A stretch of 64,000 bases of DNA, taken from NCBI GenBank assembly GCA_021292105.1, contig CM037871.1, positions 52,056,700 to 52,120,699 of the forward strand, given 5' to 3'. Positions 1 through 64,000 of this stretch are shown in pieces. Positions within the stretch are counted from its first letter, which is position 1; every line of letters begins with the position of its first letter. The notes below the pieces were generated by a model. The model was not told the DNA's origin, made no database searches, and worked only from the letters and a program-made list of their open reading frames with translations. The stretch is from Anadara kagoshimensis (taxonomy: Eukaryota > Mollusca > Bivalvia > Arcoida > Arcidae). The translations under genes were made by a program, and so were the position numbers.

Positions 1-463
1 TTTATAATACCAAAATTTGATAATGGTATGAATCAGCGAAATCCTGTATCATTATTTCTCAAAGAAAATGCATATTCATTGCAAACCTCTATAGATATAA
101 TTTTAAAAATAATTTAAAAGGGGAGACAACTTCTTAATTGGCAAATAAGTGATGTTGATATGTTTACATATGATTGATGTCATATCTATTTACTGATAAA
201 GCAAAAAATAAGAACAAGAGGCCCATGGACCTTAATGCTCACCTGAAGATATGGCCTGTACCTCCTGAAGAAGTCCAATAGTCAACTACATTCATTACAA
301 GGACTTTTGGCTCAGCCAGGTAAGCTACAAATTCAGTCACAGTTTCTCACCTGTCCATTAGATACTACCTTCAGGCTGTTTAGGCAGGCTGCACTGTATC
401 AAAAAACTGAGGGCTGTTTAAAAATTGTCAAAAATATACATGTACATATAAAATGTAACTTAC
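1..463. other. Intron with dispersed repeat fragment
   Basis: Intron 5 of the minus-strand hydrolase gene. Bases about 215-340 (reading gaggcccatgg, then ctcacctga) resemble a short dispersed element of the type frequent in bivalve introns. No exon is seen. Confidence 0.4.
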
Positions 464-514
464 TTCATACGGTCTATCACTAAATCCTAGACCAGCTCTG
501 TCATAAACACATAC
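464..514 (-). CDS. Alpha/beta hydrolase exon 5
   Basis: Exactly 17 codons between acceptor ctgttacag and donor GAA|GTAAGT. It encodes VCVYDRAGLGFSDRPYE, the most diagnostic motif of the fold in this gene. The following exon is not in the window. Confidence 0.88.
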
Positions 515-3341
515 CTGTAACAGATAAAGTATCAGTTAGACCTCTCAGAAGGACATTGTAGCTCACCTGTACATCTAAACTATCAAAATTTTAACTGAAA
601 GCTCAAATATTTGTCCCTCTGAAATCTATAACCAAAACATTGAATGATTATGGTGAAATATTTAACCAAACTTTAAAAACTGAATGCTATGAAGAAATCT
701 TTATAAAAAAACATTAACATTGGATTAAAAGTATAAAATTACTGAGAGCTGCTCATATGTTAAGACTTGCAAGTCCCAATATGAATGCAACATTCACTTA
801 CATGACTGCAGATCTACTGAAGATAATTTTTAATGAAGTTGCTCACCAGTATTAAAAATTTCGGAATAAACTGAAAAATATCATGAATCATGTAATTTTT
901 AAATTTAAATACTTTATACAATCAGTTATTACCCTTGCATTTTTTGCAATTTTAGGTACAACAAAAGTCCAAACATCTGATGTCATTCCTGCAGGTGCTT
1001 CAAATATCACTACAATATAGAAAAAATTCAGAATCTACACTACTGTCCCTCTTGAAAGGCTGATACATGTACATGTTTTTTTTAATAATTGCTTACAGTT
1101 ATATATACCTCACCATTTCTACCTTTATAATAAATTATAAATAATATAAAAGAACTCAACACTCAACGTACTGCAAGTGGAGGTTTTATTTGGATCAACT
1201 AGTTTCTCCGGCGAAACTAGTTGATCCAAATTAAACCTCCACTTGCTGTCCATTGAGTGTTGAGTTCTTTATATTATTTATAATTATTATTTATTTAGAA
1301 AGTCATTACTGAATCCAATAGGATCCAACAACAGACTCTAACAACACAATTTGGTTCACTTCATTGCTGTTTTACCTTCATAATAAGGTATGGGGAATAT
1401 GACAAATTTTAAAACGTAAATGCTGATGTACATAATGATTAGAACTAACAAGCAACTGTAGTCTCATGGCTGATTCTTTGATTGGACAGAAACCAACTGA
1501 ACATATTCATGATACTAGTTTACTAGAACCTTTAATGCAGCAATGATCACAAAACATTCAAATTAACATGAACATGGTCAACAATGACCAATACATGTAT
1601 TTATCTGTTTTGAACCTTTTATACAACATGCATACAGATTACACTGCCTCACTGCTTCCAAAGTTTGGAGAATAAATGGTATAAACAATATCCCCCCATG
1701 GGGCATGATAAAAGTTTACTTCATAACAAAAGATTTCATTATTTTTAATGTTACTAATAGCAATAATAGACTATAAAGGAATATAATATCAGCATGAACT
1801 ATATGATACATGGTACCAGAATTTCTGAATAGATATATAATAAATTTTCACTAACCTGTTGGTGGACCATGACCTTCACATTTCATATACAACTTCTGGC
1901 CCCATCCAATGTCATAAAATTCACCTTAAAAAATATAATACATCTATTTAGAGCCCCTTGCAAGCTTAAAGTGTTATGAATGGACAGTTTGTAATTGATA
2001 AATGTTTAAGGACAAACACTTGAACAATTTAATTGTGAATTATAATTTTTCATGGTGTTATTGTTTAGGGTTTTGTAAGCTTTGTCATCCAAAAATCCAT
2101 CGAATATTTTTTATATCTAAAAATATTTATTCAAAATTTTAATTATTATGTACCATACATACCAGTTTCTGGTTTAAGTGCAGTTATCTCCCTTTGAATT
2201 GATGCATAGTTCAAGAATGGTGGTGCAATGATAATCAAGATTAAAACTTGAAAAAAAGTTATCAACCGTTTACATCCTCCTTTTTTGGAATCAGTTTTAG
2301 ATGTATTATAACTTGCTGAGGCCTTAAAATAAAATACATTAAAATACATAATGATACATGTAGTCTGGTAACTTAAAAAATAATTCATTAATTCATTCAC
2401 TGTTTAGACATCTTTACGAAGCCTTTAGGCTTGTATGGGTGCATTTTAATCTCTGAACTGTTGTGCTAGTGTCAGCCAGATCGATCACACTAGGCTTCCA
2501 TAACATGGCCATAACTGGCATTGTGTATTTTGTGCATATCTACTTTGTAACACACAATCAAGACTAAATCTTAGGTACTAGATTACGAAGTAACTTGCTC
2601 AAGGCCACAACATGCCTTCAAAACTTTTAGATCTTTAGTCCAACACTCCACGACCTAAACCACAGTAAATCCCAGTAAGGATCTTAAAACGCTTTGCATT
2701 TCAGTTTCTGACTAAGAGGGTATTACTTTGGTGTTCATTAATTGCAACAAAATGCACAACAGTATATGACATGATATAATATTTATTGATTTTCAAAAGC
2801 TTAAAAAATGTGCTCCACTGCAGATGGCTTAAATAGTAGTTTGCATTTCCATGATATCATAGTGCAAGTAAGTTTGTAAGCTCACTTGCCATAAATAGAT
2901 TTTTTCTGTGTATTCTGGTTTTCTTCACTATCTCTGAACTGACTTTTTATATATTATAGGTATTGTTTTTTTTATATTATAAGAAACTGGGCCCTGTAGT
3001 TTCAACAAGAGTTTTGGAACCCTGTGACCTCTCAACTGCAGATAGGGCTGTCATTGATAGATCAATATATCATCATTATTATTATTATTATTTATCAATA
3101 AAAGCCATTGATACAATATATTGATAAATTTTTTTAGTATTGATATCACAAAAATGGCCATCAGTAGTCCATGACACAGAGATTAAACTGGCTGTAAATG
3201 TATAATAATTACAACCAATCATTTTAATGCCTCTCAAAACCAAATGACATACAAAGCAAAGTTCATATATATTATAAGAAACATTTAAGAAGACAACAGA
3301 CATGCCAAATATTAGTGGAAATAATCTGTTTATAAAAGATT

Positions 3342-3401
<60 letters not shown>

Positions 3402-3755
3402 ATTTATCGACATATTTTCAGTTGATATATCAATGTTCAAATTCTTATCATTGACAGCTCTAGTACAGTTGATTCTATTTCAACTATCAGCGTATGATGC
3501 GGAGAATCAAGGTAAAATAGTGATAACCAAGTCCAACATTTTTAAACTGCCTGTGGTAGAAAAAGCAAACCGTCTCCCAAATCAGAATGAGGGGGCTGTT
3601 AAAAATTTCGGCCCTCTGGTTACTAAAATAATTGATAAAATATCTATATATCTCGATTTGACACCAGTCACCTTTCTTTCATTTTTCTCCTCAACACCAT
3701 TTGAATTTTGATCAGCTAGACGAGATGGTGGTTTAGCCAAAGTTCGCTTTTTCAT
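464..3755 (-). CDS. Membrane-anchored alpha/beta hydrolase, 5' exons 1-5 (partial gene)
   Basis: Five exons join with consistent phases: 3672-3755, 2163-2322, 1856-1924, 933-1009 and 464-514. The predicted protein has a basic, polar N-terminus of about 45 residues, one hydrophobic segment (about residues 48-68, rich in I, L and F) and then a lumenal or extracellular hydrolase-like part. The motif YDRAGLGFSDRP in exon 5 is the conserved loop after strand beta-4 of the alpha/beta-hydrolase fold, and GQKLYMKCEGHGPPTVI matches the strand that begins such domains. The nucleophile elbow (GxSxG), the acid and the histidine should lie left of position 464, outside the window, so activity and substrate cannot be judged. 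The topology (short cytoplasmic tail, signal anchor, outward catalytic domain) is inferred. The ATG has A at -3 and lies 63 bp from a divergent plus-strand ATG. No frame breaks are visible. Confidence 0.8.
515..932. other. Intron 4 of hydrolase gene
   Basis: AT-rich sequence; I see nothing recognisable in it. Confidence 0.6.
933..1009 (-). CDS. Alpha/beta hydrolase exon 4
   Basis: 77 nt with acceptor attgtag and donor AGG|GTAATA. It encodes VIFEAPAGMTSDVWTFVVPK..., the oxyanion-hole strand (the family usually shows a hydrophobic strand followed by a small-residue/G turn here). It ends in phase 0. Confidence 0.85.
1134..1284. repeat. Palindromic foldback element (MITE-like)
   Basis: Two arms of about 72 nt are near-perfect inverted repeats around a centre at 1208-1212 (tccgg). 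The left arm reads agaactcaacactcaac and the right arm gttgagtgttgagttct. It lies inside intron 3 of the hydrolase gene, so the pre-mRNA would carry a long hairpin. Confidence 0.85.
1285..1855. other. Rest of hydrolase intron 3
   Basis: AT-rich intronic sequence without recognisable features. Confidence 0.6.
1856..1924 (-). CDS. Alpha/beta hydrolase exon 3
   Basis: 69 nt, phase 1 in and phase 1 out, with acceptor tttttaag and donor G|GTTAGT. It encodes EFYDIGWGQKLYMKCEGHG, the first beta strands of the hydrolase domain. Confidence 0.8.
2163..2322 (-). CDS. Alpha/beta hydrolase exon 2 (transmembrane segment)
   Basis: 160 nt between an acceptor (tattttaag) and donor G|GTATGT. It encodes a lysine-rich stretch (SKKGGCKR) followed by the hydrophobic segment LITFFQVLILIIIAPPF, which is the signal anchor. 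It ends in phase 1. Confidence 0.8.
2440..2720 (-). repeat. Possible SINE-like dispersed repeat
   Basis: Relatively GC-richer block inside intron 1 of the hydrolase gene. Read on the minus strand it has tRNA-flavoured wording near 2640-2665 (ggtttaggtcgtggagtgt). It is weak and could be another dispersed repeat. Confidence 0.25.
3043..3462. mobile_element. Short TIR element (hAT-like ends) with internal (TA)n
   Basis: The ends are inverted repeats: left gggctgtcattgata (3045) and right tatcattgacagctc (3446-3460), 13 of 15 positions matching. Internal sequence is rich in atatatc/gatatat plus a (TA)n tract at 3349-3399. The GGGCTGTCA-type terminus resembles hAT-derived miniature elements. I found no clear target-site duplication. 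It lies in intron 1 of the hydrolase gene. Confidence 0.5.
3672..3755 (-). CDS. Alpha/beta hydrolase exon 1 (start codon)
   Basis: 28 codons from ATG at 3755 (MKKRTLAKPPSRLADQ...) to a donor reading AAG|GTGACT. The peptide is basic and then acidic, a cytoplasmic tail without a signal peptide. It ends in phase 0, matching exon 2. Confidence 0.7.
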
Positions 3756-3818
3756 GATTGCCGAAAATACCCACGTTTTTAATGTACACGGAAGTCGGTG
3801 CAAAATACTAATCCGACA
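3756..3818. promoter_or_regulatory. Putative bidirectional promoter between divergent genes
   Basis: Only 63 bp separate the minus-strand hydrolase ATG and the plus-strand Tim-like ATG, so the core promoter and 5' leaders must overlap here or in the first exons. It contains cacggaagt (3787-3795), close to the ETS/GABP consensus, a site known to be common in animal bidirectional promoters of mitochondrial genes. No TATA box is seen. Confidence 0.5.
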
Positions 3819-3876
3819 ATGGTAAAGGAGACGGTACGCAGCTGTTTCCGAGATTTCGTTTTACGATACAACAAAG
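3819..3876 (+). CDS. First coding exon of a TIMM10B-like small Tim protein (partial)
   Basis: 19 codons, MVKETVRSCFRDFVLRYNK, ending in phase 1 at a consensus donor AAAG|GTATGT. The ATG context is strong (A at -3, G at +4). FRDF-x-L-x-YN resembles the start of TIMM10B/Tim9b, an inner-membrane chaperone of the mitochondrial carrier-import machinery, where the twin CX3C motif follows immediately. That motif would lie in exon 2, which I did not find downstream, so the assignment rests on a short match plus good start and donor sites. The exon is head to head with the hydrolase gene. Alternatively it is the start of an unrelated gene. Confidence 0.45.
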
Positions 3877-4042
3877 GTATGTCCAATAAAGTAATTCGAT
3901 CGCTTTTTTCCTTTAAAGTTATTTATAAAATTTAAATATCAATGTAAATATATTATATATCTTGACGTGTTACTGATCTGAGCCAAAAATCGGGAATATT
4001 CAGTTTCAACATACATGTTTTTTTATAAGAATTGTATACCCT

Positions 4043-4230
4043 ATACAGTTCATCCTGCCTTAAAAGTCACCTCTATATAAAGACCACCTGCTTATAAAGG
4101 CCAGTAGAATTGTATTCCAATTGTCTTCATTCATACTGTTTGAACCTGTATATAAAGGCCTCTTGTCCTAAAGGTATTTTTCTGGTTCCCTAGCTTGAGT
4201 CGCCTTTATAGCCGACAGGTTTGACTGTAT
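4043..4230. mobile_element. Family B MITE-like element, copy 1
   Basis: Begins tatacagttcatcctgcc and ends gacaggtttgactgtata, imperfect terminal inverted repeats. The interior has the family's recurring words cctttata and ttgaacctgtatataaag. Related copies are at 8545-8729, 24971-25175 and 29873-30061, with a fragment at 19770-19832. Confidence 0.7.
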
Positions 4231-4420
4231 ATGCATCCCATACAGTTAAAACGTTTGTTTTAAAGACGTTTTATCAAAAATAGAAATCCGATGGTATGAA
4301 TTGTAGCCCTGCAAGGTTGTAAAATATAATATTAAACCCTACCATTCAAACTAGCATCATGACTGAAACAAACTGACAATGATGGAAACGATTTTGGTCT
4401 GACCAAGAAATGGACATGAT

Positions 4421-4580
4421 AGACGCGACAATCTAAAGACCCTCTCAGCACATTGTGCTAGGTGCACTGACAGAGGAAGGTAAAAAAAATCTGCAACTTC
4501 ACCTTTAGTCGGTCACGTCTCGATATAAGTGAAATATACAATCAATCAATCAATCAATCAATCCACTAATCAATCCACTA
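4421..4580 (+). repeat. SINE 3' region with (AATC)n tail
   Basis: Ends with ctcgatataagtgaaatat followed by an (atca)n tail at 4541-4590. The same 3' words occur at 29311-29329, which indicates a shared SINE family of the tRNA-related type typical of molluscs. The plus-strand open frame over the tail is an artefact. Confidence 0.55.
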
Positions 4581-4590
4581 ATCAATCAAT

Positions 4591-5182
4591 GAACGATAAC
4601 TCCATCTCGGAGTATAACACAGAGGTGAGATGCCTACTGTTCAACATCTATAAGAAGGTTGTATTAATGTTTTTCTACACTGAACCAAAACATTATGGCC
4701 AGCGTAGTTCTAGTGCATTGATCATAACAAAGGAAATCCTGCTTATTAGCCATAAATAACACAGGAAATTTGAAACAATTATATATCAGTTTGTACAATT
4801 ATTCGGTATTTAGTTTCCCAATTCATGATAATTGTGTTAGTGTTTTCGGGAACTATTAATTAGCATAAATTTTCAAAAGTTACACTAATTTAATATTGTT
4901 CTGCATAAAATATGAAAATCAAACTAGTAATAGCTGTTGAAAACTATTATCATTTTAATGTAATTTCATTACACGGACTTCATTTTGCCCCTCTTAGATT
5001 CTATGCAAAATGTAAAATTTTTGAAAAAGTACTGTTTTCACAGAAATAATAAAAATGGCTCGATTCCATCATGTTGAGGATTTTCAGTTCAAATTAAAGT
5101 TTGAATGGGGGGTTCAGAATGAAGTCTCACCGAAAGGAAACGCAACTATAATAGTTTGTGATTATGTCATGGTGGTTTTGAA
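4591..5182. other. Non-coding, nothing recognised
   Basis: AT-rich sequence with no supported exon. Confidence 0.5.
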
Positions 5183-5217
5183 TCTCTCTCTCTCACTCTC
5201 TCTCTCTCTCTCTCCAA

Positions 5218-5260
<43 letters not shown>
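5183..5260. repeat. (TC)n followed by (TG)n microsatellites
   Basis: Adjoining dinucleotide tracts, CT-type at 5183-5213 and TG-type at 5218-5260. Confidence 0.95.
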
Positions 5261-5261
<1 letters not shown>

Positions 5262-6413
5262 AAATTCAAAGAACATGAACCCCGGGTCATGACTTTAATA
5301 ACACTGGTTTTTATTAATTGATGACAGGGGATATCAATAATAAAAATGACCAAATGAAATGCATATGCAGGTTTTTTTTAATACAGTGTAAAGCCCAAGC
5401 TTTAACACCGCCTCTCGATATATCAATCATGAACTTTTAAACTATTCTTAAATGTGCTTTATGGATAAAGACACACGGATAATTGAGAGGAAATATAATT
5501 TAATTAATCAAGATGTCAGGGTATTTAAAAAGATCAAAAGTTATGGTCACATCGACACGATCCGCGACTGACCACCATGATGACCAATAGCGATACAGAC
5601 ATTAGAGGTATTAAGGTGGTTATCTATAGTGCGAGATAACATCGTGAATATAAATTAGTTTTTATGCACCAAAGGTTAATGTATTAAAATGGGAGTTTTC
5701 CCATAACAGCGTTTAAATGCGTTTGTCATCCCTTCAACTCACCGTCAGAATATAAATATGTCAATAGGCCCAGAATTGACCCTTACTAATGAAAATAATA
5801 ATAAAAAAAAATAATAAAAAGAACCGCTTTCAAAATACATAATGCCGCGTATCGAAGTTAATGCAACGACATATAGAAACGTTTCTTTCAGGTTTACGAA
5901 AAATCAATATGCATCATAATTTACTGTTAAAACCAAGATGACTATATAGACACATGATGGTAAAATGTTATAGATCGGTTAGGACTCTCTGACCTTAAAA
6001 AATTGACCCTGTGTCCTTGACCTTTGAACCACATACCTAAATGTGGTACACGGTATACGTGCATCCTCTAATACTGGTTTTGGTTTGTTCCAGGTTGGAT
6101 AAAAATCAATCGGTAGATGTGGAAGTTGTAGAGTAGACACGACATTTTGTACATGATTTTGTGACCTTGACTTTTGACATACAAGTCTAATTGTGACAAA
6201 AGGCACATCGTTTTCTTCGTGTCAAGTTTGATCAAAATGCGTTGATAGACATGGAAGTAATAGAGTCGCTAATTGACTGCCACATCTATAGCTGAAGTTT
6301 GATCTAACTTGCCACAAGTGTATACTAACATGAGTCGACATATCGCTACGAAATTTAAAGGTTAAGGTCTCAAGGTCAAATGACTCAAATCTTGGTTCCG
6401 CTCAAGAGACTTC
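5261..6413. repeat. Non-coding; contains a gaccttgaccttt-type dispersed repeat
   Basis: From about 5985 to 6400 the sequence has recurring words such as gaccttgacctttgaa, ttgaccttgacttttgac and caaggtcaaatgac, as in a widespread bivalve dispersed repeat. The left half shows nothing recognisable. Confidence 0.4.
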
Positions 6414-6449
6414 ACACACACACACACACACACACACGCGCGCGCGCGC
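6414..6449. repeat. (AC)n/(GC)n microsatellite
   Basis: Run of acac followed by gcgc. Confidence 0.95.
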
Positions 6450-6633
6450 CTTAACTTAGCAATTATTTGTCATGAAGTGGTCTTTATAGATGGGTTGTAT
6501 AATGTTATTTTATCAAGCAAGTATTGGCACAAATTGCTCTAAAATACATGTTCGTGTATACATTTTGGCATAAACACACATGCTTTTGATCATGCATTAA
6601 TGCTATGCGAATTAATGAACATTATAAAATAGA

Positions 6634-6889
6634 GTACAGATATGTCGATAGTTTAACATTAAGCTATCGAATTAGTACCAAAGCGACAGCCCAGTCCCTC
6701 GTTATCGACATATCGACTGATTTTCTGTGTCTGCTTTCTATTTCTCGATGACTTTTCAGCCACTAAAACCACTCGGCATCCGAGTCTCGACTCCTTTTCG
6801 TTAGCTCAGTGTTAAACTTTCGACAGATCTGTACTGTATATCTCCTTTTCGTTAGCTCTGTGTCAAACTTTCGACAGGTCTGTACTGTA
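6634..6889. mobile_element. Family A TIR element, copy 1
   Basis: Left end tacagatatgtcgatagttt; right end aactttcgacaggtctgta. The right end is present twice (about 6799-6832 and 6848-6886), a local duplication of one terminus. Confidence 0.75.
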
Positions 6890-8544
6890 TATATACAAAT
6901 TAAACCTCTTTGTTACATCTTATTCTTTGACGTTTAATAGGTAAGTATAAATCTGTGTTTATTGACAATAAAAATGAATTAAATGTGTCCCTCTAGGCGG
7001 CATTGCGACATTAATGATCATTCGTATTTCACTAATGAGCCAGTTTTATAAAGCAGGTGTAAATATAAAAGAAAAAGTGCACGGAATGTCATAATCACCG
7101 GCGTGATTATTTCAAATGTCTGCAAATAAAATAATAATCCACTCTTAGTAAAATCTATTGCATTTTTTTTGTGTTTTTGTTGTTGTTTTATATGTTTTCA
7201 TCTCGGCAGGTGCTCTCCTTTGACACAGATGACCTCGGCCTTTGAAGTTGGTGCTGAAGGCAAGATGACACGATGTCTGAACAGCGGTGGAGGGATCGGT
7301 CATATCTTTAAAATAGCCCATTAATTGAGAGTCCTTGTTTATATTCGCAAAATAAAACTAAAAACTGTAAATAGAATTTTAATTCACGATCAGTAAACTT
7401 TCACGATATGCTTTGCTTGATTGATTGATTGACTGATTGATTGGACAGGATTTTCCGTCCTAGTCTAGATTATTTTACTTATATTGGGACTACCTATAGG
7501 TGTGTGAAGTGAAAGATATTTTTATTTTGCAATGTGCGCACAGGGCAATATGCAGGATGGGTTCTTAGCGTTCCACGCCTACTGTGACAAAAGTCATTGG
7601 TTTTCAGTTCTCTTCTGAAGGAGTCGGTGACTTTCATTTCTAAATCTCGAGTGCTTTGTAACAACTCCTAATGAAGTCCGACGCCTAATGAAGTCCTGAC
7701 TTCATTGGGCGTTGGCAATTTCGACGCCCAATGAAGTCCACAAATTGGGGCTCCAGAAGAGGACTCTTTTTGATATTGTGCTTCTCAAAAGAACAGTCAA
7801 TACCTATTCTCAAGTCTTGGTCAGACCTAGTTGGGTTTTGCCATATGCTTTGTAGCCATGTCCTGTAGTTAAAGACATTCTGAACATGCGAAACATTGTT
7901 ATTGTTTGAGAAAACTAGAGCAGCAGCTTAATGAAATCCTTCCATGTAGTAAAATCATATGTTTCGCCATAAAACCACTTTTGATAATAGAATGTGAGAC
8001 ATACACTAAAGACATAGTTGAAAAAATCAAATGTTTGAAATTCTGACGCGATAAAGAGAAAATTCAGAAAAAAATATTATCAAACCTAATTACTGCTAGA
8101 GGCAAGCGATTTATAATGCTTAAAATCCACCTACTTCAAAACTTCAAACGAATTAAAAATTATTAAGATATAGATATAAATGTGTGTATTGTATGTGTTT
8201 TGTAGGAGGTATATGATTAAATGAATACTTTTGCGTCTGTCAAAATTATTATTTTAGTTCACTTATATATCGATACCACATGTAACAGAAATTTATATCT
8301 TTTGTAATAATTAGTTAAAATTTGGTTTTCTTGTTCTCAAGAGATACAGAACGGCGGGTTTAAAGGTCTCAAACTAATGACAGTTTGGCTTTCATAAACA
8401 AAATTCCCATGGAACAATCAATTCATTTTTTCCAAGTCCCCAGATATATATGATAACCCATCTCTAGCATGTATGTAACTCACTAAATGTGTTATGGCTA
8501 TTTCGAGATAGCTACAATTAGCAAAAACACGTCTAGATATTGCT
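6890..8544. other. Non-coding; one weak exon candidate and small inverted repeats
   Basis: No gene supported. A small cluster of inverted gacgcc-aatgaagtc words lies at 7675-7740. A GC-richer block after a good acceptor (ctcggcag at 7203-7210) stays open for 38 codons to a TAA at about 7322-7324. The remainder is AT-rich. Confidence 0.4.
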
Positions 8545-8729
8545 ATACAGTCAAACTTGTCTATAAAAGCCACCCAAGGGAACCAGTAAAAGTGACCTTT
8601 ATGGGCAGGTGACCTTTATATACATGTTCAAATAATATGAATAAATATCAATTGGGATACAATTCTACTGGTCTTTATAAGCAGGTAACCCTTATATAGA
8701 GGTGGACTTTAAGGCAGGTTGGACTGTAT
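8545..8729. mobile_element. Family B MITE-like element, copy 2
   Basis: Ends acagtcaaacttgtctata and ggcaggttggactgta. Inside are ctttatgggcaggtgacc and its partial inverse ctttataagcaggtaacc. Inverted orientation relative to copy 1. Confidence 0.75.
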
Positions 8730-9016
8730 TTAGTGATATACTCTATAGACTGCCATTGGTTCTGTGGTTTTAATTCTGGTTTGTTTGGTATAGTAGATTA
8801 AATAGGAAAACTCTTTGTTTGGGAGCCGTGTTCATAATATCTGCGTTTTATTTCTGTGGTGTGAATCAATCGAAATCTGAAATACAAAACGCTTGAATAT
8901 GGCATTCAATTTACAGTTGTAGAGACATCACCAGTACATCGTTAGGGAACTCCAAGATTATACAGTCATCCCAATTGTGCCATAAACATCAGAACGTCGT
9001 AAAGAAACCCTCTCTG
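8730..9016. other. Non-coding
   Basis: Nothing recognised. Confidence 0.5.
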
Positions 9017-9022
9017 ATAATT

Positions 9023-9880
9023 ACGGAAGCCGTGAGGGGACCTTCTGACTTCTCACTTCTGACTTCTTACTTCTGATTTCTTAAATCATATTATGATAAA
9101 ACCAAAATCATATAAAGATTAAACTAAATCATGTAATGATAAATTCAAATAATCTAATGATAAAACCAAACCATTTAATGGCAAAACCAAACCATATAAT
9201 ATTAAAACCAAATAATATCAAGGTAAATCCAAATAAAACAATGACAAAACCATATAATATAATGAAAAATGAATACATATAGTCTTTTTAATGCCATGTG
9301 GGACAGCTGTGGCGTTCCATAGAAATACTGCTTTTTATTAATTTCTTTTATCAAATGTTTTATAATAAAAAGTCAGATCTGGAGTCTTTTACGCGCACAG
9401 AGGGAGGCCTTCTCTGTAAACTGGGCGTCGGCTTATTTAGCTCTGTTTAAGACTTCCTTCCTGTCCGTCGAACTGTTAAAGAAAAAATTGACTATTTGAA
9501 TATAATCATAAATCATTAATTTATTATAATGAACAAAAAATTATTTCATTATTAAATGACTGTTGACTTCTGACTGTTGGCTTCCGATTGTTGACTTCCG
9601 ACTGTTGACTTCCGACTGTTGACTGTTGATATCTGTTAACATAACTATTGACTGTTGACGACTGTTAACTACGGAAGCCGTGTTGTTTTATTTGTATTTA
9701 CCTTTATATTATTTGATTTTAATATTATATGGTTTGGTTTTGTCATTAACTAGTTTGGTTTTATCATAAGATTATTTAAATTTATCATTACATGATTTTG
9801 TTTTATCTTTTAATGGTTTGGTTTTATCATAATATGATTAAAGAAATCAGAAGTCAGAAGGTCCCCTCACGGCTTCCGTA
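9023..9880. mobile_element. 858-bp foldback/TIR element with 6-bp target-site duplication
   Basis: The termini are perfect inverted repeats: tacggaagccgtgagggg at 9023 and cccctcacggcttccgta ending at 9880. They are flanked by gataat on both sides (9017-9022 and 9881-9886), an apparent target-site duplication. The arms continue inward with gatttctt...catattatgataaaacc and its inverse, including many atgataaaaccaaa units. A further internal acggaagccgtg sits at about 9664 beside a (gactgttgacttcc)n tract at 9560-9660. No transposase frame is seen, so it is non-autonomous. Confidence 0.88.
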
Positions 9881-9886
9881 GATAAT

Positions 9887-10252
9887 ACCCTTTTAACAAA
9901 AATATTTTCGACCTTTTACTGCATTGCAAAATCGAAGACAGATTTAGGAGAATCTTCACTACCTTTGTTTTAAAATCCAGAGTAAGTCACTGTATGGAAA
10001 TAGATGAGTAACATATTGGTAACAGATTGAGCGGAATGTCAATATCTGAATGTTTCAAAGATACTAATGACAATTCAGAAGTTTGCCAAATACCTGCGTA
10101 TAATAAAGACTGGCTATGTAAACCTTGGAGAGATCGCAACATAAGTCTGCCATATGTATTGTTCATCTATCTACTAAGTTAAATGATTTGTTTTGATGGA
10201 AAAATGCCATGTGATATTATGTAAGACAACTGCTAATGTTAAGAACACATAG
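9887..10252. other. Non-coding
   Basis: Nothing recognised. Confidence 0.5.
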
Positions 10253-10461
10253 TACAGATCTGTCTAAAGTTTAACACTAAGCTAACGAATTAGTTCCGAA
10301 TCTACAGCTCATTTAGGTCTCTCATTGTCTATATCTCGGCAGCTATTGTCTATCTCTCAGCTGTTTTTCGGTCACTAGCTGTCCATATCTCGGTCTAGCA
10401 GTAGTCGAGCTTCGACTCCTTGTCTTTAGCTCAGTGTTAAACTTTTGACAGGCCTTAACTG
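10253..10461. mobile_element. Family A TIR element, copy 2
   Basis: Left end tacagatctgtctaaagttt with aacactaagctaacgaatta; right end gtgttaaacttttgacagg. Confidence 0.75.
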
Positions 10462-12311
10462 TTACTTCTGATTTTCACATCCTCTATTTATAAACAGGCG
10501 AGTTAAACTTGACAAATGTTTATTTCTTTCTCTGCGAATCTCCTTTGAAAAGATTTTTTTACATTTGAAATTTCGTTTTTGAAATTGACATTAGTCACTG
10601 CATCGTTTTGTCAATTTAATTTCACCTGGCAGCAACAGGAAACTGGAAAGATATATACAGCCCAACATCCGACTGATCACAACTCGTTTTAATTTTTTGC
10701 ATTAAAATTACATATTTTACTAAATGCAACTGAGCGTTGTTTTAGGCATTTAAGCACATTCTCTCTCTCTCTTTCTCAGTCTGTCTCTGCATTCTCTCTC
10801 TCTCTCTCTCTCTCAAAATTTCGTTCAATTTCCAAGCAATAACTGATTAAAATTTCAGATTAACTGTAAAGTAGATTTAGATAGAAATTTTAAATGATAC
10901 TTGAGGTTCTTTATAGCAACATACTACATACACACACGGTGAGCTACCGTATATATATTACAGATCCGTGATATATGGTTCCCTCTATTAAATGTTACAC
11001 CAAGCGTGTAAATTGTATTTCGTCTTCCAGCGCAGCACTTAATTCACAAACATTGAAGGGATTAGAATCACTTTTAAAAAGTATCACCGTGCCTTTGTAT
11101 ACAGATAAAAAACATCTTTTTAAGTATAACTATTCTATATATACGTGTGGGTCGTCGGACCGGTATAGATCTAAATTCAGCCCAATACACAACAACGTAA
11201 TAGTGATGGAAGATAAACATGTGAACTACACGGGAATATTATAGTTTAACGCAAATCCTATTTAAATATTCAATTTTGGATTTTTATTTATTTTAAATTC
11301 AACGATTTAATATGAAAGTTTACAGGTAAGTTAAAATTTTACTCTTTTTTTTTTTTCAAAATCTGTGATTTTATTATTTATTAATAATTTATTTTTTGCA
11401 AAGTTCATATACGTATAAAGTCATTTATCACAATACAAACTAGATTTTTTTCGATACATATTCACACATACTATAAAGTTGTCACCAAACAGGTTATTAT
11501 TAATTCTGGTGCATGTCGTGTCTGAAGTCGGATCAGTTGATTATAACACGTGTCCTTGTTCGTCGGCGATAATAAATAATATATAATAATAATAATATAT
11601 AATAATAATAATAATAATATGTTGTTGTTGGAGGCAATGTAAAACACGGATAATCCTTCCGCAGCATGTGTGATGATTATGCCACAACAATAAGGCCCAT
11701 TTGCAATTCATTGACTCAAAGTCTAGACTGGCCGAAACGATATCAACCCCATTCAATGCAGTTGTTGTTGTGTTAAACGATATATGTTTGTTTGTTTTTA
11801 ATTAATTTCCTGTCCTTTGAACAACATTTCCGATACATGAAAACTAATTTTCTCAAATAAGTGTGATACATCCTCTGTATTTCAGGACAGTTTAAACGTC
11901 CACGACATTACAGGTGGCCACACAAACCATGTCAGTTAACATGTCATTTTGACCACTTTTAACCACTTGCTCAATTTGACATTGACATATACGTTACCGT
12001 AAGAAATTAAACTAAGAGTCGGGTTTCTACTTGTACTAGAGGAAGGTATATCATACACTGTGTAAATGGTATATAGAGGAATCAAATAATACTCTCATAG
12101 AAGCTTTATTTGTTGCGGTTTGCGACCAAACCTCCTCGATAGCCGTTTGTCGTGTTTTCTTCGGGAAATTAGTTTCCTTCATCATCCCAAAACTAAACGT
12201 CGCGATGTAGTAGTAAGTGAAAAAATCTTGACTGTGGATATTGAGGTCCAATGAATTGACGTCATCAAAAGGCATCAGTTTTAAAGTGATGATCATATCT
12301 CTTTGACGATC
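10462..12311. other. Non-coding with microsatellites
   Basis: Contains (CT)n at about 10761-10816 and an AAT-type repeat at 11571-11620. The 89-codon frame at 10975-11244 has no recognisable domain, and I do not call it a gene. Confidence 0.5.
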
Positions 12312-12380
12312 TTTATCATCATCATCATCGTCATCATCATCATCATTACAATGTAGCACCTGTATCGTCGTCGTTGTCAC

Positions 12381-12420
<40 letters not shown>

Positions 12421-12458
12421 GTCGTCGTCATCATCATCATCATCATCATCATCGGTAG
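12312..12458. repeat. (TCA)n compound microsatellite
   Basis: Long interrupted trinucleotide tract. The poly-Met/poly-Asp frame it creates on the minus strand is not a gene. Confidence 0.95.
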
Positions 12459-12622
12459 AAGTAGCTGTGGTAGCAGTGGTAGTAGTTTTTTTGATCGGCT
12501 ACATGTATATGGTTATGGGAGCTTAATCTGACAAAATGGGACACCTTTATGTCTACATTCATTGAAAGCCCCATCCGTGTCTTGAGAGCAAATAGATCTA
12601 GAGTTGTTCTGTTCTATAGGAG

Positions 12623-12725
12623 TGTCATGTGCTTGAATTTCTATTAAAATAATGCATTCAAAAACATTGTCATGTGCTGTTTTTGAATGCATTTTTTAAT
12701 AGAAATTCAAAAACAGCACATGACA
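12623..12725. mobile_element. Family C foldback element with 4-bp target-site duplication
   Basis: Palindrome starting tgtcatgtgc and ending gcacatgaca, flanked on both sides by ggag. The termini match the 74-bp element at 46799-46872, so it is a mobile family. Confidence 0.8.
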
Positions 12726-13448
12726 GGAGTAATATCGCTAGTTGTTGGGTAAAATTATCAACCGTTTTAATTCAGTCTAAGTAAGTAACGTACATGAATC
12801 TAAGGTGGTCACTTTGGGCCTTTTTGGTTGTCACAAAAACTCTATAACCACGTAGAGCAAAAGAAAATGTAAAAAAAAAACAAACATTGACGACTTTAGG
12901 AACATGACGACATCAGGTTCATGACGACATTAGGTTCATGTACATTAATTAACTTTTTAATAAGAATTGTTTGTAGCATTTCAAACAATACCACAAAGCC
13001 AGCTGTACACGAAATCGATTTATTGAAGTTGGATACAAAAATTATGGCATTTAGAAATAACGTTAGTTTAATTTTCATTAAACCATAACTGTGAAATAAC
13101 AAGAGCTAAAACAAAAATTGGGGTTTGGAAATGTTTGTTGCAAGTTTTGAAACAAACTGACAAAGAGACACTTTATGTCCCTGTTATGAACAATGAATCT
13201 TTGGTCGGCATGGCACAAATGGCGTTTTTTGGTGGTAGTGACACACTGGGTCCGAAAAAGTCTTTGACAATTAACTATAATAGCAAGTTTATTTCCTCTG
13301 AAAATCTGCTAATACTAATTTCTCGAAATTTGAATTATCTGAAAGTTTAAAATCGCGCACTGTATTATTGTTTGATGTGGCCTTTGAAATAAAGTTTAAC
13401 CACTAAATTTTTAACTTTAGTAAGTTGGTTATGTTTGTTTCCAAAATT
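12726..13448. other. Non-coding
   Basis: Small open frames occur on both strands at 12896-13350, but none shows a domain, splice sites or a start context I can support. Confidence 0.45.
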
Positions 13449-13534
13449 CTCTCTCTCTGTCTCTCAGTCTGTCTCTGCCTTCTCTCTCCCTCTCTCTCTC
13501 TCTTGCTGTAAATCTCTCTCTCTCCCGCTCGCTA

Positions 13535-13583
<49 letters not shown>

Positions 13584-13600
13584 TCTCTCGTAAAATTGGT
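13449..13600. repeat. (CT)n microsatellite
   Basis: Interrupted pyrimidine tract of about 150 bp. Confidence 0.95.
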
Positions 13601-14313
13601 TGTATATTTTTTATATTAAATGTATCTCCATCAGAATTAAAATTGATTTGAATTTACGGAAAATGTGGTCTTGTTCAAAGGACAAAAAGATGGAGTTGTT
13701 GAACATAGAATTTTTTTGAGTTGAAATTAAAACTTTTACTGAGTGTGCAGACTTTTTCAATTATAAAATTACAGTATATGAAGTTCTAAAAATGTTTGGT
13801 GAAAAATAAACATATCTAATAGCGTAAACCAAATATCTTGGGGTACCATCACAGACAGACCAGAACCACATTTAATAATGTAAACTAAATAATCATCATC
13901 TCCTGCTTGATTGGAGATCTTCATCTAGTCGGTCGCATAAGTGTTAGCAGAGCTTTAGGAAATATACATTCGAAAAATGGTTAGTCTCAACAATCTTTGA
14001 AAAATACTGGCTTCAGTAATGGTGACCATTCTTGTTACGGTATTTGGTTATAAGGTCGGGTTGTATTAACTTTACCAATACTTGTATTCAAATATTTAAA
14101 CTTATTAAAATTTATATTAAAAATAAATAAAATTTGAATGATTATGAGTGGTAGTGGGCCGATAAAGTTTCAAAATGCATGGCTTTACAAACTATTAAAC
14201 GAAACGCCTTAAGAATTTTTTTATATTTTAGTAGCAGATATTAATGTAAATATTATCGAGATTGTTGGATTATTAAGGTCAGAATCACACTGAGTTCAAT
14301 TACTAACATACAA
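13601..14313. other. Non-coding
   Basis: AT-rich, nothing recognised. Confidence 0.5.
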
Positions 14314-14558
14314 TACAGTCCTGTCGAAAGTTTAACACTAAATTAACGAATTAGTGCCGAATTGGATCTCATCTCGGCTCATCGTTCGGTATATTGCAAC
14401 AGGCTATATGACAGTTGCCACATGTATACAATGTCATGTATATCTCTAGGTAGGGGTTCGGTCACCAGGTGTTCATGACTCTGCCACTCATCAACAGCCG
14501 AGCTTCAAAACCATTTTAATTAGCTTAATGTTAAACTTTCGATAGATCTGTACTGTAA
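14314..14558. mobile_element. Family A TIR element, copy 3
   Basis: Left end tacagtcctgtcgaaagttt; right end ttaaactttcgatagatctg. Confidence 0.75.
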
Positions 14559-15764
14559 ATTGTACATAGGTTTTAAGATATCCACATTTTACGTTATTAA
14601 CACGCCCTTCAACTGATACCACTAATTAGCAAGTACAAAATAAAAAATTCACGCGGTACTCACGAATTCTGTACGAATTTGGCACCGATTGTTACCGTTC
14701 TTATGTTGATTGTAATAATTACATTTATTGGGTTTTCCCCTCTCTATCCATTTCAATCATTTGTTCGTTCTGAATTAAGTTAAATTCTTAACTTGATTTA
14801 ATGTTTGACCTTGTGTGAACTTAAAAATTAAGCTATACTATCTTTATTAAAGAGAATTGTGTTAATTATCGTTGGTGGAATTTGTTTTGTAGGGTACCCG
14901 TTCTTGAGTATGTGGTAAAACCTGGGCGTAATTCTAAAAGTTGAATATATGGAAAGACTTAAAAACAATATGAAAAGTTACAAATGTATCACGTTCGTTT
15001 TATTTGGCATTAAATCAAGCACAGATACACTGGTCCATGTCCAGACCACACTCCCACAAACAAGGTAAAACTGTAAAAACGATATGTATAACACAAAACA
15101 ATACATTGTGTATTAGCGTTTTACCTATTCTCTACAAGGTGCTTTTTGTAAAAATAAAATTTGACTGTGACTTTAGTTAAGCATCTATTGTTTCAGAATT
15201 GCTACCATTTTCCTATTTCTAAAATCATGTTAACATAATGAAACAAGATAGGGAGAATAGTTGCATCACAAGTAATGGTTGTTGATAATTTTATTTTATT
15301 TAGTGACCCCGTGTGTTGTTTCTATCTGTTTTATTCTGTTTAGTTGTTGTTTATTGTATTTTTAAAAAAATGTTTATTATTATTATTATTTATTTATTTT
15401 TTTTGCCATGTTTTAATTTTGACAAAATATTTACTCCTACAATGTAAGAGGTCTGATCGAAGTTTAAAAATATCTGCCGTAGTCAACCTACAGTGTCGTT
15501 GGAGTAACAATTCTATACAAACGTTGCTATATTTTGAGTAGTAATTTACTAGTATGTATTGCAATCTAAATCATAAGGGGTCCATCTATACCATAATGCG
15601 GACAAACGTAAATATGATGGACGACGTCATAATAATGATGGCGAGAGGTCACGGTGACATCTTACAAACACCTGTGACACCTGTGATATTTCATTGTAAG
15701 ACTGGTAACTTATATTGCTTGTGTAATGGTCAGAAACTATTAATAACTGTTTATATATTGCCAT
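14559..15764. other. Non-coding
   Basis: AT-rich with a short (TTA)n run near 15375-15400. No exon is supported. Confidence 0.5.
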
Positions 15765-15990
15765 ATACAGTAAAGGCCTGTCGACAATTTAAAACTAAGG
15801 TAATGAATTAGTGGCTAATTGACAGTTCATCTCTGTCCCTCGTATGCTTTATCTCAACAACTTTCTATCTATCTTCTGTAAGCTTTTAGGCCACTAGCTA
15901 TCTACCGGTATATCTCAGTCACTTGGAGACGATCATCGACTCTCTTTTCATTAGCTCAGTGTTAAACTTTTGACGAGTCTGTACTATATA
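15765..15990. mobile_element. Family A TIR element, copy 4
   Basis: Left end acagtaaaggcctgtcgaca; right end cagtgttaaacttttgacga. More diverged than the other copies. Confidence 0.65.
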
Positions 15991-16262
15991 TGTTTGTAAT
16001 ATTTTATCTCGACTCGAGCTACTTGAGAAACAGGCTCCTTGAGAAACACGAAAACCAAAAATAATTACTTGACCACCCAACTTGCACCACAAGTGATATA
16101 AAGCAAAATATATAATATTTGATATAACACAATTATTAATATAATTATGCTATATCAACGTTTCTATTTGAATGGACCTTTGTTTCCATATCTTTCATAC
16201 TTATATCGAGACGTTACCTGTAAAAGATAAAATGACAGACGTTTATACATCCGATCGACAGT

Positions 16263-16645
16263 TTGACAGGACATGTCGCACCTACCTTGAAACGACGTGT
16301 CGCACCTCCCAGTGACAAGTGTGTCACATCAACTATAACTTGTCGCACCTACCAAGACACCACGTCAGGCTTGCAACTATCACGACAGCGTGACGCACCT
16401 ACCATGACACGTTATGTCGTCTACTATGACATGGTATGTCAGCTACTATGATATGGAATGTCACCTAACATGATATTTTGTCAGCTACTATGATACGGTA
16501 TGTCACCTACCATGACACGGTATGTCACCTACCTAACATGACACGGTATGTCGTTTACCATGACACGGTATGTCACCTACCTAACATGACACGGTATGTC
16601 GTTTACCATGACACAGTATGTCGCACCTTTCATGACAAGGGGTAA
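16263..16645. repeat. Degenerate minisatellite built from catgacacggtatgtcacct
   Basis: About 16 imperfect units of roughly 20-27 bp containing catgacac-ggtatgtc, itself a partial dyad. The units are least regular on the left and most regular at 16480-16620. Confidence 0.8.
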
Positions 16646-17312
16646 ATTGCACTTAAACGTTACATTGTGTCGAATTTAAGATGACAATGTACGTCGGTTT
16701 TTAGTGGTATCAACTTGCAACCCTTTTACATGTACTTATACCTGGTTATATTATGTCATGTCATAATTTTTTAATAGTCTACACGACAACAGAAACACAT
16801 ATTTCTACATATTCAAAATGTTATGAAATTTCAACTGTCAAAACTCGAATCTGTCTCATTCGGGATTGCACATACGGAGTTATCACTAAGTCAGTAAGTA
16901 ATATGGTATTTTCTCAACTGTATCTATGTAATTCATCGTTATAAATTTGACACGAAGAACCTTTTTGTGAACATTTTTTTCTTTTTTACTCCTCTTGAGA
17001 ATATTCGCTTAAACAAATCAGCAGTGAGATTTTTCTGTTGCAATTTATAACAATGGATAAAAAAGAGGAAGCAGAAAAAAGTAATCTTGAATGAAGTGCC
17101 AGTATACATGTCTATTTCTTATTTAGCTGTTCTTGTCAATCACTTTCAGTTTCCGTGTCTTCAAAAACAAACAAGTATGAACTATCAACATCAGGTGAAT
17201 AACTCTCTATGACTTCATTATCATAAAGTTGCAGTAAAAAGTCAAGTTGTTATGTAGAAGATATAATGCATACATGTATGTCAATACTGTTTTTCCCAAC
17301 TCAAAAATAAAT

Positions 17313-17352
<40 letters not shown>

Positions 17353-17955
17353 AAGTGTGTTTATATGACGTACTTTTGTGGATTTCGCTTTATTATATAT
17401 TTCTGATTGTGTCATTTGCTCTTTTCAATCATTTACGTTATTTGAAAAAATTCAAAATTAGTGCATTATTACCAATTGTTCAACTCCAATTTAGATTTTG
17501 ATGGAGAGACCAAAAACAAAAATTTCCAAAGCATCCTATAAGTATCCCCCTTTATGGAACTCTTTCGTGAACAAAAGGTTACAGAAATGACGGCGGGTAC
17601 AATCTTATTAGTATTCATGGTTGACAAATATGCAATCGTTTACAGGAAAACATGAATATATGCTTGATTTGTTGTGATGAATTTATCTTTAGAAGAAATA
17701 TCAGCAATAAATACACATTTACTGTGATCATGTACGGGTGTGTGTTTTTAGGTAGGTTCTGTGGTGAAACGTTATTAAATATACCTTTCAAATCTAAGAA
17801 AGGGGAAAAATTGTGTTAGTATGGCACTTCATCGGATGACAGCCTTACGGTATTGCTTCTTCAATTTATCACCTTTGTGTTTAGCGATAATTTAAATTAA
17901 TAAGATTTCAAGACTTGTTAAAACCCTCACTAGTGCATTACAGTTTTTAATGTAA
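16646..17955. other. Non-coding with (CT)n
   Basis: A (CT)n tract at 17316-17346; nothing else recognised. Confidence 0.5.
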
Positions 17956-19546
17956 TACAGTACAGACCTGTCGAAAGTTTAACAGAGAGTTGAAGCTCGG
18001 TCGACTGGCTGATTACCAGGTAACCGAGATATCGATAGTCAGTGGTTGAAAAACTGCTGAGGTATAGATGGCAGTTGTCAAAAACCCGATAAGGCACCAA
18101 TTCATAAACTTCGTGTTACACTTTTGACAGGTCAAGCCCGATAAGGCACCAATTCATAAACTTCGTGTTACACTTTTGACAGGTCAAGCCCGATAAGGCA
18201 CCAATTCATAAACTTCGTGTTACACTTTTGACAGGTCAAGCCCGATAAGGCACCAATTCATAAACTTCATGTTACACTTTCGACAAGTCAAGCCCGATAA
18301 GGCACCAATTCATAAACTCCGTGTTACACTTTCGACAAGTCAAGCCCGATAAGGCACCAATTCATAAACTTCGTGTTACACTTTCGACAAGTCAAGCCCG
18401 ATAAGGCACCAATTCATAAACTTCGTGTTACACTTTCGACAGGTGCAGCCCGATAAGGCACCAATTCATAAACTTCGTGTTACACTTTCGACAAGTCAAG
18501 CCCGATAAGGCACCAATTCATAAACTTCGTGTTACACTTTCGACAGGTCAAGCCCGATAAGGCACCAATTCATAAACTTCGTGTTACACTTTCGACAGGT
18601 GCAGCCCGATAAGGCACCAATTCATAAACTTCGTGTTACACTTTCGACAAGTCAAGCCCGATAAGGCACCAATTCATAAACTTCATGTTACACTTTCGAC
18701 AAGTCAAGCCCGTTAAGGCACCATTTCATAAACTTTATGTTACACTTTCGACAAGTCAAGCCCGATAAGGCACCAATTCATAAACTTCTTGTTACACTTT
18801 CGACAAGTCAAGCCCGATAAGGCACCAATTCATAAACTTCGTGTTACACTTTCGACAAGTCAAGCCCGATAAGGCACCAATTCATAAACTTCGTGTTACA
18901 CTTTCGACAAGTCAAGCCCGATAAGGCACCAATTCATAAACTTCGTGTTACACTTTCGACAAGTCAAGCCCGATAAGGCACCAATTCATAAACTTCGTGT
19001 TACATTTTCGACAGGTCAAGCCCGATAAGGCACCAATTCATAAACTTCGTGTTACACTTTCGACAGGTCAAGCCTGATAAGGCACCAATTCATAAACTTC
19101 GTGTTACACTTTCGACAGGTCAAGCCCGATAAGGCACCAATTCATAAACTTCGTGTTACACTTTCGACAGGTCAAGCCCGATAAGGCACCAATTCATAAA
19201 CTTCGTGTTACACTTTCGACAGGTCAAGCCTGATAAGGCACCAATTCATAAACTTCGTGTTACACTTTCGACAGGTCAAGCCCGATAAGGCACCAATTCA
19301 TAAACTCCGTGTTACACTTTCGACAGGTGCAGCCCGATAAGGCACCAATTCATAAACTTCGTGTTACACTTTCGACAGGTCAAGCCCGATAAGGCACCAA
19401 TTCATAAACTTCGTGTTACACTTTCGACAGGTCAAGCCAGATAAGGCACCAATTCATAAACTTCGTGTTACACTTTCGACAGGTCAAGCCTGATAAGGCA
19501 CCAATTCATAAACTTCGTGTTACACTTTCGACACGTCTGTACTGCT
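17956..19546. mobile_element. Family A TIR element, copy 5, expanded internally
   Basis: The left terminus acagacctgtcgaaagttta is at 17961 and the right terminus cgacacgtctgtactg is at 19530-19545. Between them lies the 52-bp tandem array described separately. The element is therefore about six times longer than its relatives (about 210-260 bp). Confidence 0.8.
18084..19534. repeat. 52-bp tandem array, about 28 copies
   Basis: The unit begins cccgataaggcaccaattca and ends ttacactttcgacaggtcaa. Spacing is exactly 52 bp in the copies I measured. Units differ by single bases (cgacaggt or cgacaagt; gtcaag or gtgcag). The last 15 bases of each unit equal the inner part of the family A right terminus. 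Confidence 0.95.
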
Positions 19547-19769
19547 TTTACTCTGTACTGCATGTAAATGCAGTAAACTTATGGAGATGTTTTCTCTACG
19601 TTATGTGATCGACAGAAGAGATAACCCTTTATATATAGTACAAGGTACTTCATCATTTGTTACATAATAAATTCCTGTTATCGTCATCAATACATAAAAA
19701 CCACTTTTATGTTGACATGCAGTGTTTACCAGATAGAGTGTATGTAAATGCTATAAAAGTACATAGAGT

Positions 19770-19832
19770 GCAGTCAAACTTGTCAAAACCACCTTAGAGA
19801 AACCGAAAAAGCGACCTTTCTCTGCAGGTGGT
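19770..19832. mobile_element. Family B fragment
   Basis: One end only: gcagtcaaacttgtcaaaac, followed by the family's ctttctctgcaggtgg. Confidence 0.5.
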
Positions 19833-20309
19833 GCAAATACTGATTCTGCATGTTTTACCTGAAACCTTGGCCAATCCGTAAAGTGATACGCAAGTATAGT
19901 TGTTGCGTATGTTGTCAAGGGTTCACTCTCAAGAAAATCACTGCCTAGCCACTTTAACTTTCAAAATATTGACAATACATCGGAAAGCACAGGAAAATAA
20001 TAAACACGAAACTTGAGTTCTTTATCACATTTACTTGACGGACATTTAGTTTCTTTTTTATAACAGACATCTCAATTAACAAGTTTCCCTTTTTAATTCT
20101 AAGTCGACTGTTCATCATTTGTTCAGTTGATAGAGGATTGCTTGCTAATGAATTCGTAAGTGAAGTGGATGTTCCTTAACAAGGATTTGTCATTTAGAAA
20201 TAAAAGTAACATGTCTTAATATCGATGTCCCTTGTGACTTTATACAGCGTCTTTGTAAGCACAAGGAATTGATGCTAGTTCCTGCTGCCACCTTATAATG
20301 GATGTCTGA

Positions 20310-20385
20310 ATAATCATGGATAAAATCAATCAATCATTCAATGAATGAATGAATGAATCAATCAATCGATCGATCAATCAAATCT
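20310..20385. repeat. (AATC)n/(AATG)n microsatellite, possible SINE tail
   Basis: Tetranucleotide repeats like those at the end of the SINE at 4541. Confidence 0.7.
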
Positions 20386-20412
20386 ACCTATTCATTTATC
20401 AAACCACAGTTG

Positions 20413-20574
20413 ATTTCGGTCCTTCGTTACCTATCTCGGCATTTTTTTTGAAAGCTGTTATTTATTTCTCGGTATTTTTGCGCCACTATAATTGTTTAAG
20501 CGGTTACTCGGCAGCTGAGGTTAGACTCTTTTTCGTTAGCTCATTGTTAAACTTTCGACAGGTCTGTACTGTAC
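20413..20574. mobile_element. Family A element, 5'-truncated copy 6
   Basis: Typical interior (ctatctcggcat, agcggttactcggcagctga) and the right end aactttcgacaggtctgtac, but no left terminus. Confidence 0.65.
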
Positions 20575-20925
20575 CCTATGTATAGATATAGACAAAATGG
20601 GCGCGTATGATATGAATTATTCATCAAAAGAATTTCAAAGCAGAAAAAACTGAATCTTTAAAAATAAGAAAGTACTTGGAATGAGGACAGATAATTTTTT
20701 AAATATTAACATGGATTAGACGTATTTAGAGCATGGCGAAGATTTACAGAATTTTAGAAATTGTATATTATCTAATCTAAATGTCCCATAATGTTTTAAT
20801 TTAAAATTACGTGATTTTAATATTTATCTTATTTTATATGTTCTCTAACGTGCAACTATGGAGGCGATAGAGCTTACTATTTGAATAATAATGGACACCA
20901 GGTATCGTATACAGATATGCAGAAC
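20575..20925. other. Non-coding
   Basis: AT-rich, nothing recognised. Confidence 0.5.
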
Positions 20926-21140
20926 AGACCTGTCGAAAGTTTAACACTAAAGCTAACGAATTAGAGTCGAATGCTTTCTCGACACCTATATCTAGACAGC
21001 TTTCGACAGCTTCTATAAATATCTCTATATGTTAACGGTCACTAGCTACTAGTATTCAAGTCTCCGTCACTCTGCATCTGAGCTTTGTTGCTCTCTTTTT
21101 CCTTAGATCAGTGTTAAACTTTCGACAGGTCTGTACTGTA
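20926..21140. mobile_element. Family A TIR element, copy 7
   Basis: Left cagacctgtcgaaagtttaa; right ttaaactttcgacaggtctg. Termini nearly perfect inverted repeats. Confidence 0.85.
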
Positions 21141-21736
21141 TATTTAATTATAATTATAATGTCTACCGTGCGTTGATTAGAGGGTGAATTAAAAAATATT
21201 GGACTTTTTTTTACTTGTATGTCTGGAAGTGCAAGGTTGTAAATCGTTTTACAACGCATGACTTTGTCTGCACATCGTGACAAGAATAAATCTAAACATA
21301 AATGAAAGAGTTCGTGTATACCAGCTCGATTTTCCTAGTGATACTGTGTAATCATTTGTTTAGAGGCGATTCAACTTTTTGCTGTTTTTGTGGACACCTT
21401 TACCCACGAATAAAAGTTCGTTCATGCGTAGTTTTCACAGTAATAATGTGGAATTAACTATATTTACGGTGATCCAATATTCGCTGTTTTCAGGGATACA
21501 CTTACCACGAATTTAGATATCAACGAAATACTGTATACTATAAATCACGAAGTTACCACCCCAACAAAATGGTATACTTGTCAGAGAACTTGATAAGTTG
21601 TTTCCAAGTTGAATGTTACTTATGTTCGCATTAGCAATTTTCCAGCTATTCGCAACGAGAACTACTTTATTAATCTCTATGAATTCATCTATGAACAAGT
21701 TTATGTATGCATGTGAAGTGTGAGTGTGTTTTATGG
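21141..21736. other. Non-coding
   Basis: Nothing recognised. Confidence 0.5.
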
Positions 21737-21963
21737 TCTGACTGGTACCAGCGCGAACTCATAGCGACTTTAAGGTGCTAGCTCACGGAGTCAGTACGCC
21801 ACAGACAAGTGCATCATTCCTCCAGTCACATTATACTGACTCCAGGTGAACCAGTAAAGACCAACGGCAATGAAATTTCACTTTCCCACACGTTGTCTGA
21901 GCGGAACTCGAACTCATAGCGGCGAGAGACCCTGGGGTTGTAGACTTAAGCCACCTCGGCCTC
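21737..21963 (-). repeat. tRNA-derived SINE (minus strand)
   Basis: Read on the minus strand it opens ggccgaggtggcttaagtct, a tRNA-like A-box region, and about 45 nt later has gagttcgagttccgc, a B-box (RNA polymerase III internal promoter). A tRNA-unrelated body follows. A second agcg-ctatgagttcg word near 21756 suggests partial duplication. Confidence 0.7.
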
Positions 21964-22144
21964 AAGAAATGATATGCATTACAAACTTATTTTATAGAGT
22001 ATAACCACAATCAAATTATCGTCCCACAAAATGCTATTTTTGCTGAGAAACACGAAAATTAGATACCTCGAAAATAAATGATGTCACAGTTTTGACATAG
22101 ATTAAAGTTCACAGCTGTATGATGATTAGTTGTATTGACACATT

Positions 22145-22610
22145 TACAGTACAGACCTGTCAAAAGTTTAGCACTGTAGTTACGAAGAGGGATCGAAGCT
22201 CGGCTGCCGAGTGGTTGAAAAATGTAAAAAAAACAAAAAAGAAAAAAAAAAAAAAACAACAAAAAAAAAAAAAAAAAAAAAAAAAAGAAAGAAAAAAAAA
22301 AGAAAGTTATAAATAGTTATCAAGGGTCAAACATGCAGCAAGACTAGGCCTAATGATCAAATAATACATAAAGGTTTAAAATTACGTCTGTCATCTTTTA
22401 TTTGGACTTAAATACGAATTGGACTTAAATTCGTAAAGTGCAAAACGCCATAACGATCTACATGAGCAAAACACCTAACTGTTCCAAGTCTGAAATGTTT
22501 TCTGTCCACGTAATATAGAAGCTGTCGAAATGGCTCAGATCAGCTGCCGCTACGAACGACGCTAATCTAATTCGTCAGCTGATTGTTAAACTTTCGACGA
22601 GTCGGTGTTG
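22145..22610. mobile_element. Family A TIR element, copy 8, interrupted by an A-rich tract
   Basis: Left acagacctgtcaaaagttta; right gttaaactttcgacgagtcg. An almost pure A tract at about 22222-22310 splits the interior, possibly the tail of an inserted retroposed sequence. Confidence 0.65.
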
Positions 22611-24180
22611 AATTTATTGACACAAATCAATCACGGATCATTTCTTCATATGATAAGCAATGATGACATTTCTATCTTATTGACATGGATCAGTCACAGA
22701 TCATTGCTTCATTTTCCCCATGAATGATTTAGTTAACAAGTCCATTCTTAATTCAAGACGAGTATACCTGCCCATATTTTATATCACGTATAAATTATAA
22801 ATATATGGTTATGGTTATTTGTTAAATTCCCAACAAGCTTAATTCAATGAAATAATATTAGTTTCTTTTATTAGGGAAATCGTAGTGTTCTCTTAAAGCT
22901 CTCAGTCCGATATGGATGTGTTGAGTCGATATGGGGTATGATCATGATATGGATAAAGCATGTGAAAATCTATATATATATGACTGTAATCTTGACTGGG
23001 ACATAATCTCCAACTTTTGCCTTGCAATAAGAGGGAAATATTCTTTTGCTGGACATTAAACACCATTACTCAACTCAACTTATACACATGACTTATGCAA
23101 ACGATTATAGTGCTTATCTTAGTTAACAAAACCTTAGTAAATACCAACCCTTTTCGATTCCCCCTGCACCCCCGCCTTTCAAAGAAAGAGGGAGGATTTT
23201 TAAATTCTACTTTCCGTCCTTCCAAAATTATTGTCTTAGCTAATTTTCGAGCACTATGACACATTTTTCACGAAACTTTGTGAAAAGTATCAACAAAGAT
23301 AGGAGATGCGCATATCGTTAACCCGAATTGGTTTGCTCACAATCCTCGGGGTTTTGACCCTTTGAACATAAGCGCAAATCGGGAAAAAAACCTGCTGGCG
23401 GGGGATTTTCTTGTTTTCATTAATTGTGTTTAATGTCACCCGAGCCCAATCATTCCGAAACCAGAAATCATATCACTCTTAATCAGGCTGATTATATTTG
23501 GTTGTTTCAAACCACACCTCATCTCCACCCGAAAAAAATGTCCAAAAACTTTTGACGGAAAAGAACAATAAAGTCAGTCAATAGTATATAATTATGCATT
23601 AAGATCGTAAGGAACTTAGCACAGACGCATACACATGGACAGAGAAAACGTACTGGTACAAGAATCTTGCATCGATATGATTGACATCTTACACAAATTC
23701 CCCAATATTTTATTGTGCTGAGCCTATCAGTTCCAATCACCTGCATCGTGCATAGACTTTTTGAGACGGGTTTATAAATACTGCAAATAAAATATTCTTA
23801 TCGTGTACCTATCTATACTACTACATAGTTATCGTATGAAATGTATTAGAAAATTTCGTCACATATTAGGTGTTGAATACTTCATACTAAATTACGTTTA
23901 TATAAGAACGTTTTTATTCACACTTGAACTATCAAAATGGTAAAAAGAAAAAGAAACACATTATTTCTTCACATTTTAAATGTCACGCATCTTATTACCC
24001 ATATTTAGTGTGTATTTTTTTGAAAATGAAATCTTCGACGTTTATTTTACATGTATATCAAAATATCAAAAAATCAATTAAAATTCAATCAAACAACAAT
24101 TTATATTCAAGTTAGTTCAAATCTTTTAACTTTATGTTAGCGTTTTTAAGGGTAGTCGGTACACCTGGGATTTCTAAACA
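22611..24180. other. Non-coding; SINE-like end near 23040
   Basis: About 22980-23070 ends ctggacattaaacaccatta, like a molluscan SINE 3' region. The remainder has no recognisable features. Confidence 0.4.
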
Positions 24181-24310
24181 TACAGTACAGACCTGTCGAA
24201 AGTTTAACACTAAGCTAACGGATTAGTGCCGAATCAGCAGATTATCTCGTTATCTCGTTTGATACATCGAAGCAGTTTTGCTCAGTGTTAAACTTTCGAC
24301 AGGTCTGTAC
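24181..24310. mobile_element. Family A TIR element, copy 9 (short)
   Basis: Only 130 bp: left cagacctgtcgaaagtttaa, right ttaaactttcgacaggtctg, with most of the interior deleted. Confidence 0.85.
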
Positions 24311-24970
24311 AAGGCTGCATGGTTGCAAATACATTGTTGACTTATGGATATAGCAGTAAGTTTTATGACCGTCATAAGAATTGTCCACATCGAATCTAGT
24401 AACTAGTATTCTACATGTATTGAAATTGTAAGCTCATTACATAATTTGAAGTAAGGTCTCCAATATCACTCAATTCCCTTAAACTCGTTGTGGGACCAAG
24501 TGTTATATGTCTCAGCATGTATGGTAGCATGTGTTCTTTGTCGTTTTTACCTCGCCGTGACGAACTAAGATTGCATAAAACATGTACACGTATACGTTTT
24601 ATCTGTGGCATTGGTTTGGCTAATTACAATAACAGGGTTCAACATATCATTAACACTTGTAAAACTTACAGGATAAGATTCAATAACTTTGTTGTGTATA
24701 TTGTCTCGAAAAGTTTAAAATGATATGTAATAAACTTACCAACACACAGTGTTTGCACTGGCCTTGAACTTGTTCTATATGTATTACTTAAGCTTACGGG
24801 TGGCCGTTTCTCTTCTCAACATCCTTGTAAGGTATGAATTACAATAATAGTAATTCCATTTTGAATGTCTGTGTCATAGATCAGAGTAGAATGTGTTTAT
24901 ATATTTGTAGAACGAGTAAGGCATTTACAAAACATTATAAAGTCAACCGAATCTGTTTTTTTTTAGTTTA
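24311..24970. other. Non-coding
   Basis: Overlapping short frames on both strands at 24411-24723 show no domain. Nothing supported. Confidence 0.45.
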
Positions 24971-25175
24971 CAGTACAGTCCAACCTGTCCCTAAAGGCCA
25001 CCTCTAAATAAGGGTACCTACCTACCTATCCTCTAAACTGCTTATAAAGGCCAGTAGAACTGTATCCCAAATGTTATTTTTTTATGTTATTTGAACCTGT
25101 ATATAAAGCTCACCTGCCCATAAAGGCCATTTTACTGGCTCCCATTGGTGGCCTATATAGACAGGTTTGACTGTA
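24971..25175. mobile_element. Family B MITE-like element, copy 3
   Basis: Left cagtacagtccaacctgtcc; right agacaggtttgactgta. Confidence 0.75.
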
Positions 25176-25895
25176 CTTATTATTTTACGGTGTACATGTG
25201 TAATCCCCCCTCTCTCTCTTTCTCTCTCTGTGTGTGTGTGTGTGTGATTGCGCTATGCTGCTGGTCAATATTTGACGTTCTTGTCATGAAAGCAATGCTT
25301 CACGCTACTTTTGATGCATACCAAAATCTTCATTCGTAATTAAACTGTACGCTATTTTGCATAGCGTTTGACACACCGTTACATGCTTTCAAGTAGGTCC
25401 GACAAATTGATAACAAGACTATTAGACAAAAACTACGCTTTTCTCATATTCTTAAAGAATGTCAATGATTATGTTAAAGTTAATATGGTCAGGATTGAGT
25501 TAGTTTTATACTTAAAAGGGCATGTTATAGTCTTATTTCTTCACGATAAAAGGTTAGCACGACTTCCTCATCCAGCGTATTAACACTTTCTGAACCAATT
25601 GTAATGCACATATTTCCTGCGTTGAATCTGATATCCCCTTGTTGAATGTGTTTGATATGGTTTATCCAATGTCTGAAGAGGATAGGCAAATCCGGCTACT
25701 TTGCTGCTTTCAAATTGAGTGTTTCCCGGATGAAATACCAAATAACGTTAGTGTGTATAAAAATAGAAAGTACAATCAAAGTGAAGGTTCTTATCCTTCC
25801 AGAGTACCATGCCTCACTTTCCTTTGTCTTTGACTTAATTTTTATGTTTCAGCATCTTAAAATATTTGGATTTCCACAGTTTTAATCTCAATTTT
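25176..25895. other. Non-coding with (CT)n/(TG)n
   Basis: Microsatellite at 25205-25247. The open frames at 25368-25885 have no recognisable domain. Confidence 0.45.
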
Positions 25896-26231
25896 TATTC
25901 CAAAACGGTCGTCTAGTGCTGCAAAATTAAATCGGGTTTGAAAATAATTTACAAAGATTTTACTTCGACTTTGGGATTGTGATTTGAACACAGACTGGTA
26001 TTTTTATGGTTGGTCCAAACACTACTGATGGGGAATTTGTTCCAAAACGACCGTCTAGTGCTGCAAAATGAAAACAGGTTTAGTAATAATTTTCATAGTT
26101 TTTGCTTTACTGGGGATTGTGATTTGAACATGAACTGGTATGTTTGTAGTAGATCCGAACAATACTCATGGGGAAATTTATTCCAAAACGATTAAAAAAC
26201 GTTTAGTTAATAATATTCAATTTTTTTTTTA
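25896..26231 (+). repeat. About 140-bp units of a retroelement 3' tail, about 2.4 copies
   Basis: The phrase attccaaaacg recurs near 25898, 26038 and 26180. Each unit contains ttgtgatttgaacac plus ctggtat, which is the 3'-terminal tail of the retroelement at 59.5-62.0 kb. The third unit passes directly into the 54/60-bp array. Confidence 0.7.
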
Positions 26232-28384
26232 CTTTACTTGTTTTGTGATTTTGATTTGAACACAGACCGGTATGTATGTGGTTGGTACGAATGGGACTTG
26301 TGTGATTTTGATTCGAACACAGACCGTATGTATGTGGTTGGTCCGAACTTACTTGTTTTGTGATTTGATTTGAACACAGACCGGTATGTATGTGGTTGGT
26401 CCGCTTGTTTTGTGATTTTGATTTGAACACAGACCGGTATGTTGTGGTTGGTCCGAACTTTACTTGTTTGTGATTTTGATTTGAACACAGACCGGTATGT
26501 ATGTGGTTGGTCCTGCTTCTTTTGTGATTTTGATTTGAACACAGACCGGTATGTATGTGGTTGGTCCTGCTTGTTTTGTGATTTTGATTTGAACACAGAC
26601 CGGTATGTTTGTGGTTGGTCCGAACTTTACTTGTTTTGTGATTTTGATTTGAACACAGACCGGTATGTATGTGGTTGGTCCGAACTTTACTTGTTTTGTG
26701 ATTTTGATTTGAACACAGACCGGTATGTATGTGGTTAGTCCGAACTTTACTTGTTTTGTGATTTTGATTTGAACACAGACCGGTATGTTTGTGGTTGGTC
26801 CGAACTTTACTTGTTTTGTGATTTTGATTTGAACACAGACCGGTATGTATGTGGTTGGTCCTGATTGTTTTGTGATTTTGATTTGAACACAGACCGGTAT
26901 GTATGTGGTTGGTCTGAACTTTGTTTTTGATTTTGATTTGAACACAGACCGGTATGTATGTGGTTGGTCCTGCTTGTTTTGTGATTTTGATTTGAACACA
27001 GACCGGTATGTATGTGGTTGGTCCGAACTTTACTTGTTTTGTGATTTTGATTTGAACACAGACCGGTATGTATGTGGTTGGTCCTGCTTGTTTTGTGATT
27101 TTGATTTGAACACAGACCGGTATGTTGTGGTTGGTCCGAACTTTACTTGTTTTGTGATTTTGATTTGAACACAGACCGGTATGTATGTGGTTGGTCCTGC
27201 TTGTTTTGTGATTTTGATTTGAACACAGACCGGTATGTTTGTGGTTGGTCCGAACTTTACTTGTTTTGTGATTTTGATTTGAACACAGACCGGTATGTAT
27301 GTGGTTGGTCCGAACTTTACTTGTTTTGTGATTTTGATTTGAACACAGACCGGTATGTATGTGTTGTCCGAACTTTACTTGTTTTGTGATTTTGATTGAA
27401 CACAGACCGGTATGTTGTGGTTGGTCCGAACTTACTTGTTTTGTGATTTTGATTTGAACACAGACCGGTATGTATGTGGTTGGTCCTGATTGTTTTGTGA
27501 TTTTGATTTGAACACAGACCGGTATGTATGTGGTTGGTCTGAACTAAACTTGTTTTGTGATTTTGATTTGAACACAGACCGGTATGTATGTGGTTGGTCC
27601 TGATTGTTTTGTGATTTTGATTTGAACACAGACCGGTATGTTTGTGGTTGGTCCGAACTTTACTTGTTTTGTGATTTTGATTTGAACACAGACCGGTATG
27701 TATGTGGTTGGTCCTGATTGTTTTGTGATTTTGATTTGAACACAGACCGGTATGTATGTGGTTGGTCCTGCTTGTTTTGTGATTTTGATTTGAACACAGA
27801 CCGGTATGTATGTGGTTGGTCTGAACTTTACTTGGTTTGTGATTTTGATTTGAACACAGACCGGTATGTATGTGGTTGGTCCTGCTTGTTTTGTGATTTT
27901 GATTTGAACACAGACCGGTATGTATGTGGTTGGTCCTGCTTGCTTTGTGATTTTGATTTGAACACAGACCGGTATGTATGTGGTTGGTCCGAAGTTTGCT
28001 TGTTTTGTGATTTTGTTTTGAACATGGACCGGTATGTATGTGGTTGGTCCTGCTTCTTTTGTGATTTTGATTTGAACACAGACCGGTATGTATGTGGTTG
28101 GTCTGAAGTTTGCTTGTTTTGTGATTTTGATTTGAACACAGACCGGTATGTATGTGGTTGGTCTGAACTTTACTTGTTTTGTGATTTTGATTTGAACACA
28201 GACCGGTATGTATGTGGTTGGTCCTGCTTGCTTTGTGATTTTGATTTGAACACAGACCGGTATGTATGTGGTTGGTCCTGCTTGTTTTGTGATTTTGATT
28301 TGAACACAGACCGGTATGTATGTGGTTGGTCCTGCTTGTTTTGTGATTTTGATTTGAACACAGACCGGTATGTATGTGGTTGAT
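26232..28384. repeat. 54/60-bp tandem array, about 37 copies
   Basis: Core unit gatttgaacacagaccggta with tgtatgtggttggtcc, followed by either a short (tgcttgttttgtga type, 54 bp) or a long (gaactttacttgttttgtga type, 60 bp) linker. Both lengths are multiples of three, which keeps frames open on both strands (221 and 293 codons). These frames have no start context and no non-repetitive part, so they are not genes. Confidence 0.95.
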
Positions 28385-29110
28385 ATAATTAAATAGTTTG
28401 TTTTATATCCTGAAGTGTTCATCAATTAACAGAGAAGGAAATCATCTTTGATTTACAAGGCTTACTACTGTATAAAGTACTGTATGAAGTACTTAAGAAG
28501 TCGACCACGTTTGATGTCATTAAGTGTATGCAGTAACCTTTAATGCAGCAGTTTATGTCAATTTAATTACTATAACTCAATCTGGTTTTATGCTGAATAT
28601 TTGGCAGAAATAACTTTATTTATTCAAACACTTAAGTTACACCTGCATATCTAAATAATCCGGAATTACGACATTTTTATGAGATTGAAATATTTCGTCT
28701 TAAGTAAAAATCAAGCTCTTTTGATCTTCTCGTCTAATTTACTTAAATGCAAGGTCATTGAGGGTCATAACATTCACCGAAAGAGTGCAAAAGTTTCTCT
28801 ACTTTATTTGTACTAAGGAAAATTGCCCACAGCTCGCAAACTCATGACCCACCCCTCGACTTTAGATAATTCCCATTGTATTCAATGTACACTTTCTTCT
28901 TGAATAAATAATACTTATGAAAATCTCGCCCACAGCTGGATGATTTACGATGGCTAGAGTTTACACAGCATTTCGTTGTCATGGGGATTACCTTTGGCGT
29001 TGTCATGTTAAAAAGGTCAAAGGTTAATTTTTCAAGGTTCATTAAACATTAATTTAATACATTAATTATATTACGAGTTTATGATATGAAGTATAGCGTG
29101 TGAGTGCCAT
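28385..29110. other. Non-coding
   Basis: Nothing supported. A cgcccacagct-type phrase occurs twice (28825 and 28927). Confidence 0.45.
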
Positions 29111-29330
29111 GTCATATTTAAACACCTTGGTAACCAAGTTGGTAAAGTGCTGGCTTCGTATGTCGGAGGCCTGTAGTCCTGAGACTGAGTGGCAGTTCTT
29201 TCGCAAAACTTACGTCTTTAAGACACGTGGTCTTTCGAAACAGACCTTATAATCCCTGCACATCACTGCAAATAATAAAATTGCTGTAATCCATCTACAG
29301 CTTGTGGTATCTCGATATAAGTGAAATATC
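29111..29330 (+). repeat. SINE with tRNA-like head
   Basis: The head aagttggtaaagtgctggct resembles a tRNA D-arm/A-box. The 3' end ctcgatataagtgaaatat is identical to the SINE end at 4523-4541. Confidence 0.6.
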
Positions 29331-29872
29331 AATTGATGCCATATTTAAAAAGAGAAAATTCTTTCATATCGAATTATTATATTACAATGTATACCACCTA
29401 AAGCGAATTCTAAAATTAGACGTGAATATATGCCGTGTAACTGACGAAGCAGATTTTTTATCAAAATTAACACAAAAATCTCTACTTAACACCTTCTGTT
29501 CAATGAAGTGTATAATTAACATAATAATATCATTGTGTATGATGTAAAACTGAGACAGTTTGTTAGGGGACGTTTTCTTTAAGATAGGCATCATGACAGA
29601 CGATACCCTTTAAAAGCGGTGTTGATTTGTCCGATAGTAAGTTTTTATTGAGGATGTAACCATTTAGCAAGAATGTACATTTACTATCAACCTTCTGCAT
29701 CGGACATAGTGTTAATTACAAAAACAAGACAACGTATAAATTTGAACCTAAAATGCATATCGACTCTGGACGTGGAATTGGATAGTTGTCGGAACCCATA
29801 ATTTTAATAAAAGTGCATGTTTGTGTTTATTTCAATTTACACCAAATAGCCAATCTGAATATACAGAAATCC
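29331..29872. other. Non-coding
   Basis: No feature recognised. Confidence 0.5.
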
Positions 29873-30061
29873 ATACAGTCCAACCTGCCTTAAAGGCCAC
29901 CTCTATATAAGGGCCACCTGCTTATAAAGGCCAGTAGAATTGTATCCCAATTGTTCTTTATCCATATTATTTGAACCTGTATATATTTTAAAGTTCACCT
30001 ACTCATATAGGCCACTTTTACTGGTTACCTTGGATGACCTTTATTGGCAGATTTGACTGTA
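29873..30061. mobile_element. Family B MITE-like element, copy 4
   Basis: Left tacagtccaacctgccttaa; right ggcagatttgactgta. Same orientation as copies 1 and 3. Confidence 0.75.
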
Positions 30062-30071
30062 TATACTAAGG

Positions 30072-30347
30072 TCAAGTATGCAGTGAAAGGTATTTAAGTT
30101 CGATGTTCATATTGTCATTGTTGTAGATGTTGGACTTAATAGTTCCACTGTGGAGGCGGTACGCAATGGTGCAGTCAAAGTACTTACTGTGTATTTCATG
30201 CTTCGAAAGATGATCGTGTAGACTATTTGGATATGACGGGGTTTTTTGTCTATCATTCTGTAGATCTAAATTAAGTTTGTCTAAGCCTTGCTGTAGTGTT
30301 AGACACTCGGGTTCGGGTTTGATTTGCAACAATGCCTTCCAGAGCAC
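30072..30347 (-). other. Unidentified 91-codon open frame
   Basis: MLWKALLQIKPEPECLTLQQ... ends at TGA 30072. It has non-repetitive, protein-like composition but no domain I recognise. It directly abuts a retroelement-tail-like stretch at 30350-30440, so it may belong to a mobile element in antisense, or be fortuitous. Confidence 0.2.
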
Positions 30348-30349
30348 TT

Positions 30350-30440
30350 GCCTGGTAAAGATTTACGTGTTTTCAGTGTTTTTGCTTCGCTTTTGGGATT
30401 GTGGTTTTTGGTATGGATAATTATATTTGTGTTTTATTCT
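30350..30440 (+). repeat. Retroelement 3' tail fragment
   Basis: ccagagcacttgcctggtaa followed by tttttgcttcgcttttggga and ttgtggtttttggtatg, parallel to the tail at 61785-61900. Confidence 0.5.
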
Positions 30441-30731
30441 ATTTTGTCTTCATAAGTCTGCCTGATTTATTGCTGAGCCTCTTTATAAGGCAAAACACCA
30501 GACTGAAGAAAAAATGATGGTGATAAATCTAGGTTTTACTGTAGTATAATTATTTAGACTCTCGTTTGTAAATCAGCACGTGTAAAATGAACAGTACGTA
30601 AACAGTATAGAAAGACAGGCATTCTCGGTATCGACATGCTTGAACAAAAAACAAAATACCAACAAAAACATAAATAAACAGTTAACAAGAGAACACAAAT
30701 AAATTGTGTGGAATTCATCTTGGCACAAATA

Positions 30732-30960
30732 TACAGTAAAGACTTGTCGAAAGTTTAAAACTGAGCCAAATTTCGGGCGTAATTACCATCACAATTACTC
30801 GATATGCGATATTTGGATAACTGGTGACTGGAAAGCTGTCTAGAGTAGGTAGCAGTTACCGAAATGTTGACCAATGTAGCTAATGTAAGGCCTACATGTA
30901 GATGAGCTGACGATTAGACAATAATGCGTTAGTGTTAAACTTTAGACAGGTCTGTAATGT
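30732..30960. mobile_element. Family A TIR element, copy 10
   Basis: Left acagtaaagacttgtcgaaa; right gtgttaaactttagacaggt. Confidence 0.7.
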
Positions 30961-31164
30961 TTGTACATAGCAGAAACATCAACGCAATGTTAAATAAAAT
31001 AAAAAATCATTGTTGTAGCCTCTGTAGTTGAATATCGTCACAAAAACATTATTTTGTCATGTTAATGTTGAAAGTAAATGTTTATACAATAGAAAATAGT
31101 TTTACAGCATCTTTTAAGTTAGTTTTTTTTCTAGATTGGTCAAACTTTCATCCCCTCCCACTGC

Positions 31165-31395
31165 CTAGGTTCGAGTCCCTCTCGGGATATTTTGTTTGGA
31201 TTAATGTTGCGTATTTCTTGGTTCCTCTGACGATTATACACTCTTACTTGCTAGGTTCGAATTCCGCTTGGTACAGATACCTAGTGTGGCAATGCTTATT
31301 AAGTTAGATTGCCGCGAAAAGTTCACTGTCTCTGAACACTCCAGTTTTCATCACCGCCCCACTCACCGTCTCGGTTGACGTAAACCACAATTACT
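31165..31395 (+). repeat. tRNA-related SINE
   Basis: Two B-box-like words, ctaggttcgagtccc (31167) and ctaggttcgaattcc (31251), in a GC-richer block. The second may mark a dimeric head. Confidence 0.5.
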
Positions 31396-31694
31396 ACATG
31401 CATGTTGTCTTTATATAATATTGAATTGTTTATTTATAGTAGGAAACACAAATTATGTTTTGAGAAGTACATGTACATGAATTCTGTATAACCTTTTAAC
31501 AAATAGAGAAAAACAAGGAAAGTTTTTGATAATGAAATTATAGAACCTTGATGGTGATATATAAACAGTAAAAACTATAATTAAGATTCATGTTATATAA
31601 AGATATTATACTTAATTACAAATTGATTTAACTGAATTCTTAATTACTTTCATTTTATTCCAAAACCACCTGCTGAAGGTTTATGATGCATATA
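31396..31694. other. Non-coding
   Basis: AT-rich, nothing recognised. Confidence 0.5.
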
Positions 31695-32388
31695 CAACAC
31701 AGACCTGTCGAAAGTTTAACGCTGAGCTAACGAAAAGAAGCTCGACTGTCGAGTAGCTAACGAGGTACCGAGCTGAGCTGCTGATTCGGTACCTATTTGT
31801 TTGCTTAGTGTAAAACTTTTGAAGGTAGAACTTATATAGAGTTGTTGTTATCTTATATACTTTGAAGTAGACACATGCTACCTACAACAACTGCTTTGAG
31901 ATATCAACAACAATATTATGATGCGCATTGCGCTTGTGACCGAAAAGAGTTGACAATAGATAGGTAGCAGGCCTTGAAAATTTTTCGAGGTACTAGTATG
32001 ATTAAAAAGGAGAGGGGCCAAAATGAGCCGACGATTCATTAGTTTGTTAAACTGTCGACAGGCCTGTACTGTAGATCTTATAGAAGAGTTATTGTTTTGA
32101 AGTAGACACATGCTACTTACAACAACTGCTTTGAGATATCCGCCACAATGCGCTGGTTAACCAAAATGTAATTCCATACAGTACAGACCTGTCCAAAGTT
32201 TAATATTGAGCTAGCGAGAATAAGTCGAAATTTATCTGTCGAGTGACCGCGATATGGATAGCTAGTGATTGAAAAGTTGCCAAGAGATAGCAGGTGACGA
32301 AAAGTAGTCGAGATGCAGTTAAAGAGGGTCCGAAATGAGCTGCAGATTTGTTGGGTTAATGTTAAACTTTGGTCAGGTCTGTGTTGCA
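31695..32388. mobile_element. Cluster of family A elements (copies 11, 12 and a solo end)
   Basis: Left ends at 31697 (cagacctgtcgaaagtttaa) and 32178 (cagacctgtccaaagtttaa). Right ends at about 31806 (degraded), 32045-32075 (gttaaactgtcgacaggcct) and 32360-32388. A phrase containing gtagacacatgctac and aacaactgctttgagatatc occurs at 31866 and again at 32101, so the spacer between elements is duplicated as well. Confidence 0.65.
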
Positions 32389-33319
32389 CATATTCCTTAG
32401 ACAAGACATTACACTTAGAACTGTTTGTTTATAATCGTTTGTCGTTTTACGCATGAGTTCATTTTTATACTACTGTTTGTTTTCTTTCCCCCGATATTGC
32501 AGTCCAAAATAACATAATTAACTGCTGACGTCTAATAAACTAATTAAGTCATCCATCAGCCGTTATGGTCAATTTTAAGACGTCAGCATATAAGTACAAG
32601 GCTGTTTCAATTTTTGTCAGTTTTTTTCGTTAACACAGATTCCTGCAGATATATAAATTTTCAAAGCCCATATCAAGTAAAGATTGTAAAGATTACTTTT
32701 TTCACCATCAAAATGATTCCGTAGTAGGCCGTTTCCCGCAGTCTTCTGGCACTCCAGTTTCCTCGAACATCTGAGAACACACCGTCTCGAAATAAGTGAG
32801 AAAAAATGAAAAAAAAACTTAATAACCAAACACATTAGTTGATTCTGAACTCAACAATGAACGTAGCTTGTAGACTGGGGCCGGGGATCTTTGTGGACTG
32901 GATGGACTTGTAGACTTGACTATTGGTACTGAGTGGACTGGTTGTGGCTGACGGTAAGCGTCAGACATGCTGGTGATGCCCATTAGTGTTTTATATATTA
33001 TTACTATACATGTATTTTAGCAGTGTAATAACAGTACCAATACAGCTTTTGTTTTATCAAAATATTACTAATTGAGTAATCTTGTTAACAATCTGGAATT
33101 AGTTTCAAAGAATAAAACTAAGTTAGAATACAAGTATAAAAAATCAACTAAATACTAGAAAGTATCCAACCTAATTCATGTTGACGTTCCAAAAAGTTAA
33201 TTAGTTTTCATCTAAATAATAATACAATGTATTAATAGCTTTTAATTAGAAACAAAGTTCTATATCTTTTTACCTACAAGAGTTGGATAATGGAAGTCAA
33301 GTAGAGAACAGCTAGGCAA
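32389..33319. other. Non-coding; SINE end near 32740-32800
   Basis: ggcactccagtttcctcgaa followed by ccgtctcgaaataagtgaga resembles the SINE 3' region at 4520. The rest holds no feature I recognise. Confidence 0.4.
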
Positions 33320-33790
33320 GTGTGTAATACATTAATGAAATATAAGGAGAGTCATGAGCGTCATTCCCACTACGGGAACTTTATACAACGAAGCAAGGTG
33401 CTTACAAATAGGTTGTTGATTCAAGGATATTGCAAACATAGGGTAATCAAGGCCCTCAAACAGTTTTATGGCCGTTATCACAATACAAATTGTATATATT
33501 GTTGATAAGTATGATGAATCTGTATCCATAATTATCCTGGATATATTTGACGTCTCATACCTCCGCGTTCCTTTCATTCCCAATTTTCATTACGCACGTA
33601 ACGGTGTAGCTATCATGTAGCTAAACGGGATGGGCTTACCCTTCCGGAGCACCCGGCCGCACTTTCCTGGTGAAAGTTCGCTACTTTTACCAAATCTGAG
33701 AGCTTCAAAGTTTTTACTTTACTTTGGATTTTGTTTTGAGCATTTTTTGTATATATGTTTGGTATAGTGTGTCTTTACGCGCATTCATGA
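33320..33790 (+). pseudogene. Retroelement 3' fragment (C-terminal ORF end plus tail)
   Basis: Encodes a decayed version of HYGNFIQRSKVLTNRLLIQG followed by FYGRYH, matching the C-terminal part of the retroelement ORF at 61540-61640. It then carries the shared tail gcttacccttccggagcacc at about 33636. The 5' part is missing. Confidence 0.7.
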
Positions 33791-34100
33791 GGAAAAATTC
33801 GAATATTTCTTCGGTAAAAATTCAAATTCCGCACAAAACATAATCATGTAACGTTTTGTATTCGTTTCATGTCCAAAAATTAACAAGATATACATCGCAA
33901 GTTTGGGAATATGTCTTTTAAGAAATTCCAAGTTTATGACATAAAACTGCATGTGTTCTCGCTATTAAAACATAGTGTCATAGATTACCAATAAACCACC
34001 TTTAGCTTATATCCCACTAAATACACAATGTATGTAATATCTTAAAATTATGGTTGCATAGAAATTATTTAAGTTTAGAAGTTATTAAAATCGGGGTAAT
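33791..34100. other. Non-coding
   Basis: Nothing recognised. Confidence 0.5.
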
Positions 34101-34300
34101 GTTTTAAAATCAGACACAAACAATCCAATCCATGTTCAAACAACCATCTAAAAACAAACTAAATACTTTGAAAACTGGCAACTAATTAAGGTACACACGT
34201 TAACTTCCACAAGGCCTACAGAAGTGAGGCCGGGTGCTCCGGAAGGGTAAGCACCTCCTTTCTAGGTAGCTACACCCGCCATGTGTGTAATCAAAATTGA
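34101..34300 (-). repeat. Retroelement tail fragment, minus orientation
   Basis: gtgaggccgggtgctccgga and gggtaagcacctcctttcta at 34225-34265 are the inverse of the tail at 61760-61810. Confidence 0.7.
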
Positions 34301-35200
34301 GAGTGCATGAGAAAATAGTGGTTTTTTTTTCATTTTTAGGAATTTAACTTGTAGGAATATTGTACATGTATTCGCTGTAGACATATACTAAAATTTACTC
34401 AATGATTCTCTATAGAAATTGATAATAGCTATAGAGTTATAGTATGACCTTAACCTATCAATCACAGAGCGTGGAATTAATTAATTTAGTAACATCATGT
34501 AATCATTTACATTTTCATTTGTGTATTAAATAAAACACTTATATAGGTTAAACCTATGGTATTTTAAGTGTTTCTGTATGATATTGGTTAATAACATTCA
34601 TTTGTTACTCACATGCTACTAATCAAAATATACCCAACGTGTCTGAGAACACGGGACAGGTGCTATTGAATTAAGAAAAAATAATTCACCACCACCAGGT
34701 ATTAAAATTTGCACGGGGAAAGGGTGTTTTACATAATTTTTATGTTAAAAATGGGGACGCAGAATTACAGTTGAGTTTTCCATTATTTTATTTTTAAATA
34801 AAATTAAATAAATAAACATTTCTTTTCACATCAGATGCATTCTCCTCGTTAAGCACTATTTGGCGTCTGTTATAGGTATTCATATCCTGGCAGTTACACA
34901 GAAATCGTTAGCTTAGTGTTAAACTTTCAACGGATCTGCCCTGTATACTAGACCATGGTACTACTGAATACAATGCTAACATTCTGTTAAGTGACTGACA
35001 TATCGGAGACAGAACAAAGTTATTGAATCAAATACGTGTGAATGAGTACTGGCTCTCTGTAAAATGAAATCGAAATCACTCCAGAAATTAAACTGTAAAT
35101 AAAGTCCGCCGAGACCTAGAGAGCGTTTACAAAAAAAAAATTGTACTTTTCGTTACTTGAAATATTGAAGTAAAAATACAATTATTTATACTTAATTTTG
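34301..35200. other. Non-coding; solo family A end at 34908-34945
   Basis: cgttagcttagtgttaaact at 34907 is a lone right terminus of family A. Otherwise featureless. Confidence 0.5.
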
Positions 35201-38200
35201 TATTTTCAGACTAGATATAGCAGTGTTAACCATTAGCTGGTTTTCTGTAGTCCAGTATAGTTTTGTTCAATGTGATATTTTTATATTGTCAGACTAGATG
35301 TAGCAGTATTGACCATTAGCTGGTTTTCTGTAGTTCAGTATAGTTTTGTTCAATGTGATATATTTTTATATTTTCAGACTAGATGTAGCAGTATTGACCA
35401 TTAGCTGGTTTTCTGTAGTTCAGTATAGTTTTGTTCAATGTGATATTTTTATATTGTCAGACTAGATGTAGCAGTATTGACCATTAGCTGGTTTTCTGTA
35501 GTTCAGTATAGTTTTGTTCAATGTGATATATTTTTATATTTTCAGACTTGATGTAGCAGTATTAACCATTAGCTGGTTTTCTGTAGTTCAGTATAGTTTT
35601 GTTCAATGTGATATATTTTTATATTTTCAGACTAGATGTAGCAGTATTGACCATTAGCTGGTTTTCTGTAGTTCAGTATAGTTTTGTTCAATGTGATATA
35701 TTTTTATATTTTCAGACTTGATGTAGCAGTGTTAACCATTAGCTGGTTTTCTGTAGTTCAGTATAGTTTTGTTCAATGTGATATATTTTTATATTTTCAG
35801 ACTAGATGTAGCAGTATTGACCATTAGCTGGTTTTCTGTAGTTCAGTATAGTTTTGTTCAATGTGATATATTTTTATATTTTCAGACTAGATGTAGCAGT
35901 GTTAACCATTAGCTGGTTCTCTGTAGTTCAGTATAGTTTTGTTCAATGTGATATATTTTTATATTTTCAGACTTGATGTAGCAGTATTAACCATTAGCTG
36001 GTTTTCTGTAGTTCAGTATAGTTTTGTTCAATGTGATATATTTTTATATTTTCAGACTAGATGTAGCAGTGTTAACCATTAGCTGGTTCTCTGTAGTTCA
36101 GTATAGTTTTGTTCAATGTGATATTTTTATATTTTCAGACTAGATGTAGCAGTGTTAACCATTAGCTGGTTCTCTGTAGTTCAGTATAGTTTTGTTCAAT
36201 GTGATATATTTTTATATTTTCAGACTTGATGTAGCAGTATTAACCATTAGCTGGTTTTCTGTAGTTCAGTATAGTTTTGTTCAATGTGATGTATTTCTAT
36301 ATTTTCAGACTAGATGTAGCAGTATTAACCATTAGCTGGTTTTCTGTAGTACAGTATAGTTTTGTTCAATGTGATATTTTTATATTTTCAGACTTGATGT
36401 AGCAGTATTGACCATTAGCTGGTTTTCTGTAGTTCAGTATAGTTTTGTTCAATGTGATATATTTTTATATTTTAAGATTAGATGTAGCAGTATTGACCAT
36501 TAGCTGGTTTTCTGTAGTTCAGTATAGTTTTGTTCAATGTGATATTTTTATATTTTCAGACTTGATGTAGCAGTGTTAACCATTAGCTGGTTTTCTGTAG
36601 TTCAGTATAGTTTTGTTCAATGTGATATATTTTTATATTTTCAGACTTGATGTAGCAGTATTAACCATTAGCTGGTTTTCTGTAGTTCAGTATAGTTTTG
36701 TTCAATGTGATATATTTTTATATTTTCAGACTTGATGTAGCAGTATTAACCATTAGCTGGTTTTCTGTAGTTCAGTATAGTTTTGTTCAATGTGATATTT
36801 TTATATTTTCAGACTTGATGTAGCAGTGTTAACCATTAGCTGGTTTTCTGTAGTTCAGTATAGTTTTGTTCAATGTGATATTTTTATATTTTCAGACTTG
36901 ATGTAGCAGTATTAACCATTAGCTGGTTTTCTGTAGTTCAGTATAGTTTTGTTCAATGTGATATTTTTATATTTTCAGACTTGATGTAGCAGTGTTAACC
37001 ATTAGCTGGTTTTCTGTAGTTCAGTATAGTTTTGTTCAATGTGATGTATTTTTATATTTTCAGACTAGATGTAGCAGTATTGACCATTAGCTGGTTTTCT
37101 GTAGTTCAGTATAGTTTTGTTCAATGTGATATATTTTTATATTTTCAGATTAGATGTAGCAGTATTGACCATTAGCTGGTTTTCTGTAGTTCAGTATAGT
37201 TTTGTTCAATGTGATATTTTTATATTTTCAGACTTGATGTAGCAGTGTTAACCATTAGCTGGTTTTCTGTAGTTCAGTATAGTTTTGTTCAATGTGATAT
37301 TTTTATATTTTCAGACTTGATGTAGCAGTGTTAACCATTAGCTGGTTTTCTGTAGTTCAGTATAGTTTTGTTCAATGTGATATTTTTATATTTTCAGACT
37401 TGATGTAGCAGTGTTAACCATTAGTTGGTTTTCTGTAGTTCAGTATAGTTTTGTTCAATGTGATATTTTTATATTTTCAGACTTGATGTAGCAGTATTAA
37501 CCATTAGCTGGTTTTCTGTAGTTCAGTATAGTTTTGTTCAATGTGATATTTTTATATTTTCAGACTTGATGTAGCAGTGTTAACCATTAGCTGGTTTTCT
37601 GTAGTTCAGTATAGTTTTGTTCAATGTGATATTTTTATATTTTCAGACTTGATGTAGCAGTGTTAACCATTAGCTGGTTTTCTGTAGTTCAGTATAGTTT
37701 TGTTCAATGTGATATTTTTATATTTTCAGACTTGATGTAGCAGTGTTAACCATTAGCTGGTTTTCTGTAGTTCAGTATAGTTTTGTTCAATGTGATATTT
37801 TTATATTTTCAGACTTGATGTAGCAGTATTAACCATTAGCTGGTTTTCTGTAGTTCAGTATAGTTTTGTTCAATGTGATATTTTTATATTTTCAGACTTG
37901 ATGTAGCAGTGTTAACCATTAGCTGGTTTTCTGTAGTTCAGTATAGTTTTGTTCAATGTGATATATTTTTATATTTTCAGACTTGATGTAGCAGTATTAA
38001 CCATTAGCTGGTTTTCTGTAGTTCAGTATAGTTTTGTTCAATGTGATATATTTTTATATTTTCAGACTTGATGTAGCAGTGTTAACCACTAGCTGGTTTT
38101 CTGTAGTTCAGTATAGTTTTGTTCAATGTGATATATTTTTATATTTTCAGACTAGATGTAGCAGTGTTAACCACTAGCTGGTTTTCTGTAGTTCAGTATA

Positions 38201-38966
38201 GTTTTGTTCAATGTGATGTATTTTTATATTTTGAGACTAGATGTAGCAGTGTTAACCATTAGCTGGTTTTCTGTAGTTCAGTATAGTTTTGTTCAATGTG
38301 ATATTTTTATATTTTCAGACTTGATGTAGCAGTGTTAACCATTAGCTGGTTTTCTGTAGTTCAGTATAGTTTTGTTCAATGTGATATTTTTATATTTTCA
38401 GACTTGATGTAGCAGTGTTAACCATTAGCTGGTTTTCTGTAGTACAGTATAGTTTTGTTCAATGTGATATTTTTATATTTTCAGACTTGATGTAGCAGTA
38501 TTGACCATTAGCTGGTTTTCTGTAGTTCAGTATAGTTTTGTTCAATGTGATATTTTTATATTTTCAGACTTGATGTAGCAGTATTAACCATTAGCTGGTT
38601 TTCTGTAGTTCAGTATAGTTTTGTTCAATGTGATATATTTTTATATTTTCAGACTAGATGTAGCAGTATTGACCATTAGCTGGTTTTCTGTAGTTCAGTA
38701 TAGTTTTGTTCAATGTGATATTTTTATATTTTCAGACTTGATGTAGCAGTATTAACCATTAGCTGGTTTTCTGTAGTTCAGTATAGTTTTGTTCAATGTG
38801 ATATATTTTTATATTTTCAGACTTGATGTAGCAGTGTTAACCATTAGCTGGTTTTCTGTAGTTCAGTATAGTTTTGTTCAATGTGATGTATTTCTATATT
38901 TTCAGACTTGATGTAGCAGTGTTAACCATTAGCTGGTTTTCTGTAGTTCAGTATAGTTTTGTTCAA
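35201..38966. repeat. 84/86-bp tandem array, about 44 copies
   Basis: Unit: cagacttgatgtagcagtgt, taaccattagctggttttct, gtagttcagtatagttttgt, tcaatgtgatatttttatat. Variants alternate at cttgatg/ctagatg, gttaac/attgac/attaac and a 2-bp tatt/tatatt difference, and they occur in runs. Each unit carries a pyrimidine-rich tttttatattttcag. No open frame is associated. Confidence 0.97.
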
Positions 38967-40150
38967 GCTAGACAAAAAGTAAGTCTCTACGTTACAAGTC
39001 TTTAATTTGGCAATACATTAAACTAATAGGGCACAATAGAGTATATATACGTGCAAAGCACACAGGGCCGAAATGGCACGGCTGGTGAAGCCAATAAATC
39101 TGTTAGTATTGGTGAAATGAGGATAAGGTATACTATCCAACTAGTTTTCCAATACCATTTCATGAAGCTATTTTGGATTCTGGTCTCGTCAGTTTCATTC
39201 TTGTTAATGCGGACTGTAATAATTATCACTTAGCTGATGTTTGCATTGAGAGCATTGGAGCTTCTATAATAATTCAAAATGCCTTTTTAGCATTTCTAAG
39301 TGGAATTAAATAAAAAAGTTCTAAAAATTTCTTCTGTGGCATATACGTCACTACAAACGGAATAATCCGAGTAATATTTAGTACAAACCTTACGTAGAAA
39401 AAATTCTATGAGCTGTCGGCGCATCTTGTTAACGTGACATGTGATAAAATGTGGTAAATCAAATGCCATCTTCTTGCGAAAGTAAAGTAGCTTTGTTCAT
39501 TATAGACAGTGTTTACGGTTTTTTATTTTGAAGAATTTAATTAAAGATAAAATTTCTAGATTTGCGCATTAAACAGCTTTAGATATAAATTCCTTTAATT
39601 TTTTGTACAATATTTTGGAACTAGTTCCATCAAGAAATACCAAGTGTGTTTTTCAGCATTATCAATTGTACCTTTTTGGCGTGATCTGATAAACAACACA
39701 ATCAGTGATTTTAATGTGTATTCCGATATGTTTTGAGAACATTTTATCTTGAAATAGGTGGGTGTAAATGCGACTTACACTACTGATTACTCCCGTGCAA
39801 TATGCAATGCACGTGTAATTACAATTAAGTATCTGCAGCTTGTAGTACTTTAAGATATATTTACTTGGCATATATTTTACGAAAGGAAATTATAAAACAA
39901 TTTGGCACGAACAAACTATTGCAATTGTTTTAGTCAAAGCATATGATGTTTCAAATTATAAATACATTGACTTTTTTATCTAAGGGCAAAATAGATGCTT
40001 TATAGCTGCAATTAGTTTGAATTATCCGTAATCTCTGTCTGCCATGTTGTAGGTCCGCAGTAACTAACAAACGCCGTAGTGATTGATGTGTACAGGCACA
40101 ACAGGCCCGCACTTATATCCGCTTCATTGCCAATTACTTTAATTAACTCT
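38967..40150. other. Non-coding
   Basis: Short overlapping frames only (39023-39233, 39662-39871); none has a recognisable domain. Confidence 0.5.
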
Positions 40151-40154
40151 CGAG

Positions 40155-40660
40155 TAACAAAATGCTTCTATTTTTGCAAAGAAAATTTTATAACACGTGC
40201 TCACTCGAAAATTTACTATTTAAATACAATAGTTGATGACTTTAACATTTGTTTCTTTTTAACAAATGTATTTATTTTAAATTACCGTAATTTGTGATTC
40301 CATGCATACCGATCCATGTTCAAATAACAATCCTAAAAGCAAAGTAAAATTGACAACGTGTGGAAAAGTGCATCGGAAGGGTAACAAAATGCCGCTATTT
40401 TGCAAAGAAAATTTTGATAGCACGTGTTCACTCAAAAAGTTACTATTTAAATACAATAGTTGATGACTTTAACATTTGTTTTTTTTTAACTTAAAAATGT
40501 ATTTGTTTTAAATCACCGCAATTTGTGATTCTTTGGTCAAACACAGACATGCCCATCTATGTTCAGATAACAATCCTAAAAGCAAAGCAAAAATGACAAT
40601 GTTAGGAAAAGTGCATCGGAAGAGTAAGCACCTGTCTAGCTAGCCACAACCTTGCGTGTG
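40155..40660 (-). repeat. Tandem duplication of about 230 bp containing a retroelement tail (minus)
   Basis: aacaaaatgc...atttgcaaagaaaatttt at 40157 recurs at 40384. Both copies continue through taaatacaatagttgatgac to tccatgttcaaataacaatc. The right copy ends aagtgcatcggaag-gtaagcacc, the inverse of the retroelement tail. Confidence 0.75.
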
Positions 40661-42199
40661 AAAATTGATGAAAGAAAGGAACATGGAACGAATACAATTC
40701 TGTTTTGAAACTAAACACAAAATAAGAAGTATTGCAGAGGTGTAAAATGTATGAAAAATTAACTAAAGTTATACCAGAAAATATATTTACTATCGGAGGT
40801 AGTATGTTTGTGACAACGTTTTATGCTAAATCGCCAAAGAAAAATTAAAAAGTAACACTTAATAAAGCCTAATGAATTATAAATGTAGTAAACTGGTGAA
40901 CAGTTTTTGCAGTAACTTTTATGTTAAATGCGTCACCTTTATCCGGGAATGACCGTGCCTTCTGAAATGAATAAGTCATTATTAATCTTTGTTGGGAATT
41001 CTGAAGACCTACCATTTGTATTTGGCATTCAAATTTTAATAAAGACAGAATCAAGCCGATTTTAACCTTTTTGTGAAAAAATAATGTTTTAAATACATGT
41101 AGTGGAATTAGAGAGGAATTACAAAAAGAAGTCCATCTGATTCTAATCCTTTTTGAAGACAAGCGACTGTTTGATAAATTTAATTTCAAAAAATTCACAT
41201 TATTATAATATTTATATCTATAATGTATTTAATGGATTCAATTCGCCGGCATAAAGATAAAACGACATATTTTCTTATTTTCAGGCTAAAATTCTCACCG
41301 GCAAACAGCATTGACCTGTCGTTTGGCCCTTTATTTGAAATATTTATTATGGATCAGTGCATTTACGTATAGGGAACACAGGCGGTTTGTTTGTCTACAT
41401 GGCAGGAAACATGCGTTATTTTATATTAACTGTGAATCCTAACACTACCAATATATTGGATCATCCTATGTGAATATTCGAATGAAAGGTCAAGCAGACA
41501 GGTCAATATAAAATGTTGTTCGTCTATATCTGCGGGATGATTAAACAAGATAATATATTTATGTATCAAATTGATTTAATAGATTTAAACATATTTCACA
41601 CAGCAACATATCAAATGTTAATTCTCATAATTACGCGAGTATTCAATGGGGGTTCTGATAAAGAATATTTGAGATTTTATAAGAATTTTATTAGCAACAT
41701 CAAGGCCGGTTTTAAGTGTTTTGATAACTAAGTAAATACCATCATGTGGTTTTCCACAATTAATTGTTTTGGAATTCAACATTTCTGTTTTAAAAACCCA
41801 GTTTCGGTCACGGAAGTTTGTGATCCAATGGCGTTTTAGGTTGTGGCATAGCGAAGCCTCTACTTTAAAACTAATTGGCTAATTTGAACCGACTTTAGTG
41901 TAAACGCGTCATAGTCGGAGTAGATTAAATTTGCACAAAATTATCAATGGGTTTATTTTAACTTTGATATTAAGACAGTATGTATATTTCTATTAAACAT
42001 ACATGTATGCAACGGTTTTCTCAAAATCGGTTCTTTGGTTAGAAGAGTCCTAGATGAAAGGAGTAGATTAATGTTTACATACGTCACTGCAGTAGAATCC
42101 AAAAATATCGTCATTACTGTAAGCAGCAAAAAATACGTCCACGCTATAATTGCTATCAAATAAGATAATCAAACCAGTGTAGATTTTGAATGATGAAAA
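40661..42199. other. Non-coding
   Basis: AT-rich. Several frames of 60-110 codons lack domains or credible splice sites. Confidence 0.5.
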
Positions 42200-44852
42200 G
42201 CAATGCTAGAAGATGCAATGCTACATGCAGGGAAGATCCAATGCCAGAATCATGGGAGATGTCGTTCCAATGGCAGAATCGTGAGATATATCGTTCTAAT
42301 GTCAGAATCATGGGAGATATCGTTACAATGTCAGAATCATGGGAGATATCGTTACAATGTCAGAATCATGGGAGATATCGTTCCAATGCCAGAATCATGG
42401 GCGATTTCGTTCCAATGTCAGAATCATGGGAGATATCGTTCCAATGTCAGAATGATGGGAGATATCGTTCCAATGTCAGAATCATGGGAGATGATATCGT
42501 TCCAATGTCAGAATCATGCAAGTGACGTTCCAATACCAGAATCATGGGCGATTTCGTTCCAATGTCAGAATCATGGGAGATATCGTTCCAATGTCAGAAT
42601 CATGGGAGATATCGTTACAATACCAGAATCATGGGAGATATCGTTCCAATGTCAGAATCATGGGAGATATCGTTCCAATGCCAGAATCATGGGAGATATC
42701 GTTCCAATGTCAGAATCATGGGAGATATCGTTACAATACCAGAATCACGGGAGATATCGTTCCAATGTCAGAATCATGGGAGATATCGTTCCAATGCCAG
42801 AATCATGGGCGATTTCGTTCCAATGTCAGAATCATGGGAGATATCGTTCCAATGTCAGAATGATGGGAGATATCGTTCCAATGTCAGAATCATGGGAGAT
42901 ATCGTTCCAATGTCAGAATCATGGGAGATATCGTTCCAATGCCAGAATCATGGGCGATTTCGTTCCAATGTCAGAATCATGGGAGATATCGTTACAATGT
43001 CAGAATCATGGGAGATATCGTTACAATGTCAGAATCATGGGAGATATCGTTACAATACCAGAATCACTGGCGATTTCGTTCCAATGTCAGAATCATGGGA
43101 GATATCGTTCCAATGTCAGAATCATGGGAGATATCGTTACAATGTCAGAATCATGGGAGATGATATCGTTACAATGCCAAAATCATGGGAGATATCGTTC
43201 CAATGTCAGAATCATTGGCGATTTCGTTACAATGTCAGAATCATGGGAGATATCGTTCCAATGTCAGAATCATGGGAGATATCGTTCCAATGTCAGAATG
43301 ATGGGAGATATCGTTCCAATGTCAGAATCATGGGAGATGATATCGTTACAATGTCAGAATCATGGGAGATATCGTTACAATGTCAGAATCATGGGAGATA
43401 TCGTTACAATGTCAGAATCATGGGAGATGATATCGTTACAATACCAGAATCATGGGAGATATCGTTACAATGTCAGAATCATGGGAGATATCGTTACAAT
43501 GTCAGAATCACGGGAGATGATATCGTTACAATGTCAGAATCACGGGAGATGATATCGTTACAATGCCAAAATCATGGGAGATATCGTTACAATACCAGAA
43601 TCATGGGAGATATCGTTCCAATGTCAGAATCATGGGAGATTTCGTTACAATGTCAGAATCATGGGAGATATCGTTCCAATACGAGAATTATGGGAGATGT
43701 CGTCCCAATGTCAGAATCATGGGAGATATCGTTACAATACCAGAATCATGGGAGATTTCGTTACAATGCCAGAATCATGGGAGATTTCGTTACAATGTCA
43801 GAATCATGGGAGATTTCGTTCCAATGTCAGAATCATGGGAGATATCGTTACAATACCAGAATCATGGGAGATTTCGTTACAATGTCAGAATCATGGGAGA
43901 TATCGTTCTAATGTCAGAATCATGGGAGATTTCGTTACAATGTCAGAATCATGGGAGATTTCGTTACAATGTCAGAATCATGGGAGATATCGTTACAATG
44001 TCAGAATCATGGGAGATATCGTTACAATGTCAGAATCATGCGAGATATCGTTCCAATACGAGAATTATGGGAGATGTCGTTGCAATGTCAGAATCATGGG
44101 AGATATCGTTACAATACCAGAATCATGGGAGATATCGTTACAATGCCAGAATCATGCGAGATATCGTTCCAATACGAGAATTATGGGAGATGTCGTTGCA
44201 ATGTCAGAATCATGGGAGATATCGTTCCAATACTAGAATCATGGGAGATATCGTTCCAATACCAGAATCATGGGAGATATCGTTACAATGCCAGAATCAT
44301 GCGAGATATCGTTCCAATACTAGAATTATGGGAGATATCGTTCCAATACTAGAATCATGGGAGATATCGTTGCAATGTCAGAATCATGGGAGATATCGTT
44401 CCAATACTAGAATTATGGGAGATATCGTTGCAATGTCAGAATCATGCGAGATATCGTTCTAATACGAGAATTATGGGAGATGTCGTCCGAATGCCAGAAT
44501 CATGGGAGATATCGTTGCAATGTCAGAATCATGGGAGATATCGTTCCAATACGAGAATTATGGGAGATGTCGTCCCAATGCCAGAATTATGGGAGATGTC
44601 GTCCCAATGCCAGAATCATGGGAGATATCGTTGCAATGCCAGAATCATGGGAGATATCGTCCCAATACCAGAATCATGGGAGATATCGTTACAATGCCAG
44701 AATCATGGGAGATATCGTCCCAATACCAGAATCATGGGAGATATCGTTACAATACCAGAATCATGGGAGATATCGTTACAATGCCAGAATCATGGGAGAT
44801 ATCGTTACAATGCAAGAGGCATGGAAGACATCGTTCCAATGCTAGAAGCATG
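42200..44852. repeat. 29-bp tandem array, about 90 copies
   Basis: Unit cagaatcatgggagatatcg plus ttccaatgt. There are no spacers, so it is not CRISPR-like. Because 29 is not a multiple of three and no frame of the unit has a stop, all three plus frames stay open, giving spurious frames of up to 455 codons. Variants (acaatgt, ccaatac, atttcg, an extra atg as in agatgatatcg) cluster regionally. The left edge decays into degenerate units at 42200-42290. Confidence 0.97.
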
Positions 44853-44930
44853 AATTTTGCACTCCAGATGCTTTTTTAGGTTGTGATTAGAATATAGATT
44901 GGTATGTTTGTGTTTGATTAAAAAATATTA
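44853..44930 (+). repeat. Retroelement 3' tail abutting the 29-bp array
   Basis: gatgcttttttaggttgtga, then ttggtatgtttgtgtttgat, parallel to 61855-61905. It follows the array immediately. Confidence 0.65.
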
Positions 44931-45379
44931 TGACATATGAAATTATGAATACAAATAACACTTCTCGAGTAAAATTTCGGCGAATACTCTTCAAAAAAAA
45001 TTACTTGGGTTCTGAAAAACAACCAGTACAAATTAGTAGTACAAAAGATGTATAAATGTACCAATCAGAATGATAGAACAAAAATATACACCATAAATAA
45101 AGCTTCTTACAATGTCTATATCACCGTATGTTTTGTTAAAAGATAAAATAACCTTCCGAACGTTGTAAACTTTAAATGTAATTATATATCATCCACTTAA
45201 AGCCAGATAACTTTTATCTTTATACTTATAGTAACATCAATAACACAACATAAAGGTAAATCTTAAAACGAAGGTTAATCTACTACCTCACTTATAAATC
45301 AAGTACGCAGTAAATGTCTGGTTGTATTGTAATATTGTGGATTGTCTAATATGATCTCTGATGATCTGGTTATCCGTCA

Positions 45380-45530
45380 ATCAAAAACAAAAATACCAAT
45401 GCATGTCTTATTCAAAATCCCAAACCAAAGTAAAAACCTTGAAAATTAAGTAAACCAGGGAAGTGAGGCCGGGTGCTCCAGATGGGTAAGCGCTTCCTGC
45501 TTAGCCAGCTACACCCGCCGCGTGTGATGA
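45380..45530 (-). repeat. Retroelement tail fragment, minus orientation
   Basis: gaagtgaggccgggtgctcc and ggtaagcgcttcctgcttag, inverse of the 61760-61810 tail. Confidence 0.7.
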
Positions 45531-46640
45531 GTGTTTTATACTGTTAATCTGCGATGATCTTGTAATTCATCTGATCGTCTTGTAATACCTTCAATTGTCT
45601 TAAACTGCAATATCTTCCGATAATAGCACTGATAGTCTTGTTATAGGATATACTCCTGATGATCTGGTAATCCGTCCGAGTGTCTTGTAATGCAATATCA
45701 CGGATTATCTGTACATAGATTGTCTTATAATGACCCTAATGTCTGGAAATCCATATGAGTGTTTTGTGCTGTAATGTCCTTGGTTTAAACCACAGAGAAA
45801 TCGCTTTGAAATAAAAAATAAATAAATTAATTAATAAAAAAAAAAAAAAAAAAAACATAGAGATACTTGAAATTCTTTTCATGCCGGATACCGTGGCCTT
45901 CGAATATTGGTGAACATATTATGAACTTACCATAAACGGTAACAATACACCAGTTTTACCACCCACTAAATTGTGTTTTTTAGAAAGTAAATGATTCCAC
46001 AATATTCCCCTACGAAATCAAACTTCAGACTTTTTGTCATATCGGTAAAATACATGGTTTTCTGGTGTGTCTTCAGCTCTCTGTCACTTTCGCATCTTGA
46101 AGACATTACAAATCTGCAATGACCAATCAGATCGCATGTTGCATTTGGATGGCGAAACTGTATAAAACACTTGTTTTCATTTCTTTCGCCAGAAATTTCA
46201 AGAATTCAATAATAGAAGCTGTCAGATCACAAATCCCAACAAAAATTAAAATTTGGATTTAGCGGGCTAATTAGTCGTACTAGATTCATACTAGACAATT
46301 TGTGGTTTACAAGCATTTATTAATCTGTATACAGGGTAAGATAAAAAGACAAAATTAAGAAAATTTTAAAAGTGCAATAAAATGAGCTTGTTTCTGATCA
46401 TTTATTTCAGAACGTTGTCAGATATAACAAAATAAAAAATATCATTGCTAGGTCGATAAAATAGTAAATTAAAAAAAATACCTGACCCCAAGTGTCTGTG
46501 CATAAAATAAGCACTACTGTATCATCGCAAAAATCGCCGCAGTTACGTTAACTACTAGTATACTGCTAAAATAAATACATTTACCGTGAATGTAAGAAAT
46601 GATATATTTCTATAACAACAGTTTTAATGGTTATTTTCAG
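45531..46640. other. Non-coding upstream of the first papilin-like exon
   Basis: Includes a tract around 45540-45770 with recurrent tgatgatctggtaat and tcttgtaatg words, and a poly(A) run at 45838-45857. I did not find the signal-peptide exon here. Confidence 0.5.
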
Positions 46641-46795
46641 GAAGAAAACATTGAAGACAGTGGTCACAAAAGCCGACATTCTCGTAGTAATAAACAGGAT
46701 GGCTGGAGAACGTGGGGTCAGTGGTCAGCGTGTAATGCAGAGTGTGGGACTGGTGTAGCTGTTAGAATACGTAATTGTGACCATGATACTGACAG
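46641..46795 (+). CDS. Papilin-like exon 1 of window: leader and first half of TSP1-1
   Basis: Acceptor ttattttcag; encodes EENIEDSGHKSRHSRSNKQD, then GWRTWGQWSACNAECGTG with the WxxW and CxxxCGxG signature. Ends in phase 2 at ACAG|GTATGT, a donor partly contributed by an inserted foldback element (46799-46872). Confidence 0.88.
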
Positions 46796-48756
46796 GTATG
46801 TCATGTGCTACTTTTGAATTTTTATGAAATAATATAATTCAAAGTAGCACAATTCAGAAGTAGCACATGACAGGTAAAACAAAACAAAATGTCCGACAAC
46901 TTAGACTGGAATCATGCTATTCAAATAGATCTACCCGGCTAAAGCGATTGAGTGGGACTTTTGTAAAATAGATTTAGGTTAATTGAGAATGTGTTTCTCT
47001 AACCAGCACAAACAATTATGAATGACCAAGCCTCCATACTGGCTAAGGATGGCTGCTTCACCATACAGAACACGTATACAAGTGATTCTTTTACCATGAA
47101 AGTTTCCAAAAGTTTCAATTTAAAATGATTGATGTAAAGATTGCGGAACTTCGCTCGTCCTTGTGTTAATCGTGCGATTTTTTTTTATTGTTTGTTAATT
47201 TTATATAACGCATGTAAAACTTCAAATACAGTATTTAAATGCTAAGTTGTCTCCAAATTTTAAATGTCAGAGTTTCGGCCTTTAAAAGTCAAATATCAGC
47301 TTTTAATGCGCGAGTTGTTAGTCTTATAATAAATACACGTGTATTGTTGTTTTAGGTCCCAATATGAGATGTGCAGAGGAAAGAAAAAAGAATTCAGAAT
47401 ATGTAATACACAGGTATAATGAATGTAATACACAGGTATAGTGATTGTAATACACAGGTATAATGACTGTAATACACAGGTATAATGAATGTAATACACA
47501 GGTATAATGAATGTAATACACATGTACAATGATTCTAATACACAGGTATAATGATTGTAATACACAGGTATAATGATTGTAATACACAGGTATAATGAAT
47601 GTAATACACAGGTATAATGAATGTAATACACAGGTATAATGAATGTAATACACAGGTATAATGATTGTAATACACAGGTATAATGATTGTAATACACAGG
47701 TATAATGATTGTAATATAATACACAGGTATAATGAATGAAATACACAGGTATAGTGATTGTAATACACAGGTATAATGAATGTAATACACAGGTATAATG
47801 AATGTAATACACAGGTATAATGATTGTAATACACAGGTATAATGATTGTAATACACAGGTATAATGAATGTAATACACAGGTATAATGAATGTAATACAC
47901 AGGTATAATGATTGTAATACACAGGTATAATGATTGTAATACACAGGTATAATGAATGTAATACACAGGTATAATGATTGTAATACACAGGTATAATGAA
48001 TGTAATACACAGGTATAATGAATGTAATACACAGGTATAATGATTCTAATACACAGGTATAATGATTGTAATACACAGGTATAATGAATGTAATACACAG
48101 GTATAATGAATGTAATACACAGGTATAATGATTGTAATACACAGGTATAATGAATGTAATACACAGGTATAATGAATGTAATACACAGGTATAATGAATG
48201 TAATACACAGGTATAATGATTGTATAATGCAGTTTGATTCTTGAGAACACACAGGACATGGGTAATAAAGTAGCGGTATTATTTATATCTCAAAGCTACG
48301 TACAATAACCTTGTAAGAGCACCTGCCTTGTTATCCATTTCATTACAATATTTTAAGTCTGCCTTCATTATCGATATCATGTCATCATGATGTCTTAATT
48401 AAAAAATAAGAATGTTTTAGTTTGTTTCCCAAAAAGTGGAAATAAAACGATAAGCAACATGAAAATGTAACTTACTATCGTTATGGCAACTTTCCTAATT
48501 CCGTTAAGTAGATTGTCCAATCTATTGTTTACTGGTTGTTAAGGAAGTCATTGTTTTCACTAACATATTCCATTCTACACACTCTATCTGTACTACATAA
48601 CTAGTAGTCATATTTTCACACATTTTTGTTTTATATTTTCTTTGAAGAAATGTACAAGGGGACAAAAAACCTTACGAGCCACATTATGTTCGGCACATGA
48701 TAATGATGACATGGGTCGTGGTAAAAGATATAGGTGGATTCCATACCTACTACGTG

Positions 48757-48793
<37 letters not shown>

Positions 48794-49491
48794 TAAATAC
48801 CCATTGTTTGGAATGATGGTTTACTGCGCAGCACACTAAACACTTTTTTGTAATTTGTTAAGTAAAGGTACCGGTATCGTTTTGATGAATAGTTTTGTTG
48901 AATTACATGATGACTAAAAGCTAGAGGTAAATTCGTATAAAATTGACAGAGAATAAACATGATAAAATGGGAATGCCTGGTGTTGAAAATTGACGGTTAA
49001 ATTCGAGTCCATATAGTAAAAAACATTTAAAATTACTACACAAATGTATATTGCAACGTGTTTATTGTCTTGTTTGTGTTTGAAACTTCAGTGTTGGCGA
49101 TTTTTCAAACTTGAAAATAAAACATCATATTTTATGTTATTTATATAAAAAATTCGGTTAAGTTTTGCTAAAAAAACCTTTTTGGGTTTGATTTTGCAAA
49201 TGAAATTCCACAACAATGTAAGCTTTCTATTTTTTGTTATAAAAATGTACTTCCATATGTTACGGTAATACAATGCAATGATGATAGTAATAAAACAAAT
49301 GAATGAAGCATTAAAGAATGAGAACTGTATAGTAATTGGGGTTTTTATTTAGATTCAAACAGGTGCGAGTTGATATGTCGAGCAGCTGGTAGGGGATTTT
49401 ACAACAGTTTTCCAGAGGCAGTAACTAATGGTTCTTTATGTAATCAGAAAGGTACAGCAGTTTGTATAGACGGAGTTTGTAAAGTAAGTAC

Positions 49492-49555
<64 letters not shown>

Positions 49556-49625
49556 ACCAATTGTTCTTTATGTAATCACAAAGGTACAGCAGTTTGTATA
49601 GACGGAGTTTGTAAAGTAAGTACAC

Positions 49626-49667
<42 letters not shown>

Positions 49668-49733
49668 ACCAATGGTTCTTTATGTAATCACAAAGGTAAA
49701 GCAGTTTGTATAGACAGAGTTTGTAAAGTAAGT

Positions 49734-49768
<35 letters not shown>

Positions 49769-49851
49769 AGAGAGAGAGAGCGAGTTACCAATGGTTCTTT
49801 ATGTAATCACAAAGGTACAGCAGTTTGTATAGACGGAGTTTGTAAAGTAAG

Positions 49852-49884
<33 letters not shown>

Positions 49885-49954
49885 TAACCAGTTGTTCTTT
49901 ATGTAATCACAAAGGTACTGCAGTTTGTATAGACGGAGTTTGTAAAGTAAGTAT

Positions 49955-49994
<40 letters not shown>

Positions 49995-50059
49995 ACCAAT
50001 GGTTCTTTATGTAATCACAAAGGTACAGCAGTTTGTATAGATGGAGTTTGTAAAGTAAG

Positions 50060-50098
<39 letters not shown>

Positions 50099-50163
50099 AC
50101 CAGTTGTTCTTTATGTAATCACAAAGGTACAGCAGTTTGTATAGACGGAGTTTGTAAAGTAAG

Positions 50164-50214
<51 letters not shown>

Positions 50215-50279
50215 ACCAGTTGTTCTTTATGTAATCACAAAGGTACAGCAGTTTGTATAGACGGAGTTTGTAAAGTAAG

Positions 50280-50334
<55 letters not shown>

Positions 50335-50403
50335 ACCAGTTGTTCTTTATGTAATCACAAAGGTACAGCAGTTTGTATAGACGGAGTTTGTAAAGTAAGT
50401 ACT

Positions 50404-50457
<54 letters not shown>

Positions 50458-50522
50458 ACCAGTTGTTCTTTATGTAATCACAAAGGTACAGCAGTTTGTA
50501 TAGACGGAGTTTGTAAAGTAAG

Positions 50523-50567
<45 letters not shown>

Positions 50568-50636
50568 ACCAATTGTTCTTTATGTAATCACAAAGGTACA
50601 GCAGTTTGTATAGACGGAGTTTGTAAAGTAAGTACT

Positions 50637-50693
<57 letters not shown>

Positions 50694-50761
50694 ACCAGTT
50701 GTTCTTTATGTAATCACAAAGGTACAGCAGTTTGTATAGATGGAGTTTGTAAAGTAAGTAC

Positions 50762-50801
<40 letters not shown>

Positions 50802-50869
50802 ACCAATTGTTCTTTATGTAATCACAAAGGTACAGCAGTTTGTATAGACGAAGTTTGTAAAGTAAGTAC

Positions 50870-50921
<52 letters not shown>

Positions 50922-50988
50922 TAACCAATTGTTCTTTATGTAATCACAAAGGTACAGCAGTTTGTATAGATGGAGTTTGTAAAGTAAG

Positions 50989-51043
<55 letters not shown>

Positions 51044-51113
51044 ACCAATTGTTCTTTATGTAATCACAAAGGTACAGCAGTTTGTATAGACGAAGTTTGT
51101 AAAGTAAGTACCC

Positions 51114-51151
<38 letters not shown>

Positions 51152-54100
51152 TAACCAATTGTTCTTTATGTAATCACAAAGGTACAGCAGTTTGTATAGA
51201 GGAGTTTGTAAAGTAAATACTCGGAGAGAGAGAGAGAGAGAGAGAGAGAGTACGAACTTTTAGAGTTACTTACAGTTGCATACCCAAACATGAATTGATT
51301 TAATAATGAAAAGATTTTATTTGTATATTACATTACTCATATATATATAAATATCCATGTAATGTAATGTAATGTAATGTAATGTAATGTAATGTAATGG
51401 AAAGCTTTCAAATCACCACAATTCTGACTGTCTCTGGTTTTATCAAAATGTTATTGTAGTCCGTTTTCTTTAAATGGGGTACATTAATCAGTTGCACTTT
51501 GTAATTAGTTTTAAATGGACCCTGTACATTAGGCTCCATAGCCTCTAGCATTACAACAAGATTCTATAGTATGCAGTGGTTCCCAACTAGAAATATCCCA
51601 TAAGATTACCAGTGACATACAAGTAGCGACCATAACCGGGGTTAATAGGGTCAAAACTTACACAATGTACCTGGATACATCTAATAGTTGCATAGTACTG
51701 ACTTCAAAGTTCCCGACAGTATTTGAATCTCTACTTTCTGTACTTATTTTACAGAAATTTGGTTGCGACAATGTTGTGGGATCACATGCTGTCAAAGATC
51801 AGTGTGGTGTTTGTGGTGGTGACGGTACCGGCTGTCGGCTTATTAAAGAAAGATACGAGGACAGACGACCAAACTATGGCTACAGTACCATTGGTGTCAT
51901 CCCTGCTGATCTACTTTAATAAATAAACAGGACGAAGAACGAGAAACTTTTTAGGTATATAATGTAGTTGCTGAAATAATTAAAAAAAAATGTTTCTTTT
52001 TTCCTACGACAATATAAATATATAGATGAACTTTGTCCCTTCCTTTTATGGAATTGATACCTTTCTTCCTTATAATTGTGTGAATTGCAGCTACATTAAA
52101 CTATGCATGTAAAGTGCACTCGGCCACCGGAACACCAAATTATGTTGGCATAACAAAAATATTTAAATTGACTAATGAAATAATGATATTGTTATGAACA
52201 AAAAACTTTTAAATACTGAATCAAGAATACAACCATTCATTAAGATTATTTCATTAATCAATAAGTTAGACCAACGGAGCTACAACCGACCAATAACATA
52301 ACTACAGTTTGTAATTGTAATATTTTGAGCATTCCAGACACTGGATATAGTGTTTGAAATAAAGGTACTAATACATTTCAAAATCGCATGTTTCAGCTTT
52401 AAAAATCCGAGATGGTGCTTACATTATTAATGGTAATAGGCGTCTATCTCCAGAAGGCGAACACCGAGGAGCGGGCACTGTGTTTCAATACCACAGAAGG
52501 AAGAAATCAAAGTGTAATGCCGCTGAATGTATATTTTCTACAGGTCCAATAAATGTTGATATTGAGCTAATGGTAAGGATATATTGTGGATGTATAGTAG
52601 CATTTTTGAAGCACACCAGGCCCGTCTACTACTCAATGATTTTTTCATTATACTGCTGTGAAAATACAAATGTATATGTAAACGTTCCCCCAAACTGGTC
52701 TGAAGTTTCAATCTACATAAGAAGGATGCAACAACATTGCTTCCTCTTCAGTAAAATTATGTTATTATATAGCAATATATGTTTCACATAGAAATTAAAG
52801 GATAAATCCCGAGGTGTTAGCGTGCAATATATATCGATATTTGCACGCAAACTTTGTTGAAATCCGATGTTTCCCGAATCAATTTTTCATATTGCACACT
52901 TTGTCACATGACGCTGTCATTTATGACGTCATACGATTGTTGTTACATGGCTGACGATGTCATGATTTTGTTGTTGTCGTATTACACTAGTTCTTATATC
53001 CGTATACAAGAACTAGTGCAATATTTATGTATTGTAAGGAAAAATGGTATTTTGAGAAGAAATACTAGTGGGAAACAATTGAAATTTATTTTGCTATATA
53101 ATAAAAAGGGTTATTGAACTGATATTGTGAAATATTGTCATTTGTTGACTAGATATTTGAACTCGCAAGCTCGTGCAAATATCGAGTCAACTCGGGACAA
53201 TATTTCACAATATCAGTTCAATAACCCTATAATATTACTAAAATAACAAAATTGGCAACTGAAAAGCATGTGGTTAGCAATTGTCAAAAGATCGAGTAAC
53301 ACAGCATAAAAGTAATTGAATATAAGACCAGCAATTGAATTATAAAAGTTTCAGTAACATTATTTGCATGTGCATCAAAAGTACATCTTAGAAAATTCTT
53401 AAATTACATGTGCCATAGTTCGGGGGACTTAGTAAAATGCTTTAATTCATCTGCATGTTCCAGCCATTCGTGACTAGATCTTTTCTTATTGACCATAAGG
53501 ATTAATCTAAACACATGTTCATATATCTCTGTTCTGATTTATATTATTGTTCACTTTGTATCATCTTTAGATATCTGTTTCACTTGGTCCTAATATCACA
53601 GATTGAACATTGCATACTATTGGTTTATTCAACTTCGACGAATATCAGTTGGTGCCTACAAGCAAAAATATCTTTCTCAACGTGTTCGTCCAGTGTCGAA
53701 TCTGAACCCACAACAATGACTTGAGTGAAAGCCAATGCGATCCCTAACGTTGTTGGACATCGGACAATTGTATACCTATAAACTTATCGACACGATTGTA
53801 GGAAAACTGATAGAAGCTTATGGTTTTACTTACGTTTTCATGGGGGCATCCATTGATTGGCTCTCATCCTTTCCAAATTTTATTTAGTTGAAATCACTAC
53901 TTTTTGCAAAGCCTTGAATCATACCCTTAATTAAAGATAAAGTGAAAAGTCTATCTTATCGTTTCAGGATTAATCAATTTATTATTATTTTTTCTAATTT
54001 ATTCCAGTTATTAGCATTTGGTGTAAATGGCGGAGTGTCATTTTCTTATGCTGTTTCCGGCATCAGTCCTGCATCGAGAACTTAACAGGACAACAACATC

Positions 54101-57100
54101 GACATCGGGTGTGGTAAAGCCACCTGTAGTCGACAGTCGTGTCGACGCTACAACAGTAATAAACAATAATGAAACGGACTATAACAACACTGACGACGTC
54201 ATTCGAGTAAATGAAGTAATTACTTTACCAAATGACATTCCCACTGTTGACAGTAACAGCGAGAAAGGGATCACAGTAGCAACTACGATTTTGCAAGATT
54301 CAAATAACGCCATATATAATGTGACGACATTAAGGAATGTGGAAAATATAAGACCAACGGAACAACGATTCCGACAGATGTTTCTGGACAAACGTCATCC
54401 AAATCTGTAAGAAGAAATGGAAGGAGAATGCCAAAATATACACAAAGTTTTAAATTCATGAGCAAAATGCGTAGAAAAGATCGCCGGCACAACAACAAAT
54501 TGGACAGATCTCAAAACGATAAACGTTACAAAAATGGCAGATACCCGCCAATAATTGTGGAAGATCACTTCAAAGGACATGATGCGGATGCAACCGGAAG
54601 ACAGCCTGCTCGCACGAGAGGAGGCGTTGTTATACAGGTTGACAGGGATGAAGGCGTTATGATAACCGGAAATGAAAGAGACGGAATACGTCAGTATAGA
54701 TACGTGGTGACGGGATACACAGACTGTAGCACAACATGTGGACCAGGTCTGTAAATGAATTCACGGGGTATAGTGGGTAGGTTTGTTTACAGGGGCCATT
54801 TTCAGCTGTTACAGACTTGAAATGAACATGTAATTAATAAGTCTCTAGTATGAATTTCAATACTGTATTTTGTAGACTGATATCACTTAAGAAAAAAAAT
54901 TGACTGAGGTCCACAAAAACTTTTTTTAATTGCTTATTTAGCAAGCTGTTTAAGGCACAAAGACTGGAATTAATTTAATTATTAACGTTATTTTTAATAA
55001 TATCAATCAGAGGAAGCATCCTATGGACATGCTTTCAGCCTTCAAGGACAAGGCTTCTCCATCGACAAACACATTGTATCCCTGCTTTTAAAACAAACGC
55101 AATTATAACTATATAAGAAATAAGCTTCTATGACTTTTTCTGATCAACAATTTTACAGATATGCAATACTGAACAACAAACATTGCAAAGATATAAGAGG
55201 ATATTGCAGTGATTGATCACAAACCAATGAGCGATTAGTTTGACGTAGTTGATGTATTTATTATACCCCCTTGCAAACTAGTTTCAAGGGGGTATAGGAA
55301 TCACCATGTCTGTCTGTCTGTCTGTCTGCGTAAAATCTTGTCCGGGCCATATCCAATAACTGCTGTGGAGGACTGTCATAAAAACTTCACACGAATAATC
55401 TTCATGGTACTTAGTTTTTTCATGACCTCAAAACTAAGATCATGTCGGAAAGGTCAAGGTCGCATGAAAACATTAAATGTTGGGGCAGGGTTTATTGGGC
55501 TCTCACGAAACAGTTCTAGTTTATTTTTGTTTTATCGCATATTGAAGTTAAACATGCTTAAAGCCCAGTGTTGTATCTCTTACTAAAAAAAAGTCCATAA
55601 CTTGAATAATGGACTTTTGCTCACACACAAGTATTCAGTTTTACAGAATGTTTCATCTTTGGTAACAGGGTGAATGAAGACTATAAGATACTTTCAGGTA
55701 GACGTCAACCTAAAATACAGTGTATGGGGAACGGAAGATATGTTGATGAACGATACTGCCGATCTATGTCGAGACCATATACACAGACGATCGAGTGTAA
55801 CAACCAGCCGTGTGACTCCGAATCCAGGTAACCGACATAAGCAGCTCTGTTTGTGACCTTTTTTTAAACAGTTGCTTTTAATTTTTTCAACTATTTGCAA
55901 TTAAGCTACAAACTACCATTATTTTACCACAAATTTGATTTGTCTATCAGCCTGTACTGTATTATTACACTTTTATGAAATACATGAAAGAATATTTTTC
56001 GATAATTGTTTTACCTTATCAACAAATTCATTATCTCTGTCCATAGATCAACTGATTCTAGTTGTTTAGTTCTTCTGTTGAATGCTTATACACGGGCTTA
56101 TATGATTTCAGAGATCCCGAATTCCAATGCTTTGCTGGTTTATGTCGTAATATTGACGGCTAAAATATTTTTTGAGGGATGTGCAACGGTTTGGTTAAAC
56201 CATGAATGAGACGAAATACTTCTTATCAGTAATAATATTGATGTAGTTTGTTATTCAAAAGTCGAAATTCATTGCAAATATGATTTATTTGACGAATAGT
56301 TGCAATGAAACAAAAAACTCTTGGTTACCATTATGTAAGATGGGAATACATTTTGGCATCTAATTAATCCGTACTGTATATTACATGTTAACATATAGGT
56401 GGGAAGCCGGTGCTTGGTCTAGCTGCAGTGTGACATGTGGTGAAGGGTTTGAAACACGGAAGGTAGATTGTGTGCAGGAAGTTTCTCCCAATGCATTCGT
56501 ATCAGCTGATGATTGTGAACAAGCTAGTGAACCATCAAACACTCGTTCATGTCAACGTCAGAACTGCAGTAGCTGGGAAGTCGGGCCTTGGAGTCAGGTA
56601 TTACTATGTTTGGAGTCAGTTACTAATTTTACAGTGGATCCACTGGAGTGGAGTAATGGCGCTTACACCCGGGACTTTCACATGTATCTAGGCAAGAGCA
56701 GAGGTACCCAAAGAAAACCATTGACCTACGGCAATCAAATTGACAAACTTACTAAGATCTGTCATGAATGAGATTTGAATTTACGCGTCTGGGGTACTGT
56801 GATCAGTTAACGAGTGCTTTACTGATTGGCTCGATACCAAAATAATGATCTTGCACACTCGCGCACCACATAAACATGTTTTGCCTAGTAAAATATCAAG
56901 TCCTAAAAAGTTGTAATGTTGCTGATACGACCAAAAACAGCATTCAGTCAACCAAACTACCTTCCATAATACTGGAGATAGTAAGCTTTGAGTTATATAG
57001 TTGTATATAAAGACTCGAAACATTATTGATTGCTGACGACTCAACTATAGTTTATACCTATGCAATATAAATGTTTATTTACGTTTTGGTAGTGTTCTGT

Positions 57101-60100
57101 CACCTGTGGACCAGGTATCAAAAGGAGACAAGTCACATGTACAAGAAACGTCAACAGTATCGACAGTAACTGTGATCCACAGCAAAGACCACAAGAAGAA
57201 GAGGAATGCTACCCTGGACCATGTTCATCCAACTCAATAAGCAGGTGGTACGTCAAAGAATGGCCGACTGAAGTTAGTATTTAGGCATTTAGATTACTTT
57301 GTGGTTTTAGTATCAATGGTTGAGGGTCCCAGTTTTACAATTATAGTCAAATATTGATAAATTATACGTTTCTTCTCCAATGACAGTGTAATGTAACATG
57401 TGGTCCAGGAATGCAGTCACTTGATGTAGCATGTATCCATAGAAGACGGAGTGGAAGTTATCATGTGGTGTCTGTCGCTAACTGTAACTCTGATGAAAAC
57501 CCTGAAACACATATGTCTTGATTTTTTTTTAAGTTGATCTTCAAAATGACACCTTAAATTCTCAGATATCTATAAGATTTACAAAAATATTGATATTCCA
57601 TCTGACATTATATTAGTTAAGAAAAGTGTTAGTTAAGAAATAATGTGAAACTGGGGCCAGTATAGAAAAAAGTCACCTGAATTTTGAGTTTGTTGTTAAC
57701 ATATATTTCAATAAAATGATCTGTTGATGGTGTAATACGATAAGAGTCAGGAAGTTCATACATATCAGCGTATTCGTCTTTTAGAATAGGAAAAAAGGAA
57801 TCGACATTCCGCTGGTCTTTTTCGTCAAATGCAAATCCTAAAACGCTTAATTTGTTTTCGATTATTTAATCGAAATTTCTACTTAGAAAACTGAAACCTA
57901 ATAATATGCTTATTATATTTACTTTGCAATAGATTACTATTACATATAAAATGCATATAAAATGAAAACAAGAATAAAAGTTAAAGAAAGATGGGTCAAC
58001 ATTTGCTGTTGGGTCTGTAACTATAATTGCTGTTTATTGTTGGAATAAGCAGATTTTGTCACTCTGTTGATTATTATATAATCCATAATACTTATACGGA
58101 CAAATAAGGGTACATTTTGTATATAATAATCGACACTTTTGTTAATAGATTATTATTTTTCAGTGTCCTGTTGAATGCGGAACGGGTACACAGACACGTG
58201 TAGCACTTTGTCTCGGCGAGGACATGGGCTTGAGTTCAAGTTGTTCTCCAGTGGATAAACCACAGACAGAACGTAGTTGTAACTCTAATACTCGGTGTAG
58301 AGGCTTCTGGTTTACAGGACCATGGGGGAAGGTTAGTATACACAGAAGTCTATGAATACTAAAACTCTATATACCGCATTTACTTTCAAGGGCGTCTGTT
58401 AAGGTATTCCCTTTTAACTGGATCCTCAAGCTAAATGTAGGTTTAGTCATGTCATAGATGTGACATGCACTGCCGAACCTTGTAAAGGGACCGCTAAAAG
58501 AATGTCAAAAATATAATTTGCAAAACAGTTCTAGTATTAAAACAATGCAGAGTATCTATCAAATTACTGTAAAATGCAATTAAAAAACAATCTATAAATA
58601 AATATCGTAAAATCTAGTTTTATTTTACACAATATAAGAACCTTTTGATCTTACCATAGTCTTACAGTTTTCAGTAGCAGACGTATTATGTACGTACTGA
58701 TGGGCGACACTGTTGTTGATTTTAATAGCTTTCAATAAATAAATAAATATCTCGGTAAAAATATTTTTAAAAAAATGTTCCACATTTTGGCCAACATTAT
58801 TAATTGTAGTGCTGTCCATCAAACATTTTTCAGAACTTTTATTATTAAATATTGATTGGTCATTTGTTTTCTTCTCCAATGACAGTGTAATGCAACATGT
58901 GGCCCAGGAATGCAGTCACGTGATGTAGCATGTATACATAGAAGACGGAGTGGAAGTTATCATGTGGTTTCTGTCGCCAACTGTAACTCTGATGAAAAAC
59001 CTGAAACACATATGTCTTGTCTTATAGAAGAGTGTAGTCCTCAGTGGTTCATCTCGGAGTGGAGTCAGGTAATGATGCTAGAGTAGATGTTAAACTCGTT
59101 AAGTCAGTTGTCTTGTTCCTATACAAACTGTTGGCCCGTAGGGTTTGTGTTGAGCTGAAAATAGAAAAAGGAAATTTTCCATAAAAAAGTAAATAATGTT
59201 CCTATCATATGGTAAAGAAATGAATAACATTGAATGCTGAATATAAGTGGAATAAAGTTTAGTTCACATAATTCTATATACCATCATGGGGAAACAATGT
59301 CTAAAATATGTGATATTGCTTTACCAACATTTTAACCAGCCGGACCATTCTGTGTTATCTATGAAAGTCAGACTTTTGGATAAAAATATACAACCAAAGA
59401 AATAGTCATACATTAAGCACTACATACTGATTACAACTGGGAAATTACTGGATAAGAGAACTAAGCACTGCTTCGCCATATGGATGCAATGACAAAATTG
59501 TAAGCGTAGGAAATCTTTCGAGCCCTGGTTGTAACAATGTAAATGTTTTACACTTGTTCAACAAAACTACACGTGACAATAGAAGTCATGGACATCGGCG
59601 TTACAACAAACCAATATCCATGATGTTAGTTTTCTTAATCTTTTACCATTCCTGCAGAAACCTCTCGGATTACACCATATCCGAACTAAACTCTACTCTA
59701 TACCACTATCCCGTCTTAGACAGTTACAAGAAGAATGCATATCTAAAACTACTATAGATTCTAATACACCAGAATATAAGCTTACTGCTATCATCATGGA
59801 TATTGTTTTTAACAGATTATTTAAACCTGCTCCGAGGAAACGATATTGAGAACAATGGGCAACGCCAATATCTTAAGTAACTCTATGCTAACAAAGGCAT
59901 AGATGCTATACACATTTCCAATATTCTTCAAAATAAACAAGTACAATCTAAAGTTCCTGCTTATTTCAAAATTTATTCGCCACCTCTAGTTTCCTACTCC
60001 CACAATAAACCTATTGCATCCAAAATATTTAATTATAAACAAACATTGCAGTGTTTGAACTTTCATAATTTTACTCCACCTACCTGCTCTTGCTCGTCTT

Positions 60101-63100
60101 CTCCCTATATTTATGGACCAGCTTGACATGTGATAACTGGTGATCTCAATATAATCGAGAACACTAAATTAAGATCTTTACTTTCAAAAGGTCCTAAATA
60201 TAGAGAAGCTCAATCTTTTACTTGGGGACAGAATTTCAGACTTGTCATGGTTTCTGTTGAAGAGTACGCCAGACGTTGGGCTAAATTAGAAGATGTTGAG
60301 CTTGATACCTTATCCGACCGGATAAAGATTATGAGATCTTTCGTTAAAACTAGGATTGCCAAACTTAAAGGGTCTATGAGTACTACACCGTCTTCAGTAC
60401 TCAAGGATCCAGAAATCAAGGCAATACAAATATGTTGTTGCCCCAGCTGATAAGGCTTCGAACAACATTATTCTCGTTTGTAAGAGATTCTACCTTGAAT
60501 GTCTTATTAAGGAGCTTGGTTTAGATAGTATATCAAATAACCTGCATATACTAGAACTAATTTTACCAAAGATGAAGTTCTTTCCAACCATAGGGGAGTT
60601 CTCGAGTCTTTCGGTATCAATCTTAAAGAGGAAGATCTTGATCTTCCTTACTTGTATTGGATTCCTTAACTCCATAAAAATCCATACAAGGAAAAATATA
60701 TTACAGGCTCATCTAAATGTACTACTAAATCATTATCGGTAACTCTAACACAAATTATTCTTATTCAGAAAAAGTATATTGTACATTTGGAATCAACCAA
60801 ATGTGGATTCTCAAAAATTCTAAAGATTTACTTGAACATTTTGCTTCTAATATAAAAACATTTGATTTTTCAACACTATACACCACTATCCCTCATTCTA
60901 AATTGAAAGAACGTCTTAAAGTAATTATTCACTTGTCTTTCTTTTACAAAAACGGTAAGCCAAGATACAAATATCTGGTGCTGAACAGGGATTCTGGTTA
61001 TTTTGTCAAGCACCATACGGATTCCAAACAAAAATATACTGAAGATACCATCAAAAAAATGTTGGAGCTTTTGATAGATAACATATTTGTTGTGTTTGGT
61101 TATATAGTTTTTCAGCAAACAATCGGTATACTAATGGGTACAAACTGTGCACCATTGCTTGCTGATTTGTTTCTTTATTCTTATGAAGCATAATTTATGC
61201 AGAACCTTGTTAAATCTGGAGAGAAAACTGTCGCCAAATCATTCAACTCAACATACTGATATATAGATGACGTTCTGTCTCTTAACAATCCTAAATTTGG
61301 AGACTATGTAAATGGCATCTATCCTAGTGAGCTTTAGATAAAAGACATGACTGATTCCTCAAGTTCTGCTTCATATTTAGAATTATACCTGAATTATGAC
61401 GCACACGAAAGGCTACATTTGAAACTTTATGACTTCAATTTTTCTATTGTCAACTTTCCTTTTTTATGCAGCAATATACCTGCTTCTCCTGCTTATGGTG
61501 TATTTGTTTCCCAATTAATACGCTATGGTAGAGCTTGTTCCCACTACGGGGACTTTGTACAACGAAGTAGGCTGCTTGCAAATAAATTGTTGACTCAGGG
61601 ATATTGCAAGCCTAGGCTTATCAAGTTTTATGGCCGTCATCACAGTATTGTTGATAAGTTTGATGTCTCTGTCTCCAGGATTGCCCTGGATATATTTGAC
61701 ATCTCATAGTTCCATTTCCTTTCACACAATTTTGATTACACACGTGGCGGGTGTAGCTAGCTAAACAGGAGGTGCTTACCCTTCCGGAGCACTCGGCCTT
61801 ACTTCCCTGGTGGAAGTTCACGTGTCTAACCTAACTTGTCAGTTCCAAAGTTTTTACTTTGCTTCTGGATTGTGATTCGGACATGGATTAGTATGTTTGT
61901 TTTTGATTTGCAATACCATTATTCTGTATAGCACGGTGCATAACTTTTGGTTGATTTTTTTCTGAAGGTATGTTTAGGCTTGGCTTCTACTTTCAAACTT
62001 TTATGTGGTATTATTTCGAAACTTCTTTGCTTCCATGGTTTTGTAATCAGAACAAATGTATATAACATTTAATTTATATTGCTTGAATAGTGTGTATTAA
62101 TGACATTCAAATCGGTTTATTTCAAATTATACATGCACAACCTTTTTAAGTTATCCTCAACCAGCTATATTGTCGTTTGACAACTGTAACATGACCTTTG
62201 TGCTCAAACACGGTAAATGTTCACACTTTATAGTTATAGGCATTCTGATAGTCATTTGTGTTGGTTCTAATGATATTATCTCCACTCGCCGACATCACTT
62301 TCATGGAGTTGCTATATAGGTCAAATCCTAAATTTACCTTAACAATCCCGAATTTGGAGACTATGTGAATGCCATCTATCCTAGTGAGCTTGAAATAAAA
62401 GATACGACGGATTCCTCAAGTTCTGGTTGCTTCATGTTTAGACTGGTATCTCAATTATGACGCCCACAAAAGGCTACATTTGAAACTTTATGAAGAACGT
62501 GATGACTTCAATTTTTCTATTGTCAATTTTCCTTTTCTATGCAGCAATATACCTGCTTTTCCTGCCTATGGTGTATTTGTTTCCCAATTATTGCGCTATG
62601 GTAAAGCTTGTTCCCACTACGGGGACTTTGTTCAACGATGCAAACTACTTGCAAATAAATTGTTGATATTGCAAGCCCAGGCTTATCAAGGCCCTAAAAG
62701 TTTTAGGGCCGTCATCACAGTATTGTTGATAGTTTTGATGTCTCTGTGCCCAGGATTGATATATTTGACTTCCCATAGTTGAATGTTCCTTTCACACAAT
62801 TTTGATCACACACGTGGCGAGTGTAGCTAGCTAAACAGGAGGTGATTACCCTTTCGGAGCACCTGGTCTCACTTCCCTGGTGAAAGTTCACGTGTCTAAC
62901 CTAACTTGTCAGTTCCAATGTTATATACTTTGATTCTGGATTGTGATTCGGACATGGATTAATATGTTTGTTTTTTATTAAATCATATTATAAGACATAA
63001 ATTAGGCCACTTTACTGTTACTCTACTGTTCCCTTTATAATTGCAGTATCCACGACAATGTTCTAAGACATAAATTTATCTACTTTGTTACTCTATTTTT

Positions 63101-64000
63101 CCATTTATTATTGCAGTGTCCACGACAATTTTCTAAGACATAAATTAGGCCATTTTGTTATTCTATTTTTCCATTTATAATTGCAGTGTCCACAACAATG
63201 TGGAGCCGGTGACCAAACAAGAGACATTAAATGTTTAGATTCAAAATATCGACCTAGTGCAGCGTGTCACCAAGACATAAAACCAGTTGCTAGGCAACGA
63301 TGTGATTCATCACAATGTCTTCCCACAACTACACCAGGTATGTATATGATCAGGGTTCGTACCCAGGTCAGATCTGACCAAAACTTGAAACTTTGTATCA
63401 TTCGATGGACAATTTTCCCTCCGGGTGCTTTTGACGTTCGTGGAGATGTTTGCATTTCTCGCACGTGTTTCGTTAAAAGTTAACCAATACCAATTTGCTA
63501 GACACTTTCATTTAGAGTACTAATATTTTTTAAGAATCGTAGAGAAATAATCATATGACCTTCTTGCATTTGCATTTATCATTGAAAATAATTAGGGGAG
63601 ATACTTATTATATGCACTTCTATAACATAAAGTTACCTAACTATCCAACAAATTATACAACATGCTTACCTATATTACGACAATTCTGTGAATATAACTT
63701 TCTCTTGTTTCTAATATGGTGCTAACAGTGAAGTAAAGTATCTAATGATAAATTGTATAAAATTGTTAACCAAGTCGTTGAAACCTGTTTCCGTTCAAAA
63801 TTGCCATTTGCTACTAAATTCTGAGGAATTCAAAAAGTAACATATTTTTGCAAATTTGTGAAAATACTTTAAATACACATTTTTGTATTTTAAGAAATTT
63901 GGCTACTAGTGATTTTAAAGTTTTTGAAACTATATAAACTAAATTCACTTTCATTTATCATATGAACTTATTTTTTTCAGAAGTAGCAGACAAGGATTGT
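46641..64000 (+). CDS. Papilin/ADAMTS-like secreted matrix glycoprotein (partial gene, 14 exons)
   Basis: Exons: 46641-46795, 47356-47413, 48648-48753, 49353-49483, 51755-51954, 52397-52572, 54008-54746, 55647-55827 (start uncertain), 56399-56597, 57093-57272, 58164-58331, 58886-59068, 63187-63337 and 63981 onward. Order of parts: basic leader, TSP1 (WRTWGQWSACNAECGTG), cysteine-rich module ending DQCGVCGGDGTGC, spacer (YIINGNRRLSPEGEH...), polar linker, then six TSP1 repeats (CSxTCGxG or CxxxCGxG cores). This order is that of papilin, ADAMTSL and the ancillary half of ADAMTS. No protease or disintegrin part is visible and the stretch before the first TSP1 is a short polar leader, which favours papilin/ADAMTSL, secreted to the extracellular matrix. 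The signal peptide exon is not found, and the C-terminus is beyond the window. Exons 5 and 7 have frame breaks, so function is uncertain. Confidence 0.8.
46799..46872. mobile_element. Family C foldback element inside a splice donor
   Basis: Starts tgtcatgtgctactt, ends gtagcacatgaca, flanked by ggta on both sides (46795-46798 and 46873-46876). Same termini as 12623-12725. The insertion falls three bases into the intron. Confidence 0.85.
47356..47413 (+). CDS. Papilin-like exon 2
   Basis: 58 nt, phase 2 in and phase 0 out. Acceptor ttgttttag; encodes SQYEMCRGKKKEFRICNTQ, completing TSP1-1. Its donor ACACAG|GTATAATG is the first unit of the 22-bp array that follows. Confidence 0.8.
47401..48224. 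repeat. 22-bp tandem array of an exon end plus splice donor, about 37 copies
   Basis: Unit gtaatacacaggtataatga plus at/tt. The first unit is the last 13 bases of exon 2 and the first bases of its intron. Spacing between the first two donors is exactly 22 (47413 and 47435). Units differ mainly at gaat/gatt. The minus-strand frames of up to 311 codons are repeat artefacts. Confidence 0.95.
48225..48647. other. Intron 2, remainder
   Basis: AT-rich; no feature recognised. Confidence 0.6.
48648..48753 (+). CDS. Papilin-like exon 3
   Basis: Acceptor ttctttgaag; encodes KCTRGQKTLRATLCSAHDND and ends RYRWIPYLL in phase 1 at C|GTGAGT. It corresponds to the start of the ADAMTS cysteine-rich module (xxRxxxCSxxD...W.P). 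Confidence 0.8.
48757..49352. other. Intron 3 with (TC)n at its start
   Basis: (TC)n at 48757-48790 directly after the donor; nothing else recognised. Confidence 0.6.
49353..49483 (+). CDS. Papilin-like exon 4: cysteine-rich module
   Basis: 131 nt, phase 1 in and phase 0 out. Encodes SNRCELICRAAGRGFYNSFP and ends GTAVCIDGVCK, the ADAMTS/papilin CxLxCxAxGxxF...DGTxC...VC..G.C pattern. Donor AAA|GTAAGTA is the first of 16 copies. Confidence 0.88.
49420..51250. repeat. Exon-end/donor/(AG)n compound array, 16 copies
   Basis: Each unit contains gttctttatgtaatcacaaa, ggtacagcagtttgtataga and gtttgtaaagtaagta, then (AG)n of variable length (about 20-60 bp). The exon-derived part is nearly unchanged from copy to copy, while the AG tract varies. 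All but the last copy keep GTAAGT (the last has gtaaat). The long minus-strand frames (LSLSLS...) are repeat artefacts. Confidence 0.95.
51251..51754. other. Intron 4, remainder, with (TAATG)n
   Basis: Pentanucleotide microsatellite at 51357-51399; otherwise nothing recognised. Confidence 0.7.
51755..51954 (+). CDS. Papilin-like exon 5: end of cysteine-rich module and start of spacer, frame-broken
   Basis: Acceptor tattttacag; encodes KFGCDNVVGSHAVKDQCGVC with the diagnostic CGVCGGDGTGC, then the spacer start NYGYSTIGVIPA. The frame stops at TAA 51917-51919, yet the exon's last bases (AAC TTT TTA G, then GTATAT) join perfectly in another frame to exon 6 as NFLALKIRDG, the expected spacer motif. 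A middle stretch (INKQDEER) is in the third frame. Two single-base losses, near 51908 and 51943, would explain this. Confidence 0.75.
51955..52396. other. Intron 5
   Basis: AT-rich; nothing recognised. Confidence 0.6.
52397..52572 (+). CDS. Papilin-like exon 6: spacer
   Basis: Acceptor catgtttcag, phase 1 in, phase 0 out at ATG|GTAAGG. Encodes LKIRDGAYIINGNRRLSPEG and onward to STGPINVDIELM, matching the ADAMTS-type spacer (YxxNGxxxLS...G..F.Y.R...E...GP....++L). A lysine/cysteine-containing loop (RRKKSKCNAAEC) is unusual in the middle. Confidence 0.85.
52790..53230. mobile_element. Nested foldback sequences in intron 6
   Basis: Three palindromes in a row: gcgtgcaatat/atatttgcacgc (52819-52852), cactagttctt/aagaactagtg (52985-53020) and a long one with arms ggttattgaactgatattgt and acaatatcagttcaataacc (53108-53225). 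This looks like one composite foldback element or nested insertions. Confidence 0.65.
53231..54007. other. Intron 6, remainder
   Basis: Nothing recognised apart from a good acceptor (tttattccag) at its end. Confidence 0.6.
54008..54746 (+). CDS. Papilin-like exon 7: spacer end, long linker, start of TSP1-2; two frame changes
   Basis: Begins LLAFGVNGGVSFSYAVSGIS in the frame set by exon 6 and hits TAA at 54083-54085. An acidic, T/N-rich linker (TTVINNNETDYNNTDD...) is open one base over until 54410. The original frame resumes after 54319, carries a basic linker (MPKYTQSFKFMSKMRRKDRR) and ends GYTDCSTTCGPG at G|GTCTGT. Both linker compositions look coding. A compensating pair of indels (first between 54027 and 54082, second between 54320 and 54407) would explain the pattern. 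Confidence 0.7.
54747..55259. other. Intron 7, left part
   Basis: Nothing recognised. Confidence 0.6.
55260..55610 (+). repeat. Molluscan dispersed repeat with terminal hairpin and (TCTG)n
   Basis: Opens with the small hairpin ataccccctt/aagggggtat, then (tgtc)n and cttgtccgggccatatcc. This start is shared by a repeat very common in bivalve and cephalopod genomes. The 82-codon frame across it is not a gene. Confidence 0.6.
55647..55827 (+). CDS. Papilin-like exon 8: rest of TSP1-2
   Basis: The certain part encodes YKILSGRRQPKIQCMGNGRY and ends QTIECNNQPCDSES, the C-terminal half of a TSP1 (RP...C...PC), with donor CCAG|GTAACC in phase 2. Acceptor choice is unclear. The one at 55646 (gttttacag) keeps phase and adds ECFIFGNR. 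The one at 55668 (ggtaacag) gives a more TSP1-like junction but is one base out of phase. Confidence 0.75.
55828..56398. other. Intron 8
   Basis: Nothing recognised. Confidence 0.6.
56399..56597 (+). CDS. Papilin-like exon 9: TSP1-3 and start of TSP1-4
   Basis: Phase 2 in, phase 0 out. Encodes WEAGAWSSCSVTCGEGFETR through SCQRQNC and then SSWEVGPWSQ. The WxxxxWSxCSxTCGxG core is intact and could carry C-mannosyl and O-fucosyl glycans. Donor CAG|GTATTA. Confidence 0.9.
56598..57092. other. Intron 9
   Basis: Nothing recognised. Confidence 0.6.
57093..57272 (+). CDS. Papilin-like exon 10: rest of TSP1-4 and start of TSP1-5
   Basis: 60 codons, phase 0 both ends. Encodes CSVTCGPGIKRRQVTCTRNV through ECYPGPC and ends WYVKEWPTE. 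Acceptor acgttttggtag, donor GAA|GTTAGT. Confidence 0.9.
57387..57520 (+). pseudogene. Truncated upstream copy of exon 12
   Basis: Includes the duplicated acceptor cttctccaatgacag and 44 codons (CNVTCGPGMQSLDVACIHRR...) that match exon 12 (58886 on) almost base for base. It breaks off after ATGTCTTG, so it lacks the last cysteines and a donor, and it reads into a TGA at 57519-57521. If spliced in, it would terminate the protein. Confidence 0.85.
57521..58163. other. Intron after the truncated exon copy
   Basis: AT-rich, nothing recognised. Confidence 0.6.
58164..58331 (+). CDS. Papilin-like exon 11: rest of TSP1-5 and start of TSP1-6
   Basis: 56 codons, phase 0 both ends. CPVECGTGTQTRVALCLGED through CNSNTRC, then FWFTGPWGK. 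Acceptor tatttttcag, donor AAG|GTTAGT. Confidence 0.9.
58332..58885. other. Intron 11
   Basis: AT-rich. Its last 15 bases are identical to those before the truncated copy at 57387. Confidence 0.6.
58886..59068 (+). CDS. Papilin-like exon 12: rest of TSP1-6 and start of TSP1-7
   Basis: 61 codons, phase 0 both ends. CNATCGPGMQSRDVACIHRR through CLIEEC, then WFISEWSQ. Complete and intact, unlike its upstream copy. Confidence 0.9.
59069..59539. other. Intron 12, left part
   Basis: Nothing recognised. Confidence 0.55.
59540..61910 (+). pseudogene. Degenerate reverse-transcriptase retroelement
   Basis: Sense-oriented insertion in intron 12 of the papilin-like gene. Broken frames together show: SKIFNYKQTLQ and a CSCSSSPYIYGPA stretch (59.9-60.1 kb), GPKYREAQSF and SVEEYARRWAKL (60.2-60.3 kb), the finger motif PADKASNNII (60.45 kb), RT motif A as KTFDFSTLYTTIPH (60.86 kb), motif B as MGTNCAPLLADLFLY (61.13 kb), motif C as YIDDVLSL (61.26 kb) and the C-terminal YGVFVSQLIRYGRACSHYGD (61.5 kb). 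It matches a non-LTR or Penelope-type RT family abundant in bivalves; I cannot place it further. Many stops and shifts make it non-functional. The 3' tail (61735-61910) carries gcttacccttccggagcac and ends ttgtgattcggacatggatt. Confidence 0.85.
62310..62980 (+). pseudogene. Second, 5'-truncated copy of the same retroelement
   Basis: Starts near RT motif C (FGDYVNAIYPSELEIKDT at about 62355), covers DDFNFSIVNFPFLCSNIPAF and YGVFVSQLLRYGKACSHYGD, and ends with the shared tail to about 62975. 5' truncation is typical of target-primed reverse transcription. It is about 350-400 bp beyond the first copy in the same orientation. Confidence 0.8.
62985..63203. repeat. 70-bp tandem repeat spanning a splice acceptor, about 3 copies
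   Basis: The phrase attgcagtgtccacgacaat (first copy attgcagtatcc...) ends in acceptors at 63046, 63116 and 63186, exactly 70 bp apart. Copies share taagacataaatt and the pyrimidine tract tctatttttccatttat. The last copy is the true start of exon 13. Confidence 0.92.
63187..63337 (+). CDS. Papilin-like exon 13: rest of TSP1-7
   Basis: Encodes CPQQCGAGDQTRDIKCLDSK through RQRCDSSQC and the linker LPTTTP, ending in phase 1 at G|GTATGT. Phase 0 in from exon 12 (WSQ|C). Confidence 0.9.
63338..63980. other. Intron 13
   Basis: AT-rich, nothing recognised. Confidence 0.6.
63981..64000 (+). CDS. Papilin-like exon 14, start only
   Basis: After a strong acceptor (tttttttcag) the phase-1 continuation reads EVADKDC. 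A new cysteine-bearing module (PLAC, Kunitz or another) would follow outside the window. Confidence 0.6.

Follow-up and report, generated by a model that had tools for sequence, protein, structure and literature searches.

Tandem arrays straddling the exon–intron boundaries of an ADAMTS-like gene in Anadara kagoshimensis

Tandem arrays that multiply the splice sites of a single gene raise the question of how the message of this gene can be kept intact when one exon faces several, or even several dozens, of near-equal donors or acceptors, and of whether the exon–intron boundaries have attracted such arrays or have simply tolerated them. The gene considered here has been traced on the forward strand, from E0 to E14 (38906-63337), within a stretch of DNA of 64,000 nucleotides from Anadara kagoshimensis, which is referred to as the window (G000:C15:52056700-52120699) and belongs to a genome of 1.115 Gb in 36 contigs. 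An earlier note on this DNA had described arrays at the E2 donor, at the end and donor of E4 and at the E14 acceptor, together with a truncated copy of E13, and all of them are present. The count of three arrays is thereby confirmed but more exist, since the E0 array (35196-38966) lies outside the range covered by that note and an E10 array occurs in a second copy of the gene.

The gene and its boundary arrays

The gene is ADAMTS-like, putatively of the ADAMTSL/papilin type, a label which rests on the TSP1 repeats, the ADAMTS cysteine-rich domain and the spacer 1 found in the traced E0-E14 part (Pfam matches TSP_1 3.5e-12, ADAMTS_CR_3 5.1e-8, ADAMTS_spacer1 2.3e-9 and TSP1_ADAMTS 2.1e-30). With respect to the naming, E0 is a new exon and E1-E10 are exons 1-10 of the earlier note; because E11 is a truncated copy of E13 and not an exon, E12, E13 and E14 match its exons 11, 12 and 13. 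Besides E0, the gene comprises, all on the forward strand, E1 (46641-46795, TSP1), E2 (47356-47413), E3 (48648-48753), E4 (49353-49483, ADAMTS cysteine-rich), E5 (51755-51954), E6 (52397-52572, ADAMTS spacer 1), E7 (54008-54746), E8 (55647-55827), E9 (56399-56597, TSP1), E10 (57093-57272, TSP1), E12 (58164-58331), E13 (58886-59068) and E14 (63187-63337), the domains of E1, E4, E6 and E9 being assigned by Pfam. The frame of E5 is broken and that of E7 is shifted in the window copy, both being open in the second gene copy, and the E7/E8 join is open with the acceptor at 55647. The truncated E13 copy (57341-57520, forward strand) consists of the acceptor and the first 134 nt of E13, a pseudo-exon devoid of any donor; it is 90.6% identical to 58839-59019 and also occurs in the second gene copy.

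At five exons, E0, E2, E4, E10 and E14, the repeated unit straddles the boundary, in that it includes the exon edge, the splice site and the intron edge; the arrays do not start exactly at the splice sites, as had been supposed. At E0, 45 copies of an 85/83-mer (forward strand, TRF) each contain a polypyrimidine tract, an AG and the 5' part of the exon. The E2 donor is straddled by 37 copies of a 22-mer (47401-48224, forward strand, TRF) made of 13 nt of exon and 9 nt of intron, with CAG/GT intact in 36 of the 37. The E4 array (about 49420/49421 to 51250, forward strand, TRF) consists of 16 units, each with the terminal 63 nt of E4, the donor and an (AG)n tract, spaced by 100-132 nt with a mean of 115. 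Three copies of a 70-mer (62991-63201, forward strand, TRF) straddle the E14 acceptor, each combining 53 intronic nt, which include the polypyrimidine tract and the AG, with about 15-17 nt of exon. Finally, the E10 acceptor is single in the window, whereas in the second gene copy a 68-mer array of four copies straddles it. Among the founding arrays of at least three copies within E0-E14, five out of six thus lie on a splice junction; the remaining one, a 29-mer array of 90 copies in intron 0 (42237-44852, TRF), touches no known splice site and reaches 141 copies in the second gene copy. Two weak two-copy TRF arrays (46836 and 55860) are both intronic.

The E0 and E14 units and the E2 exon end appear to be private to the gene. 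In the genome search the E0 unit was recovered at 45 + 4 places, solely in the window gene and in the second gene copy, and the E14 unit and the E2 exon end matched at the two gene copies only, so that a search for dispersal, as introners or transposon-borne splice sites would show it, found none of the three anywhere else.

The earlier note had also proposed a single shared cause, for example replication slippage at short repeats spanning the junctions. A clear trace of such slippage occurs at E4, where the exonic CAGAGGCAG/TAAC resembles (AG)n/TAAC, and none is clear at the other junctions; a single shared short-repeat mechanism is rejected, E4 being the only junction with a clear founding short repeat. 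The units, their lengths and the side of the exon that they occupy all differ from one array to another, and a further donor, that of E1, has been duplicated by another route, which represents a parallel case. It harbours a MITE-like element with the terminal inverted repeat TGTCATGTGC (46799-46872); through a 4-bp duplication, GGTA, the insertion has added a further donor at the right end of the element. Neither this right end nor the distal E1 donor exists in the other gene copy, where E1 is unchanged. Another member of the family, with the same terminal inverted repeat (12623-12725), is flanked by GGAG, a 4-bp target duplication.

Other repeats are found in and around the gene. The donor of E3 is followed, from position +6, by a (TC)16 tract (48759-48790) which is complementary to the (AG)n tracts following the E4 donors (49494-51250); the two kinds of tracts flank exon 4, and their pairing in the pre-mRNA could loop this exon out. 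Fragments located in intron 13 (59430-62980) and at 33364-34305 and 45379-45526 presumably derive, by their look, from a reverse transcriptase element of the Penelope-like type; those of intron 13 include two partial copies, 85% alike, and the E14 array begins directly after the second one. A 54-mer array (26234-28382) and a 52-mer array (18085-19537) look, by eye, as if they were derived from mobile elements, the 54-mer being similar to the Penelope-like fragments at their 3' end and the 52-mer sharing CTTTCGACAG with dispersed repeats.

The second gene copy and the predicted choice of the splice site

The second copy of the gene occurs on the minus strand of G000:C15:50060001-50110000, 2 Mb from the window copy, to which it is about 92-97% identical over long matches; it represents either a gene duplicate or an allele that escaped purging. 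Other near-identical gene pairs, some of them inverted, occur on the same contig in this assembly (C15 at 10.68/10.93, 38.9/39.2 and, for the present pair, 50.07/52.1 Mb; C11 at 36.5/37.2 Mb; C1 at 42.81/43.02 Mb; C18 at 4.08/4.23 Mb), and consist either of recent duplications or of unpurged alternative haplotypes. As a separate observation on the assembly, contig G000:C22 accounts for 15 of 19 ABC_tran matches, six of these 15 with internal TGA codons, and looks like a bacterial contig in which TGA is read as an amino acid (Mollicutes-like), from a symbiont or a contaminant.

All 14 exons of the second gene copy are bordered by AG and GT and, once joined, they give 901 open codons. The coding sequences of the two copies differ at 25 of 2,705 nt (0.9%), with 15 synonymous and 10 amino-acid-changing differences, as compared with 174 of 3,436 aligned sites (5.1%) over six introns, and the five array-bearing exons differ by four synonymous changes and none that alters an amino acid. 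Owing to the 901 open codons, to this gap between exons and introns, and to the unchanged amino acids of the array-bearing exons, the gene is real and conserved. Nine of the ten amino-acid-changing differences fall in E5 and E7, against six synonymous ones; with these two exons left out, nine synonymous differences and a single changing one remain over 1,761 nt. Taken together with the frame breaks, the excess of changing differences in E5 and E7 means that the window copy may be decaying, or may carry sequencing errors, at these exons.

The arrays themselves occur in both gene copies with different copy numbers, namely 45 in the window and 4 in the second copy at E0, 37 and 29 at E2, 16 and 4 at E4, 1 and 4 at E10, and 3 and 4 acceptors at E14 (3.0 and 3.4 copies by TRF). 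The same arrays recurring with other copy numbers are thus no artefact of local assembly.

The consequences of each possible splice site were followed through the reading frame of the joined exons. For the window copy, E2 joined to its neighbouring exons remains open from donor 1 of 37 only, donors 1 and 2 of the 16 of E4 keep the frame in joins running from E1 to the start of E5, and the last of the three E14 acceptors is the only one that leaves the E13-E14 join open. For the second gene copy, the frame is open only with donor 1 of 29 at E2 and donor 1 of 4 at E4, and E0, E10 and E14 are each open only with the last of four acceptors; the alternative acceptors of E0 were judged in this second copy, with its four sites. 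These frames lend good support to the prediction that the exon-proximal site, i.e., the first donor or the last acceptor, is the one used, the sole exception to the rule being donor 2 of E4 in the window. According to these results, a duplication that covers a junction would leave the message intact provided that the exon-proximal site is used. In this respect, the suggestion of the earlier note that the arrays are tolerated because position favours the first or the last site finds support, the amino acids being kept in spite of the changes in copy number, with the use of each site predicted from the frame.

The candidate exon E0 and its array

The E0 array ends at a candidate exon (38906-38978, forward strand) made of the terminal array copy and 12 unique bases followed by the donor GTAAGT. 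In nearly all units of the array, TTTTCAG precedes a 58-nt exon-like stretch. The E0 reading, LDVAVLTISWFSVVQYSFVQARQK, is open and ends in phase 0, the phase in which E1 begins, so that both exons join in phase. Judged by eye, the sequence of E0 resembles that of a signal peptide, V and A occupying positions -3 and -1.

Over the 45 copies, the exon part of the array read in the frame of E0 shows eight synonymous against two nonsynonymous variants (P=0.0004), and the variants shared by at least two copies are six synonymous and one nonsynonymous (P=0.0013). In the five other frames P ranges from 0.09 to 0.92, and for four other arrays, each read in six frames, no P falls below 0.2. The part of the unit preceding the AG contains one synonymous and four nonsynonymous variants. 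Between the window and the second gene copy, E0 differs by three synonymous changes and no other. The haplotype of the terminal copy at these three synonymous sites is CTT-GTG-TTA for the window, shared by 16 of its 45 copies (terminal copy included), and CTA-GTA-TTG for the second gene copy, which seven of the 45 window copies also carry. From this distribution, seen in one array and two gene copies, it seems that the expressed E0 copy has been swapped with internal copies of the array, and such an exchange would explain why internal copies look as if they were under selection. This exchange is the most original element of the case.

Other arrangements of E0 have been discarded. Its use as a first coding exon, starting from an ATG within the last array copy, conflicts with the unconstrained part before the AG (the one synonymous and four nonsynonymous variants mentioned above); the frame of the window copy does begin with an ATG there, but the terminal copy of the second gene has none. 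Micro-introns of 21-23 nt between successive E0 copies would leave pieces of 62 nt that break the frame. Introns of 21-23 nt are too short for animals.

The pattern does not extend to the other arrays. The E4 exon is identical in both gene copies and yet differs from the array copies; the variants of its array (four synonymous, six nonsynonymous) do not differ from neutral expectation, and no coding constraint was seen in the E4 and E2 units. The E4 array being unconstrained and its first copy unlike the rest, the exchange model would fit only E0. The intronic 29-mer array is free of stops over long stretches in each plus-strand frame, and the 84 copies that were tested show no constraint in any frame.

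Origin, precedents and placement of the arrays

The reading that we favour, with a probability of about 0.7, is that of ordinary tandem duplications, each covering one junction and invisible to splicing, which later expanded as minisatellites, with an exchange filtered by protein selection at E0. Each array would have begun as a short tandem duplication that by chance included a single splice junction. The original exon would thereby stay whole beside its own splice site, the extra copies ending up in the intron. With the exon-proximal site in use, the mRNA would be unchanged and the duplication would be as neutral as a purely intronic one, so that slippage or unequal exchange could lengthen or shorten the array, as in minisatellites. 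The terminal, expressed copy would take part in this exchange at E0, and selection on the protein would then leave mostly synonymous variants throughout the array.

The statement of the earlier note that no system of this kind had been described does not hold for the kind. The human CBS gene contains a 31-bp VNTR, c.1444_1467+7(16_21), of 16-21 copies, whose unit corresponds by its name to the last 24 nt of an exon and the first 7 nt of the following intron, as well as 844ins68, a 68-bp duplicate of the intron 7/exon 8 junction which is removed by splicing (PMC2630376), the choice of the splice site restoring a normal mRNA (PMC2630376, PMC1334203). The frame analysis agrees with such a restoration of the normal mRNA and would predict it for the present gene. 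As in the ADAMTS-like gene, the CBS unit spans an exon end and an intron start, and both CBS duplications occur in one gene; as presented in these sources, however, CBS has two junctions concerned whereas the ADAMTS-like gene has five, in addition to the donor duplicated by the MITE-like element, with up to 45 copies and, at E0, an array-wide synonymous pattern and an apparent swapping of the expressed copy. The outcome of splicing is described for CBS 844ins68, whereas that of the ADAMTS-like gene is predicted from the frame. A VNTR of the CBS type would be expected to vary in copy number between alleles or individuals; the copy number of the ADAMTS-like arrays differs between two gene copies of one assembly.

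Variable internal tandem repeats at exon–intron boundaries have also been reported, in PMC2812944, from human duplicated genes, with 27 intron modifications retained after manual inspection. These repeats alter transcripts or form introns, whereas the frame predicts an unchanged mRNA for the ADAMTS-like arrays. PMC4974935 deals with introns gained when a segment containing AGGT is duplicated in tandem, and cites fission yeast genes in which a 24-bp segment of this type is repeated several times in a row; the E2 unit likewise contains AG/GT. Unlike the products of AGGT duplication, the introns following E2 and E4 hold at least 400 nt of other sequence and appear to be pre-existing, no intron having been made. 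A role of the arrays as creators of new introns was set aside, owing to these long non-repeat parts and to the window E10, which has its intron already in the single-copy state. A search by titles and abstract openings, in a literature to which subscription papers are mostly external, gave no closer precedent among the matches listed. The arrays are thus ordinary in kind and unusual in scale, with CBS as a close precedent.

Whether tolerance is sufficient depends on the placement of the arrays, and two further readings, both possible but each more doubtful than the favoured one, bear on this point. The first is a mutational bias, according to which exon–intron junctions are hot spots of tandem duplication, due to composition steps, transcription-linked breaks or junction-spanning repeats, tolerance merely keeping the products. 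Under a null model in which the units take random positions in the gene, except wholly exonic ones, and in which the founding unit is assumed to be as long as the present one, three out of three arrays on a splice site have P = 0.0012, and at least three out of five, counting the two weak two-copy arrays, P = 0.0046. With E0 included, the probabilities are 2.4e-4 for at least four out of five and 6.2e-4 for at least four out of seven with the two weak arrays; with E10 of the second copy added, 2.7e-5 for at least five out of six and 8.3e-5 for at least five out of eight with the weak arrays; and, without E0, 1.6e-4 for four out of four. For at least four of the 20 TRF arrays with a period of at least 15 in the window as a whole, P is 6.8e-4. 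The placement thus exceeds a neutral random model and tolerance alone may not be enough, the figures from 6.8e-4 to 2.7e-5 speaking for the bias. However, all P values obtained for the gene are post hoc, the gene having been picked for its arrays and E0 recognised from the flank of its array, and the addition of eight imagined missed intronic arrays raises P to 0.0067.

The genome-wide scan for arrays on splice sites that the earlier note had recommended was carried out on a blind sample of 170 kb, which consists of 110 kb of paralogous regions and 60 kb around myosin/TSP1 exons chosen before the array search, and which omits the window flanks (L025, L026) and L001-L008, where TRF finds arrays in L003 and L006. 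Its 42 exons were counted by hand (16 in the 110 kb of paralogous regions and 26 in L027-L032), and its 15 arrays are those with a period of at least 15 that reach a TRF score of about 100, those below it being dropped. The sample contains three boundary arrays. A 36-mer of 19 copies runs across an exon donor on C3 (g3a, 34807-35505); from its translation, we take the exon to be ShKT-like. A 35-mer of ten copies in a paralogous gene on C4 (g4r, 18301-18650), next to an exon presumably reprolysin-like by reading of its translation, has its last AG as the exon acceptor; no other array stops precisely at such an AG. In an unrelated gene, an 80-mer of 1.9 copies (L027, 1913-2070) spans the acceptor of an exon of the myosin head. 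These three additional cases favour the bias, and arrays of this type are not confined to the ADAMTS-like gene. Among them, however, the myosin exon alone was located independently of its array, so that one of the 15 arrays falls on one of the 42 independently located exons where 0.38 are expected (P=0.31); counting all three overlaps, P is 0.022 if 65 exons are assumed and 0.063 if 100 are. Genome-wide enrichment is not proven.

The second reading, to which we give the same modest weight as to the bias, is a chance clustering in a minisatellite-rich genome, the gene having been noticed as an extreme case. It is consistent with the 20 TRF arrays of period at least 15 in the window alone, with the finding being one among many that a reader might have chosen, and with a blind sample that does not prove enrichment. 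Against it stand the fifth boundary array that the second gene copy added at a new exon, E10, and the three boundary arrays of the blind sample, of which one is in the unrelated myosin gene.

A more ambitious version, which we regard as rather improbable, would see genuine hot spots of amplification in the junctions of this genome; the exon caught in an array would become an interchangeable copy, unequal exchange rotating the expressed one and selection spreading over dozens of intronic copies, so that the array would act as a reservoir of tested exon variants. An assembly artefact or a pseudogene, whose boundaries would no longer be relevant, is very unlikely. The broken frames of E5 and E7, with their nine changing against six synonymous differences, and the many near-identical gene pairs of the assembly point in this direction, but for the gene as a whole this reading is largely contradicted by the 901 open codons of a second copy bearing the same arrays, and by the nine-to-one ratio of synonymous to changing differences over the 1,761 nt outside E5 and E7, set against 5.1% in the introns. 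A function of the arrays, the extra donors holding U1 snRNP on the pre-mRNA or buffering the loss of a splice site, is hardly credible, for although the predicted pairing with the 5' end of U1 is kept in 36 of the 37 E2 and 15 of the 16 E4 copies, young homogeneous arrays would look conserved anyway, the E4 and E2 units are unconstrained, and the second gene copy manages with four copies at E0 and E4 and the same amino-acid sequence for these exons.

To return to tolerance, the predicted use of the exon-proximal site explains why the arrays are tolerated, and junctions may or may not attract them. If arrays turned out to be enriched at junctions genome-wide, this would suggest that exon edges are subject to a mutational bias, of which no description was found. 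In practice, dozens of perfect donors or acceptors around one real exon are likely to mislead annotation and variant calling. They also make the gene a natural test case for the part that position plays in the choice among identical splice sites, with 37 near-equal donors on the one hand, and four or 45 near-equal acceptors on the other hand. Finally, E0 suggests a route, open to testing, by which intronic repeats may come under coding constraint.
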